A stretch of DNA of 64,000 nt from Panorpa germanica (taxonomy: Eukaryota > Arthropoda > Insecta > Mecoptera > Panorpidae). The stretch lies in the NCBI GenBank assembly GCA_963678705.1, contig OY783208.1, positions 16,551,782 to 16,615,781 of the forward strand, written 5' to 3'. The notes beneath the pieces are model-generated. The model saw only the letters and a program-made list of their open reading frames with translations, had not been told where the DNA came from and made no database searches. A program made the translations under genes and the position numbers. Positions within the stretch are counted from its first letter, which is position 1. Every line of letters starts with the position of its first letter. Shown one piece after another: positions 1-64,000 of this stretch.

Positions 1-3
1 AAA

Positions 4-63
4 CTCTAGAGAATTCCAGAACCTTCCAGAAAGTTCTAGAGACACCCAGAAAATTCTAGAAAA
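4..63 (+). promoter_or_regulatory. Heat-shock-element-like array in the retrotransposon leader (copy 1)
   Basis: Twelve consecutive 5-bp blocks follow the HSE rule of alternating nGAAn and nTTCn units. In order, the first three bases of the blocks are CTC, GAG, TTC, GAA, TTC, GAA, TTC, GAG, ACC, GAA, TTC, GAA. Five in a row (14-38) are perfect. This is the known recognition pattern of trimeric heat-shock factor. It lies between the LTR and gag. Function is inferred. The palindromic units could instead act in the RNA, for example in dimerisation or packaging. Confidence 0.55.
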
Positions 64-101
64 TAATTTTATAACCATTTACAACACAATACGCAACAAA
101 A

Positions 102-1322
102 ATGGAGGAAATATTAAAAGAGCTTAGAGAGATAAGAGAAGTACAAAAAGTTGATTTTAGAGAGATGAAAGAAGAGATGTTCGAAATAATACAAAAACAA
201 ACAGAAAAGTCTAAAGAAGAGATGCTCGAGAAAATTCAAGAGCAGGCCGAAAACACTAAAGAAGACATATGCGAGAAGTTTAATGCGTTCCAAGTACAGT
301 TGCAAGCTGTAGAAGAAGCTTGCAAAGGATCCAGAAAGGAATTAGAAACGCGGATAAATGAAATAGAAGATAGTGTGACACAAAGTCTCCAATCGGTTAC
401 AACACGTCAAGAATTGGCAGAGACAAAAATAATAGAAATAGAAGAACGCGTGGAACTCATCAAAAAAAATGGAAAGCAACTAGAAGGTGCACAGCTTGCA
501 CAACCGGCAGAGAGGATGCAAGTTCTAGAAAACTCTCAAGGTTGCGTCAACTCTACGTTTGCGAAAAGCAGCACTATTAAGCCATCTCCCTACGATGGAA
601 CAATCTCTTGGCAGGAATATGAGGTGCAATTCACAGCCATAGCGGAGTTCAATGGCTGGAGTGACAGGGATTGTGCAGGCCAGTTAGCGGCCATGTTACG
701 GGGCTCGGCTCTAATCGCTTTCCAAAATATGAACCCGGACGAGCGGCGAAGCTATACGGCTCTTAAAGCAATGCTAAGCCAGCGGTATGGGGAAGAAAAT
801 CTCGCACCTCTGTACTGGACGCAGCTGGTGAACCGGAGACAAGCTGCAGGAGAAAGGCTGGCAGACCTGGCGACAGATATCGAGCGATTAGTAAACCGTG
901 CTGCAGGCAGAGCCCCCAGAGAAACATTAGGAAATTGGGAGGTACAATACTTCGCTAACGCTGTACGGGAGCGCAGAATAAAGGAGGCCATTTTATTGGC
1001 TAAGCCGAAGAACATAAACGAGGCCCTGGCCGCTGCGCTTCAAATGGAAACCGTCAGCCATATTCCCGATGTGAGCCGTATAAGGAGCGCCACTATATCT
1101 CCCTCTCATACCACCCCTGCTATGGACGAGGTGTTTCGGCGATTGGCGGACCTCGAGGATCGAAATAGGAACCGTTATAATCCAGGAATTTCAAGAGGTC
1201 GGCAATGGACTTCCTACAGGGGAAGAAACCCAACGGTGAATAATACAAGCTCGGAAAGAAGACCCTCCACATCGGCTGCCAATGCGGATCGGCAGTCGGG
1301 AAACGAGTCGCAGGCAGTTTAA
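102..1322 (+). CDS. gag: Gag protein of gypsy element, copy 1
   Basis: A 406-aa structural protein expected to form the cytoplasmic virus-like particle. The ATG at 102 is in good context (acaaaaATGG). Residues 1-150 are highly charged and heptad-rich, predicting a long coiled coil. Residues about 160-320 contain a retrotransposon-gag-type helical region (motif around SWQEYEVQF, then LKAMLSQRYG). The C-terminus is basic and rich in Arg, Asn and Ser (SRGRQWTSYRGRN). No CCHC zinc knuckle is present, so RNA binding probably rests on the basic tail. Gag ends at TAA 1320-1322. Its last codons overlap the -1 frame of pol, and the stop lies inside the predicted frameshift pseudoknot. Confidence 0.9.
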   Translation: MEEILKELREIREVQKVDFREMKEEMFEIIQKQTEKSKEEMLEKIQEQAENTKEDICEKFNAFQVQLQAVEEACKGSRKELETRINEIEDSVTQSLQSVTTRQELAETKIIEIEERVELIKKNGKQLEGAQLAQPAERMQVLENSQGCVNSTFAKSSTIKPSPYDGTISWQEYEVQFTAIAEFNGWSDRDCAGQLAAMLRGSALIAFQNMNPDERRSYTALKAMLSQRYGEENLAPLYWTQLVNRRQAAGERLADLATDIERLVNRAAGRAPRETLGNWEVQYFANAVRERRIKEAILLAKPKNINEALAAALQMETVSHIPDVSRIRSATISPSHTTPAMDEVFRRLADLEDRNRNRYNPGISRGRQWTSYRGRNPTVNNTSSERRPSTSAANADRQSGNESQAV

Positions 1323-1361
1323 CGGGGACAACTCTGCCTGCTGTTCCGATTAAGAGTCCCC
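1298..1361 (+). promoter_or_regulatory. -1 ribosomal frameshift signal between gag and pol (copy 1)
   Basis: The heptamer GGGAAAC (1298-1304) sits in the gag frame as tcG GGA AAC, exactly the X XXY YYZ layout. After a 5-nt spacer (1305-1309), GCAGGCAG (1310-1317) pairs perfectly with CTGCCTGC (1334-1341). The loop contains GGGGAC (1324-1329), which pairs with GTCCCC (1356-1361), giving an H-type pseudoknot. Loop lengths are 6, 4 and 14 nt. The pol frame is open across the whole region, and the gag stop lies in loop 1. GGGAAAC is a known retroviral slip site. The pairing is read directly; frameshifting itself is inferred. Confidence 0.85.
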
Positions 1362-4300
1362 ACATTACAGCAGTCGGAACAATAAGAGGAGTAAATAGGG
1401 GACCAATTGTGATAGGATATATGGAAAACCGACCCTGCAAATTTTTGATTGATACTGGTGCTACGCAATCACTAGTAGGATTGGAATTCATTAGACGACA
1501 AAAATTTACGAAGCAGATCATTGCACCAGCAGCACCCATTGTATTGCGAGCAATTACTGGAGATACGGCACCCGTTTCCGGAAAAATTAAATTAAAGATC
1601 AGGTTAGGCCACATGATCCGTGACTTTATATTCCTTGTAGCACCAATAGAGGAAGAATGTGTTCTGGGTTACGATTGGATGTCCTTAATAAACTGTACAA
1701 TTTGTCCAAGAGCTAAAATTATACAGATAGGAAGAGACCGGCTTGAGCTGCTAAAAGATGACACTGAAGGAACTCTAAATATCAGAACGAGTATTACAAA
1801 AAACATACAACCCTCAGATGATAAAAAAGTGACCCTTCCAGACCACCTACAGGACGTCTATGAAAAGTCGAATAAAAAGTTAACTCTTGAAGAATCTCAT
1901 GACCTGAAGATGGTACTACAAGACAACCAGGACATTTTTTCATCGGGAATAGAAGACGTGGGACACACGACATTAGTGCAACACCCAATAAAGATAGGAG
2001 ACGCTAGACCAATTAAACAACCTGCACGAAGACTGCCATGGGGACAAGAAGAGGAAGTTGACGCCATGGTGGATCAAATGCTGCGAGACGGAATAATAGA
2101 ACCCTCAACAAGTCCGTGGGCATCACCGATAGTACTAGTAAAGAAAAAAGACGGAACGAAGCGATTCTGCGTAGACTACAGGAGATTAAATGATGTCACG
2201 CTAAAGGATGCATACCCGTTGCCTCGTATCGATAGCCTTTTTAGCGTATTAAATGGGTCTAATTACTTCTCCACGCTTGATCTCCGGAGCGGATATTGGC
2301 AAGTGGAAGTAAAACAAGAAGATAGGGAGAAAACAGCGTTCACGACCGGGAAAGGTCTATGGCAGTTTCGAGTAATGCCTTTTGGTCTATGTAATGCCCC
2401 CGCAACATTTGAACGATTAATGGATAGCGTCTTAAAAGACTTACCTCCGGGAACATGCCTCGTGTATCTGGACGACATAGTGGTGCTTGGCAAAGATGCT
2501 AGAAGCCAAATAGATAATTTGAAAATTGTATTTCAACGATTACGAACAGCAAACCTTAAATTAAACCCAAAGAAATGCAACCTTTGTGCCGAGCAAATAA
2601 GATATCTGGGACATGTCGTCACTAGAAATGGAGTATCTACGGACCCGGAAAAAGTGAAAGCTATACAAACCTGGCCGACACCCACCAACCTGTCGGAAGT
2701 GCGGAGTTTCCTTGGGTTATGTGCTTATTACAGAAAATTTGTTTCAAACTTTGCGAAGATTGCGAAACCGCTATATGAACTTACAGAGAAACCAACTACG
2801 AAGAGGCGACCCATTGTGTGGACACCATCATGTGAAGACTCGTTCAACCAACTAAAGGGAAAGCTTACAAATGCACCGATTCTTGCTTTTCCCCAACGTG
2901 TAGGTGAATTTATATTGGATACGGACGCATCGCATACCGGAATGGGAGCAGTACTTTCACAAGTACAACAAGGCGAAGAACGCGTACTAGAATACTTCAG
3001 TAGGGTATTCTCGAAGGCCGAACAGAATTACTGTGTTACGAGAAAGGAACTTCTGGCAGTCGTTAAAGCTCTAAAACAGTGTAGACACTATTTGTGGGGC
3101 CAGCCATTTCAAATTCGGACCGACCACGCGTCGTTAACTTGGTTAACAAATTTTAAGGAGCCTGAGGGACAACTGGCACGTTGGCTACAACAAATAAGCG
3201 AATACCAGTATAAAATCGAGTATCGGCCAGGACGTCAACACGCGAATGCAGATGCATTGTCTAGAAGACCGTGTGCAACCAATGGATGTGACCACTGTGA
3301 ACGAAAGGAGGCTAAACAGGAGCCCGAATGCGTACCCGATGAGGCAATACTTATACGACATACTCAAGTCTATTTACAAAACGGTCGATTACCTCTTAAC
3401 TATGATGATGCCGAAAAATGGGATCCCGACACATTAGTAAAAGCAGAAAACAAAATGAGCATGGAATACATCAGAGATGACCTATTCCTAGCACCCTCCG
3501 AATACGCGTTAGCCCATTGTGTCGCCGAAGACCTGCACATGAGTAAGGGCATTGCAGTAACATTTAAGGAGAAATTCGGAGATCTGAGAAAGCTTCGAGA
3601 ACAACAGAGAAAGGTAGGAGAAGTTGCAGTTCTAGAAAAGGATGGAAGATTTATTTATTACCTGATTACAAAACGGAGGAGTTCCGGAAAACCAACGTAT
3701 CATGATTTATGGAAATCATTGGTATCACTACGAGAACACATCCTGCAGCAACAAGTAAAGAAGTTAGCCATTCCGCAAATAGGGTGCGGACACGATCATT
3801 TGACGTGGGCACATGTAGAACGTCTGCTGAAATACGTGTTCTACGATTTGGAGCTCAACATTCAGGTTTATATACCAGAACCAGTAGTAACCGTTCCCAT
3901 AAGATACTTGACGCGGGCGAAGGCTAAAACCGAAGAAACGCAAGTAACAGAGAATAATGATTCGCCTCCACCTGCAGATAGCTCGATTCAAACGACTGAT
4001 CAAGCAGAAGATGAACTGGGTGACATCGTAGGTGAAGCACAGAAAGAAGATGAAGATCTGGCACTCATTGCGGCATGGAAAAAGACAGGAATTAGGCCTC
4101 CATGGCCAGAGGTATCAGCCTATAGTCCTCGCGTAAAAGAATATTGGTCTATGTGGAACTGTTTAGAACTTCACGATGGAAGGCTATATCGATTGTGGCA
4201 TTTTGTAGACAACAGGCCACCCATTCGACAACTGATAGTACCTAATAAACTAGTCCCGGATATATTGAAACAGGTACACGATAGTTTCTCAGGTGGACAT

Positions 4301-5347
4301 TTCGGGGTGTATAAAACACTAGAGAAGATACGGCAAAGGTGGTACTGGCCCCGTTGCGGAGCCTCAGTAAATCGTTGGTGTCGAAATTGTGACACTTGTA
4401 CGGCCAGTAAAGGACCCCGACAGAGAAATCAAGGACCTATGCATACCTACACAGTGGGAGCACCGTTCGAAAGAGTTGGAATGGACATTTTAGGACCACT
4501 GCCACGGAGCCGAAACGGCAATAAGTATGTGTTGATCGTGGTGGATTACTTTACCAAATGGCCTGAAATACTTCCTATTCCGAATCAAGAAGCGATTACA
4601 GTTGCAAAAGTCTTTGTGCAAGAAGTAGTATCGCGTTATGGAGTTCCCCAAGAGCTACATTCGGATCAAGGAAGAAATTTTGAAGCCGCCGTATTCCAAC
4701 AGATTTCGAAACTTCTAGGCATGCATAAAACCCGAACTACACCATTACATCCGCAGTCGAACGGCATGGTTGAAAGACTAAATCGGACGATAGAGGAATA
4801 CCTGACGAAATTTGTCCATACTAACCAAGACAATTGGGACGAGTTGATACCTCTGTTTCTACTGGCATATCGGTCAGCGGTGCACGAAGCAACACGGCAG
4901 ACTCCAGCCGCTATGCTAATGGGACGTGAACTCAGGTTACCCTGTGACCTGATGTACGGACCTCCTCCCGAGAGAAAGATTGGCAACGAAGAATACTGCG
5001 AAACCATAGCGCAAGAATTAGAAGAAATCCACAAATTCGCGAGAGAACGCCTTCAGTTAGCGACGGATCGCTCGAAAACGCGTTATGATTGTGGAAAACA
5101 AAGTCAGCGCTTTTCCAGAGGTGATGCGGTATGGCTCTACTACCCTAAGAAGAAGATAGGACGAAGCCCTAAGCTACAAGCCAAATGGGAAGGACCGTAT
5201 TTAATATCGGCGGCCATTTCGGACGTGATCTACAAAGTGCAGAGATCAGCCCGAGGAAAATGCATGATTGTTCACCGAGACCGACTCGCAAAGTACGAGG
5301 GTGAAAATGCTCCAGGTTGGGAATTAACTGAGTCAGCCGCCCGATAA
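1304..5347 (+). CDS. pol: Pol polyprotein with embedded macrodomain, copy 1
   Basis: Made as Gag-Pol by -1 frameshifting; there is no ATG at the start of the frame. Residues are numbered from the codon at 1409. Protease: DTG at 15-17. Reverse transcriptase: first Asp 291 (STLDLRSG), YLDD at 353-356. RNase H: Asp 506 in LDTDAS, ending near NADALSR (about 618). A TARG1-like macrodomain occupies about 690-823. Integrase: HHCC zinc finger from His957 to the CRNC-DTC cysteines, core D1026, D1086, E1122 with exactly 35 residues between the last two, then a C-terminal GPY-type module. The protein replicates and inserts the element. The roughly 335-residue gap between RNase H and the integrase zinc finger is far longer than in ordinary gypsy elements and is explained by the captured domain. 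Confidence 0.95.
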   Translation, partial: RVAGSLTGTTLPAVPIKSPHITAVGTIRGVNRGPIVIGYMENRPCKFLIDTGATQSLVGLEFIRRQKFTKQIIAPAAPIVLRAITGDTAPVSGKIKLKIRLGHMIRDFIFLVAPIEEECVLGYDWMSLINCTICPRAKIIQIGRDRLELLKDDTEGTLNIRTSITKNIQPSDDKKVTLPDHLQDVYEKSNKKLTLEESHDLKMVLQDNQDIFSSGIEDVGHTTLVQHPIKIGDARPIKQPARRLPWGQEEEVDAMVDQMLRDGIIEPSTSPWASPIVLVKKKDGTKRFCVDYRRLNDVTLKDAYPLPRIDSLFSVLNGSNYFSTLDLRSGYWQVEVKQEDREKTAFTTGKGLWQFRVMPFGLCNAPATFERLMDSVLKDLPPGTCLVYLDDIVVLGKDARSQIDNLKIVFQRLRTANLKLNPKKCNLCAEQIRYLGHVVTRNGVSTDPEKVKAIQTWPTPTNLSEVRSFLGLCAYYRKFVSNFAKIAKPLYELTEKPTTKRRPIVWTPSCEDSFNQLKGKLTNAPILAFPQRVGEFILDTDASHTGMGAVLSQVQQGEERVLEYFSRVFSKAEQNYCVTRKELLAVVKALKQCRHYLWGQPFQIRTDHASLTWLTNFKEPEGQLARWLQQISEYQYKIEYRPGRQHANADALSRRPCATNGCDHCERKEAKQEPECVPDEAILIRHTQVYLQNGRLPLNYDDAEKWDPDTLVKAENKMSMEYIRDDLFLAPSEYALAHCVAEDLHMSKGIAVTFKEKFGDLRKLREQQRKVGEVAVLEKDGRFIYYLITKRRSSGKPTYHDLWKSLVSLREHILQQQVKKLAIPQIGCGHDHLTWAHVERLLKYVFYDLELNIQVYIPEPVVTVPIRYLTRAKAKTEETQVTENNDSPPPADSSIQTTDQAEDELGDIVGEAQKEDEDLALIAAWKKTGIRPPWPEVSAYSPRVKEYWSMWNCLELHDGRLYRLWHFVDNRPPIRQLIVPNKLVPDILKQVHDSFSGGHFGVYKTLEKIRQRWYWPRCGASVNRWCRNCDTCTASKGPRQRNQGPMHTYTVGAPFERVGMDILGPLPRSRNGNKYVLIVVDYFTKWPEILPIPNQEAITVAKVFVQEVVSRYGVPQELHSDQGRNFEAAVFQQISKLLGMHKTRTTPLHPQSNGMVERLNRTIEEYLTKFVHTNQDNWDELIPLFLLAYRSAVHEATRQTPAAMLMGRELRLPCDLMYGPPPERKIGNEEYCETIAQELEEIHKFARERLQLATDRSKTRYDCGKQSQRFSRGDAVWLYYPKKKIGRSPKLQAKWEGPYLISAAISDVIYKVQRSARGKCMIVHRDRLAKYEGENAPGWELTESAAR
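3470..3880 (+). other. TARG1/OARD1-like macrodomain inside pol (copy 1)
   Basis: This in-frame segment of pol (residues about 690-823) matches the TARG1 (OARD1) ADP-ribosylhydrolase fold from end to end. Recognisable blocks are LAHCVAEDLHMSKGIA, VAVLEKDGRFIYYLITK, KPTYHDLWKSL and PQIGCGHDHLTW. TARG1 removes ADP-ribose from acidic residues using Lys84 and Asp125. The equivalents here are Lys755 (codon 3671, in LITK) and Asp796 (codon 3794, in GCGHD), also 41 residues apart. Activity is therefore plausible. It lies between RNase H and integrase and has no start or stop of its own. The family assignment is from recalled family motifs, not a search. Confidence 0.88.
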
Positions 5348-5376
5348 AAATTATAAGCTCTCGGGACGAGCGCTTT

Positions 5377-5390
5377 AAAGAGGGGGAAAG
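5377..5390 (+). other. Polypurine tract
   Basis: The run AAAGAGGGGGAAAG directly abuts the first base of the LTR (5391). This is the expected primer site for plus-strand DNA synthesis. The same tract precedes the second and third LTRs (11738-11751 and 18099-18112). Confidence 0.85.
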
Positions 5391-6179
5391 TGTTACGGAT
5401 TTGCGGGCGTCTGAAGAGATAAAAATTATAGTTATAAAATAATAGCTGGAATTAGCAGAAAAGGTTGCGCATCCCTGTAGAAGTATCTAGACATTTCGAT
5501 AACGAAATTGTTTACTCGTGGCTTAAGTGGAAATGCGTGTTCTTGGACATAACAAAAACAACTGCATTCCGCGTATATTTGTTATTGTTTACATATGAAC
5601 GCTCGAGAGGCAGATGTTGCGCGTATAAAAATAGTCGGCAGGCCACCTATACGCGTGTGTGTTCCGGGAAATGGAAATAAACAACCGCATACCAGGCACT
5701 TTTGTTATTGTTTACATGTGAGCACTCGGAAGCCAGATGCTACACATATGGTGTGGAACGTTATCGGAATATTCTGGGAGGTAAAAGGTGTCGTGATCAG
5801 GGGAAGTCTGCTGCGTAGACCGCTAATATAAAAGGAGCAAATCATCGCGTCGGAAGACAGTCCGCGAGTAAGAGTCAGTCAGCGATAGTCAGAGAGTTAA
5901 TTGTAAACAGTTGTTGTAAAGTAGTTGTAATTGTTTTGTGTTAATAAATAAAGTTTGTAAAAGAGTAAGTCCTTCTTATTATTTTAATTGTGGCTATTTC
6001 TTAATTTAATAAGTTACAGCGCGACTAATAGTAAAGAATTGCATCCGCACGGCAATCAACTAAAAGAACCCACAGTCGCAGGCGTAATACGGCGTATATG
6101 TAGAAGAAGTTAAAGAGAATTGCTGCTACGAGTACACAGGCTAGTCGTCTCCGTCGTCACGCCGGGTAAAATTGTAACA
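5391..6179 (+). repeat. Gypsy LTR 1
   Basis: A 789-bp LTR with TGTTAC...GTAACA termini. It holds a TATA box (TATAAAA, 5827-5833), a second TATAAAA at 5624-5630 and AATAAA signals at 5943-5952, so it carries the promoter and poly(A) site. An imperfect direct repeat of about 123-bp period (GTTATTGTTTACAT at 5581-5594 and 5704-5717, with similar flanks) looks like a duplicated enhancer-type block. It differs from LTR 2 at a single site I can see (A at 6049, T at 12410). Confidence 0.93.
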
Positions 6180-6181
6180 TT

Positions 6182-6199
6182 TGGTGTCAGAAGTGGGAT
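6182..6199 (+). other. Primer binding site, complementary to tRNA-Leu
   Basis: TGGTGTCAGAAGTGGGAT starts 2 nt after the LTR. It is complementary to the 3' end of an animal tRNA-Leu (the ...CCCACTTCTGACA-CCA type, CAA anticodon family). The same site follows LTR 2 at 12543-12560. LTR 3 ends in flanking DNA with no PBS. Confidence 0.8.
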
Positions 6200-6257
6200 A
6201 GCTACAGTTACGACCGCTGCCGAGAGAATTCCAAGAAGAAAACAGGAGAGTCTGAAA

Positions 6258-6424
6258 CTACGTTTCCAAAGAGACTTCCAGAAACTTCTAGTCGGGATTT
6301 GCAGCCAGAAGGATTTTCAGAAGAGGAAGGTTCGAGAAAAACGGTAATAATAATTTCAAAGAAACTCTAGAGAATTCCAGAACCTTCCAGAAAGTTCTAG
6401 AGACACCCAGAAAATTCTAGAAAA
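6258..6424 (+). promoter_or_regulatory. Heat-shock-element-like clusters in leader (copy 2, full leader)
   Basis: The full leader is visible here and holds three clusters of phased TTC/GAA units. These are 6271-6290 (gagac-TTCca-GAAac-TTCta), 6326-6340 (GAAgg-TTCga-GAAaa) and the long 12-block array 6365-6424 described at 4-63. Clusters this dense are unlikely by chance even in purine-rich DNA. Binding by heat-shock factor is an inference. Confidence 0.5.
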
Positions 6425-6462
6425 TAATTTTATAACCATTTACAACACAATACGCAACAAAA

Positions 6463-7683
6463 ATGGAGGAAATATTAAAAGAGCTTAGAGAGATAAGAGA
6501 AGTACAAAAAGTTGATTTTAGAGAGATGAAAGAAGAGATGTTCGAAATAATACAAAAACAAACAGAAAAGTCTAAAGAAGAGATGCTCGAGAAAATTCAA
6601 GAGCAGGCCGAAAACACTAAAGAAGACATATGCGAGAAGTTTAATGCGTTCCAAGTACAGTTGCAAGCTGTAGAAGAAGCTTGCAAAGGATCCAGAAAGG
6701 AATTAGAAACGCGGATAAATGAAATAGAAGATAGTGTGACACAAAGTCTCCAATCGGTTACAACACGTCAAGAATTGGCAGAGACAAAAATAATAGAAAT
6801 AGAAGAACGCGTGGAACTCATCAAAAAAAATGGAAAGCAACTAGAAGGTGCACAGCTTGCACAACCGGCAGAGAGGATGCAAGTTCTAGAAAACTCTCAA
6901 GGTTGCGTCAACTCTACGTTTGCGAAAAGCAGCACTATTAAGCCATCTCCCTACGATGGAACAATCTCTTGGCAGGAATATGAGGTGCAATTCACAGCCA
7001 TAGCGGAGTTCAATGGCTGGAGTGACAGGGATTGTGCAGGCCAGTTAGCGGCCATGTTACGGGGCTCGGCTCTAATCGCTTTCCAAAATATGAACCCGGA
7101 CGAGCGGCGAAGCTATACGGCTCTTAAAGCAATGCTAAGCCAGCGGTATGGGGAAGAAAATCTCGCACCTCTGTACTGGACGCAGCTGGTGAACCGGAGA
7201 CAAGCTGCAGGAGAAAGGCTGGCAGACCTGGCGACAGATATCGAGCGATTAGTAAACCGTGCTGCAGGCAGAGCCCCCAGAGAAACATTAGGAAATTGGG
7301 AGGTACAATACTTCGCTAACGCTGTACGGGAGCGCAGAATAAAGGAGGCCATTTTATTGGCTAAGCCGAAGAACATAAACGAGGCCCTGGCCGCTGCGCT
7401 TCAAATGGAAACCGTCAGCCATATTCCCGATGTGAGCCGTATAAGGAGCGCCACTATATCTCCCTCTCATACCACCCCTGCTATGGACGAGGTGTTTCGG
7501 CGATTGGCGGACCTCGAGGATCGAAATAGGAACCGTTATAATCCAGGAATTTCAAGAGGTCGGCAATGGACTTCCTACAGGGGAAGAAACCCAACGGTGA
7601 ATAATACAAGCTCGGAAAGAAGACCCTCCACATCGGCTGCCAATGCGGATCGGCAGTCGGGAAACGAGTCGCAGGCAGTTTAA
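6463..7683 (+). CDS. gag: Gag protein of gypsy element, copy 2
   Basis: 406 aa, identical in protein sequence to the first copy (102-1322). It has the same N-terminal coiled coil, retrotransposon-gag core, Arg-rich tail and lack of a zinc knuckle. Its complete leader (6180-6462) with PBS and HSE-like arrays is present upstream. The intact frame and full LTRs on both sides make this copy potentially autonomous. Confidence 0.9.
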   Translation: MEEILKELREIREVQKVDFREMKEEMFEIIQKQTEKSKEEMLEKIQEQAENTKEDICEKFNAFQVQLQAVEEACKGSRKELETRINEIEDSVTQSLQSVTTRQELAETKIIEIEERVELIKKNGKQLEGAQLAQPAERMQVLENSQGCVNSTFAKSSTIKPSPYDGTISWQEYEVQFTAIAEFNGWSDRDCAGQLAAMLRGSALIAFQNMNPDERRSYTALKAMLSQRYGEENLAPLYWTQLVNRRQAAGERLADLATDIERLVNRAAGRAPRETLGNWEVQYFANAVRERRIKEAILLAKPKNINEALAAALQMETVSHIPDVSRIRSATISPSHTTPAMDEVFRRLADLEDRNRNRYNPGISRGRQWTSYRGRNPTVNNTSSERRPSTSAANADRQSGNESQAV

Positions 7684-7722
7684 CGGGGACAACTCTGCCT
7701 GCTGTTCCGATTAAGAGTCCCC
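7659..7722 (+). promoter_or_regulatory. -1 frameshift signal (copy 2)
   Basis: The heptamer (7659-7665), the 8-bp stem and the 6-bp pseudoknot stem are identical to copy 1, at +6361. Confidence 0.85.
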
Positions 7723-10700
7723 ACATTACAGCAGTCGGAACAATAAGAGGAGTAAATAGGGGACCAATTGTGATAGGATATATGGAAAACCGACCCTGCA
7801 AATTTTTGATTGATACTGGTGCTACGCAATCACTAGTAGGATTGGAATTCATTAGACGACAAAAATTTACGAAGCAGATCATTGCACCAGCAGCACCCAT
7901 TGTATTGCGAGCAATTACTGGAGATACGGCACCCGTTTCCGGAAAAATTAAATTAAAGATCAGGTTAGGCCACATGATCCGTGACTTTATATTCCTTGTA
8001 GCACCAATAGAGGAAGAATGTGTTCTGGGTTACGATTGGATGTCCTTAATAAACTGTACAATTTGTCCAAGAGCTAAAATTATACAGATAGGAAGAGACC
8101 GGCTTGAGCTGCTAAAAGATGACACTGAAGGAACTCTAAATATCAGAACGAGTATTACAAAAAACATACAACCCTCAGATGATAAAAAAGTGACCCTTCC
8201 AGACCACCTACAGGACGTCTATGAAAAGTCGAATAAAAAGTTAACTCTTGAAGAATCTCATGACCTGAAGATGGTACTACAAGACAACCAGGACATTTTT
8301 TCATCGGGAATAGAAGACGTGGGACACACGACATTAGTGCAACACCCAATAAAGATAGGAGACGCTAGACCAATTAAACAACCTGCACGAAGACTGCCAT
8401 GGGGACAAGAAGAGGAAGTTGACGCCATGGTGGATCAAATGCTGCGAGACGGAATAATAGAACCCTCAACAAGTCCGTGGGCATCACCGATAGTACTAGT
8501 AAAGAAAAAAGACGGAACGAAGCGATTCTGCGTAGACTACAGGAGATTAAATGATGTCACGCTAAAGGATGCATACCCGTTGCCTCGTATCGATAGCCTT
8601 TTTAGCGTATTAAATGGGTCTAATTACTTCTCCACGCTTGATCTCCGGAGCGGATATTGGCAAGTGGAAGTAAAACAAGAAGATAGGGAGAAAACAGCGT
8701 TCACGACCGGGAAAGGTCTATGGCAGTTTCGAGTAATGCCTTTTGGTCTATGTAATGCCCCCGCAACATTTGAACGATTAATGGATAGCGTCTTAAAAGA
8801 CTTACCTCCGGGAACATGCCTCGTGTATCTGGACGACATAGTGGTGCTTGGCAAAGATGCTAGAAGCCAAATAGATAATTTGAAAATTGTATTTCAACGA
8901 TTACGAACAGCAAACCTTAAATTAAACCCAAAGAAATGCAACCTTTGTGCCGAGCAAATAAGATATCTGGGACATGTCGTCACTAGAAATGGAGTATCTA
9001 CGGACCCGGAAAAAGTGAAAGCTATACAAACCTGGCCGACACCCACCAACCTGTCGGAAGTGCGGAGTTTCCTTGGGTTATGTGCTTATTACAGAAAATT
9101 TGTTTCAAACTTTGCGAAGATTGCGAAACCGCTATATGAACTTACAGAGAAACCAACTACGAAGAGGCGACCCATTGTGTGGACACCATCATGTGAAGAC
9201 TCGTTCAACCAACTAAAGGGAAAGCTTACAAATGCACCGATTCTTGCTTTTCCCCAACGTGTAGGTGAATTTATATTGGATACGGACGCATCGCATACCG
9301 GAATGGGAGCAGTACTTTCACAAGTACAACAAGGCGAAGAACGCGTAATAGAATACTTCAGTAGGGTATTCTCGAAGGCCGAACAGAATTACTGTGTTAC
9401 GAGAAAGGAACTTCTGGCAGTCGTTAAAGCTCTAAAACAGTGTAGACACTATTTGTGGGGCCAGCCATTTCAAATTCGGACCGACCACGCGTCGTTAACT
9501 TGGTTAACAAATTTTAAGGAGCCTGAGGGACAACTGGCACGTTGGCTACAACAAATAAGCGAATACCAGTATAAAATCGAGTATCGGCCAGGACGTCAAC
9601 ACGCGAATGCAGATGCATTGTCTAGAAGACCGTGTGCAACCAATGGATGTGACCACTGTGAACGAAAGGAGGCTAAACAGGAGCCCGAATGCGTACCCGA
9701 TGAGGCAATACTTATACGACATACTCAAGTCTATTTACAAAACGGTCGATTACCTCTTAACTATGATGATGCCGAAAAATGGGATCCCGACACATTAGTA
9801 AAAGCAGAAAACAAAATGAGCATGGAATACATCAGAGATGACCTATTCCTAGCACCCTCCGAATACGCGTTAGCCCATTGTGTCGCCGAAGACCTGCACA
9901 TGAGTAAGGGCATTGCAGTAACATTTAAGGAGAAATTCGGAGATCTGAGAAAGCTTCGAGAACAACAGAGAAAGGTAGGAGAAGTTGCAGTTCTAGAAAA
10001 GGATGGAAGATTTATTTATTACCTGATTACAAAACGGAGGAGTTCCGGAAAACCAACGTATCATGATTTATGGAAATCATTGGTATCACTACGAGAACAC
10101 ATCCTGCAGCAACAAGTAAAGAAGTTAGCCATTCCGCAAATAGGGTGCGGACACGATCATTTGACGTGGGCACATGTAGAACGTCTGCTGAAATACGTGT
10201 TCTACGATTTGGAGCTCAACATTCAGGTTTATATACCAGAACCAGTAGTAACCGTTCCCATAAGATACTTGACGCGGGCGAAGGCTAAAACCGAAGAAAC
10301 GCAAGTAACAGAGAATAATGATTCGCCTCCACCTGCAGATAGCTCGATTCAAACGATTGATCAAGCAGAAGATGAACTGGGTGACATCGTAGGTGAAGCA
10401 CAGAAAGAAGATGAAGATCTGGCACTCATTGCGGCATGGAAAAAGACAGGAATTAGGCCTCCATGGCCAGAGGTATCAGCCTATAGTCCTCGCGTAAAAG
10501 AATATTGGTCTATGTGGAACTGTTTAGAACTTCACGATGGAAGGCTATATCGATTGTGGCATTTTGTAGACAACAGGCCACCCATTCGACAACTGATAGT
10601 ACCTAATAAACTAGTCCCGGATATATTGAAACAGGTACACGATAGTTTCTCAGGTGGACATTTCGGGGTGTATAAAACACTAGAGAAGATACGGCAAAGG

Positions 10701-11708
10701 TGGTACTGGCCCCGTTGCGGAGCCTCAGTAAATCGTTGGTGTCGAAATTGTGACACTTGTACGGCCAGTAAAGGACCCCGACAGAGAAATCAAGGACCTA
10801 TGCATACCTACACAGTGGGAGCACCGTTCGAAAGAGTTGGAATGGACATTTTAGGACCACTGCCACGGAGCCGAAACGGCAATAAGTATGTGTTGATCGT
10901 GGTGGATTACTTTACCAAATGGCCTGAAATACTTCCTATTCCGAATCAAGAAGCGATTACAGTTGCAAAAGTCTTTGTGCAAGAAGTAGTATCGCGTTAT
11001 GGAGTTCCCCAAGAGCTACATTCGGATCAAGGAAGAAATTTTGAAGCCGCCGTATTCCAACAGATTTCGAAACTTCTAGGCATGCATAAAACCCGAACTA
11101 CACCATTACATCCGCAGTCGAACGGCATGGTTGAAAGACTAAATCGGACGATAGAGGAATACCTGACGAAATTTGTCCATACTAACCAAGACAATTGGGA
11201 CGAGTTGATACCTCTGTTTCTACTGGCATATCGGTCAGCGGTGCACGAAGCAACACGGCAGACTCCAGCCGCTATGCTAATGGGACGTGAACTCAGGTTA
11301 CCCTGTGACCTGATGTACGGACCTCCTCCCGAGAGAAAGATTGGCAACGAAGAATACTGCGAAACCATAGCGCAAGAATTAGAAGAAATCCACAAATTCG
11401 CGAGAGAACGCCTTCAGTTAGCGACGGATCGCTCGAAAACGCGTTATGATTGTGGAAAACAAAGTCAGCGCTTTTCCAGAGGTGATGCGGTATGGCTCTA
11501 CTACCCTAAGAAGAAGATAGGACGAAGCCCTAAGCTACAAGCCAAATGGGAAGGACCGTATTTAATATCGGCGGCCATTTCGGACGTGATCTACAAAGTG
11601 CAGAGATCAGCCCGAGGAAAATGCATGATTGTTCACCGAGACCGACTCGCAAAGTACGAGGGTGAAAATGCTCCAGGTTGGGAATTAACTGAGTCAGCCG
11701 CCCGATAA
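7665..11708 (+). CDS. pol: Pol polyprotein with embedded macrodomain, copy 2
   Basis: Same length and domain order as the first copy. It differs from copy 1 by Leu to Ile in the RNase H region (GEERVIEYF, near 9347) and Thr to Ile in the linker after the macrodomain (QTIDQ, near 10356); neither touches a catalytic residue. The macrodomain occupies about 9831-10241, with its Lys codon at 10032 and Asp codon at 10155. This is the only copy with a complete LTR on each side in the window (5391-6179 and 11752-12540). Confidence 0.95.
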   Translation, partial: RVAGSLTGTTLPAVPIKSPHITAVGTIRGVNRGPIVIGYMENRPCKFLIDTGATQSLVGLEFIRRQKFTKQIIAPAAPIVLRAITGDTAPVSGKIKLKIRLGHMIRDFIFLVAPIEEECVLGYDWMSLINCTICPRAKIIQIGRDRLELLKDDTEGTLNIRTSITKNIQPSDDKKVTLPDHLQDVYEKSNKKLTLEESHDLKMVLQDNQDIFSSGIEDVGHTTLVQHPIKIGDARPIKQPARRLPWGQEEEVDAMVDQMLRDGIIEPSTSPWASPIVLVKKKDGTKRFCVDYRRLNDVTLKDAYPLPRIDSLFSVLNGSNYFSTLDLRSGYWQVEVKQEDREKTAFTTGKGLWQFRVMPFGLCNAPATFERLMDSVLKDLPPGTCLVYLDDIVVLGKDARSQIDNLKIVFQRLRTANLKLNPKKCNLCAEQIRYLGHVVTRNGVSTDPEKVKAIQTWPTPTNLSEVRSFLGLCAYYRKFVSNFAKIAKPLYELTEKPTTKRRPIVWTPSCEDSFNQLKGKLTNAPILAFPQRVGEFILDTDASHTGMGAVLSQVQQGEERVIEYFSRVFSKAEQNYCVTRKELLAVVKALKQCRHYLWGQPFQIRTDHASLTWLTNFKEPEGQLARWLQQISEYQYKIEYRPGRQHANADALSRRPCATNGCDHCERKEAKQEPECVPDEAILIRHTQVYLQNGRLPLNYDDAEKWDPDTLVKAENKMSMEYIRDDLFLAPSEYALAHCVAEDLHMSKGIAVTFKEKFGDLRKLREQQRKVGEVAVLEKDGRFIYYLITKRRSSGKPTYHDLWKSLVSLREHILQQQVKKLAIPQIGCGHDHLTWAHVERLLKYVFYDLELNIQVYIPEPVVTVPIRYLTRAKAKTEETQVTENNDSPPPADSSIQTIDQAEDELGDIVGEAQKEDEDLALIAAWKKTGIRPPWPEVSAYSPRVKEYWSMWNCLELHDGRLYRLWHFVDNRPPIRQLIVPNKLVPDILKQVHDSFSGGHFGVYKTLEKIRQRWYWPRCGASVNRWCRNCDTCTASKGPRQRNQGPMHTYTVGAPFERVGMDILGPLPRSRNGNKYVLIVVDYFTKWPEILPIPNQEAITVAKVFVQEVVSRYGVPQELHSDQGRNFEAAVFQQISKLLGMHKTRTTPLHPQSNGMVERLNRTIEEYLTKFVHTNQDNWDELIPLFLLAYRSAVHEATRQTPAAMLMGRELRLPCDLMYGPPPERKIGNEEYCETIAQELEEIHKFARERLQLATDRSKTRYDCGKQSQRFSRGDAVWLYYPKKKIGRSPKLQAKWEGPYLISAAISDVIYKVQRSARGKCMIVHRDRLAKYEGENAPGWELTESAAR

Positions 11709-11751
11709 AAATTATAAGCTCTCGGGACGAGCGCTTTAAAGAGGGGGAAAG

Positions 11752-12540
11752 TGTTACGGATTTGCGGGCGTCTGAAGAGATAAAAATTATAGTTATAAAA
11801 TAATAGCTGGAATTAGCAGAAAAGGTTGCGCATCCCTGTAGAAGTATCTAGACATTTCGATAACGAAATTGTTTACTCGTGGCTTAAGTGGAAATGCGTG
11901 TTCTTGGACATAACAAAAACAACTGCATTCCGCGTATATTTGTTATTGTTTACATATGAACGCTCGAGAGGCAGATGTTGCGCGTATAAAAATAGTCGGC
12001 AGGCCACCTATACGCGTGTGTGTTCCGGGAAATGGAAATAAACAACCGCATACCAGGCACTTTTGTTATTGTTTACATGTGAGCACTCGGAAGCCAGATG
12101 CTACACATATGGTGTGGAACGTTATCGGAATATTCTGGGAGGTAAAAGGTGTCGTGATCAGGGGAAGTCTGCTGCGTAGACCGCTAATATAAAAGGAGCA
12201 AATCATCGCGTCGGAAGACAGTCCGCGAGTAAGAGTCAGTCAGCGATAGTCAGAGAGTTAATTGTAAACAGTTGTTGTAAAGTAGTTGTAATTGTTTTGT
12301 GTTAATAAATAAAGTTTGTAAAAGAGTAAGTCCTTCTTATTATTTTAATTGTGGCTATTTCTTAATTTAATAAGTTACAGCGCGACTAATAGTAAAGAAT
12401 TGCATCCGCTCGGCAATCAACTAAAAGAACCCACAGTCGCAGGCGTAATACGGCGTATATGTAGAAGAAGTTAAAGAGAATTGCTGCTACGAGTACACAG
12501 GCTAGTCGTCTCCGTCGTCACGCCGGGTAAAATTGTAACA
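11752..12540 (+). repeat. Gypsy LTR 2
   Basis: 789 bp with the same termini and signals as LTR 1. It serves at once as the 3' LTR of the second copy and the 5' LTR of the third. It differs from LTR 3 at two sites I noticed: TATAAA to TATAGA in the upstream TATA-like motif, and a change near 18840. Confidence 0.93.
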
Positions 12541-12618
12541 TTTGGTGTCAGAAGTGGGATAGCTACAGTTACGACCGCTGCCGAGAGAATTCCAAGAAGA
12601 AAACAGGAGAGTCTGAAA

Positions 12619-12785
12619 CTACGTTTCCAAAGAGACTTCCAGAAACTTCTAGTCGGGATTTGCAGCCAGAAGGATTTTCAGAAGAGGAAGGTTCGAGAAA
12701 AACGGTAATAATAATTTCAAAGAAACTCTAGAGAATTCCAGAACCTTCCAGAAAGTTCTAGAGACACCCAGAAAATTCTAGAAAA
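12619..12785 (+). promoter_or_regulatory. Heat-shock-element-like clusters in leader (copy 3)
   Basis: Same three phased TTC/GAA clusters as in the copy 2 leader, unchanged. The long array is 12726-12785. Confidence 0.5.
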
Positions 12786-12823
12786 TAATTTTATAACCAT
12801 TTACAACACAATACGCAACAAAA

Positions 12824-14044
12824 ATGGAGGAAATATTAAAAGAGCTTAGAGAGATAAGAGAAGTACAAAAAGTTGATTTTAGAGAGATGAAAGAAGAGAT
12901 GTTCGAAATAATACAAAAACAAACAGAAAAGTCTAAAGAAGAGATGCTCGAGAAAATTCAAGAGCAGGCCGAAAACACTAAAGAAGACATATGCGAGAAG
13001 TTTAATGCGTTCCAAGTACAGTTGCAAGCTGTAGAAGAAGCTTGCAAAGGATCCAGAAAGGAATTAGAAACGCGGATAAATGAAATAGAAGATAGTGTGA
13101 CACAAAGTCTCCAATCGGTTACAACACGTCAAGAATTGGCAGAGACAAAAATAATAGAAATAGAAGAACGCGTGGAACTCATCAAAAAAAATGGAAAGCA
13201 ACTAGAAGGTGCACAGCTTGCACAACTGGCAGAGAGGATGCAAGTTCTAGAAAACTCTCAAGGTTGCGTCAACTCTACGTTTGCGAAAAGCAGCACTATT
13301 AAGCCATCTCCCTACGATGGAACAATCTCTTGGCAGGAATATGAGGTGCAATTCACAGCCATAGCGGAGTTCAATGGCTGGAGTGACAGGGATTGTGCAG
13401 GCCAGTTAGCGGCCATGTTACGGGGCTCGGCTCTAATCGCTTTCCAAAATATGAACCCGGACGAGCGGCGAAGCTATACGGCTCTTAAAGCAATGCTAAG
13501 CCAGCGGTATGGGGAAGAAAATCTCGCACCTCTGTACTGGACGCAGCTGGTGAACCGGAGACAAGCTGCAGGAGAAAGGCTGGCAGACCTGGCGACAGAT
13601 ATCGAGCGATTAGTAAACCGTGCTGCAGGCAGAGCCCCCAGAGAAACATTAGGAAATTGGGAGGTACAATACTTCGCTAACGCTGTACAAGAGCGCAGAA
13701 TAAAGGAGGCCATTTTATTGGCTAAGCCGAAGAACATAAACGAGGCCCTGGCCGCTGCGCTTCAAATGGAAACCGTCAGCCATATTCCCGATGTGAGCCG
13801 TATAAGGAGCGCCACTATATCTCCCTCTCATACCACCCCTGCTATGGACGAGGTGTTTCGGCGATTGGCGGACCTCGAGGATCGAAATAGGAACCGTTAT
13901 AATCCAGGAATTTCAAGAGGTCGGCAATGGACTTCCTACAGGGGAAGAAACCCAACGGTGAATAATACAAGCTCGGAAAGAAGACCCTCCACATCGGCTG
14001 CCAATGCGGATCGGCAGTCGGGAAACGAGTCGCAGGCAGTTTAA
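12824..14044 (+). CDS. gag: Gag protein of gypsy element, copy 3
   Basis: 406 aa, open throughout. Two amino-acid differences from the other copies: Pro to Leu in AQLAQLAERM, and Arg to Gln in NAVQERR (two adjacent base changes at 13689-13690, cgg to caa). The second lies in the helical gag core. These private changes show the third copy is not a simple assembly duplicate of the first two. Confidence 0.9.
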   Translation: MEEILKELREIREVQKVDFREMKEEMFEIIQKQTEKSKEEMLEKIQEQAENTKEDICEKFNAFQVQLQAVEEACKGSRKELETRINEIEDSVTQSLQSVTTRQELAETKIIEIEERVELIKKNGKQLEGAQLAQLAERMQVLENSQGCVNSTFAKSSTIKPSPYDGTISWQEYEVQFTAIAEFNGWSDRDCAGQLAAMLRGSALIAFQNMNPDERRSYTALKAMLSQRYGEENLAPLYWTQLVNRRQAAGERLADLATDIERLVNRAAGRAPRETLGNWEVQYFANAVQERRIKEAILLAKPKNINEALAAALQMETVSHIPDVSRIRSATISPSHTTPAMDEVFRRLADLEDRNRNRYNPGISRGRQWTSYRGRNPTVNNTSSERRPSTSAANADRQSGNESQAV

Positions 14045-14083
14045 CGGGGACAACTCTGCCTGCTGTTCCGATTAAGAGTCCCC
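14020..14083 (+). promoter_or_regulatory. -1 frameshift signal (copy 3)
   Basis: Identical to copies 1 and 2: heptamer at 14020-14026, pseudoknot arms at +12722. Confidence 0.85.
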
Positions 14084-17000
14084 ACATTACAGCAGTCGGA
14101 ACAATAAGAGGAGTAAATAGGGGACCAATTGTGATAGGATATATGGAAAACCGACCCTGCAAATTTTTGATTGATACTGGTGCTACGCAATCACTAGTAG
14201 GATTGGAATTCATTAGACGACAAAAATTTACGAAGCAGATCATTGCACCAGCAGCACCCATTGTATTGCGAGCAATTACTGGAGATACGGCACCCGTTTC
14301 CGGAAAAATTAAATTAAAGATCAGGTTAGGCCACATGATCCGTGACTTTATATTCCTTGTAGCACCAATAGAGGAAGAATGTGTTCTGGGTTACGATTGG
14401 ATGTCCTTAATAAACTGTACAATTTGTCCAAGAGCTAAAATTATACAGATAGGAAGAGACCGGCTTGAGCTGCTAAAAGATGACACTGAAGGAACTCTAA
14501 ATATCAGAACGAGTATTACAAAAAACATACAACCCTCAGATGATAAGGAAGTGACCCTTCCAGACCACCTACAGGACGTCTATGAAAAGTCGAATAAAAA
14601 GTTAACTCTTGAAGAATCTCATGACCTGAAGATGGTACTACAAGACAACCAGGACATTTTTTCATCGGGAATAGAAGACGTGGGACACACGACATTAGTG
14701 CAACACCCAATAAAGATAGGAGACGCTAGACCAATTAAACAACCTGCACGAAGACTGCCATGGGGACAAGAAGAGGAAGTTGACGCCATGGTGGATCAAA
14801 TGCTGCGAGACGGAATAATAGAACCCTCAACAAGTCCGTGGGCATCACCGATAGTACTAGTAAAGAAAAAAGACGGAACGAAGCGATTCTGCGTAGACTA
14901 CAGGAGATTAAATGATGTCACGCTAAAGGATGCATACCCGTTGCCTCGTATCGATAGCCTTTTTAGCGTATTAAATGGGTCTAATTACTTCTCCACGCTT
15001 GATCTCCGGAGCGGATATTGGCAAGTGGAAGTAAAACAAGAAGATAGGGAGAAAACAGCGTTCACGACCGGGAAAGGTCTATGGCAGTTTCGAGTAATGC
15101 CTTTTGGTCTATGTAATGCCCCCGCAACATTTGAACGATTAATGGATAGCGTCTTAAAAGACTTACCTCCGGGAACATGCCTCGTGTATCTGGACGACAT
15201 AGTGGTGCTTGGCAAAGATGCTAGAAGCCAAATAGATAATTTGAAAATTGTATTTCAACGATTACGAACAGCAAACCTTAAATTAAACCCAAAGAAATGC
15301 AACCTTTGTGCCGAGCAAATAAGATATCTGGGACATGTCGTCACTAGAAATGGAGTATCTACGGACCCGGAAAAAGTGAAAGCTATACAAACCTGGCCGA
15401 CACCCACCAACCTGTCGGAAGTGCGGAGTTTCCTTGGGTTATGTGCTTATTACAGAAAATTTGTTTCAAACTTTGCGAAGATTGCGAAACCGCTATATGA
15501 ACTTACAGAGAAACCAACTACGAAGAGGCGACCCATTGTGTGGACACCATCATGTGAAGACTCGTTCAACCAACTAAAGGGAAAGCTTACAAATGCACCG
15601 ATTCTTGCTTTTCCCCAACGTGTAGGTGAATTTATATTGGATACGGACGCATCGCATACCGGAATGGGAGCAGTACTTTCACAAGTACAACAAGGCGAAG
15701 AACGCGTACTAGAATACTTCAGTAGGGTATTCTCGAAGGCCGAACAGAATTACTGTGTTACGAGAAAGGAACTTCTGGCAGTCGTTAAAGCTCTAAAACA
15801 GTGTAGACACTATTTGTGGGGCCAGCCATTTCAAATTCGGACCGACCACGCGTCGTTAACTTGGTTAACAAATTTTAAGGAGCCTGAGGGACAACTGGCA
15901 CGTTGGCTACAACAAATAAGCGAATACCAGTATAAAATCGAGTATCGGCCAGGACGTCAACACGCGAATGCAGATGCATTGTCTAGAAGACCGTGTGCAA
16001 CCAATGGATGTGACCACTGTGAACGAAAGGAGGCTAAACAGGAGCCCGAATGCGTACCCGATGAGGCAATACTTATACGACATACTCAAGTCTATTTACA
16101 AAACGGTCGATTACCTCTTAACTATGATGATGCCGAAAAATGGGATCCCGACACATTAGTAAAAGCAGAAAACAAAATGAGCATGGAATACATCAGAGAT
16201 GACCTATTCCTAGCACCCTCCGAATACGCGTTAGCCCATTGTGTCGCCGAAGACCTGCACATGAGTAAGGGCATTGCAGTAACATTTAAGGAGAAATTCG
16301 GAGATCTGAGAAAGCTTCGAGAACAACAGAGAAAGGTAGGAGAAGTTGCAGTTCTAGAAAAGGATGGAAGATTTATTTATTACCTGATTACAAAACGGAG
16401 GAGTTCCGGAAAACCAACGTATCATGATTTATGGAAATCATTGGTATCACTACGAGAACACATCCTGCAGCAACAAGTAAAGAAGTTAGCCATTCCGCAA
16501 ATAGGGTGCGGACACGATCATTTGACGTGGGCACATGTAGAACGTCTGCTGAAATACGTGTTCTACGATTTGGAGCTCAACATTCAGGTTTATATACCAG
16601 AACCAGTAGTAACCGTTCCCATAAGATACTTGACGCGGGCGAAGGCTAAAACCGAAGAAACGCAAGTAACAGAGAATAATGATTCGCCTCCACCTGCAGA
16701 TAGCTCGATTCAAACGACTGATCAAGCAGAAGATGAACTGGGTGACATCGTAGGTGAAGCACAGAAAGAAGATGAAGATCTGGCACTCATTGCGGCATGG
16801 AAAAAGACAGGAATTAGGCCTCCATGGCCAGAGGTATCAGCCTATAGTCCTCGCGTAAAAGAATATTGGTCTATGTGGAACTGTTTAGAACTTCACGATG
16901 GAAGGCTATATCGATTGTGGCATTTTGTAGACAACAGGCCACCCATTCGACAACTGATAGTACCTAATAAACTAGTCCCGGATATATTGAAACAGGTACA

Positions 17001-18069
17001 CGATAGTTTCTCAGGTGGACATTTCGGGGTGTATAAAACACTAGAGAAGATACGGCAAAGGTGGTACTGGCCCCGTTGCGGAGCCTCAGTAAATCGTTGG
17101 TGTCGAAATTGTGACACTTGTACGGCCAGTAAAGGACCCCGACAGAGAAATCAAGGACCTATGCATACCTACACAGTGGGAGCACCGTTCGAAAGAGTTG
17201 GAATGGACATTTTAGGACCACTGCCACGGAGCCGAAACGGCAATAAGTATGTGTTGATCGTGGTGGATTACTTTACCAAATGGCCTGAAATACTTCCTAT
17301 TCCGAATCAAGAAGCGATTACAGTTGCAAAAGTCTTTGTGCAAGAAGTAGTATCGCGTTATGGAGTTCCCCAAGAGCTACATTCGGATCAAGGAAGAAAT
17401 TTTGAAGCCGCCGTATTCCAACAGATTTCGAAACTTCTAGGCATGCATAAAACCCGAACTACACCATTACATCCGCAGTCGAACGGCATGGTTGAAAGAC
17501 TAAATCGGACGATAGAGGAATACCTGACGAAATTTGTCCATACTAACCAAGACAATTGGGACGAGTTGATACCTCTGTTTCTACTAGCATATCGGTCAGC
17601 GGTGCACGAAGCAACACGGCAGACTCCAGCCGCTATGCTAATGGGACGTGAACTCAGGTTACCCTGTGACCTGATGTACGGACCTCCTCCCGAGAGAAAG
17701 ATTGGCAACGAAGAATACTGCGAAACCATAGCGCAAGAATTAGAAGAAATCCACAAATTCGCGAGAGAACGCCTTCAGTTAGTGACGGATCGCTCGAAAA
17801 CGCGTTATGATTGTGGAAAACAAAGTCAGCGCTTTTCCAGAGGTGATGCGGTATGGCTCTACTACCCTAAGAAGAAGATAGGACGAAGCCCTAAGCTACA
17901 AGCCAAATGGGAAGGACCGTATTTAATATCGGCGGCCATTTCGGACGTGATCTACAAAGTGCAGAGATCAGCCCGAGGAAAATGCATGATTGTTCACCGA
18001 GACCGACTCGCAAAGTACGAGGGTGAAAATGCTCCAGGTTGGGAATTAACTGAGTCAGCCGCCCGATAA
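14026..18069 (+). CDS. pol: Pol polyprotein with embedded macrodomain, copy 3
   Basis: Open throughout. Differs from copy 1 by Lys to Glu before the RT (SDDKEVT) and Ala to Val in the integrase tail (LQLVTDR). All protease, RT, RNase H, macrodomain and integrase active-site residues are kept. The macrodomain is at about 16192-16602, with Lys codon 16393 and Asp codon 16516. Three intact copies of the extra domain argue that it is a functional part of the polyprotein. Confidence 0.95.
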   Translation, partial: RVAGSLTGTTLPAVPIKSPHITAVGTIRGVNRGPIVIGYMENRPCKFLIDTGATQSLVGLEFIRRQKFTKQIIAPAAPIVLRAITGDTAPVSGKIKLKIRLGHMIRDFIFLVAPIEEECVLGYDWMSLINCTICPRAKIIQIGRDRLELLKDDTEGTLNIRTSITKNIQPSDDKEVTLPDHLQDVYEKSNKKLTLEESHDLKMVLQDNQDIFSSGIEDVGHTTLVQHPIKIGDARPIKQPARRLPWGQEEEVDAMVDQMLRDGIIEPSTSPWASPIVLVKKKDGTKRFCVDYRRLNDVTLKDAYPLPRIDSLFSVLNGSNYFSTLDLRSGYWQVEVKQEDREKTAFTTGKGLWQFRVMPFGLCNAPATFERLMDSVLKDLPPGTCLVYLDDIVVLGKDARSQIDNLKIVFQRLRTANLKLNPKKCNLCAEQIRYLGHVVTRNGVSTDPEKVKAIQTWPTPTNLSEVRSFLGLCAYYRKFVSNFAKIAKPLYELTEKPTTKRRPIVWTPSCEDSFNQLKGKLTNAPILAFPQRVGEFILDTDASHTGMGAVLSQVQQGEERVLEYFSRVFSKAEQNYCVTRKELLAVVKALKQCRHYLWGQPFQIRTDHASLTWLTNFKEPEGQLARWLQQISEYQYKIEYRPGRQHANADALSRRPCATNGCDHCERKEAKQEPECVPDEAILIRHTQVYLQNGRLPLNYDDAEKWDPDTLVKAENKMSMEYIRDDLFLAPSEYALAHCVAEDLHMSKGIAVTFKEKFGDLRKLREQQRKVGEVAVLEKDGRFIYYLITKRRSSGKPTYHDLWKSLVSLREHILQQQVKKLAIPQIGCGHDHLTWAHVERLLKYVFYDLELNIQVYIPEPVVTVPIRYLTRAKAKTEETQVTENNDSPPPADSSIQTTDQAEDELGDIVGEAQKEDEDLALIAAWKKTGIRPPWPEVSAYSPRVKEYWSMWNCLELHDGRLYRLWHFVDNRPPIRQLIVPNKLVPDILKQVHDSFSGGHFGVYKTLEKIRQRWYWPRCGASVNRWCRNCDTCTASKGPRQRNQGPMHTYTVGAPFERVGMDILGPLPRSRNGNKYVLIVVDYFTKWPEILPIPNQEAITVAKVFVQEVVSRYGVPQELHSDQGRNFEAAVFQQISKLLGMHKTRTTPLHPQSNGMVERLNRTIEEYLTKFVHTNQDNWDELIPLFLLAYRSAVHEATRQTPAAMLMGRELRLPCDLMYGPPPERKIGNEEYCETIAQELEEIHKFARERLQLVTDRSKTRYDCGKQSQRFSRGDAVWLYYPKKKIGRSPKLQAKWEGPYLISAAISDVIYKVQRSARGKCMIVHRDRLAKYEGENAPGWELTESAAR

Positions 18070-18112
18070 AAATTATAAGCTCTCGGGACGAGCGCTTTAA
18101 AGAGGGGGAAAG

Positions 18113-18901
18113 TGTTACGGATTTGCGGGCGTCTGAAGAGATAAAAATTATAGTTATAAAATAATAGCTGGAATTAGCAGAAAAGGTTGCGCATCCCTGT
18201 AGAAGTATCTAGACATTTCGATAACGAAATTGTTTACTCGTGGCTTAAGTGGAAATGCGTGTTCTTGGACATAACAAAAACAACTGCATTCCGCGTATAT
18301 TTGTTATTGTTTACATATGAACGCTCGAGAGGCAGATGTTGCGCGTATAGAAATAGTCGGCAGGCCACCTATACGCGTGTGTGTTCCGGGAAATGGAAAT
18401 AAACAACCGCATACCAGGCACTTTTGTTATTGTTTACATGTGAGCACTCGGAAGCCAGATGCTACACATATGGTGTGGAACGTTATCGGAATATTCTGGG
18501 AGGTAAAAGGTGTCGTGATCAGGGGAAGTCTGCTGCGTAGACCGCTAATATAAAAGGAGCAAATCATCGCGTCGGAAGACAGTCCGCGAGTAAGAGTCAG
18601 TCAGCGATAGTCAGAGAGTTAATTGTAAACAGTTGTTGTAAAGTAGTTGTAATTGTTTTGTGTTAATAAATAAAGTTTGTAAAAGAGTAAGTCCTTCTTA
18701 TTATTTTAATTGTGGCTATTTCTTAATTTAATAAGTTACAGCGCGACTAATAGTAAAGAATTGCATCCGCTCGGCAATCAACTAAAAGAACCCACAGTCG
18801 CAGGCGTAATACGGCGTATATGTAGAAGAAGTTAAAGAGGATTGCTGCTACGAGTACACAGGCTAGTCGTCTCCGTCGTCACGCCGGGTAAAATTGTAAC
18901 A
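18113..18901 (+). repeat. Gypsy LTR 3, terminal LTR of the array
   Basis: Closes the array with ...GTAACA at 18901. The flanking DNA begins ATATGATGG. The matching 5' target duplication lies outside the window, so it cannot be checked here. Confidence 0.93.
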
Positions 18902-20871
18902 ATATGATGGTTTATATGGCAACACTGGTTTTCTGGCTAGTAATAATTCAGATTACAACTAATAGTGGAAAATTATTTTTACAATCTTCTGAAGTTGGCT
19001 GCACAAGGATTTTTATCCTTCTTAAAATTAACAAAAGTAAAAGTTATTTTAGTAGCACATTATTGTTTAAAATTTGATGCTCCATCCTCCTATATTAAAA
19101 TGTTCCAGGTAGAAGTTTATATGCTTAGGTGATTCGTATGGTGAAATTTTGCATGTTTATTAATGTATTCAATGTTAATATATTTAGAACTTTAGGAATT
19201 CAAAAATTGAAAAAGAGGCGCTGAGAAAATTAACCGCTACAGAACTTTGAAGAAGTTCAAATTTTGAATTGTGTAATAATTTAATATCTAAATAATAAAA
19301 ATAAAATCAAAATTTCAAAAATTTATTAGGGGCACCGGGTTCGTTATTTCCGAGCGAAGAAATTGTGTTAGAAAGTTCAAATTTTATATACAGGCTAACT
19401 TTGGTACCTGATTTACAAATCGAAAAAGAAAATCACAGGTTTTAAAAAAAAGTTGATCAAATAACACAAATTTTGAAAATTAAACAAATATTATATTTTG
19501 TTGAAAAATTATTTTAATTTAAAACATGGAATTAAAATTAGATATTACAAATTATTTTGTTGAATTCAAATCCTACACACTAACAGGACGTCGCTTTGCG
19601 ACGGTGGCAAACTCTAGTCTATATGTATTGTTGATTTTTATTTTCGATCCCCTGACGACCTCCTATTATGTTGCCAGTTTTAATGGTGTCGAGAACTGCA
19701 CGATTACATTTTACACAGAATCCTGAGAAAACAGTCTCGCTTTATTCCTTTTATCATTTATTTATTTAATAAAGCACAATCCATTTTTTATTATTACATT
19801 TATAATATTTATTTTGTATTTAAAATAATATTCAAGATGGCGGCTTTACTATACTCTTTCTATGGAAAGCGTTATTTGAATATTACTCGTACATTAGTAA
19901 ATACATAAATTTATAATAAAAAGGGGAGAGAGAAGGAAGGAAAGAGAAAGAGATTTTTCTATTTTATTACACTATTTAAAACATCTTCCAGAATAATTAT
20001 TTTCTTAATTGTAATTTAACTTTTAATTGGTTTTTTTTGCTCACTGGGGTCAAAACTTTGCAACCAGGTTTTAAATTATTTCTGAACTCTATTAAAAAAT
20101 GTCCTACACTGTTAAAAATATTCTTAGTTTTAGTACAAATTTAATAGACACGGCACAGATTTAATAATTTCTTTAAGATGCTTTGTCTTCAATTTTTTTT
20201 TGAATTCCTTAAACACTTTTATTAAACGGACTGTACATGTTATGAAAATTAATAAACGGGGTCTGAACGTTTCCCAATGCCAAGCTCTAAAATATGCTTT
20301 AGGAATGTTCTAAAATTGATTAAGTTTTTTTAACAGTGTATTTATCATCTGGTTCTCAAAAATGTCACATCTGCCGACGCACGGATTGTCCACCAAAAAG
20401 TCATTTTACCTGAATGTTGCATTGTCGTCTGCAAAGAGAGTGGAGGGGAATTTGAACTCGATAGCTTACCGGGACATAAATTATAATATCGTTGCAAAGT
20501 TTTGTCCCCACCGAGAAACAACTTACTAGATGAGCCGCCCAGAAAACAACGCGGTTAAGTCCATTGTTTGATAATTTCTGCTTTTTGTAAATTTTAATGG
20601 AACAAATAAAATTCTTTTTAATTACCAAAAGTATCTCTTCTTCTTTTTGTACCTCTGGTTATGTTCCTCTATGTATGAGATGACATTTATTTTTTTGCTT
20701 CTTTTTGGACCTAAAAGCGTTGGCTTCTGAGTGACTTATATCCAATTCATTAGTGAGACATCTACGAATATTCGAGTTTTAAACGTTCCAGTTTCGTTTG
20801 TGACTTATCTGAGTACTGAACCTGGAATAGAGTACAATTTTATAACTGTTAAACTGTTAAATATATATATA
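18902..20871. other. Non-coding stretch with dispersed repeats
   Basis: AT-rich DNA with no gene I can support. The 66-aa ORF at 19526-19726 shows no recognisable motif. About 19310-19530 is a diverged copy of sequence found again at 60655-60840 (shared blocks: a gggggcac-ggg motif, then tgtgttagaaagtt and gaaaaattattttaa). It ends in an AT run at the start of the second LTR element. Confidence 0.6.
20107..20338. mobile_element. Small MITE with TA target sites
   Basis: CACTGTTAAAAA (20107-20118) is mirrored by TTTTTTAACAGTG ending at 20338, and TA flanks both ends (20105-20106, 20339-20340). Length is about 230 bp with no coding capacity. Terminal repeats plus a TA duplication suggest a Tc1/mariner-type non-autonomous element. 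Confidence 0.55.
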
Positions 20872-21498
20872 TGTAGGATCGTAAAAATACATCAAGCGTA
20901 CAAAGTAGGCGTAACTATAACACCCGAGCTAGAAAAGTCGTAAAATAGTGTGATTAATGAGGGTATATATTTTAAGTAGAAACCAAGTGACAAGTTAAAA
21001 GCAATTATAATGTGTGGAACTTTAAACCACTGATTGAATACATGAGGGGATGTGTTATTGAAATTAACCAGGCGTATTCTTAGAATTAAAATAACAAACC
21101 TTTTAAGCCAAGCTGAAAAAACTAATGTAGGACCGAGTATATATTAGCTAGAATTTAAGGTTGTTTAGGCATTCATTGTTTTGTATTTGTAAAGTAAACA
21201 CCAACGTTTATATTGTATCTTTATTGTATTATTATCATTATTATTATCATTATTATTATCATCGTTATTATTTTATTCAATAAATGTATTAAACCAATTA
21301 TGTGATTCTTTATCATCCTGACAAACTAACTAAGATATTACATAGTTGAATATTAATTGAATTGACATTTGCCCTAAATTAAATAAGAGTACCTTGATTC
21401 CACATCAGATTAGCGGATTGGTTATTGTTTTCCACATAAGAAGTTGGATAGTTCTCGTTTTCCACATCAGAAGTGCGATTGAGCTCTCGTTGTCCACA
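20872..21498 (+). repeat. 5' LTR of the second LTR element
   Basis: 627 bp. Contains a (TTATTATCA)-type microsatellite near 21230-21275 and AATAAA just after it (21280 region). Its last about 100 bp are tandem 30-32-bp units each beginning CCACA (21400, 21432, 21462, 21494). Confidence 0.82.
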
Positions 21499-21515
21499 TC
21501 AGAAGTGCGGATTAG
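21400..21515 (+). repeat. Tandem LTR-end/PBS-like units
   Basis: Four units start with CCACA at 21400, 21432, 21462 and 21494, each followed by TCAGA- or TAAGA-type sequence. The last unit spans the LTR/internal boundary, where TCAGAAGTGCGGATT resembles the tRNA-Leu primer site of the first element without its leading TGGTG. The U5 end therefore carries several copies of the priming-site region. Confidence 0.5.
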
Positions 21516-21801
21516 CAGCTCATAGCGAATTGAACTAAGTGCGCGAAGTGAATAATACAAAGAAGTGCGGATTAGTAACTCATAGCGAATTGAACTAAGT
21601 GCGGATTAGTTATCTACGAGTTATCCACAAGTGAATAATACAGAGAAGAATAATACAAGAGAGTTTTCTACAAACAGTGCTTTCAAGTGATAGTTCATTA
21701 GCGGAATAGTCGAGAATTTATAAGACGGACTTTATAATAGGACTAGCAAGTGAATTGTATCAGAAAAGTGTGTAAACTGTTTTACGAGGAGAAAATTGAA
21801 A

Positions 21802-23925
21802 ATGGCATATAACGTAAACATGAACGATACTACTGTGGAAGATAGTTTGTTAGCTGGACGCTCAGGTAACTCAACATCTAATGAAGATAGTTGGTTGGGA
21901 GTACAAGCAGAGCTGACGAGGCTTAGAACAGAACTATTGCAGTTGAGTATCGGGAATAGTACAATACAGGAACAGAGAATGAATCATCATGGGTTTATGC
22001 CGACACAGAACCTGGAATGCATACCTATGTTTAACCCAGCAACCACGGTATTGACGGCTACAGCTTGGGTGCGAAAATTGGAGGATATAGCAGACATTTA
22101 TGGCTGGAGTGATAAAGTGAAGCTTCATCAAGGTGTCAACAAGCTGCAGTGTGCCGCGAAAAACTGGTTTGATGCTAGTTTGAACGTAGTCAAGGATTGG
22201 ACGACGTTCAAATACGAATTAATCAGGAATTTTCCAGTGGAGTACGATGAATCTGACGTACACATGGAACTAATGAAGAGACAACGAGAAAAAAACGAAG
22301 CAATAGAAGATTATGTATACTCGGTGAAAGCGATCGCCAGTAAGAGTGATAATATCAGTGAAAAGGCCGTGATAAAATACATAATAGCCGGACTAAACAA
22401 CAAAGACTTGATAAGTGTGTTATCAATGTGCGACTTTAAAACAGTGCCCGATTTGTTGTTAAAAGTAAAACGGTATGATTCGACACTATTACAAGTGCAA
22501 GAAAGGAATAATTTTAGTGTACGTAAGGACAGAACAAAAGACTCAAACGCGATAAAATGTTTTAATTGTAATGAACTCGGACATAAGGAAAACGTGTGCC
22601 GAAAAAGTAACCAAGACAGTGAGAATAAAAGAGTCGAACCAAGTGAGAAAAACATTAAAAGTGAACTTAAAATAAAGTGTTTCAAATGTCACGAAGAGGG
22701 ACATATTTCGAGAAATTGTACCGCGAATAATACGAGTGATGCTTTGATAGTGAACACAAATAAAACAAGTGATATGACAAAAGACATGAGCATAGACAGT
22801 ATCAGTTTTAAATGTCTGATTGATACCGGAAGTGATCAGAATTTGATTAGAGCTGACGATTATATTAAATTAAGTAATAAAGCGGTTGTGCGTGAAAACA
22901 ATATTGTATTGACTGGAATCGGAGGATTTCAAATCAAAGTTTTAGGTGAATTTAGTGCTCAAGTGAAAGTAGACAATGAACAGTACTGTACTAACTTTTT
23001 AATAGTTCCATCAAGTACAACTAGGCATAGTATTGTAATCGGTAAACCTCTGCTAGACCAAGTAGAAACCATAATAAGTGTAGACGGTATTGCCATGCGA
23101 AAAAAGTACGAGAAAAGTGAACAGAATAAAATATTATGTGTAGTCGACGACGAAATCGTCATAGGTAATAACATTAGTCCAGGTGCCAGGGCTAAAGTTA
23201 AGGAACTACTTAAAACTTATGAACCAAAAGTAACAAGGGTTACTGAAGCAGCAGAAATATACATGACCGATGAGGTTCCTGTTTTTCAAAATTCGCGACG
23301 TATGGCTTACTGCGAACAAGAAGAAATTGAGAAACATGTAGAAACCTGGTTGAACGACGGCAAGGTCGAAGAGCAAGCATTAAACAAAACTTATCAGCGT
23401 AGCATAAATACTACACCGATCAAGTTGTTAACAGGTGCGACAATGAAAACAGATGAGGAGACGCATATCTCTCAGCTGTTAGAAAAAGGTAATCGAGAAG
23501 TGCGTGAGGACGACTTCCACGAGTTACGTGTTAACGCCCAGAAACAAATATTAAAAACACAGGAAGAGAATCCCAGGAATTTCAATAGAAATAGGAAACC
23601 AGCTAGGACAAACAAAGTCGGAGACATTGTAGCTGTAAAAAGAACTCAGTTTGGTACTGGATTGAAATTGCATAATAAATATTTAGGACCGTATCAAATT
23701 ACAGGAGTTGACCCAAATGAACGGTATAGGGTAAGACGTATCGGTGAAGGGGAAGGTTCTTCTAATACACTTTCAAAGGCCGATCACATGAAACCATGGG
23801 ACGTATTCTCAGACGACAGTGATTCTGAAACCGGAGATGTTATGGGTCAGGTGCCGAACAGCAAACAGATGACAGCAGTAACGTATCGTCTTTGGAGGCC
23901 AAAGCAAGGTCATATGGCCGTGTAG
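21802..23925 (+). CDS. Gag-protease-integrase-tail fusion protein of a deleted gypsy element
   Basis: 707 aa from ATG 21802; an upstream TTG in frame is ignored. Residues about 60-230 form a retrotransposon-gag domain (WVRKLEDIADIYGWSD, NWFDASL). Two CCHC zinc knuckles follow: C253-C256-H261-C266 and C293-C296-H301-C306. A retropepsin with DTG at 341-343 is next. After residue about 525 (WLNDGKVEEQ) the frame jumps directly into an integrase C-terminal region (NTTPIKLLTG, then LGPYQITGV, a GPY module). RT, RNase H and the catalytic integrase core are absent, yet the frame stays open for the whole length. It probably makes particles and nucleocapsid but cannot copy itself. Confidence 0.88.
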   Translation: MAYNVNMNDTTVEDSLLAGRSGNSTSNEDSWLGVQAELTRLRTELLQLSIGNSTIQEQRMNHHGFMPTQNLECIPMFNPATTVLTATAWVRKLEDIADIYGWSDKVKLHQGVNKLQCAAKNWFDASLNVVKDWTTFKYELIRNFPVEYDESDVHMELMKRQREKNEAIEDYVYSVKAIASKSDNISEKAVIKYIIAGLNNKDLISVLSMCDFKTVPDLLLKVKRYDSTLLQVQERNNFSVRKDRTKDSNAIKCFNCNELGHKENVCRKSNQDSENKRVEPSEKNIKSELKIKCFKCHEEGHISRNCTANNTSDALIVNTNKTSDMTKDMSIDSISFKCLIDTGSDQNLIRADDYIKLSNKAVVRENNIVLTGIGGFQIKVLGEFSAQVKVDNEQYCTNFLIVPSSTTRHSIVIGKPLLDQVETIISVDGIAMRKKYEKSEQNKILCVVDDEIVIGNNISPGARAKVKELLKTYEPKVTRVTEAAEIYMTDEVPVFQNSRRMAYCEQEEIEKHVETWLNDGKVEEQALNKTYQRSINTTPIKLLTGATMKTDEETHISQLLEKGNREVREDDFHELRVNAQKQILKTQEENPRNFNRNRKPARTNKVGDIVAVKRTQFGTGLKLHNKYLGPYQITGVDPNERYRVRRIGEGEGSSNTLSKADHMKPWDVFSDDSDSETGDVMGQVPNSKQMTAVTYRLWRPKQGHMAV

Positions 23926-24543
23926 GATCGTAAAAATACATCAAGCGTACAAAGTAGGCGTAACTATAACACCCGAGCTAGAAAAGTCGTAAAATAGTGT
24001 GATTAATGAGGGTATATATTTTAAGTAGAAACCAAGTGACAAGTTAAAAGCAATTATAATGTGTGGAACTTTAAACCACTGATTGAATACATGAGGGGAT
24101 GTGTTATTGAAATTAACCAGGCGTATTCTTAGAAATAAAATAACAAACCTTTTAAGCCAAGCTGAAAAAACTAATGTAGGACCGAGTATATATTAGCTAG
24201 AATTTAAGGTTGTTTAGGCATTCATTGTTTTGTATTTGTAAAGTAAACACCAACGTTTATATTGTATCTTTATTGTATTATTATCATTATTATTATCATT
24301 ATTATTATCATCGTTATTATTTTATTCAATAAATGTATTAAACCAATTATGTGATTCTTTATCATCCTGACAAACTAACTAAGATATTACATAGTTGAAT
24401 ATTAATTGAATTGACATTTGCCCTAAATTAAATAAGAGTACCTTGATTCCACATCAGATTAGCGGATTGGTTATTGTTTTCCACATAAGAAGTTGGATAG
24501 TTCTCGTTTTCCACATCAGAGGTGGCATTGTACTCTCGTTTTC

Positions 24544-24547
<4 letters not shown>
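23921..24547 (+). repeat. 3' LTR of the second LTR element
   Basis: Collinear with 20872-21498, with very few substitutions (for example gaattaaaat versus gaaataaaat) until the last 30 bp, which are more diverged. It overlaps the last codons of the ORF by a few bases and ends at the TA repeat. Confidence 0.82.
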
Positions 24548-24627
<80 letters not shown>

Positions 24628-24629
24628 TA
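24546..24629. repeat. (TA)n microsatellite
   Basis: About 80 bp of pure AT dinucleotide repeat. It lies between the LTR element and the 3' end of the minus-strand LINE. It may be the insertion target of the LTR element or the microsatellite-type tail of the LINE. Confidence 0.9.
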
Positions 24630-24639
24630 ATTGTGTGTG

Positions 24640-27590
24640 CCTTTCGGCTTTACAATCTACAGTATTATATTTCTAATACATTTCATTCCTATATACATTC
24701 AAACTTAAAACTAAACTTAAAATCTTCTAGACTTTTACTACTTCCAAAAGTGCTTTCTGCTTCTTCTTCTTTTGACCCTCTCTATTATTCTCCACCAGCT
24801 TATTTATTCTCCTGTTTTTCCTTTCCTTCTTACTATTTGAGCCATCCACCTCTTTCCTTCACTGCCTCCCTTTAATAGCTGGCCAATATTCCTTGCGCTT
24901 GCTACTTTTTCCTTGCACTCAAACTTAATGTGCTCCAGTGTTTCGTCCTCCGCTCCACACATTCTACACTTTCTTTTCTCACTCTTTTCCCAGTATCTGT
25001 TTCCTTTTTCCTCATTTCCCAATCTAAACCTTGCTGTTCTTCTTATGTGTTTTATGTCTTTTTCTATAAGGTACTGAGGCACATTATTTTCCCATAACCT
25101 CTTATATCTTTTATTGTATTTACTTTTTTCTATTTTTCCCATTCTCTCCTGCTGTTGTGTCTCCTTATCCCATTTCCTTAGCTTCTCTGCCACACTTGCG
25201 CCACCTTCTCTTCTCCTCTCTGCCTCCTCGATCGCCATTCCATTCCTTTCAAAGTACTCCTTTCTGTTTTTTGGACCTCCGTCCCCCCCATTCTTTATGT
25301 TATCCTCTCTTATTTTCTTTAAAATTTTGCTTTCCGCTCTGTTCAATTTCTCCTCCTATTTTACTGCTCTTTCCCCTGTTTTAATTCGTATCTTATCCCT
25401 TTTTATATCCTCCATCACCATGTATCCTGGCGTGCACCTGTCCAGCTCTAGTACCCATTTCATATATCTCACCTGTATTCTTTCCAACTTTTCTTGTTCC
25501 TTCCACCCCCAAACCTCTGCTCCATACAACATCATACTGGCTATCAGTCTATCAAATATCCATATTCTCTTTTGTATGTCGCCCCCAAATACCTTTTCCC
25601 TAGTCCCCATACCCGTCGCATTGCTTGCTCTGCCTTCTTTGCCACCTCCCTTATCTGCGCCTCTTCTCCATTATTCTTTTTAAAAGTGTAGCCCAGATAT
25701 TTAAATTCTTCTACTTCCTCAATGTCCTCTGTCTTGTATTTCCACCTTTTATGTCTCCTTTTTCCACCTTCTTTTTGAAATACCATAATTTTGTCTTTTC
25801 CACGTTTAACTCTAGTCCTTTCCTGTCTACATACCACCCTAGCCGGTGTGCCATCTCCTGCAGCTCTCCTTCCCTTTTTGCCAACAGGACTATATCGTCA
25901 GCGTATGCTAAAGTCCATATTTTGTAGTGCCTTCCTATTAGCACCCCCCCATCTTGTTCTCTTTCCATTACCCCCTCCAAGTCTGCTGTATATATCGCAA
26001 ATAAAATGGGGCTCAGAGGACAACATTGCCTCAACCCCTTGTCTGTCCAGAATTCTTCTGATTCTTCACCCCCAACTCTTATTCTCATTCTTGTTTCTTC
26101 GTAAATTTCTTCAATACATTCCATTATGTCCTCATATATTTTTTTCTTTCTCATGTACTTCCACAACTTCTGTCTGTCGACCATGTCAAACGCCGCTTTG
26201 AGGTCGATGAACATTGCATATATCTGTCCTCCTTTTTCCCTTAGCTCTTTTTCAACTAGATGGTTCAGTGCGTATATATTGTATAAAGTCCCTCGTCCCT
26301 TTCTAAAGCCTGCTTGTGTCTCGGGAAGTATTTCTTTTACTTTTACCTCTTCTTCCAGTCTTTCTCTCACAATCCCTGCATAAATCCTGTACCCTGTGTT
26401 CAGTAGTGTGATACCCCTGTAATTTTTGGCTTCATGTCTATTTCCCTTTTTATATATCGGCGTTATTACCCCTTCTCTCCAGCTGTCTGGCAGGTTTCCT
26501 CCTTTCCATATCTTGTTCATCGCTGTCAGTAATCCTTTCTCTATCCTTTCTTGCCCAGCTTTCCACGCCTTGTTCTTTAGTCCATCTCTACCTGGTGCTT
26601 TCTTTTCCTTGAGTTTTTGAATCTGTGTTTTTATTTCACCTAATTCTATTTCATTTACTCTCTCCTTCTCTTTTATCCCCTTCTTTGTTTTCTCGTTTCT
26701 TTTCTTTCCTCCTAGTACTCATATAAAGTGTTTCGTCCACTCTTCCATTTTTATTTCCTTGCTTGGCTCTTTCCTTCGCTTTTTCTCCCTATTTATGTAA
26801 TCCCATGCCTGCCTCTCAGTTGTTATCTCTCTAATATCTTTTTCTATTCCTATTATGAACTCATTCTTTTTATCTTTTATTATTTCGTTATACTTCCTTT
26901 GCTTCCTCTTGAAGTCTTCTTTACTTGATTCTCCTATCTTTCATCTCTTTAGTACCCTTTTTACCTCTTTTTTCCATTCTTTACATTCTTTATCCCACCA
27001 TTTGTTTTCTCCCGTTCTATCAGATATTCTCCACCTTTTACATTGGGTGGCTTCCTTCATCCTCTCTTCAATTTCCTCCATCTCCTCCGTTTCTCCTTCT
27101 TCCTCGTATCTCCGTTCCAATTCCTACATAAACTTCTTCCTTCCTTCCTCCGTCCAATCGCTGCCCTCTTTCCATTCGTTTCCCTTTCTTTCACCTCTCC
27201 TCGCCTTTAACTCCACCACCAGCGGTAGGTGATCCGAGTCCACCCTCTCTTCCACTTTCATTCTTTCTACCTTCTGTCCTCCTCCCAGCGTTGTCACCAC
27301 GTAGTCGATTACTGTATCCCCTCTGCTTCCCACATAGGTATATTCTCCTTCTTCATCTCCTTCTTTGTTCCCATTTAGTACTATCCATCCTTGTTCTTCT
27401 AGTATTTCCATTAGTTCTTTTCCCTCGGCGTTTATTGTTTTGTCTTTCGTTGTTCTTTTCTTTTTTCTATTCCCCCATATTTCGTCCACCTCTCCCAACT
27501 CCCCAACTCTCGCGTTGAAATCCCCTCCAATTAATAGGTTTTCCTGTTTCTCATCCTTAATTATTTCTTTTATTTCTTTCATTGTTTCTT
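24640..27590 (-). pseudogene. Decayed non-LTR retrotransposon (LINE) with endonuclease and RT
   Basis: On the minus strand, pieces of one ORF2 follow in order. An APE-type endonuclease C-terminal half lies at 27582-27124 (GGDFNARVGELG, DSDHLPLVVEL). Reverse transcriptase lies at about 26715-25711 (FIDLKAAFD, GLRQCCPLSPILFA, YADDIVLLA). Connection and thumb-like pieces are at 25837-25544 and 25610-25356. A C-terminal segment at 25346-24804 has a CxxC-x8-H-x4-C motif (CRMCGAEDETLEHIKFEC). Frame changes between the pieces and a stop near 26718 inactivate it, and the endonuclease start is missing (5' truncated). Clade is uncertain. The left breakpoint of the 3238-bp tandem duplication falls inside it at 27082. 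Confidence 0.85.
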
Positions 27591-27995
27591 TTATAGTACA
27601 ATTTTATATAAAACTGCATACTCAACTCAAACTTCGATTTTTCGAGATGTTTTACTAATGAACTGTATATAATCTTCAATGGTTTTAGGTAAGTTAATGA
27701 ATTTTGGGTTAAAGTCATGTACCCTATTGTTTAGGTTCTACATTTCCGCCATTTAAATTATTTAGTATTCTCCTGTTGGACACCCTGTACTGTTCATCAC
27801 AGACAAATTAATTAACAAATTAGTTTTACAAGTGTATTTATTATTTAATTAAAATTTCGGACTAATTAAATCCTATAATTAACCTCACCGTGTTCTCACT
27901 CTCTCTCTCTCCCTCTTTCTGTCTCGTGGTTCTGTTCATTTTATTTCCTTTCCTCTCTGTGTGTTTTTGTTTTGCGCGGCTTCATTTTACGCTGA

Positions 27996-28113
27996 TCATT
28001 TTTTTCTGATCAACATCCGCGCTGTTTTAAGGGCGCAGTACAAGCCAAAGTTGTAATACCAGAACATTGTCTGTTGACCCCACTCATTCGTACTGTACGG
28101 TGCATTCAAATCG
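27996..28113 (-). CDS. Last exon of fibrinogen-like domain gene (duplicate, left unit)
   Basis: Minus-strand exon with acceptor TTTACTTGCAG at 28114-28124. It encodes the end of a fibrinogen-related domain: SDLNAPYS, a W-containing middle (NEWGQQTMFWYY), then LKTARMLIRKK and stop. The pattern matches family ends of the form NLNG-Y...W...LK-T-MLIR. The phase (previous exon ends ..gcc ag) gives CFA-SDLNAP across the junction. The left unit lacks the upstream half of its sushi exon, so this copy is probably a duplicated 3' fragment. Confidence 0.6.
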
Positions 28114-28965
28114 CTGCAAGTAAAACACAACGTTAGAATAGTACCAACACAAAAACAGAGGGTGAACATAAATGGATCAGGGTTACCAACTGACAAAAAC
28201 TGAACATGAACTCTGCACTGAAAGATATTTTAGTCAATTCACTGAAAATCATAAATTACAAAAATCTAAATTCGCAACAAAGCGATGGGAGTTTCATTGT
28301 GTTGCTGCATATTTTTATTTCATGTAATAAAACTGTTTTTAATCATCCGATAAACAAAAAACGTAAATTTATGTATTATCTAAAGTATTACTTTTTACCT
28401 AAAGTTACGTTTTATTATTTACCGAAATTTTGTTACACTGTCATTAAATTATTGTAAAATACACATAAAATCTGTTACTAATATATTACTTAAATTGTAA
28501 CATTTTACAATCTTGCATAAAACGAAAATTTATGTCAAATTATTTTTTGACTAATGTATAGTGTAAAAAAGTTAACCCAAATATAGGACGTGTATTAGAA
28601 AGAGTAGGACAGCTATAGAAGTTAGTGTTGCGGCACAACTACCTTAATTAAAGCAAAAGTTCTAAAATATTTTACTAGTTTAAGTAAAACGTCTAATTTT
28701 CAGTTTAATAAATTTGTTGAAATTTGATAAAAGTTTGAATATTTAACGGATTCATTTTCCTGAACTGCCGCGGAGAAAATGTAACATGGAAACGAATAAT
28801 TGTTTGTTTTGTGACAGAACTCGCAGACCCAGAGTAGGAATAAGTAAACCCGTGGTCTGGAGATAATGTGTCTAGGCCCGGGCATCCGATGAGGTGGCAA
28901 TTCTTCACTCAAGAGGACCGTCACATCACGCGCCACGTGACGCAGACGCAGGTGGAGATAGTTAC

Positions 28966-29103
28966 CTGGCAAAACAACTATTGAACCACCAGGCTCCTTG
29001 CCGTTCGTCAGCACAGTTCCACAACACCATGTCCTGGTCCTGGTAGTGAATTTCATTCCGTTCAGGTTCCAGTAGCAGTCGCCTGGTTCGTTTATAGAGT
29101 CGC
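28966..29103 (-). pseudogene. Fibrinogen-domain exon with 1-nt frameshift (left unit)
   Basis: Minus-strand exon between acceptor TTGTTTCAG and donor GTAACT. It reads GDSI...NGMKFTT in one frame and DQDMVLWNCADERQGAWWFN in the next, both strong signatures of the fibrinogen C-terminal (FReD) fold. The exon is 138 bp, one base short of what its flanking phases (1 in, 2 out) need, so a single base is missing near 29037. This could be a pseudogene mutation or a sequencing error copied into both units. Confidence 0.6.
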
Positions 29104-29854
29104 CTGAAACAACAACAAGAACACTGCGGTACAAACAAACCAACAACTGGGCACACACACAATAACCATCCGTTGTTAACACGTTCACGACGGGACGGGG
29201 TGACAGAGGGGGGGGGGATTATTTTACACGCAATGGACAAAACATAAAACTTCCTGTTATTTTCAACGTCAAATAATTTAAATTTTTTACAAAACTAAAA
29301 CACAACGTGTTATGTACTCCGTGCTCCGTCCTCAATTACATTACTTAACAAATAATTTAACATTTAATAACACGTTCACGTCACAAAGTGTGTTATGTGT
29401 TAAGTTTATTTGTTATCAACTCCTAATACCCGGTGTTGCCCGGTTTGTCTAGTGATGAGAGGGGGACATAATTTTAAAACAATTGGGTTGTGAATTATTT
29501 TTTATTAGTTTCTTTAATTTTTTTAATTTTCCTACAGAAGTCTGTAGAATAATATGTAATCGATTCTATTTAACCTTGTTTATCACATTTATACTATCAT
29601 AAGTTTATTTGTTGCTCAAGACAGCTGAAAGTAGTACCTGAGGTTTTAGTATGCTATTTCATGTACACTCTGTTGTGTAAGAGTGAAGGAGGCATGAAAC
29701 TGACGAGACGTCATTGGATTAGTGGTTTTTTATAAATATTAATCCCTTAAACTAAAGCAATAAATTGAGTCACAGAATGTAATACATTAAGTAATTCATT
29801 TTACTTTTAAATAAATCTTAAATATATATTTTAACTGTGTTAAAAACTACTTAC

Positions 29855-29919
29855 TGTCCATTTCTGTCCGGCCAATGTCAAATCACAAAAGACCTCAAAC
29901 GGTTCACTCTATTGTGGGT
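29855..29919 (-). CDS. Possible first fibrinogen-domain exon (left unit)
   Basis: The minus strand encodes SEPFEVFCDLTLAGQKWT, which fits the start of fibrinogen-related domains (PF-VYCDM...GGGWT), followed by donor GTAAGT at 29854. The 5' boundary is uncertain, with an acceptor AATAG around 29920. At least one exon needed between this and 29103 was not found, so the domain may be incomplete. Confidence 0.4.
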
Positions 29920-31233
29920 TGTATTGTATAAATACCGGATGTACTGCTTAAGATATCTCCACAATCTGCAGGCATATCTGTAATTAAGATATCTTGGTTA
30001 TTCTAGGCGTATGGCTGAATGCACATGACTTAAGACATTTAAATTTGCCTTTACTGCAGTGGTGCGTGCAATATTCTTCAAAGTCATGGATATTCCTGGT
30101 AATTCTTTATTTAATAAATTAACGTTGATGCAGATAATGCAGATGTCCTGACTAACCAACCAAACAGACGAACTGCGATCATTAAGTTTACTGTTTCACT
30201 CACCAAAACATTCCACGTGACCTGGCAGCCATTTTCCATCAGAACAAACGATGACCTGCTCTGTGTGGCCTTTGTACTTTGTTGTGCAGTTGTAGTGCAA
30301 GGTTTTGTTTACTGCAATCCTCCTCCGTTTCTCCTTCTTCCTCGTATCTCCGTTCCAATTCCTACATAAACTTCTTCCTTCCTTCCTCCGTCCAATCGCT
30401 GCCCTCTTTCCATTCGTTTCCCTTTCTTTCACCTCTCCTCGCCTTTAACTCCACCACCAGCGGTAGGTGATCCGAGTCCACCCTCTCTTCCACTTTCATT
30501 CTTTCTACCTTCTGTCCTCCTCCCAGCGTTGTCACCACGTAGTCGATTACTGTATCCCCTCTGCTTCCCACATAGGTATATTCTCCTTCTTCATCTCCTT
30601 CTTTGTTCCCATTTAGTACTATCCATCCTTGTTCTTCTAGTATTTCCATTAGTTCTTTTCCCTCGGCGTTTATTGTTTTGTCTTTCGTTGTTCTTTTCTT
30701 TTTTCTATTCCCCCATATTTCGTCCACCTCTCCCAACTCCCCAACTCTCGCGTTGAAATCCCCTCCAATTAATAGGTTTTCCTGTTTCTCATCCTTAATT
30801 ATTTCTTTTATTTCTTTCATTGTTTCTTTTATAGTACAATTTTATATAAAACTGCATACTCAACTCAAACTTCGATTTTTCGAGATGTTTTACTAATGAA
30901 CTGTATATAATCTTCAATGGTTTTAGGTAAGTTAATGAATTTTGGGTTAAAGTCATGTACCCTATTGTTTAGGTTCTACATTTCCGCCATTTAAATTATT
31001 TAGTATTCTCCTGTTGGACACCCTGTACTGTTCATCACAGACAAATTAATTAACAAATTAGTTTTACAAGTGTATTTATTATTTAATTAAAATTTCGGAC
31101 TAATTAAATCCTATAATTAACCTCACCGTGTTCTCACTCTCTCTCTCTCCCTCTTTCTGTCTCGTGGTTCTGTTCATTTTATTTCCTTTCCTCTCTGTGT
31201 GTTTTTGTTTTGCGCGGCTTCATTTTACGCTGA

Positions 31234-31351
31234 TCATTTTTTTCTGATCAACATCCGCGCTGTTTTAAGGGCGCAGTACAAGCCAAAGTTGTAATACCAG
31301 AACATTGTCTGTTGACCCCACTCATTCGTACTGTACGGTGCATTCAAATCG
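31234..31351 (-). CDS. Last exon of sushi/fibrinogen gene (right unit)
   Basis: Identical to 27996-28113. In this unit it lies downstream of complete sushi exons (33442-34290), so it is the better candidate for the true 3' end of the gene. The stop codon is at 31237-31239 on the minus strand. Confidence 0.6.
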
Positions 31352-32203
31352 CTGCAAGTAAAACACAACGTTAGAATAGTACCAACACAAAAACAGAGGG
31401 TGAACATAAATGGATCAGGGTTACCAACTGACAAAAACTGAACATGAACTCTGCACTGAAAGATATTTTAGTCAATTCACTGAAAATCATAAATTACAAA
31501 AATCTAAATTCGCAACAAAGCGATGGGAGTTTCATTGTGTTGCTGCATATTTTTATTTCATGTAATAAAACTGTTTTTAATCATCCGATAAACAAAAAAC
31601 GTAAATTTATGTATTATCTAAAGTATTACTTTTTACCTAAAGTTACGTTTTATTATTTACCGAAATTTTGTTACACTGTCATTAAATTATTGTAAAATAC
31701 ACATAAAATCTGTTACTAATATATTACTTAAATTGTAACATTTTACAATCTTGCATAAAACGAAAATTTATGTCAAATTATTTTTTGACTAATGTATAGT
31801 GTAAAAAAGTTAACCCAAATATAGGACGTGTATTAGAAAGAGTAGGACAGCTATAGAAGTTAGTGTTGCGGCACAACTACCTTAATTAAAGCAAAAGTTC
31901 TAAAATATTTTACTAGTTTAAGTAAAACGTCTAATTTTCAGTTTAATAAATTTGTTGAAATTTGATAAAAGTTTGAATATTTAACGGATTCATTTTCCTG
32001 AACTGCCGCGGAGAAAATGTAACATGGAAACGAATAATTGTTTGTTTTGTGACAGAACTCGCAGACCCAGAGTAGGAATAAGTAAACCCGTGGTCTGGAG
32101 ATAATGTGTCTAGGCCCGGGCATCCGATGAGGTGGCAATTCTTCACTCAAGAGGACCGTCACATCACGCGCCACGTGACGCAGACGCAGGTGGAGATAGT
32201 TAC

Positions 32204-32341
32204 CTGGCAAAACAACTATTGAACCACCAGGCTCCTTGCCGTTCGTCAGCACAGTTCCACAACACCATGTCCTGGTCCTGGTAGTGAATTTCATTCCGTT
32301 CAGGTTCCAGTAGCAGTCGCCTGGTTCGTTTATAGAGTCGC
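32204..32341 (-). pseudogene. Fibrinogen-domain exon with 1-nt frameshift (right unit)
   Basis: Same exon and same missing base as 28966-29103. Because both units carry it, the frameshift predates the duplication or reflects a collapsed read error. Confidence 0.6.
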
Positions 32342-33092
32342 CTGAAACAACAACAAGAACACTGCGGTACAAACAAACCAACAACTGGGCACACACACAA
32401 TAACCATCCGTTGTTAACACGTTCACGACGGGACGGGGTGACAGAGGGGGGGGGGATTATTTTACACGCAATGGACAAAACATAAAACTTCCTGTTATTT
32501 TCAACGTCAAATAATTTAAATTTTTTACAAAACTAAAACACAACGTGTTATGTACTCCGTGCTCCGTCCTCAATTACATTACTTAACAAATAATTTAACA
32601 TTTAATAACACGTTCACGTCACAAAGTGTGTTATGTGTTAAGTTTATTTGTTATCAACTCCTAATACCCGGTGTTGCCCGGTTTGTCTAGTGATGAGAGG
32701 GGGACATAATTTTAAAACAATTGGGTTGTGAATTATTTTTTATTAGTTTCTTTAATTTTTTTAATTTTCCTACAGAAGTCTGTAGAATAATATGTAATCG
32801 ATTCTATTTAACCTTGTTTATCACATTTATACTATCATAAGTTTATTTGTTGCTCAAGACAGCTGAAAGTAGTACCTGAGGTTTTAGTATGCTATTTCAT
32901 GTACACTCTGTTGTGTAAGAGTGAAGGAGGCATGAAACTGACGAGACGTCATTGGATTAGTGGTTTTTTATAAATATTAATCCCTTAAACTAAAGCAATA
33001 AATTGAGTCACAGAATGTAATACATTAAGTAATTCATTTTACTTTTAAATAAATCTTAAATATATATTTTAACTGTGTTAAAAACTACTTAC

Positions 33093-33157
33093 TGTCCATT
33101 TCTGTCCGGCCAATGTCAAATCACAAAAGACCTCAAACGGTTCACTCTATTGTGGGT
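33093..33157 (-). CDS. Possible first fibrinogen-domain exon (right unit)
   Basis: Duplicate of 29855-29919, with the same PFEVFCDL...KWT peptide and GTAAGT donor. It follows the sushi exon 33442-33645 on the minus strand, suggesting a sushi-then-fibrinogen domain order. Confidence 0.4.
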
Positions 33158-33441
33158 TGTATTGTATAAATACCGGATGTACTGCTTAAGATATCTCCAC
33201 AATCTGCAGGCATATCTGTAATTAAGATATCTTGGTTATTCTAGGCGTATGGCTGAATGCACATGACTTAAGACATTTAAATTTGCCTTTACTGCAGTGG
33301 TGCGTGCAATATTCTTCAAAGTCATGGATATTCCTGGTAATTCTTTATTTAATAAATTAACGTTGATGCAGATAATGCAGATGTCCTGACTAACCAACCA
33401 AACAGACGAACTGCGATCATTAAGTTTACTGTTTCACTCAC

Positions 33442-33645
33442 CAAAACATTCCACGTGACCTGGCAGCCATTTTCCATCAGAACAAACGATGACCTGCTCT
33501 GTGTGGCCTTTGTACTTTGTTGTGCAGTTGTAGTGCAAGGTTTTGTTTACTGCAATCGCAGCACCAGGTACTGGAGCTTCCACTGATCCAATTATTGAGT
33601 AGGTGCCCGTTACAGGAAGATTCGGCAAGATACAGTTCGTACTTC
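33442..33645 (-). CDS. Sushi (CCP) domain exon 5
   Basis: 204-bp minus-strand exon, acceptor TTTGACAG, donor GTGAGTG, phase 1 at both ends as is typical of sushi modules. It encodes one complement-control module: CILPNLPVTGTYSI, YNCTTKYKGH, VIVCSDGKWLPGHVEC, with the four expected cysteines and the Trp before the last. Its 3' 116 bp are copied at 30204-30319 by the tandem duplication. Confidence 0.8.
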
Positions 33646-33764
33646 CTGTCAAAAGCATTCAAAGTTTTAAAAGACAAGGGTAATTATTTAATCCAACATT
33701 AACTAAACGTGTATAACAAAAAGATCAGTAAGTTAACTGATGGTTAACTATAGAGAGAACTTAC

Positions 33765-33971
33765 TCTGACACTGAGGGGACTCAGATGACCATGATCCAT
33801 CGTAGCAGAAAATGCTAGCAATTCCAGTGAGCTCAAACATTGCGTCGCATGAATATTCAACATAAGATAGACTGGGAGCTTGAATTCCCTGAAGTAAATG
33901 ATCCACATCACCCACAGAATTAATTATTCTACCGTTGACTGGAACTGCAGGCAAAGTGCAGGGTTTGTTGC
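33765..33971 (-). CDS. Sushi (CCP) domain exon 4
   Basis: 207-bp minus-strand exon, acceptor TTTTCAG, donor GTAAGTTC, phase 1-1. Sequence runs CTLPAVPVNGRI, then VEYSCDAMFEL, then FCYDGSWSSESPQCQ, a complete sushi module with four Cys. It is separated from exon 5 by a short intron (33646-33764). Sushi modules bind proteins or glycans at the cell surface or in haemolymph. The exact partner is unknown. Confidence 0.8.
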
Positions 33972-34086
33972 CTGAAAATGAAAGATAAATATCCATAAAC
34001 CTCCAATAAAAGTACATTGCAAACAATTTAGGTTGACTACTTGTCACAAACTAATTATTACGAATTCCAAGTTGTTTTTAACTCAC

Positions 34087-34290
34087 TCATGCAACTGGGA
34101 ATCTCTGGCAGCCAATTCCCATTTCTGCAGTAGATAACGGGTCCTTTTTGCAAGATATTTGGTGCAAGACAATCATAAAGCAAAACTTGATTTTCCTTAA
34201 CCGATGATCCTGCAACTGTAGCATCCTGAGAGCCAAGGATCGAGTAGCTGCCCTTTGCAGGTGCATCCGGAACAACGCAGGCGGTAGTTT
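34087..34290 (-). CDS. Sushi (CCP) domain exon 3
   Basis: 204-bp minus-strand exon, acceptor TTTTTAACAG, donor GTGAGTT, phase 1-1. It encodes CVVPDAPAKGSYSI, LLYDCLAPN, VIYCRNGNWLPEIPSC with the full Cys set. The upstream exons (34437-34640 and 34713-34909) are broken, so this is the most 5' intact sushi exon I can find. Confidence 0.8.
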   Translation of the reverse strand, partial: KLPPALFRMHLQRAATRSLALRMLQLQDHRLRKIKFCFMIVLHQISCKKDPLSTAEMGIGCQRFPVA

Positions 34291-34436
34291 CTGTTAAAAA
34301 CAATCGTCTTTATTAAAAGTGTAAAGAATTGTTTAATTGCCTGCACTAGGTAATTAGATGAGATTTGCATATTGAAAAGTTTAACACGAGGCCAGAACAG
34401 ATTCTCTGCTGGTGGTGGTCCTCGGGAGTTACTTAC

Positions 34437-34640
34437 TTTGGCACTAAGGAGGATCTGTGGACCATAATCCGTTATGACAGAGAGCTGTTCTATTTCTTAC
34501 GATCTCAAAAGTTGCGTCGCAGGAATAAATGGCTGTGGACCAATTAAGAACTTCTGTGCCCTGTACCAAAGTGCTACCTAAATCTGAGAGTTCATAGCTT
34601 CCATGCGCTGAATTTTTCGGCAAGGGACATGTTGCCTTTT
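34437..34640 (-). pseudogene. Sushi exon 2 with in-frame stop
   Basis: 204-bp minus-strand exon with intact acceptor (TATTCCAG) and donor (GTAAGTAA) and phase 1-1. It reads TCPLPKNSAHGSYEL, IYSCDATFEI, ALCHNGLWSTDPP, then TAG (34444-34446) immediately before the last Cys, where exon 4 has Gln. Because the exon is symmetrical, skipping it would keep the message in frame. Confidence 0.65.
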
Positions 34641-34712
34641 CTGGAATATATAGAAATAGAGTAGGTTTAATCCTATTAAATTTGTAATTTTCCTATTAGG
34701 GCATTATCTTAC

Positions 34713-34909
34713 TCTGGCATTTTGTAAATTGCGTGTCCCATATGCCATCAATGCAAACAGCCGTGGAATGTGAATATGGTACGTAGTTGACGTTACAGTT
34801 GTACTAAATTACTGTTGAATTGGGTACAAGTGCTCCAGGATGTGTGTCAGCGGGGGCCCCCAGAACTATGTAACGTCCGTTCCCTGGGAATTCTGGCAAA
34901 GTACAGCTT
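34713..34909 (-). pseudogene. Sushi exon 1, degenerate
   Basis: Minus-strand sushi module (CTLPEFPGNGRYI, YNCNVNYVPYS, AVCIDGIWDTQFTKCQ) with an in-frame TAG before YNC and a length of 197 bp instead of about 204, so it is also frameshifted at its start. The donor GTAAGA and an acceptor-like GCAG are kept. Confidence 0.6.
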
Positions 34910-34913
34910 CTGC

Positions 34914-37433
34914 AAGTTAAATGAATTTTTTTGGATTAAAGTTAGTTGCAGTGTAGCAAGAAGTTTAATTTGTTTAGATTCTCGATGCTTGTCTGGAGCA
35001 AATTATTAATTTGGAAGCACAAAATACTATTGGACAAGTTGTTAATGAAATAATAAATAGAGTGAGAGTTTTATCTCACTTCATGGTACTTACGAATAAG
35101 ACTGAGGAAGAGAGCCGGAGTCATGTTGGTCGTTGCAAGAAACTGAAAAAGAAAATGCAACTTGTACACACAGAAGTAGAATACAACGACCAAGGGACAG
35201 GGCTATAAGATTTCTTTGTGTAAGAACAAAATATTAAACATTTTAAAACTAATGAACTAAAATAAATAAAATTGATATCTAATAAACGTAATTATCAATG
35301 TATTAATTGTGACAGTTAATTAATTTTAAACTGAGAACAATTATGAAGGTAAACATTTAAAAGTTTAGTTTTCCAAAAAATTAGAAAGTTAACGTTTAAG
35401 CACAAGTTAACTTGGGTTTATGACCTACATATGTTTTATGTTAAATTGTTTTAAAACTCACTCATAATTTGCATTCCTCCAAATCTTACTTTACCACAAA
35501 AATCATAAATTGTACATTTAAAAACTGTAAGTCAGGACCATGGCCCCTTTAACGTATGTAGTGAAGTAAATCTCACGCTGATTCCAAGAATCACTTGACA
35601 ATTGACTAAGGGATCTACCTTTAGGTTAAAATACTATTAGTATATATATTTTGTAGAGATATAATAAGTCCGTCTGTAAGAGTACAAGCATCAATCGGTA
35701 TTGTCTAGTTTTACTTTGCTACTTCGATTCAATATCTATGGCATTCTGTAGACATTATCACAAATTAGATTTAAAACAAAGAAAAGTGTTAATTCATAAC
35801 AAAGGTAGAAAATTTAAATAGAAGTATTTATGCTCGGTATACAAACAAACTACACGATTGCTTCTAGAATAGTATACAATACGATTTTAAACGAATAATT
35901 AAGTATTAAAATTAGCTATCTAGTAGCTTATTTTCCAAGCGTTCTATGAAATTTGTTTTGCTCATTTTATAAGCCTAGCGCAAACTTGCCGATAGGGTAA
36001 AATACACGCGTTTAACAATTTATATATTTATTTATTTATTATGATAACAATTTATTTCGAGTAGCAAAACAAATGTCAAACTCGTGAAATAGCTTCAATA
36101 GCGGCTTAAAAATAAATATAGATTATTATTAATTACTGTTGGTGTCGAAATTATTAATTTTTTACCATAAAGTAAATTAAATAAATTAAATAGTCTATAA
36201 GAAAGGTTCATTTACCATAAAAATAACTTTTAGGTGAAATTTATATGCTAGTATTGGATGTCAAGTTTTAAATTATTAGTTATATTAAATATTATATTCA
36301 ATAAATATCATTGGTCTTTATAAAACATTATAAAGAAAAAACAATTACCGGGAAAAGTAAATTTTTGTTGTTGAAATAATTTAATTGCAAAGTGACTCCC
36401 GACTATAATAAACAACAGATTTTGCTTTTTAGAAAAATATCCTGGTGATTAAATTTAATTAAATGGATTGTCAATAGAAGAGAAGGATGATTTTAACTCG
36501 ATTCAAAGTACGTAAGCACCGGGCAATCAATAAACTAAAAACTCAATACTATCAGCAAGTGAATAGATTTCAAAAAGAAGAAAATATTAACATTAAAAGA
36601 AAATAATCTGAGTAAGATTGAGAATTGGGTTTAAATAAAATCCACCATCTATTCCATCATTGATGTATGATTAAATTCTCAGGTCTATTATTACATCCGT
36701 TAAATTAATTATTTCATTTTCAGAGTGTTCGTATACTTTTCTACAAAAGTAAGAGCCTAATATTACTTCAGAATGTACAGTCCCGTAGATTCATTCATTA
36801 TTGATATATTATTACTAACTATTTAGAAACCGACGATTTTAGGACGCTTAACTGGCAGGTATAATATTTAGATTAAATATTGCTTTATCAATAGAACCAC
36901 GACGCATATTATAGTCAAACTGGCGATATAGTATTTACATTACCTTTTAAAAGAAATATTAATTATAATTATAACCTTTCGTTCATAAGCACGTAGAGTT
37001 TCAAATAATGTTTATATTAGAACCAAATACTAAAATTCAAAGAAGTGTTGACGAAACGATATTTGGATTTAAGATAAACACAGCTAAAGTTCAAATGAGA
37101 TCAAATATTCGAACAAAGACTATTTAAACTATATAAACCTAGGAAATAAGGGATTCTTGGTCATTTCATCTAGACCTAGTCAAATAGGAGACGCGCCTCG
37201 GAAGTTGAAAGACCACGTCACTATGACGCTTTGGTTAAGAAATAGTCAATCAGTCGCCCCGATATAAGAATTATAAAGTTACTAATAGAATTATTAAAGA
37301 ATATTGTCTATTATCCAATAAAAGTAAAAGAAATGTATTAACTAGTTGAATGTTCAATAAAGAAAATAAGTGTTAATGAATACATTGCTTTAATTATTTA
37401 GTACTTAGAATTAAAGGTCGCGTTGCGTTAAAA
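34914..37433. other. Intronic, AT-rich, nothing recognised
   Basis: No coding, RNA or repeat signal that I can support. It lies in the long intron between the signal-peptide exon and the sushi exons. Confidence 0.6.
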
Positions 37434-37563
37434 TTTTTTTTTTTTTTTTAATTATTATTTACTGCTATAACTAATTTTGTACAATTAACCAATAGCTTAT
37501 CTCTAATACTAATCTAAACAAAAGAATAGCGTCAAGTGTTATCCAGTGATAATACTCGTACAT

Positions 37564-39140
37564 TCACACTAGTTCGAACGGCTTCGTTCTCTTTAGCCTT
37601 CGCTGCAACCCGTCAGTGTCGAGCAACTGTACCACTTCATCATTTGCGTGTTGATGTAGTCGTTCCTTGTGCTTCTTAGCATGTTTTTTGATTTCTTCAG
37701 CAACTGTAGTGATTCCTAGATCTTTATGGATGTCTACGTTACGAACGTACCACGGCGCGTTAACTATGTTACGTAGTACTTTGTTCTGAAATGTCTGGAT
37801 GATTTTGATGTTACTGTCTTTGGTGCAACCCCACAGTTGGATACCATACGTCCACACTGGCTTTAGTATTTGCTGATATATTGTTAACTTATTATGTAAG
37901 GATAACAATGCTTGTCGTCCTATTAGCCAATACGTTTTTCTATATTTTATTCCCATTTCTTCTTTCTTTTTCTTCACGTGTGCCTTCCAACGCAATTTGG
38001 CATCTAGTGTCATCCCCAAATATTTCGCCGTGTTTGCATGCGGGATAGCTTGTCCATTTATTGTTACTGGTCGGTGATTAACTTTTTTATTCGTAAAGTT
38101 AATGTGTACCGACTTGCTTTCATTTAGTTTTATTCTCCATTTGCTTGTCCAAGTGGTAACATTATTCAAAGCTTCTTGCACTTTATCCGTTGCTTCTTCC
38201 ATATTATTAGCTATTGCCATTATAGCTGTGTCATCGGCAAAAGTGGCCATTATGGTACCGTTGGTTAGTGGTAAGTCACTAGTGTATAAAGTATACAGGA
38301 CAGGACCCAATACACTTCCTTGTGGGACGCCTGCAGCTATATTCTTTAATTCGGAGAATTGATCTTCAACTTTTACTCTGAAAAGTCGGCCTGCTATATA
38401 GGACTTCAGTAATTCGCTGAGTTGTCTGGGTAACATCCTATCTATTTTATATGCCAGTCCTTTGTGCCAGACCTTATCAAATGCCTGAGAAACATCAAGG
38501 AATACTGTCGAGCATATTTTCTTTTCTTCCAGTGCTTTTTCAATAACATTAGTGATGCGGTGTACTTGGTCTATGGTTGAGTGTTTATCTCTAAATCCAA
38601 ACTGATGGTTTGGAATTAGTTGTTTACACTCTATCAGTAATTTAAGGCGCTTTAGTACTAGTCTTTCAAATAGTTTACCAATTATTGGTAGTAGCGAAAT
38701 TGGTCTGTATGAAGATTTCTCTGTAGGGGGTTTTCCTGGTTTAAGGATCATAATAACTTCGGCCACTTTCCAATGGAGCGGTACGTATCTCAGTCGTAAC
38801 ACTGCATTGAAAAGGTGCGTCAGTTTGATTACGCCTTTTCTTGGTAATTCTTTTAAGACTTCTCCGGTGATGAGATCATACCCTGGTGTTATTTTGGACT
38901 TTATATTCTTTATTTCCTTTTTCAGTTCCTTCGGAGTTATCCTTTTAATTACTTCTTCGTTATTATTTTCCCCTTGTTGGATATTTTCCTCTTCTTGATT
39001 TGGATGCGGCTGAAAAGTGTTTTCCAGATGCTCTGCAAATAACTCAGCTTTTTCTGCATTATCTCTTGCCCAACTTCCATCTTCTCTTTGGATGGGTGAA
39101 GATTGCATTTTCGGACTTTTTATGTTTTTCGTTACTTTCC
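37564..39140 (-). CDS. ORF2 reverse transcriptase part of Jockey-type LINE
   Basis: The 514-aa minus-strand frame from 39108 plus upstream codons (WKVTKNIKSPK) back to the frameshift. Motifs in order: ITPGYDLITGEVLKELP, YRPISLLPIIGKLFERL, FRDKHSTIDQVHRI, FLDVSQAFDKVWHKGL, GVPQGSVLGPVLYTLY, and the catalytic FADD (TFADDTAIMA). It reverse-transcribes the element RNA at the nicked target. It ends with RRLKRTKPFELV. It is separated from the endonuclease frame by a single-base shift near 39130-39140. Confidence 0.85.
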
Positions 39141-40316
39141 ATATGAGTACTCTGTATCTTTGTCATCTGTTAGTTCACTCAGAAAGTGATTTAAGGATTC
39201 ATTTTTTATTTTTTGAATTTCATCGGTCAGTTGACGTGTCAGTCTGTTTAGTACTTTCTTATCATCAGTGTTTCTTGTACTCTGCCACTTTCTTCTAGCT
39301 TTACGTTTACCTTTGATAAGCTCCATAATTTCCATAGGATAACAATTTCCCTTTGTTTTCCTTTCTATTTGGGGTGTATTTCTCCATACTGCCTGCTGGA
39401 TATCACACACTAGTGTGCCCACTTCGTCGTCTATTTGGCCCGCATTACTTAGTGGTACATTTAATGTAATCCTATTTTCAATTTCTGCTCTAAATTTGTT
39501 CCAGTCAGTCCATTTATTTGCTAGCGTGGCTGGTTGTTTTCTCTTAATCGTTCTCTCACTCAGTGTTAGAGTTATTGGTGAGTGGTCTGAAGACAGATCA
39601 TCGCTATCCTCAATATTTATAAAATTGGTGGATATTTTTCTTAGTATAAAGAAGTCTATTAAATCCGGTTTTTTTCCTCTGTCAGTGGGCCAGTAAGTTG
39701 GTTTGCCTGTTGATTCCGTGTCGCACCGGTATTCTTTTACTGCTTCGAGTAGTTCTTTGCCTTTTGATGATGTAATTCTTGAGCCCCAGTGTGTGTTTTT
39801 AGCATTAAAGTCTCCACCAACTATAAATCTTTGACCAAGTGTGTGCAGAAATTTCAGGTAGTCCGGCTTTTTTAAGTTATGTCTTGGGGGACAATATATT
39901 GCTGCTACTGTTATTTTGTAGTTTTTGCTTGAAATTTTTATTCCAGTGGCTTGTATTTCTTTGGTTTCATATTTCTCAATTTCGTGATGTGTTATGTTGT
40001 CTCGAATTAACACAGCAGTTCCTCCCCTGGCCTTGTTATCCGGATGAATTGTATGGTAAATTTCATAGCCTTTAATTTTTGCGTGTGATTCTCTCTTGAA
40101 ATGAGTTTCGGAAATCAAACAAATATCAATTTTTTGAGTTTCTAGAAATATTTTTAACTCGGACAAATGGTTGTTTAGTCCGTTTGCGTTCCACGCAGTA
40201 ATTCTTAATGAGTCATCGCCTTCTTTTACTCTGATATTCTTCAGCTTTACTGATACTGGATTCAGCTTTACCCACTCTAATAGAAATGTCTTCCATTTTT
40301 CTGTCCAGTTGGATCA
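39132..40316 (-). CDS. ORF2 endonuclease part of Jockey-type LINE
   Basis: APE-type endonuclease that nicks target DNA. The frame is open upstream of the Met at 40166, through AWNANGLNNHLSELKIF (family N-terminal WN-NG motif) to about 40316. Further motifs: ICLISETHF, VAAIYCPPRHN, FIVGGDFNAKNTHWGS, KPTYWP, DLIDFFI and SSDHSPI (catalytic His). It runs out of frame at about 39135, directly before the RT frame, so ORF2 is broken by one frameshift. The true initiation codon is unclear. Confidence 0.82.
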
Positions 40317-41544
40317 TTTTTTCAAGTACTTGTTGAACAGTTTGCATCAGTGAGTCCTATTGGTTATTCTGCCCTAGTTCATGTTCAGTGTTCTTCTTTG
40401 CTGCTTGAGCAAATGTAATTTCTGTAGTTACAGGCACTGATTCTTTCACTGCACCTTTGTTTCCAATTCTTTCTTTGTTCTCAGTTGGAATGTTATTTCT
40501 TTTCATGTTGGAGTTCAATGTTCCCCTTCTATTTTGAATTTCTATAGCAACAATACAACCTCTGTAGCTTGCTGGGTGTTCCTCGTTGCAATTAATGCAT
40601 TTTGGTAATTCTTCTGTGTGTTTCTTACATTCTGCTGTTAGATGGGGAGCCGCACATTTCACGCACCTTGGTTGTCTATTGCAAAATTTGTGCGTGTGGC
40701 CGAATCTTTGGCACCTTTTGCATTGAGGGACCAGTTTATTTTTTCTTAAAGTCTCCATTCTGACTGTCATCCCTAAGATTTCTTCAATATTCATTATTTT
40801 GTTTATGTCCTCCTTGTTATCAAAAGTTATCATAAAAAGAGGTAGAGGTGTTTTTGTAGTTCTCTGAAGAATATTTACCGCTTCTACCACTTTTATGTTT
40901 TTTCCTTTTATATCGTTTACAATATCTTGATTTGTGCAATTGGGGTGAAGTCCTCGAGCCATAACTCTTATTGGTCGAGTCTGTTTGTTTTCGTGTGTAA
41001 ACCATTTCAACTCCATGGTTTCCAATATTTTTACAAAATCCCTGTAGTGCCTTTCTTCAAGGACATTAAATTTGATTTCTCCACTATTGAGAGGTTTTGC
41101 TCTGAATGTTATATTCTGTTCTTTTAGCTTTTTATAAATGTTTTCGTAATTACATTTTTCCACTGTTATTGGTGGTATATGCGGTTTACGTTGGACCAGA
41201 TTAGCTGTTTCCGGCTTTAGCGATGGTTGTTGTGGCGAGATAATAGGTGAACTATCAGCTTTTCTCTTCTTCCTCAACCTACCCTTTCTTTCTTTGAGTA
41301 TCCATTCCGTTTCTTTGGTTAAATCTTCTTCATCAGTCTCACAAACTGTTATGCTTTCCCTTGATCTATCTTTTGGTCTAGAATTCTCCGTCTTTACAAT
41401 GTCATCCAATTTTCTCGAGAGCAGTTCTATTGCTTTCTGCAGTTCACTGTTTGTATTTAACACTGTCTGCAGTCTGCGCCATAAAATTCTCTCATTTTCC
41501 GTCTTGAGCTGAACCTCTGATAAGTCACACTCGTTATAATCCAT
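40213..41544 (-). CDS. ORF1 nucleic-acid-binding protein of Jockey-type LINE
   Basis: 395 aa from ATG 41544 to a TAG at 40357-40359. The N-terminus (residues 10-60) is coiled-coil-like. The C-terminal third carries three zinc knuckles: CKRCQRFGHTHKFC, CVKCAAPHLTAEC and CINCNEEHPASYRGC, typical of Jockey-clade gag-like ORF1. The same frame stays open for 47 more codons after the TAG (MQTVQQVLEKMIQLDRKMED..., coiled-coil-like) and ends at TGA 40213-40215. The TAG is thus either a nonsense mutation or a readthrough codon. Confidence 0.8.
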
Positions 41545-41770
41545 CTTCTATCCACTTTTTATATTATGTACACATTGCAGCACATTAAAAATGTACTTCT
41601 GTACTTATGTAGTATAACTTTATTTCACTGAATTTACTGCTTTTGTGTAAATTGAATAGTTTGATATAACAATAGCTAGTATTTCTGTTATTTTATTAAC
41701 TAAAATTAACTAAAATATTTATAATATAATAGAAACGCAACGTCTTACCCAGGCAAGCGTTGAATCTCGA

Positions 41771-42621
41771 CGTTAAAATAAAGTGATTGTTCATTGCAGA
41801 GATAGCAGCCTGCAGGGCACACAAAGTAAGTAAACCTAATATATTTATATAATATTATTAGATGAAGTACTAAGTCCTGATAGATATATAGGACATGAAC
41901 AATAAACTCGGTCATCCAACTCAAGGTGATACAGTTCACTTAAAGAATCCTTCGCTAGAGAGGATTGTATAATCGCTCTCTTAAAATAAGTAAACTACCA
42001 CCATAAGGAGTAAAGTTACAAGAAATTGGTACAGCATTTACCCAATCACAATACTTGTAAGGTAATCGAAATAGGGATCAAAATTAGAAAATTCTAAAAA
42101 GGTTCGTCACATGAACAACACAACAATTGATTTATTGTGTTTTGATGAAATTGATTTTGTAAAAAAAAAATTGCGAAATAAAATATTTAACTATTAAATT
42201 TATATTTAAAAGTTATTTTTTTTTTTACATTTATTAAACTTAAAATACCATATCCTTGCAAGCAAGCTACAAGCTTCGTTTTCTATATTGGTAATAGCTA
42301 ATCCTGCAAGGCTATTCAACTTGGTTACATTTAACCTAGAACCAACCTAAGTTAATAAGCGTAAATCTGGCTAATGCTTTGCAAAGATAGCTTTATAAAA
42401 TCAAATTTCAAGATTCATTTTTACCTGAGAAAACCAAAAATATTCAAAACAAACGAAACAAGTAAAGTTAGGATTAACAAAACAATTAGAAATTAGTGTT
42501 TTAAAATAATCAAATAATTTTAATGTTTTACACAAATAATTAATAATCAAAACTAACAAGAAACACATATAACTCAGAATTTGAATTTGATAATTAAAAT
42601 AGAGTTTTTAAATGTATATTT
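41771..42621. other. Intronic, no gene seen
   Basis: AT-rich. About 42460-42575 is similar to 58430-58545 (shared blocks AATTAGAAATTA and TAATAATCAAAACTAA), a dispersed repeat of unknown type. Confidence 0.5.
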
Positions 42622-43260
42622 AATAAGCTCGTGTCCTATGTCTAAATTTCTATAAAAGTGTACAATATATTGATGAAGTGGGTTACTAGAATCTCAAATG
42701 TTCAATTATTTTTTAATAACTCCTTATATGTTAAGAGATATTAACAATTAAAAAGTCATTTTCTCTCTTTAATTATTAAAGGGATTCAACTTTGTACACA
42801 TTCCAAGTGCATGTGACATCACAATCCTTGTGTAAGGTTAATAACCTTACAGCTCATAAATCTCTGCTATATGTATTTATATATCAAAATATCAAATATT
42901 ATTTACAGCTATTTCAAGGAACAATAAAATTCCAATATTATGTCTGCCTTAATAGGGTTAAATAAAATAAAAACTTATTATTCTTTGACTTGACTTGATT
43001 ATTTCGACTACCAACAGCTACAAAACATTACCACAGCACTGACTTACCCAACAAATAATTGACATTAAAATGCATTTAACGTCATACAAATATGGCCGAC
43101 CATTTCTAGCACTAAAACTACAATTCAAACTTTTAATTGCTATATCTCCGTCAATATTTAGATATTTATTAAAATAGACACGTCAATATACATTTATAAA
43201 CATCAAGTTCAATCAACAATTGAAAAATCGACCACTAAAAAATGAGGACACAAGCCCATT
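42622..43260 (-). mobile_element. About 640-bp TIR element, family A copy 1
   Basis: Reverse-oriented relative to the copies at 44599-45214 and 55636-56250. The best-kept end reads GAGGACACAAGCCCATT; the other end is GTGTCCTATG. No ORF of note. Similarity extends over the whole unit, including the block TGGCCGACCATTTCTAG. Confidence 0.7.
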
Positions 43261-44598
43261 CTAATATTAATGTTAACAAATAGTAAAAACCTTTAAACAA
43301 CCACCACGACATATAAAACAACCTAAACTATCAAATATAAATTAGTTAATTACATTAACTCACAGTTAGCATTGACCCTTCTAAATTAAACTTTAGTTAG
43401 AATCAGTCCCTTTTGAATTAGGAAAGAATTAAAAATCTACATTCTGCATTTACAGTTAAATGTTTTTAAGGTTATGTAACATAAAAATTAGGTTTTATGT
43501 TAGAAATGTGATTCAAATATAATGTTCAATTAACTTGTTTATTGCTACACGAATGATGAAACATTTATTGGTGGATTATTAAAATCATGAAAAGACGTTT
43601 TGTGCCTTTACAATCAGAAAATCAAATTAAAATAATACCAAGTTTCGTTTAAGTAAAATGTTACCTCAATTTAGGCTAATATATGTTTAGCGGGAATTAA
43701 TAAATAACTTGTATTTCAAAATGACGAACTGTAATCATCTTACGGCACAATTTGTAACTATTCAAAGTCGTTGAGTCCAAAGATAAGTAGATTAAAGATA
43801 AAGTCAAAAGAAAGTTTATAGTTTATATAAATTAGTTAGTAATAAAATAAATATCATTAAGATTAGGTAAAAGTGATATTAGAGTAAATCAATATTTGAC
43901 TATTGAAAGTCGAGGGTCTACCTCTATTTGTAATAAAACAAATATAAGGAAATAAATCTGCCAATATAAAACAGAATCGGAAAAAAGGCGGATTGCAAAA
44001 GAGGATAAAAACGCAAGAACCCAATGGGAAAAAAAGACATTCCTATTTCAAGACTCTATAACATCACCTTAAAACTATAATTAGTCCATATGGCTAATCA
44101 GTAGTTGTATTTAATTGCTCGTTTTGTTCATTAATAACTTTAGTATTTTATAAGAAATAAGGGTTTAGAATTAGTGAAAAGGTTTATTTCGATGAATTAA
44201 AATAAAGATTAATGAAAAAATAAATAAGATCCCCTCCTGTCCAACAGGGGGAGGGGGTTATATAAATGACGGTGTGCGGACAGGATTGTTCTAAGACAGG
44301 TAGGGATTCAATTTAAAATACAAGGTATGGGTAAATTTTATTGGACATATTTCCAAGAATGTAATACATTTTTGTTATAATTATAACACGCAAGTTTTGG
44401 TAAATTTTATGTTCGAAGCTAGAGAAATAAGTTAGATTGTATGTTAAATTGAATGGAACAATATAAATAATTAAAATTTTATGGTAAAGTAAATCATGCA
44501 AAACTTAAATGTCGGATCGTATGCCAGATGATTTTAAAAATTATTAGTTTTAAAGGGTTAATTTTGTAAAAATGATTTGATTTATTAAGAGTAATAAC
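43261..44598. other. Intronic, no gene seen
   Basis: AT-rich. 44080-44140 contains TTAGTCCATATGGCTAATC, repeated at 48096-48115. A GC hairpin lies at 44232-44258 (CCCCTCCTGTCCAACAGGGGGAGG). Confidence 0.5.
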
Positions 44599-45214
44599 AA
44601 TGGGTCTCATTTTATAGTGGTTGATTTTTCAATAGTTGTTTGAAATTGATGTTAATAAATGTGAATTGGCGTGTCTATTTTATTAAATATCTAAATGGTG
44701 ACGGAGATATAGCAATTAAAAAATTGAATTGTAGTTTTAGCGCTAGAAATGGTCGGCCATATTTGTATGACGTAAAATGCATTTTAACGTCAATTATTTG
44801 TTGAGTAGGTCAGTGCTGTGGTAATGTTCTGTAGCTGTTGGTAGTCGAAATAATCAAGTCAAAGAATAATAAGTTTTTATTTTATTTAACCCTGTTAAGA
44901 CACACACAATTTTGGAATTTTATTTTCCTTGAAATAACTATAAATAATATTTGATATTTTGATATATAAATACATATAGCAGAGATTTATGAGTTGTTAG
45001 GTTGGCAGCGGTTGTGATGTCATATGCATTTGGAATGTGTACAACGTTGAATCCCTTTAATAATTAAAGGGACAAAATGCCTTTTTTAATTGTTAATATT
45101 TCTTAACACATAAGGAGTTATTAAAAAATAATTGAAAATTTGATGTTCTAGTAACCCACTTTAACAATATATAGTACACTTTTGTAGAAATTAAGACATA
45201 CGACACAAACCCAG
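44599..45214 (+). mobile_element. About 620-bp TIR element, family A copy 2
   Basis: Starts AATGGGTCTCAT and ends CGACACAAACCCA, both degraded forms of the family ends. It is inverted relative to copy 1, about 1.3 kb away, so the two could form a long stem in RNA. Confidence 0.7.
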
Positions 45215-46030
45215 TGGACTATAATCGAAAGTTGAAATATTAAGACATAACAGGGTTAGTAAAGGAGAGCAATTCGGACATATAATTCGGTAAAGTTTCA
45301 TGTTTTTCCATGACAATTTTTACAGGGATGAATAAGGGCAAATGGTTTTATATTAAATAGTATGGTATACATTTTACAATACGGGATATTTATGAAAATG
45401 GTTTTTGCTAGTTTTTGATAAAGTTCTTTTGAAAATAAGTGGAATTATTAAAAGGTAATATTTTTTTTAAAAAGTTAAGAGGAATACATGGTAATTTTGT
45501 AGGACAAATAAAGGGGTTATAATGTAATCGTTTGGAAATTCTAAAGGGGATTTTATTATTATAATTGAGGGTACTATAGATGTTTTAGTGGAAGATTGGT
45601 TTCTTTTTTTGGAAATAGTATATAGATTACATCAAATCGATTTTGATCACGTTTTTAATGGCTGATATTTTTTGTCAAGTATTAAGGAAATTTATGAAAT
45701 GTAATTGATTTATTGAGAAGTTTGTATTTGAGATTTAATCTAGAAGATGATGCGATATTAAGGTATTAGGTATTAGGGTAACGTGGTGTTACAGATTCTG
45801 GCCAACGTTCGACCCATGTTAGGCTAGTGGAATAGTCAAGTCTTGAATAATCTGGAGTTTTGCTGTCTTTTTCCAACGGTAAAAGAAAAAGTGTCAGGTC
45901 GCGTTAGAAAGTCTCTATATAAAAACATAATAAAGATATAAAAAAAAATTAATAAAAAATACTTGACAGTAAAGCGAAATAAAAAACGATAAATAGTTTA
46001 AAATAAGAAAAAAAACAAGAATAGGTTAAT
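45215..46030. other. Intronic, no gene seen
   Basis: AT-rich stretch without recognisable coding or repeat content. Confidence 0.5.
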
Positions 46031-47353
46031 CCAACACCTAGATACAAGGCCTAACAGCGTTTTGTCGAAAATGCTATGACGTCACGCAATGTAGTCTACT
46101 ATTTGCTAAACTAGCCTACCCTATACTTCAGTTGTAGTCTTAATTTAAAACAAAAATCAGTGGTCTGCTTTGTTAATTTGAAACTGACAATTTAATTGTG
46201 ATTTTAGTAAATTAGTGAATTGTGAATTTAGTGAAATTAAGTGTAATTAAAACTAATAAACAAAATGCCAACAGTTACAGAAGTTGCAGAAACACAAACT
46301 TAAATGCAATGTTATAATTTGAAGTATTCAAAGTGCTAATACTTATACTAGTGCAAGAGAAATAAGGAATTTGGAAGATATTTTAAAATGTATGAAGCAT
46401 CATGGTTTTTCTAGTTATTGGCAGGATTACCAAAATACATCTATACTCTATGGACAGTATAACAGCAGATTCTGCACCGGTTTCAATGAGTTAAAATTAA
46501 AATATATCTTGCAAGAAAAGTTTCAAACTAATGACAGCCTTTGAAGACAGGTTTGGAAAATACGGACAGGTTGCCGGAGCTTAGTATAATATTTCAATGC
46601 GGAAATTACTTGAATGTGAAAAAAATTACGTCTGCAAACAACTTTATAACTAGAACGAAAATTCTATTCCATTATGGTTCCTTTGAAAAAATTAGAATAT
46701 TCAGACAATTTAGAAACTACAGGTGTTCAAGAATAATCGCTGAATCGCAAATTGAACATCAAATAATTAATGTTACTGATGTAGAAATAGCAAGTGGAAA
46801 AGTTATTACCTGACATGCTGTGTTAAAGAAACTTAAATGTGGTCAGTGTAAACAAAAAATACCAATAGACAAGTAAATCAATTAATAAAAGTATTGGAAA
46901 TAAGAGAATTGCTCTGGGAAGACAAATTAGATTGCTGCCATAGTTATTATAATATATGTACCATAAAAGGAATGTGTGGATATCAACCTATATAATAAAA
47001 AATAATTTATGTTAATGAAAAAAAAAAAAATAATAAATATATTTCAATTCATTCTTTTTTTCTTAATTATGATTTCTGTATTAATTTTTATATATCATTA
47101 GGTTGATAGCTTGTAAATTCTCGTAGTTAATATTTAAATACATATATTAATATATAGTATATATCTATATATATATAGAATACAAAAGGATTATCATATT
47201 TCTTAACTTTAATATTATTAATTTTTTATTACACTTTGTAAATAATTTGTTTATATGGATATTGAAACATACTTTACGTTTTGGTTGTATATCCGGACTA
47301 CAATGCGTGTCGTCATAAATTCGTTGTTAGGCCTTGTATCTAGGAGGTGTTAA
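46031..47353 (+). mobile_element. About 1.3-kb TIR DNA transposon, internally decayed
   Basis: The left end carries CCTAGATACAAGGCCTAACA followed by a TGACGTCACGCAATGTAGTC block. The right end is its inverted counterpart (47283-47345: GACTACAATGCG...GTTAGGCCTTGTATCTAGG), giving terminal inverted repeats of roughly 55 bp. Inside, 46541-46813 has a 90-aa frame, then after a stop HAVLKKLKCGQCKQ, a CxxC segment vaguely like P-element/THAP-type transposase C-termini. The family is not established. Confidence 0.65.
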
Positions 47354-48303
47354 TTAAATAGATTACACGAAAGGGTTTAGAAAAGGGAATCAATCAACTA
47401 CAAAAAATGGGGTACCTAATAGGTAATGAATTATAATAAGGGGTAGTTAATGTGTAAATGTCAACACGGAAAGTGTTACAAATTTAAATGACATTTATGT
47501 CCTGTTGAATTGTAAAGTAGGTAATGAGATACGGGGCTACGATAGTGTTGTAATAGGGATTAGGGTTATTAGTAATTACACATTAATTTCTGGGGAAAAA
47601 TACGCAGCATAATTAATACAATCAAATGATTTGGTTAGATTAAACGGTATTAAATTGAGCCTGGCATACAGAAAAACGGAGCAAAGAATTGTCTTGTAAA
47701 CGATAATAAAGAAGAAAACTATTTTAAAATGGAGAAAAGCACATTGGTTATATGGAAATGAAAAAAAAGGTATTTTACAACGTAGTATTAAATAATAATG
47801 TATTGCTGTATTTATCGATGAATTTGTGTAAGTTTGTTAAGATAGTATGCACATTAGAATATTTAATTTTGGTTTAACAATATTTAGCTGTAAGAATAAC
47901 GAATGAGTTTTTAAAATAAGTGAATTTGGCTTTTTTATCATATAAGTAAGATACCTTAATTTTCTCATGTTCGATGTGCATCGCTTAGTGTCACATTCCA
48001 AATTATAATTATTTTTATTAATTGTTGAGGCACTTGTACGCTTTGTATTGAACGCAACTGTCAACTGTCTTAGATCGAACCGATAAGCAGGGTTGATTAG
48101 TCCATATGGCTAATCAGTATCTTTAGTATTTTATTAGCTGATTTCCTAATTTACATCTTTAATTTAAATTAGATGGCGCTGCGAAATAACGGTTTAGGGG
48201 GGCTATTTATTAAACATTAAATTGCGCTGAACAAATATAATTCATAGAATTACTGGTGTTTTAGAATATCGATTGTAAAAATAAAATAAAAATTAGAACT
48301 TAC
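47354..48303. other. Intron 1 of the sushi/fibrinogen gene, no gene seen
   Basis: AT-rich, with a second copy of the TTAGTCCATATGGCTAATC motif at 48096-48115. It directly follows the signal-peptide exon on the minus strand. Confidence 0.5.
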
Positions 48304-48355
48304 CTGACTGCAGCCCTGTCTGGCACAACACTAACAACATACAAATTTTCAACAT
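48304..48355 (-). CDS. Signal-peptide exon of a minus-strand secreted protein gene
   Basis: Minus-strand ATG at 48355 in context aaccaaaATG. It encodes MLKICMLLVLCQTGLQS, a classic short signal peptide, then splits a codon at donor TCAG|GTAAGTTC (intron starts 48303). The exon ends in phase 1, which matches the phase-1 sushi exons further along the minus strand, so it is the likely first exon of that gene, about 13 kb upstream of them. The intervening Jockey element and TIR elements would then be intronic. The link is inferred from strand, phase and secretion logic; no transcript is available. Confidence 0.6.
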
Positions 48356-48904
48356 TTTGGTTTTTCTAAATTAGATTATTTTGTGTTTCACTTTATCGCG
48401 TTCACTTGTTATTGTCGTTAGGCCCGTTGGTTCAGGCATCTTATAGTCGAATTGACGGATGATAAACTGGTTCAAACTGCAAATATTCGCGTAAACAAGG
48501 TGAGAGGTCACGCGGATAACGTCAGAGTGATAAGAACGGGATGTTTGTTGGTATAGAAATCCCAAATTAAGAAATAAATGATTAAAGAATTCAACACGAG
48601 TTAACAGAATTGAGATCATCGCCGAATCACGTGATCAGTGGCCGGTCAATTTGTTGTCAACGGCACAACAGCGTTTTTTGAGCGGCGCCATGTCTAACTC
48701 ATGTACCCGATTCTTCCTCTTAAATATCTCAGTCGAAGGTCAAAGGTCACAAATCGACTTTTTGCAGATATCAGCTTCTAACATAATATCGTTATACTTT
48801 CATTAAATAAATGTAAAATAAATAATAAAATAAATAAAAAGTTTTATTAACGATAAAAAACGTAAATTTATTTCAAACGAATTTATTTTCCTTATGTAAT
48901 CTGA

Positions 48905-49201
48905 CATTACATTAACGTTAAAAAGTTAACTTAAATATAGGACGTGTATTAGAAAGAGTAGAACAGCTATAGAAGTGGCACAACTACCTTAATTAAAGCA
49001 AAAGTTCTAAAATATTTTACTAGTTTAAGTATAATGCATTATATTCAGTTTAATAAATTTGTTGATTTTGATAAAAGTTTGAATATTTAACGGATTCATA
49101 TTCCTGAACTGCCGCGGAGAAAATGTTGTAACACGGAAACGAACAATTGTGTGTTTTGTGACAGAACTCGCAGACCAGGATTAGGAATAAGTAAACCCGT
49201 G
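48905..49201. repeat. Diverged third copy of the fibrinogen-gene intron segment
   Basis: Clearly homologous to 28567-28857 and 31805-32095 (shared CTGAACTGCCGCGGAGAAAATG, GACAGAACTCGCAGAC, AGTAAACCCGTG) but with many substitutions and small indels. It lies upstream of the signal-peptide exon, in the same orientation, and suggests an older duplication of this gene. Confidence 0.8.
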
Positions 49202-50134
49202 TTAAATACCTATTGTTGACTGATATGATCCTCGTACAAAAATTTGATAAATTCCAACATAATTATATAACTAAGACAAAAATGAAAAATATGTTTCAAG
49301 AAATGATTCAAAACTTAAGTTAAAATTCAAATTAAAATGAATAATATCTATTCTTGACTTCTCAAAAGGTCGCGTAAAGATAGAATTGTGTAGATATTTA
49401 AAATGTAATGAAGCAGTTATTTATTTTAGAACATAACAGCATCAAACATTTAGAAAAAGTTGTATTTTAATCTTCTTTCATCTCAAGAAATGCAGTAAAT
49501 CTTATTTCTAGCGCTTATATTTATTTAAATATCTTAATTTATAAAGCACTGAATTTCTGTGTTCCCGCATAATTTTAAAGTATCTTTTGATGTTTGATCT
49601 TATTTATTTATCTTTATTCGCAACGTTCATAATATTAGAAATTTAATAGTAACTTTGGTCTGCCAACAAATGAATTATCTTGATGATGATAATACGCCAT
49701 TAACAGCACAAACAGCTTGTTACGCTGTGAACAAAATCCCTAAAACATCCGTCAAAAGTAGCTTCGGGCATGTTCTATTTTTTTTTATTATTATACTTAT
49801 TATATTATTACATTGGTACTAGTAACAATGTAGTTTTATTAAAGGCTTACTGATAACTGTATTTATTTTCAATTAACAGATTAGTTTAAGCGCTAATAAC
49901 TCAATAGTTAATGCACTATAAATAAATAAATACTATTATTATTTAGTATCACTCTTATATTACTCCACGTGGAGTTAATCTCCACAATGGATTTATTTCG
50001 ATGCTTTTATTTTGTAAATTAATTTTAAATGTAATTTGATAATGTTGGGAATAATATTAGATCTACAAATTAATCAAAGTCAGTATTTGAAAAAGTACAG
50101 TTGTGTTTTTATTTCTACTGGTGAAATAAAAAAA
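49202..50134. other. Intergenic, no gene seen
   Basis: AT-rich, no supported feature. Confidence 0.5.
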
Positions 50135-50451
50135 ATGGCTACTATTCGCATGGTCGTCTTTATCGTTTTACTCTGTGAAGTAATCAAAATTAAGGTAGTT
50201 TTTTATTGCATGTTTCTACAATGTCTGTGTACAAAACCAAAAAATTGTAGGTATTTTAAATATTAATTTTGATTCTTTATTATTTTTTCTTTCAGTCCTA
50301 CGTCCGCACTTCATTTGGTTCGACTATTGACGAATGCTATGATCAATGTCGATCTCACCTCAAAGTTGATTTCGCTATGTGTGTCCAGATATGTTTAGAG
50401 TATATAGTACTTTATATTTATAATACTGTCTTTAATAAGTTAATGTTTTAA
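50135..50451 (+). CDS. Small secreted cysteine-hairpin peptide, two exons
   Basis: Exon 1 (50135-50194) encodes MATIRMVVFIVLLCEVIKIK, a signal peptide, from an ATG in aaaaaATGG context. The intron 50195-50295 starts GTAGTT and ends TTTCTTTCAG after a pyrimidine tract. Exon 2 (50296-50451) continues in phase 0 for 51 residues to TAA, giving a 71-aa precursor. The mature part has four cysteines spaced C34-x3-C38-x10-C49-x3-C53 (ECYDQCRSH...AMCVQIC), the pattern of a disulfide-stapled helical hairpin, and a hydrophobic tail (EYIVLYIYNTVF). No family is recognised. Secretion is well supported by sequence; the role (defence, signalling or other) is unknown. Confidence 0.6.
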
Positions 50452-50570
50452 TTTGCTAACCTGCTATAATGTATAAGCTGTGCACTTTGTGTGTGCAGAT
50501 AAGTTTGTCGTGGTATCTATGCTAAAGTGAATTCATAATTACTTTTTGATTTTATGCGGAATAATACTAT

Positions 50571-50671
50571 AATTAATTATAATATATAATTATATATATA
50601 ATATAATTATTTATATAATATAATTATATAATAATATAATTATATATATATTATATATAATAAAGTTGCTA
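50571..50671. repeat. Low-complexity TA/AATTATA tract
   Basis: About 100 bp of imperfect ATAATTATATA repeats just downstream of the small peptide gene. Confidence 0.85.
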
Positions 50672-50959
50672 TTTGTATAATATTTGATTATAGAGTTTGC
50701 TCCATTTAAGTGATATTAATGCGATTGAGTAGTTAAGAACGAAATAGGGTGTTAAAACCACAACTTACACAAAAATAGATGCATAACTTAGAACAAAGTT
50801 CACTCCTAGTATTTTGTGGGTGATGGGAATTCCATTGAGAGACATATACATATTAATCGTGGGTTAATCATCTTATTTAACTAAAGAGTCTATCGACGAG
50901 TCTTGGATGTCGGCATATTATTTTTGGATTTCGTGTAGCAGCACGTTTCACTAAATCCT

Positions 50960-51720
50960 GCACTGATGGTTGTAAGTGTTCCTAGATCTATGGCAACGTT
51001 TATTAACTTTTCTTTTAAATCACTGCTATGAACTCTACATACACAAATGGAAAAATCAACATATTGTTCTGCATCAAAAATATCTGCAATCTAGTGATGA
51101 TTTTGGCAGCATTCAATTACAATATTTTGTATTATTGAGATATTGCAAGTTTTGTTGTCCATTTAATCCATTTGTCCATTTTTTTGTAATATTGAGATAT
51201 TGCAAGTTTGTGTATTTCAACTGGACAATTTTCTGTAAGGGTCTTGTAAGTATTGGCAACAATTCCCACCAACACAAAGACATTTTCGTTCACAAAATAT
51301 GTCATTTGATACTGACAAACTTGAATTAATTCATTAGCAGACTCTTTAATATTTAAGACAGTATAAACGATATCCTTTTCTAAATGGCATTCACCAATTT
51401 CTGGAGTACAATATCCTTCGTCCTACTTGATTAGGTTTTTCATACTACTAACAAAACCTACGAACTCATTTTCTTCACAATTTGTATTTATTCTATAAAA
51501 ACTTTGAAGAAATTTTGTTGACAACTAAGGTGTTTAAAGCATTAGCGAAATCGTTGGATGTTGGTCTTGTATGCAACCTCCCATATGATCTGATGGCGGT
51601 AAAAAAGTTCATTTCATTTCATCATTCAACTTCTTTATCAGACAATTTATTAACACATTTATAATCCTTGCAGTAGAAGACATGCCATGTTGTTCACATG
51701 TTCAGCCACGGTTTATAAAA
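50960..51720 (-). pseudogene. P-element-like transposase remnant
   Basis: The minus strand, around 51650-51500, reads MNFFTAIRSYGRLHTRPTSN followed by DFANALNTLVVNKISSKF. This fits the F-IR--GG---PT--F motif near the C-terminal end of P-element/THAP9 transposases. Further downstream come NCEENEFVGFVSSM and PEIGECHLEKDIVY. Several stops and frame changes show it is dead. No terminal repeats found. Confidence 0.45.
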
Positions 51721-51730
51721 TTATGCATTT

Positions 51731-52703
51731 CTAAAACTAAAACATTTATATAGATAAATTACTATAATAATTATTAAACATATATAAAATATTATTTAAA
51801 ACAATATTATTTAAATTTTGCAAAATATCCTCATGCTTAATCCAAAATGTAGAATAAAGTAAAACATATCGATATTACATTTATAAAAATATATTTAAAT
51901 TAAATGACAGTACAGATCATAAACCATTAAACAAATAAATTAATATATTTGTAGGTTAATGTAAACAAACTATTGTTAAAAATTCAAGTTTTTAAATAGA
52001 GAGGTCACTCGCAATGCCTGACAACTAATAGAATGAGATAGATTGCTTTCCCCTTACCCCGGGTAATGGATTCATACCCCTCAAAATGTAAAAAACTATT
52101 TGTTCACAGTGAATCGTCTATTTAATATGTGGTTTGTGGTTAAAACCCAGTAAACTATGTAAACTCAGTAAATGATTACGCAAAATATAAAAAAAATGAT
52201 AAGTCACTACAAAATTACATTAGCAGTATATGTATACACTACTAAAAACGTTTTTAAGTTTACAACTGATTTATGACACATATGTACATCTAAAAACTTG
52301 GGACATATTATTTTGATTTTTGTTTTGAATTTGTTAAAAGTAATTCAATTTTACAGAACAGATGACCAAGAGCATTACTTCTGGAAGCGGGATTGTTCTG
52401 TTTTCAAGAAGTTATTTTATTTTCCATTTATCCTATAATAAAAACATGAACACTTACGACATTCAATGCCGTTTATTTGTAGATTTGTGAATTTGTGTGT
52501 AGTTTATGGATTTTTAATATTTGCATAAGTTTTGCAATCAACATTGTTGTGTTAATAGAAAAAGTTAAACATTTTGTTCAATTAGCACATTGACAATATC
52601 CAAAATCAGTTTGTAATTTTCCAATGCTAAAAATAATATTTTGTTAGTGTTGGTTAATAAATAATTATATTTCTTTATGTCTACTTAGTGCTTGTAATTT
52701 TAG
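51731..52703. other. Upstream region or first intron of the lipase gene
   Basis: AT-rich, no supported exon. The signal-peptide exon expected for a secreted lipase should lie here or further upstream but I could not identify it. Confidence 0.4.
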
Positions 52704-52832
52704 GTCACTGAATTATATAATTATGCCAGACGAAGATGGCAACGAACATGTTATTGATCTAATACAAGAAGAAGAAGAACTAGATATAGAATTTGATGTC
52801 GAGGAAGATGTTAAATTTCTTCTTTTTACAAG
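52704..52832 (+). CDS. Lipase gene, exon A
   Basis: After acceptor AATTTTAG this encodes SLNYIIMPDEDGNEHVIDL, an acidic EEEEL stretch, and VKFLLFTR, the usual N-terminal start of the pancreatic-lipase fold. It ends AG|GTTG in phase 2. The ATG at 52723 is internal (PDEDG motif), so an upstream exon with the start and signal peptide is missing from this model. Confidence 0.75.
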
Positions 52833-52907
52833 GTTGTTACGTTAATACTTATTTGTTACAATACTATTGATACTTTAGTATTTGATTGATTGAAATTATT
52901 ATTTTAG

Positions 52908-53056
52908 ACGAAATTTAGAAATCGCTACTGAATTAAATATGGGTGATATAAATTCCGTAAGCACATCAAATTTCAATTTCAAACATCAAACAATAATCAT
53001 CTGCCATGGATGGACTGCCGACGCAAACAGCGAAATAAACCGCAACATTAAAGAAG
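52908..53056 (+). CDS. Lipase gene, exon B
   Basis: Acceptor TATTTTAG, donor AAGAAG|GTAATA. Encodes RRNLEIATEL...FKHQTIIICHGWTADANSEI. The HGW motif is the conserved oxyanion-region strand of the pancreatic-lipase family. Phase 2 in, phase 1 out, consistent with its neighbours. Confidence 0.85.
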
Positions 53057-53317
53057 GTAATAAAATCTTTACAATTAATTAAAAAATTAACGCATAAAAC
53101 AGGTAATTAGTAATTTTTAATTAAACTATTTGAAACCTTCTAAATGCTCTAAAATACCTTAGTTATAGGTACGATTTAACAATGAGATTTAACCAATCGC
53201 CAGGTAAATCTTTGTTTAATTTGTACTTTAGTCAAATATTTAGTAAAATTGTTCTTATCTTTTTTTCTAAAAATTACCAATCCTTGGAAGTACGCTGAAC
53301 CGGCTTTATGGTATACA

Positions 53318-54168
53318 CCCCAGTAAACATTTTGGAGTAAATTCTACTTAATTTCTATTACATATCATGAGTTTTTGTCTGAAACGTGTTCGTTTTCTAT
53401 TCAGTCGTTCATAGGAAAGGCCCTTTTTATGATCTACAACGGCGGTTCACTGCTGAATTAAAAGCGGAGTCGGTTTATGATTTATGACCGGAGTTATAAA
53501 CTTGACACTAGCAAGGATGGCAGGGGTATAAAACTTAATGGAATTCTACTTTTTAGAGTCTGCAAAAAATAAATATTTAAATGAAGAAATGAATAGATGT
53601 ATTCTTTACTACGGATCGTGATTCATTTAATGAATATTATTTATCTTCAACAATACTCGTTATATTAGTTTTTTACATTGTTTTGGTGATTCAAAAATCC
53701 ACGATCGGCAGGTCTGCGTTAGGTTTAAAACCTCTGTCTTAGCATCGCAGCTTAGAGTATTCGTTTAAACACATTATATTCGGAGATTGAGGGAGACAGC
53801 GTGTGCCTATTACCATTAAAGAAATATTTGTTGAAAAAGGATAGCATATACTTTAAACATACTGTACTGAACGAAATACTATACAAGTATACAAGTGTAA
53901 CGGTGAAATATATATTTTACTTGTCTAACCGCATCTCATTTCTCTCCCACTTTGGAATGAAAATGAACTAAAAAAAATATATCCTAGTGTGAAAGAAACA
54001 ATTGCTACTTAATGAATGATGTTGGAAAAGAAAGAATATTATTATGAAAAATTTCTAACAACTAACACAAAATCTGTGACAGGTAGAGAACTTGTAAAGC
54101 GTTAGAATTAAATTGTACGAGTGATTTGAACGTCACTAAATAGGGCACTTCACCAAATTGTTTACTTA
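53318..54168. mobile_element. TIR element family B, long copy in lipase intron
   Basis: Begins CCCAGTAAACATTTTGG and ends CCAAATTGTTTACTT, inverted ends shared with the short copy at 58801-59175. About 180 bp at the left and 190 bp at the right match the short copy. The central about 470 bp are absent from it. No coding capacity seen. Confidence 0.7.
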
Positions 54169-54380
54169 GACGTTATCGGGTGCTTAATATGAGTAAAAAT
54201 ATTGGTTTGTGTAACTTGTAAATACAAATTATACGATTGATATTTTAATTTAATATCATTGCAAAATAAATTTCATCGAAGTCAAACTAGAATATAATGG
54301 CTTGCATGTAAAACCTAGGTTTAAAACTATGCTTTTTAAAGACAATAACCTTTAATTAATCTTTTTTTTTATTCTTGCAG

Positions 54381-54806
54381 CATATCTGACAAGAGGGAAT
54401 TTTAATATTGTTGTGATTGACTGGTCTGCAGGCGCAAATGATTCTTATCCAATATCAAGAAACAACGTAAATCTAGTAGGTCCACATGTTGGACGATTTG
54501 TTGATTTCTTGGAAAATGCTGGAACTGATCTAGACAAACTGCTAATGGTTGGACACAGCCTTGGTGCTCACATTGTAGGACTGGGGGCTGCATCCGCTAG
54601 AGGTATAGTCAACAGCGTTGTTGGCCTAGATCCCGCTGCCCCATTTTTTTCTGTAGATTCTCCAAATGATCGTATAAACAAAGGGAATGCTAAATATGTG
54701 GAGATCATACACACTTGTGGAGGACTAGTTGGAATTATGGATCCTATAGGAGATGGTGATTTCTAACCCAATGGAGGACGGCATCAACCAGGATGTGGAT
54801 CTTATC
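54381..54806 (+). pseudogene. Lipase gene, exon C, with in-frame stop
   Basis: Acceptor TTCTTGCAG. Encodes the lipase core: NFNIVVIDWSAGAND, the nucleophile Ser in VGHSLGAHIVGLGA (codon 54557), the acid Asp in GLDPAAP (codon 54629), then EIIHTCGG. TAA at 54764-54766 falls where the family has Tyr in the DFYPNGG motif, and the same frame continues NGGRHQPGCGSY to the donor C|GTAAAT. A protein ending at this stop lacks the catalytic His (next exon). All exon phases still fit, so the gene died recently, the base is a polymorphism or error, or the stop is read through. Confidence 0.85.
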
Positions 54807-55321
54807 GTAAATATAACATTACTCTCTGTAGGAAATAAGGAAATAAAAACATTTCAAAATTTATAACTAGAAAAAGATAGCGCAGTGGTCAAGAGTATTT
54901 ATGCTTGATAGATAACTGTGTATTCGGGTTCGATTCCATTTGATTAATATAATATGAAACATAAAGAGGAATGGTGATTCTTAGAAAAAAAAGTATAAAA
55001 ACAATTATTGTAGATAATTTCATGATCTACAACTTTAATCTGATCTATATTTATGATAAAACTTACCGTTTACCTAAAAATTGTAAAAATCATTTTTATT
55101 GACTTTTGACCTTGAATAACTTTTTATGCAGATGTGCGATCGGTGAGGACTTTTAGTATTTTATTTGTAATATTGTCCTCAAGGTATACCAACTATCAGC
55201 TCTATGCGAAATATAGCTAATTTACCCATATTTTATTGTTTATTTTGACCAGATTAATATATGATTTATAGCTAGTTTGGTTTGACAATTGGACATAACC
55301 TTAAATATATCTTATTTATAG

Positions 55322-55487
55322 TTTCCTGTTCGCATAGCCGGGCTCACGAATTATTTGCTGATTCCATAAGACATTACCGTCGACCATTTAGATCAACCCG
55401 GTGCAAAAATTTTCAACAAATTTTGGATAATAATTGTGTTGCTTCTGGAAGGCCCGCTAATATGGGTGGAATTAGCACCAAGCAAGG
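55322..55487 (+). CDS. Lipase gene, exon D (catalytic His)
   Basis: Acceptor TTTATAG, donor AAGG|GTAGTT. Encodes SCSHSRAHELFADSIR, holding the catalytic His (codon 55333) and a conserved Cys, then NCVASGRPANMGGISTKQG. It is in phase with exon C (phase 1 in) and exon E (phase 2 out). Confidence 0.85.
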
Positions 55488-55635
55488 GTAGTTTTATTTC
55501 TAATGTGTTATTTATTGTAAAATACTTATTTCTTAAATATTTTTTTTGTACAAAAGTTAAATAATGACAGTCTAAGATTCAACTTCGTGATTACTACGTC
55601 CAACTTTTCTTTATTCAAAATATAATTTTTATAGG

Positions 55636-56250
55636 TAATGGGCTTCTGTCCTCTCTTTTTAGTGGTCGATTTTTCAATTGTTGATTGAAATTGATGTTAA
55701 TGAATGTGTATTGGCGTGTCTATTTTATTAAATATCTAAATATTGATGAAGATGTAGCAATTAAAAGTTTGAATTGTAGTTTTCGCGCTAGAAATGGTCG
55801 GCCATATTTTTATGACGTGAAATTCATTTTAACGTCAGTTATTTGTTGAGTAGGTCAGTGTAGTAGTAATGTAGTCAAATAATCAAGTCAAGTCAAAGAA
55901 TAATAAGTTTTTATTTTATTTAACCTAGCTAAGGCAGACATAATATTGAAATTTTATTGTTCCTTGAAATAGCTGTAAATAATATTTGATATTTTGATAT
56001 ATAAATACATAAAGCAGAGATTTATGAGCTGTAAGGTTGGTAATCTTACTCAAGGATTGTGATGTCACATGCACTTGGAATGTTTACAACTTTTAATCCC
56101 TTTAATAATTAAAGAGACGAAATGACTTTTTTAATTGTTAATATCTGTTAACATATAAGGAGTTATTAAAAAAATAATTGAACATTTGAGGTTCTAGTAA
56201 CGCACTTTACCAATATATAAAAACTAGGACATAGGACACAAGCCCATTAA
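55636..56250 (+). mobile_element. About 615-bp TIR element, family A copy 3
   Basis: TAATGGGCTTCTGTCC at the left is mirrored by GGACACAAGCCCATTA at the right, so TIRs are about 15 bp and a TA duplication is plausible. Lies in a lipase intron. This is the best preserved of the three copies at its ends. Confidence 0.75.
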
Positions 56251-56609
56251 TAATAACAAATTCGATTCAGCCAGGTTGCTTTGCTAAATATGGCAACACT
56301 TACTTTTAATTCAAATTTATTTATCAACTTTATTCATTTGTTTTAAAGATAAAATGTAATTCAATTTAAAAAGAGAAATTTTCGGTTGACGTTTCTCACT
56401 CGATAGGAACACTTTGCGAACAAACCACTGTAAAACGGTTATAACGGTTTTCGGCCGTGCAAAATTGTTCGATTAAATATAGTATAAGAGTCTTTGTAAT
56501 ATGTCTAAATATTTTTTTGTACAATAGTAACTGGCACTACAAATACATATACAATACATATAACGATATATAAATTATAATAATACATATGTAAATTATT
56601 TTTTTTTAG

Positions 56610-56691
56610 TGTTGCTGGTGTTTATTATTTGACAACCAAAGATTCACCCCCCTTCGCTGAAGAACAAAAATTGATAACTATAACTGGATGA
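56610..56691 (+). CDS. Lipase gene, last exon
   Basis: Acceptor TTTTTTTAG. Encodes VAGVYYLTTKDSPPFAEEQK...ITG and stop TGA at 56689. G-YYL-T----PF is the standard C-terminal strand of insect lipases of this family. With the phase from exon D it completes a protein of about 317 residues (plus an unseen signal peptide), the normal length for single-domain insect lipases. Confidence 0.8.
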
Positions 56692-58800
56692 GTTGTTTTT
56701 GCAAAACTTTCTCTGCATTAATAAAGAATGTATATAATAAAATACTGATAAAATATTCAAACAGAAAAATGTAATTCTTCGTAAATATATGTGAGTATAA
56801 GCTGGGGCACTATTACTGAGTTCAATCGAATCGTAAACTCTACTTCTTTCCGTAAAAATCACTCGATTTACTCAAAAGTGCTTTTCCTGAAAATTTTACG
56901 AAAATTTACGAGTAGAGAAATCGAGCAAAAAGGTGAACATTTGCACGTCGACTATTTAGCTTGCGAATGTACCATCGAACAGTAAATTTTAGTAAATTTT
57001 ATTAGTTATCACTGTTTCAGGCAAGAGTATTTAGTAAAATTTGTGTTGCTTGTTTAATATTTCTAGAAATGTAAAAAAAAAATATTTGTTGAAGTTAACC
57101 TAAAATGTTTCTATTACTTTTTATTGCGCTTTATATTAATTTCATAAAAATGACATCTCTAAGAAGTATGGCTTTAAATAATTTAGCTATGCTTGAAGAA
57201 TCGCAGCTAATTTATATGAAAAATGAAATACAGTTAAGAAAATACAGATCTTATTTATAATAGAATATACTGTTTATTTATTAATAGAATTAGAAACAGT
57301 ATATTGTGTTTATTCTTAAATATACTTATTAAAATAAGTGCTGTTTTTTTAATCTATCGTAATTTAACAAATATAATGTATTCTAATATTCTATTAATGC
57401 ATATAATTTTTAAAATTCAATTAATAAATGATTAAAAGTTCTATAAAATTAATAAATTGGAGAATATGTAAATTATTATGCAAACTCTTTATTTAATATT
57501 AAATTTGTACTATACTAAGATAAATACTTCTTTTAAAATCCAGAAAAACAGAAGAAATAATAGTTTAACCAGATAATCATATCCAACTTACAAAAAATAT
57601 TTAAATTAATTTAAATTTCCCGCATTTTGCTTGTCTACAAAACGTTCTACACAATATAATCAATCGAATGGAGAATGTTAGATTCGATTGTATTCAGGAA
57701 TAGTGTTTTCAATTGTGATCGAATCTTACTTCACTCGCTTCGATCGAATCTGTTCGATTGCGAACATTGCTCGCAAAATTCCGGAATAGGGCCCCAGATA
57801 TTAGCTTAGTAATGAGACTAAGATAATTAATCAACTTAAGTTACTTCGATTGATATTGTAGTGGTATATATGTAATAAATAATACTTAATAATTCAAATA
57901 AAACTATAATAAAAAATACGAGCATGAGAATGAATGAGCAGTGCACATTGAGTACTCGTTACTGACTTGATTTGTTGCTTGCAAGGCAAAGGCGTGTGAC
58001 ATGTACAGAACCTACTTAGGCTAAACGCAGGAACAGGGTACTATCAGTTAGTGTAAAATTCTTCAACTGTATTCAACATAGAATAAACCGCTTTAGGCGC
58101 CCCTTTTGGAATAGTTTATCTCCTATGAACTAAAATGCTCGGCGACTCAACATTTGAAGGGAATGAAGGGTAAAGGCAGTTCACTGATACCATATCTTAG
58201 TTAATTAGTTAATCTCTAGAATAACACCACAATAGCTGTACGTCTTATTTTGATTCAGTTATAGTCAATTTTTATTGCATACTATTGACATTGCCACAAA
58301 TAATTAAGAAATAATTAAAGATTTAAGAAACAAAAGTCGAAAAAAACACAAAAGCACAAAGTGCTAAAGAAACAAACAAAAGCGTTTATTTACAAAACAA
58401 GAAAGATTCAAAAACGAATAAAAAACAAACGAAAAAATTAGAAATTAATGTATTAAAATAATCAACCACCTAACAAATAATATTAACGTCATACATAAAT
58501 AATTAATAATCAAAACTAATAAGAAACAGGTGAAGAAGAAGTGGTGACACATATTTTTTCTTAACAAATGTTTTGTAAAAAATTCCTTTTGTACAATTAC
58601 TGTTCTTGTTATACCCCTATCAAACCAATCCCTAAATAGTTATAGTTGCGAAAATAGATTAAAGGTCGTACCTAGAAACTATTAGCAATTTATAAATAAA
58701 CAATCTCCGTGGCCAGACCAAAATGATTACATTTTGTTTATATTGGAAAACGCTTTGTCAAACATTCTCTTGCCAAAATTACTTTTAGTTTTAAAACCCT
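56692..58800. other. Intergenic, dispersed repeats only
   Basis: AT-rich, no gene supported. About 58430-58545 matches 42460-42575. Confidence 0.5.
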
Positions 58801-59175
58801 CCCAGTAAACATTTTGGAGTAAATTCTACTTAATTTCTATTACATATCATGAATTTTTTGTCTGGAACGTGTTCGTTTTCTATTCAGTCGTTCATAGGAA
58901 AGGTCCTTTTTATGAGCTACAGACATTGCAACGACGGTTCACTGCTGAATTAAAAGCGGAGTAGGTTTATGATTTATGACCGGATAATAAAAATATACCC
59001 ATGTGGGAAAGAAACAGAAATACTTAATGAATGATGTTGGAAAAAGAAAGAATATTATTATGAAAAACTAACACAAAATCTGTGACAGGTAGAGAACTTG
59101 TAAAGCGTTAGAATAGAATTGTACGAGTGACTCGAACTTCACCAAATAGGACACTTCACCAAATTGTTTACTGGG
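58801..59175. mobile_element. TIR element family B, short copy (MITE)
   Basis: 375 bp, CCCAGTAAACATTTTGG at one end and CCAAATTGTTTACTGGG at the other. It is an internally deleted version of 53318-54168. I could not find a clear target duplication. Confidence 0.75.
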
Positions 59176-59577
59176 CTGTTTAATCCAATTCATGCATACA
59201 TTTATTATTGCCTAAATATTATTTATTTTCTCCTTTATTTAATAAACAAATTATCGGGCCCCCGAATTTTCTCAAAGCCCCCTTTTTTTTATTTTTGAAT
59301 TTCTAATTTTTGAAAAATGTCAACATGGAATACCGTAATAATACACATGCAAAATTTCAACTTTGTATCTTTTACGAATTAAAAGTAATACAGGAAAAAG
59401 TGATTATTTTTTTTCCTGTTTTCCAAAAATTATAGGTTTCCAGGAAATTCAGGGGAAAATCCGGGGACGCCAAAAGTCTTAGAATTTTTTTTTCTACGAA
59501 ATAGGAAATTTTCAAAAACATTGACGCAGCCGTTTTCGAGTTAAAATACGAATCCCGTAAACATATAAGAATATAGG

Positions 59578-59926
59578 AATACTAGCTGTCCCGGCCACGC
59601 GTTGCTGTGACTAACGTTTTTGTCATATTACATTACATAGCGCCATCTATTGAATATTTACTCAATCTAGTCAACAGAATATTTACTCAATCTAGTCAAC
59701 AGATGTCGCCATCATCGTCGCCAGATGTCATCGATAATTAATAGACAAATAATTTGCAATAAGATAATATTGCAATCATAAATTGAGATGTAAGCTATCC
59801 TATCTTTCAAGTTGGATCAAACTGCACACGGTGTACAAATTTGATTAAAATCGGTTAAGTAGTTTAGGAGTCATTCGCGGAGACACAACGTGATACGTAA
59901 TTTATATATATTAAGATAAGTATATA
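59578..59926 (+). mobile_element. RTE/SINE-like 3' tail fragment
   Basis: Begins near ACTAGCTGTCCCGGCCACGC and ends AAATTTGATTAAAATCGGTT..AGTAGTTTAGGAGT..ATTCGCGGAGACACAACGTGATACG then a TA run. This layout is widely seen in insect RTE-derived repeats. No coding sequence. The assignment is from memory of the motif. Confidence 0.45.
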
Positions 59927-60089
59927 AGAATATGTTATAAGAAAACAAACATACACCTCGGACGTTATAATATATGATCTTTTAAAGTTTATTTCCACAT
60001 TTTATAATAGATTGTTTAAAATATTTTTTTTACCTGTTTACAATGGCACTGGCTAAGAGTTTACAATTTCAAAGCACGGTCATAATAAA

Positions 60090-60362
60090 ATTTTTTTTTT
60101 TTTATTTTCCCTTTTACTTAATTTACAATCTGTCCGAGGACATTAAGTAAAATTGTATGACATAAATGACATGTGAGGTTGCCATCCATTGATGACTCCC
60201 CCTTACACCTTACCCCTTTATACTATGTACAATAACTGAGTTTCGTATATATTTTATTAGTACGATGACATTTTAATTTTAGTTTTCCTTTGGGATTAAA
60301 TTCGCTAAATCCTTGGGATCTGCCCTTTTCAGTCGTCTTACGGGCCTATGATGGAACAACAA
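60090..60362 (-). mobile_element. 5'-truncated LINE with 12-bp target duplication
   Basis: Minus-strand retroposed 3' end. The poly(A) tail shows as T(n) from about 60091. The upstream minus-strand frame reads HRPVRRLKRADPKDLANLIPKEN then stop, a Jockey-type ORF2 C-terminus similar to the RRLKRTKPFELV end of the element at 37434-41770. The direct repeat GGTCATAATAAA at 60078-60089 and 60363-60374 is a perfect target-site duplication. Confidence 0.8.
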
Positions 60363-60841
60363 GGTCATAATAAATTAACTAAGCATAAATATCTAACGAT
60401 CTTCGTTAATTTTTCTCAATGATCCAACTACAAATTCGTTAAGTAGAATTAAATTGCGACATTCGTCAGTAATTATGCTTTTAGCTCAATTTAAAGCCAT
60501 CGCTTTAGAAAGTCAAATTTTTTGCAATTCTAAAGACGACCAAGAAATAAGTCTGACCTAAGTCATACAAAATGATTTAGATCATTTATTAGAAATTAAA
60601 ATTAAAATCCTTAGTGTAGATATTGCCTAATAGTCACAATTGGAGTTTTATTAAATTATAATTAAAATTTGAAAACTTTATTTGGGGGCACGGGGGTGGA
60701 TTTTTCGGAATGTAAAAATTATGTTAGAAAGTTAAAATTTTACAAATTAAAAAAAAATTCCCATATTTTAATAGGAAAATTTTACAATTTGTTAAATAAA
60801 ATATTGTTTTTATAGTCAGTTTGTATGAAAAATTATTTTAA

Positions 60842-63800
60842 CCCATTATCTACCGCTGTTCGATTTTTCGAACACTGAATTTTACCCATTTTTGATTTAA
60901 AATATTTCTATGTTCCTACCAGATTTTGATATATATCTTTGTGTTATTATAAAATTTGATTAATTTGCTATAAAAAGATAATTGTATTTTCGAACTTACC
61001 TCCCTCCTTTCAACGGTCAGGGGGGTGTAAAAAATACCTTTCATATAGATACTTTTTGAAATGCATTTTTAATTAATTTTTAATTAATATTTTTTTAAAC
61101 CAGTGACAGAGTTTATTATTAAAGACTCAAACTATTTATAACAGTATTTTTCTAAAGAGTTTGGTATATCTACTAGACGTTAGATGTAAACAAACTGAAG
61201 TGTTCGATTTTTCGAACGTTGGTAAGTATTTATCTTTTTTTTTATTCTTGCGCATCTATGTGCAACCATTAAGCACGTGCTTCGCTAAGGATATAGGTTA
61301 CAATAAAAACTAAGTGTTTTATATTAGTTAAGTACTCAGTGTTATATTTTAGTGTTTTTTTTTAAATTAGCTATTGTTTATTATTACAAATAAATACTAC
61401 AAATACTACAGGTAAACTATTTGAGATATATTTTTATTAAATAACATAGGAAATCGTTGCAAATGTTTTACATTAGTTGAGAATTTCAGTTATATTTGCA
61501 ATGGCTAGTCGTCAAGCTTTATCTATGAAAGAGATTGAGGCAATTATTGATAACTGGAGTGATAGTGAGGACGAAATTAATACAGTAATTGTTCTTCCTC
61601 CTGCTCAAGTAGATGATGTAACTGATGAAGAAATACTGGACGATGATTTTATTCCAATGAGTGACGAGGTAGATATAAATACATACATTAAATTGTACAT
61701 ATACAACGTATATGTTATAAATTAATTAATTAAATTGTTAATAAATATATTCTTCGTTTTACAGGTTACTGCTTTAAATGAGGTAGTGGGTACTCTTGAA
61801 TATACAACAACACGAGATCTTAGAGGTGAAAATGATGAGGTGAAAAGCATTGCACAGGCTGGTGCTGCAGACATTAAAGCAACTGGTACTGTTAATCATA
61901 CAGAATATTTAAAACCATCTACATCTGCTTCACGTAAACGAAAAAGACGAGATGTAGACAACACAATAGTTTCAGAGCGACCATCAAGTGTTTCTTTTAA
62001 ACCTTTGCGGGAATTTGGACAACCAACATGGGCCACAAAAACCAATAAAACAACTCAATTTGAGTATAATATTCATAAAATAGAGCCCCTTAATAGTGTT
62101 CAAAAAGAGTTGTATGAACAGCTGAAGACTTTAACACCAATGCAATTATTTGAGAAATTTTTTGATTCAGAAGTTATTCAATTTATTGTGAACCAAACAA
62201 ATAGTTATGCTCAGCAACAAAACTCTGAATTTAGGATTGACGAAGTAATGTTTAGAAGGTTCTTGGGGATATTATTACTGTCTGGGTATCATACTCTACC
62301 CGCGATTTCAGATTATTGGTCTAAAAACCCTACATTAGGAGTTGCTGTTGTCAAACAGTACATGTCCAGATCAAAATTCGTAGCTGTAAAAAAACATTTA
62401 CATTTTTGCAACAACAACCAGTTGGATAAAAATGATAAAATGTCTAAGGTACATAAAAATTATTACATAAGAAATTAGTAGAAATGGTTATACATAAATT
62501 CTTTTCATTTCAGATGCGTCCTTTGTTTAATATAATTAACAGAAAATTCATGCAGTTTGGAATTTGGGAAGAGGAGCTTTCAATTGACGAGCAAATGATT
62601 CCATACTTTGGAAGACATTCGTGCAAAATGTTTATCAGAGGCAAGCCAATAAGATTTGGCTATAAATTATGGTGCCTTTGTTCGTCTGCTGGATATTTGT
62701 ATAATTTCTTGCCTTATTCAGGTGCCAGTGACAATTACAATGCACAACTGGGTTTAGGTGCAGATGTTGTGCTACGACTGTTGGAAAATGTAAATTTTCC
62801 AGATCGACATAAGGTATTTTTTGACAACTTCTTCACGTCGTATCATTTAATGTGTTTGCTGACGGAAAAGCATATTTGTGCAACTGGTACCGTCCGCAAA
62901 AACAGAATTGGAGGTGCTGTATTGAAAACAGGCAAGCAATTGGAAAAAGGAGATCATGATTTTGCATTTGATTTAAACAACAAAATATTGTTTTGTCGAT
63001 GGCAGGACAATAGTGAGGTAACCGTTTGCACCAATCACGATCAAATATTTCCCACGCATACGGTGAAAAGATGAAAAAAGCAGCAGAAAAATAAAAATGG
63101 TACATCAACAGCTGGCAAATTTATAAATCAACAACAGCCATTACTTTTACGAAACTATAATAGGGGTATGGGAGGAGTGGATTTGCATGACAATGCTGTC
63201 CAAAATTATCGAATTAACATACGTGCTAAGAAGTGGTATTGGCCATTATGGCTGTCCGTATTGAATTCTTCGATGGTCAATGCTTGGAAGTTACACTGCT
63301 TTGTTGCACGTTATGACAAAGATGAGAAGAAAAAACCAATGGCTCAAAAAGACTTTAGGGTTTCTGTGGTAGAAAAGCTACTGCTAACACCAAATGTCGA
63401 AAATGATTTTCTCTCTGATGATGTTACGGATAAAGATTTTAATGAATTTAACCTACCTAAAATATCAGGTCAACATGTTTTAATACATCAGAGAGAAAAG
63501 AAAGTTCGTCGATGCAAATTAAGTAGTTGTCGAAAACCTACGTATTTTATGTGCAAAAAATGCAATATTCATTTGCACACAAAATGCTTTGAGGCTTTCC
63601 ATGAGAAAAATATATAATTCAATAAGTTACAATAACAATAAAAAATGTTAATTTAATTTTTAATTATTAATATTTAAATAAATATATTAAATTACGATAA
63701 TTTTTTAATAAAAACAAATAAATTTCTTTATAATTCTTAAAAAAAAAAAAATGCCAAATAGTTGCCAATGTTCGAAAAATCGAACAGTCGATTTCAGGAA

Positions 63801-63919
63801 AACTACTGTTCGGAAAATTTTTTTAACCAAAAATTTGAATTCTGTAGGTACTTATTAGCCTAAATACCACATTAGTTTTTCCAACACTTGTTTTTTTTTT
63901 TTTTGCGGTAGAAAATGGG
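60842..63919 (+). mobile_element. piggyBac transposon
   Basis: 3078-bp element with TIRs CCCATTATCTACCGC (60842-60856) and the inverted GCGGTAGAAAATGGG (63905-63919), flanked on both sides by TTAA (60838-60841 and 63920-63923), the piggyBac hallmark. The motif GTTCGATTTTTCGAAC occurs at 60858-60873 and 61202-61217, and inverted at 63770-63785, as subterminal repeats. It encodes a DDD transposase (61501-63617). Confidence 0.93.
61501..63617 (+). CDS. piggyBac transposase, three exons, one internal TGA
   Basis: The ATG at 61501 (an in-frame TTG upstream is ignored) opens exon 1 (61501-61668). The intron 61669-61764 and exon 2 (61765-62448) follow, then the intron 62449-62513 and exon 3 (62514-63617), all phase 0 with GT-AG ends. 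Residues about 1-130 are acidic and disordered. The DDE_Tnp_1_7 core has Asp309 (LSIDEQMIPYFG), Asp388 (VFFDNFFTS) and Asp507 (GMGGVDLHD). The C-terminus is a Cys-rich RING-like zinc domain (CKLSSCRKP, CKKCNIHLHTKC) that binds subterminal repeats in this family. TGA at 63072-63074, residue 471, stops the frame before the third Asp, after which the same frame is open to the end. It cuts and pastes at TTAA; this copy is probably inactive. Confidence 0.9.
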
Positions 63920-64000
63920 TTAATATTGAACTAATCAAATAACTTAATTTGAAAATGGAATTTCAAATTTTAATTAAAATTAAAATCATACACAATAAAA

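Follow-up and report, generated by a model that had tools for sequence, protein, structure and literature searches.

The Pol polyprotein of a Ty3/gypsy retrotransposon in Panorpa germanica contains a TARG1-type macrodomain, a conclusion confirmed by (i) homology over the whole domain, (ii) the predicted fold, and (iii) conservation of the catalytic Lys/Asp pair. With a probability of roughly 0.6, the captured domain is an active mono-ADP-ribosylhydrolase that clears ADP-ribose from the proteins or cDNA of the element. The element lies in a window of 64,000 nucleotides, the whole stretch of DNA analysed here. A first-pass annotation of the window had described a single macrodomain-bearing element; that picture is now extended to several families in the same genome and to public Pols elsewhere, and across these lineages the TARG1-type domain sits at three different places in Pol.

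The element array and its macrodomain

The window opens within an array in which one Ty3/gypsy element is repeated three times in tandem, with a period of 6361 (Table 1). In every copy, a gag-like ORF overlaps a pol ORF of 1367 codons that lies in a different frame. The Pol of copy 1 has the Ty3/gypsy order protease-RT-RNase H-integrase by Pfam, and the array repeat supplies an LTR with TG...CA ends that were set by eye; the other LTR copies are placed at 5391-6179 and 11752-12540 from the 6361 period. The pol stop of copy 1 at 5347 precedes the LTR start at about 5391, and no env ORF follows pol in the window element (no plus-strand ORF of at least 150 aa before the next gag). Between copies 1 and 2 there are 3 differing sites; for copies 2 and 3, 15 are listed, of which 4 lie beyond the last LTR. 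The form of the array at 1-18901, with shared LTRs and few differences between copies, is as expected from LTR-LTR recombination or repeat expansion.

Table 1. Features of the three-copy array, in window positions
Feature	Position	Strand	Evidence
Gag-like ORF, copy 1	75..1322	+	open frame; Retrotrans_gag weak, E 0.005, under cut-off
Pol ORF, copy 1	1244..5347	+	open frame
Aspartic protease	1418..1681	+	PF13650 E 1.3e-5
Reverse transcriptase (RT)	2138..2617	+	PF00078, two adjoining pieces
RNase H	2819..3205	+	PF17919 E 2.1e-35; PF17917 E 1.1e-36
TARG1-type macrodomain, Pol copy 1	3461..3871	+	PDB phmmer E 7e-43; Foldseek TM 0.95 to TARG1
Lys equivalent to TARG1 Lys84	3671..3673	+	kept in 44/44 fetched family-A copies
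Asp equivalent to TARG1 Asp125	3794..3796	+	kept in 44/44 fetched family-A copies
Integrase zinc-binding and core	4238..4753	+	PF17921 E 2.4e-21; PF00665 E 5.9e-12
Integrase C-terminal domain	5192..5293	+	PF22938 E 2.5e-8
Pol ORF, copy 2	7605..11708	+	open frame
TARG1-type macrodomain, Pol copy 2	9822..10232	+	identical across 411 searched bases; same Lys/Asp codons
Pol ORF, copy 3	13966..18069	+	open frame
TARG1-type macrodomain, Pol copy 3	16183..16593	+	identical across 411 searched bases; same Lys/Asp codons
LTR ending the array, TG...CA	18113..18901	+	ends by eye; array periodicity stops here

The domain product of copy 1 matches five human TARG1/C6orf130 PDB sequences (2l8r, 4j5q, 2lgr, 2eee, and 4j5r/4j5s) with phmmer E values of 7.1e-43 to 7.9e-43, and 137 residues align gap-free to 2l8r and 4j5q. 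At 50% identity to human TARG1/OARD1, the domain is what the first-pass annotation had taken it to be, and the Pfam order bears out the location it gave, between RNase H and integrase. The structural superposition it had called for likewise agrees: the predicted model (pLDDT 92.9) superposes on TARG1 with a TM of 0.95 (Foldseek), and TARG1 is the nearest macro fold. The domain also matches the Pfam Macro profile (PF01661, E 2.5e-4), with 21.4 bits that fall just under the 22-bit gathering score. Two insect TARG1-type proteins are equally borderline against this profile (22.3 and 21.8 bits). After TARG1, the closest sequences in the PDB are those of DarG-type macrodomains (E 7e-7 to 2e-4).

Equivalents of TARG1 Lys84 and Asp125 occupy the same places in all three window copies. 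Their 41-residue spacing had been recognised correctly, while the residue numbers 755 and 796 came from another start; with numbering that begins where the frame opens, they become residues 810 and 851. Asp125 is a catalytic residue of TARG1. Across nine chosen element rows (one each for families A-E and four for family F, described below, with P0018 and D_L046 excluded), 13 of 137 columns are invariant, both catalytic residues included; the probability that two named columns both fall within a random 13 of 137 is about 0.008, calculated by hand. The role of Lys84 in TARG1 is treated in a passage of PMC8501950. The Asp of the window copy, and of family A as a whole, has a His on each side, where TARG1 has Leu124 and Arg126.

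The domain had also been described as intact in all three copies, and the frames are indeed open; the copies are near identical and form one tandem array, however, and therefore provide no independent evidence. Such evidence comes from the other genomic copies, described below. An artefact, or a host gene mistaken for an element, was considered and ruled out, since the domain lies within an open Pol frame, the 40 scored places with 96-100% identity are spread over 16 contigs, and an intron-bearing host gene (L044) lies elsewhere.

Other mobile-element remains occur along the window. At 20872-24220, a 723-codon frame joins gag-like and integrase-end-like parts and is bordered on both sides by an identical 300-nt stretch, at a distance of 3049 from one to the other; this region looks like an internally deleted gypsy element. 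A 300-nt direct repeat with copies 3238 apart accompanies duplicated non-LTR endonuclease-like frames at 27082-30841, and piggyBac-like transposase frames were recognised by eye at 61726-63617.

Genomic copies and constraint in family A

The window element belongs to a repeated family, termed family A. A DNA search of its own genome (464 Mb; 40 scored of 91 candidates) places all 411 bases of the domain at 96-100% in at least 40 positions, the three window copies included. In a protein search of the genome (150 scored of 597 candidates), the matched domain is free of stop codons in 43 of the 44 best-scoring rows, and the remaining row has a TAG.

Constraint was assessed by pN/pS, whose pairwise values are not independent. 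The first sample was drawn from the 30 best loci, 24 of which are open across a 3.4-kb piece (six were lost to frame breaks), and comprises 22 copies after two tandem copies were left out. Its values are 0.069 for RT/RNase H, 0.156 for the linker before the domain, 0.112 (0.030-0.264) for the domain, 0.672 for the linker after it, and 0.196 for integrase, with the proviso that these copies were the best protein matches to the domain, a choice that tends to lower the domain pN. Because of this bias, the loci were re-counted with the next 14 rows, frame-broken ones included, to give a set of 42 copies. Here the domain has a pN/pS of 0.192 (0.095-0.379), the integrase part 0.214 (0.140-0.327), and the linker after the domain 0.709 (0.388-1.302), in line with the earlier expectation that the domain does not evolve neutrally. 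The linker before the domain, at 0.196 (0.108-0.356), is about as constrained as the domain. In the 14 lower-scoring copies alone, the values are 0.250 for the linker before and 0.288 for integrase; the domain has 0.341 (0.183-0.703) against 0.693 for the linker after, with overlapping intervals. The family-A domain is thus constrained about as strongly as integrase, and it contrasts only with the linker that follows.

Related families, host gene, and number of gains

In family B of the same genome, the domain follows protease and precedes RT (Pfam identifies protease and Macro; RT was recognised by eye). A 31-residue piece of this domain has 57 places at 84% or more among 129 matches. The motif search covered 19 loci, one without the motif; of the other 18, Lys was read in 17 and Asp in 17, with one locus each giving no reading. 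Over the compared stretch, 14 of the 19 loci are open, and the domain pN/pS of 0.328 (0.144-0.785) overlaps those of its flanks (0.488 and 0.609). Constraint on the family-B domain is weaker than in family A and not clearly separate from that on its flanks.

In families C, D, and E the domain, 31% identical to that of family A, sits between RNase H and integrase, an order judged by eye. The family-E domain lacks Gly123, and D_L046, a frame-broken copy and one of two aligned family-D domains, has Asn in place of Lys. The family-D pol at L039 is followed by a Baculovirus F protein-like frame (L039:1-522, minus strand; E 3.8e-18), the arrangement of an env-carrying, errantivirus-like element.

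The host TARG1-type gene (L044) is split into several exons, and introns interrupt the domain itself (boundaries by eye). Its region 458-3349 encodes a low-complexity N-terminus, the intron-split domain, and a later open macro-like stretch, again judged by eye. In several insect TARG1-type proteins, too, the domain is followed by a second, weak macro-like match, as in Schistocerca P0001 (566-655). Identity to the L044 domain is 48-49% for families A and B and 29-32% for families C-E. The element domains have no introns where the L044 domain has them, a pattern that fits capture via mRNA. A further locus, L041 (C198), was considered as a host TARG1 exon and rejected, being a degraded family-B element. 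Other Pfam Macro matches in the genome occur at L001, L002, L006, and L007, some of them in short open frames that could be exons belonging to additional macrodomain genes of the host.

Beyond this genome, a first search of Pol-length proteins returned 17 matches, 14 with insect names (the other three are P0005, P0009, and P0016). A profile scan then covered the 120 Pols nearest to family A by RT-RNase H, the best 120 of 3371 above threshold among 7957 scored candidates. Four of them (P0048, P0083, P0110, and P0120, termed family F) have the domain after integrase, with E values of 1.4e-37 or better, and the other 116 gave no domain score below E 0.4. In P0048 and P0110, a CCCH zinc-finger-like stretch directly follows the macrodomain at the C-terminal end. 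A search with the family-D domain gave one match, P0018, a public Pol with a decayed macrodomain (residues 358-492) between RNase H and integrase; its Lys is kept, its Asp is replaced by Asn, and most of the pocket is lost. This case suggests that macrodomain vestiges may account for some of the long spacers in Pol that have no explanation so far. No relative was found in a search of viral contigs.

The RT-RNase H tree comprises 123 rows (4 of 127 were dropped for poor cover) and was built by a quick method with SH-aLRT support only. It implies at least three changes of domain presence and at least four of location, although 36 of the 112 Pols labelled domain-less do not cover integrase and some labels are thus unsure. 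Family A falls in a seven-row set (95) with six domain-less Pols that do cover integrase; families B, C, D, and E with P0018 form one set (95), and the four post-integrase Pols another (89). The gap between RNase H and integrase is 321 residues in family A versus 93-97 in its six relatives; among 76 Pols that have integrase but not the domain, the median gap is 111 (45-292). The simplest reading of these data is that family A, the post-integrase group, and the B-E group each gained the domain separately, though losses may also have contributed; the differing site of the domain within B-E suggests a further gain or a move.

The tree of host and element domains, an analysis that the first-pass annotation had proposed, places A and B with cellular domains (99/100), has long branches, and does not decide between a single and separate origins. 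A single clade of all element domains (p-AU 0.376) and the A+B grouping (p-AU 0.506) are both retained in this tree, which omits P0003, P0006, and D_L046 and predates the finding of the four post-integrase Pols. A single capture for all families is possible but not favoured.

Proposed function and known systems

In the proposed sequence of events, a Ty3/gypsy element would have taken up the intron-free macrodomain of an animal TARG1-type gene, inserted it in Pol upstream of integrase and downstream of RNase H, and kept it as a working enzyme. Made as a part of Pol, the domain would share the virus-like particle with RT and integrase and could there remove mono-ADP-ribose from Gag and Pol or from the ends or bases of single- and double-stranded cDNA. 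Host ADP-ribosyltransferases would thereby be unable to block reverse transcription or integration. A retroelement makes RNA, single-stranded DNA, and linear double-stranded DNA in particles that hold Pol, and these nucleic acids are therefore natural candidate substrates. We infer both the activity and its substrate, as well as the separate captures, the mRNA route, the packaging, and the opposed host ADP-ribosylation. Several features count against this explanation, namely (i) the absence of Gly123 in family E, of the Asp in P0018, and of the Lys in D_L046, (ii) the His residues flanking the Asp in family A compared with Leu and Arg in TARG1, and (iii) the preceding linker, about as constrained as the domain, together with the overlapping intervals of domain and following linker in the 14 lower-scoring family-A copies and the overlap of the family-B domain with its flanks.

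Two other roles remain, at lower weight than active ADP-ribose removal. Chromodomains steer other gypsy elements, and the domain could in a similar manner be an ADP-ribose reader that directs the integration complex to ADP-ribosylated chromatin or DNA breaks. Targeting modules could sit before integrase, as the domain does in families A, C, D, and E, or after it, as in the four family-F Pols, but the family-B domain lies between protease and RT. Some macrodomains act as readers according to a passage of PMC11088682; a pure reader, however, need not keep the cleavage pair, which persists in the nine chosen A-F rows and all 44 fetched family-A copies, and a reading function is unlikely. The domain might instead be a structural spacer or passenger, accidentally captured and tolerated without function. 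The decayed version in P0018 occupies the same place, so at least one lineage tolerates such decay, and both the missing Gly123 of family E and the poorly separated constraint of family B point the same way. Family A speaks against this, with a domain pN/pS like that of integrase next to a relaxed following linker and a matched domain free of stops in 43 of 44 best-scoring copies, as do the three or more changes of presence on the RT tree; a functionless domain is quite unlikely.

A role of the domain against ADP-ribosylating toxins of bacteria or viruses, or another function that serves the host and not the element, is highly improbable. TARG1 does counter DarT-type DNA modification (a passage of PMC8501950), but the domain travels in the Pol of many mobile copies, and the host possesses a TARG1-type gene of its own.

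A broader scenario supposes that an insect host defence ADP-ribosylates the nascent cDNA or the replication proteins of reverse-transcribing elements, and that a TARG1-type eraser in Pol is the answer of several gypsy lineages, each of which built it in independently. This scenario is tentative and rather doubtful. If true, the DarT/DarG conflict would have its counterpart among retroelements, and there would be reason to expect an as yet undescribed ADP-ribosyltransferase that acts on cDNA. That several retrotransposon lineages keep a TARG1-type enzyme in Pol suggests that reverse-transcribing elements are also subject to ADP-ribosylation, an idea directly testable with a published rescue assay, in which TARG1 was expressed with Thermus aquaticus DarT in E. 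coli BL21 (PMC8501950), and the element domains offer natural Lys/Asp-intact and decayed versions for comparison.

A literature search with incomplete coverage of likely sources found no description of a macrodomain in Ty3/gypsy Pol. The novelty claimed at first is weakened by the nearest precedent found: fish epsilon-like endogenous retroviruses, for which a passage of PMC4977317 cites Basta et al. 2009 on additional ORFs encoding macro domain proteins. These are likewise reverse-transcribing elements with a macrodomain, but according to that passage the macrodomain is in additional ORFs, whereas here it lies inside the Pol of a Ty3/gypsy element. Human TARG1/OARD1 (C6orf130, terminal ADP-ribose glycohydrolase) is a separate cellular protein rather than a part of Pol, and domains of this kind normally remove ADP-ribose marks from DNA and proteins. 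Insect TARG1-type genes, for example those of Schistocerca and Leptinotarsa, have 41-53% identity to the window domain (48% for L044), and insect TARG1-type proteins are longer, with the domain inside 518-1193 aa. DarG antitoxin macrodomains have 24-27% identity and are bacterial and toxin-paired. Alphavirus nsP3 also places a macrodomain in a viral polyprotein, at 10-17% identity and with other catalytic residues. Macrodomains aid some RNA viruses against host ADP-ribosylation, as a passage of PMC10499221 states. In BFVD, VP8 of Kadipiro virus has the same fold as the window domain (51% identity, TM 0.95), and like folds occur in iridoviruses, an entomopoxvirus, and virga/negev-like insect viruses; these insect-virus matches belong to RNA or large DNA viruses and sit in protein contexts different from Pol.
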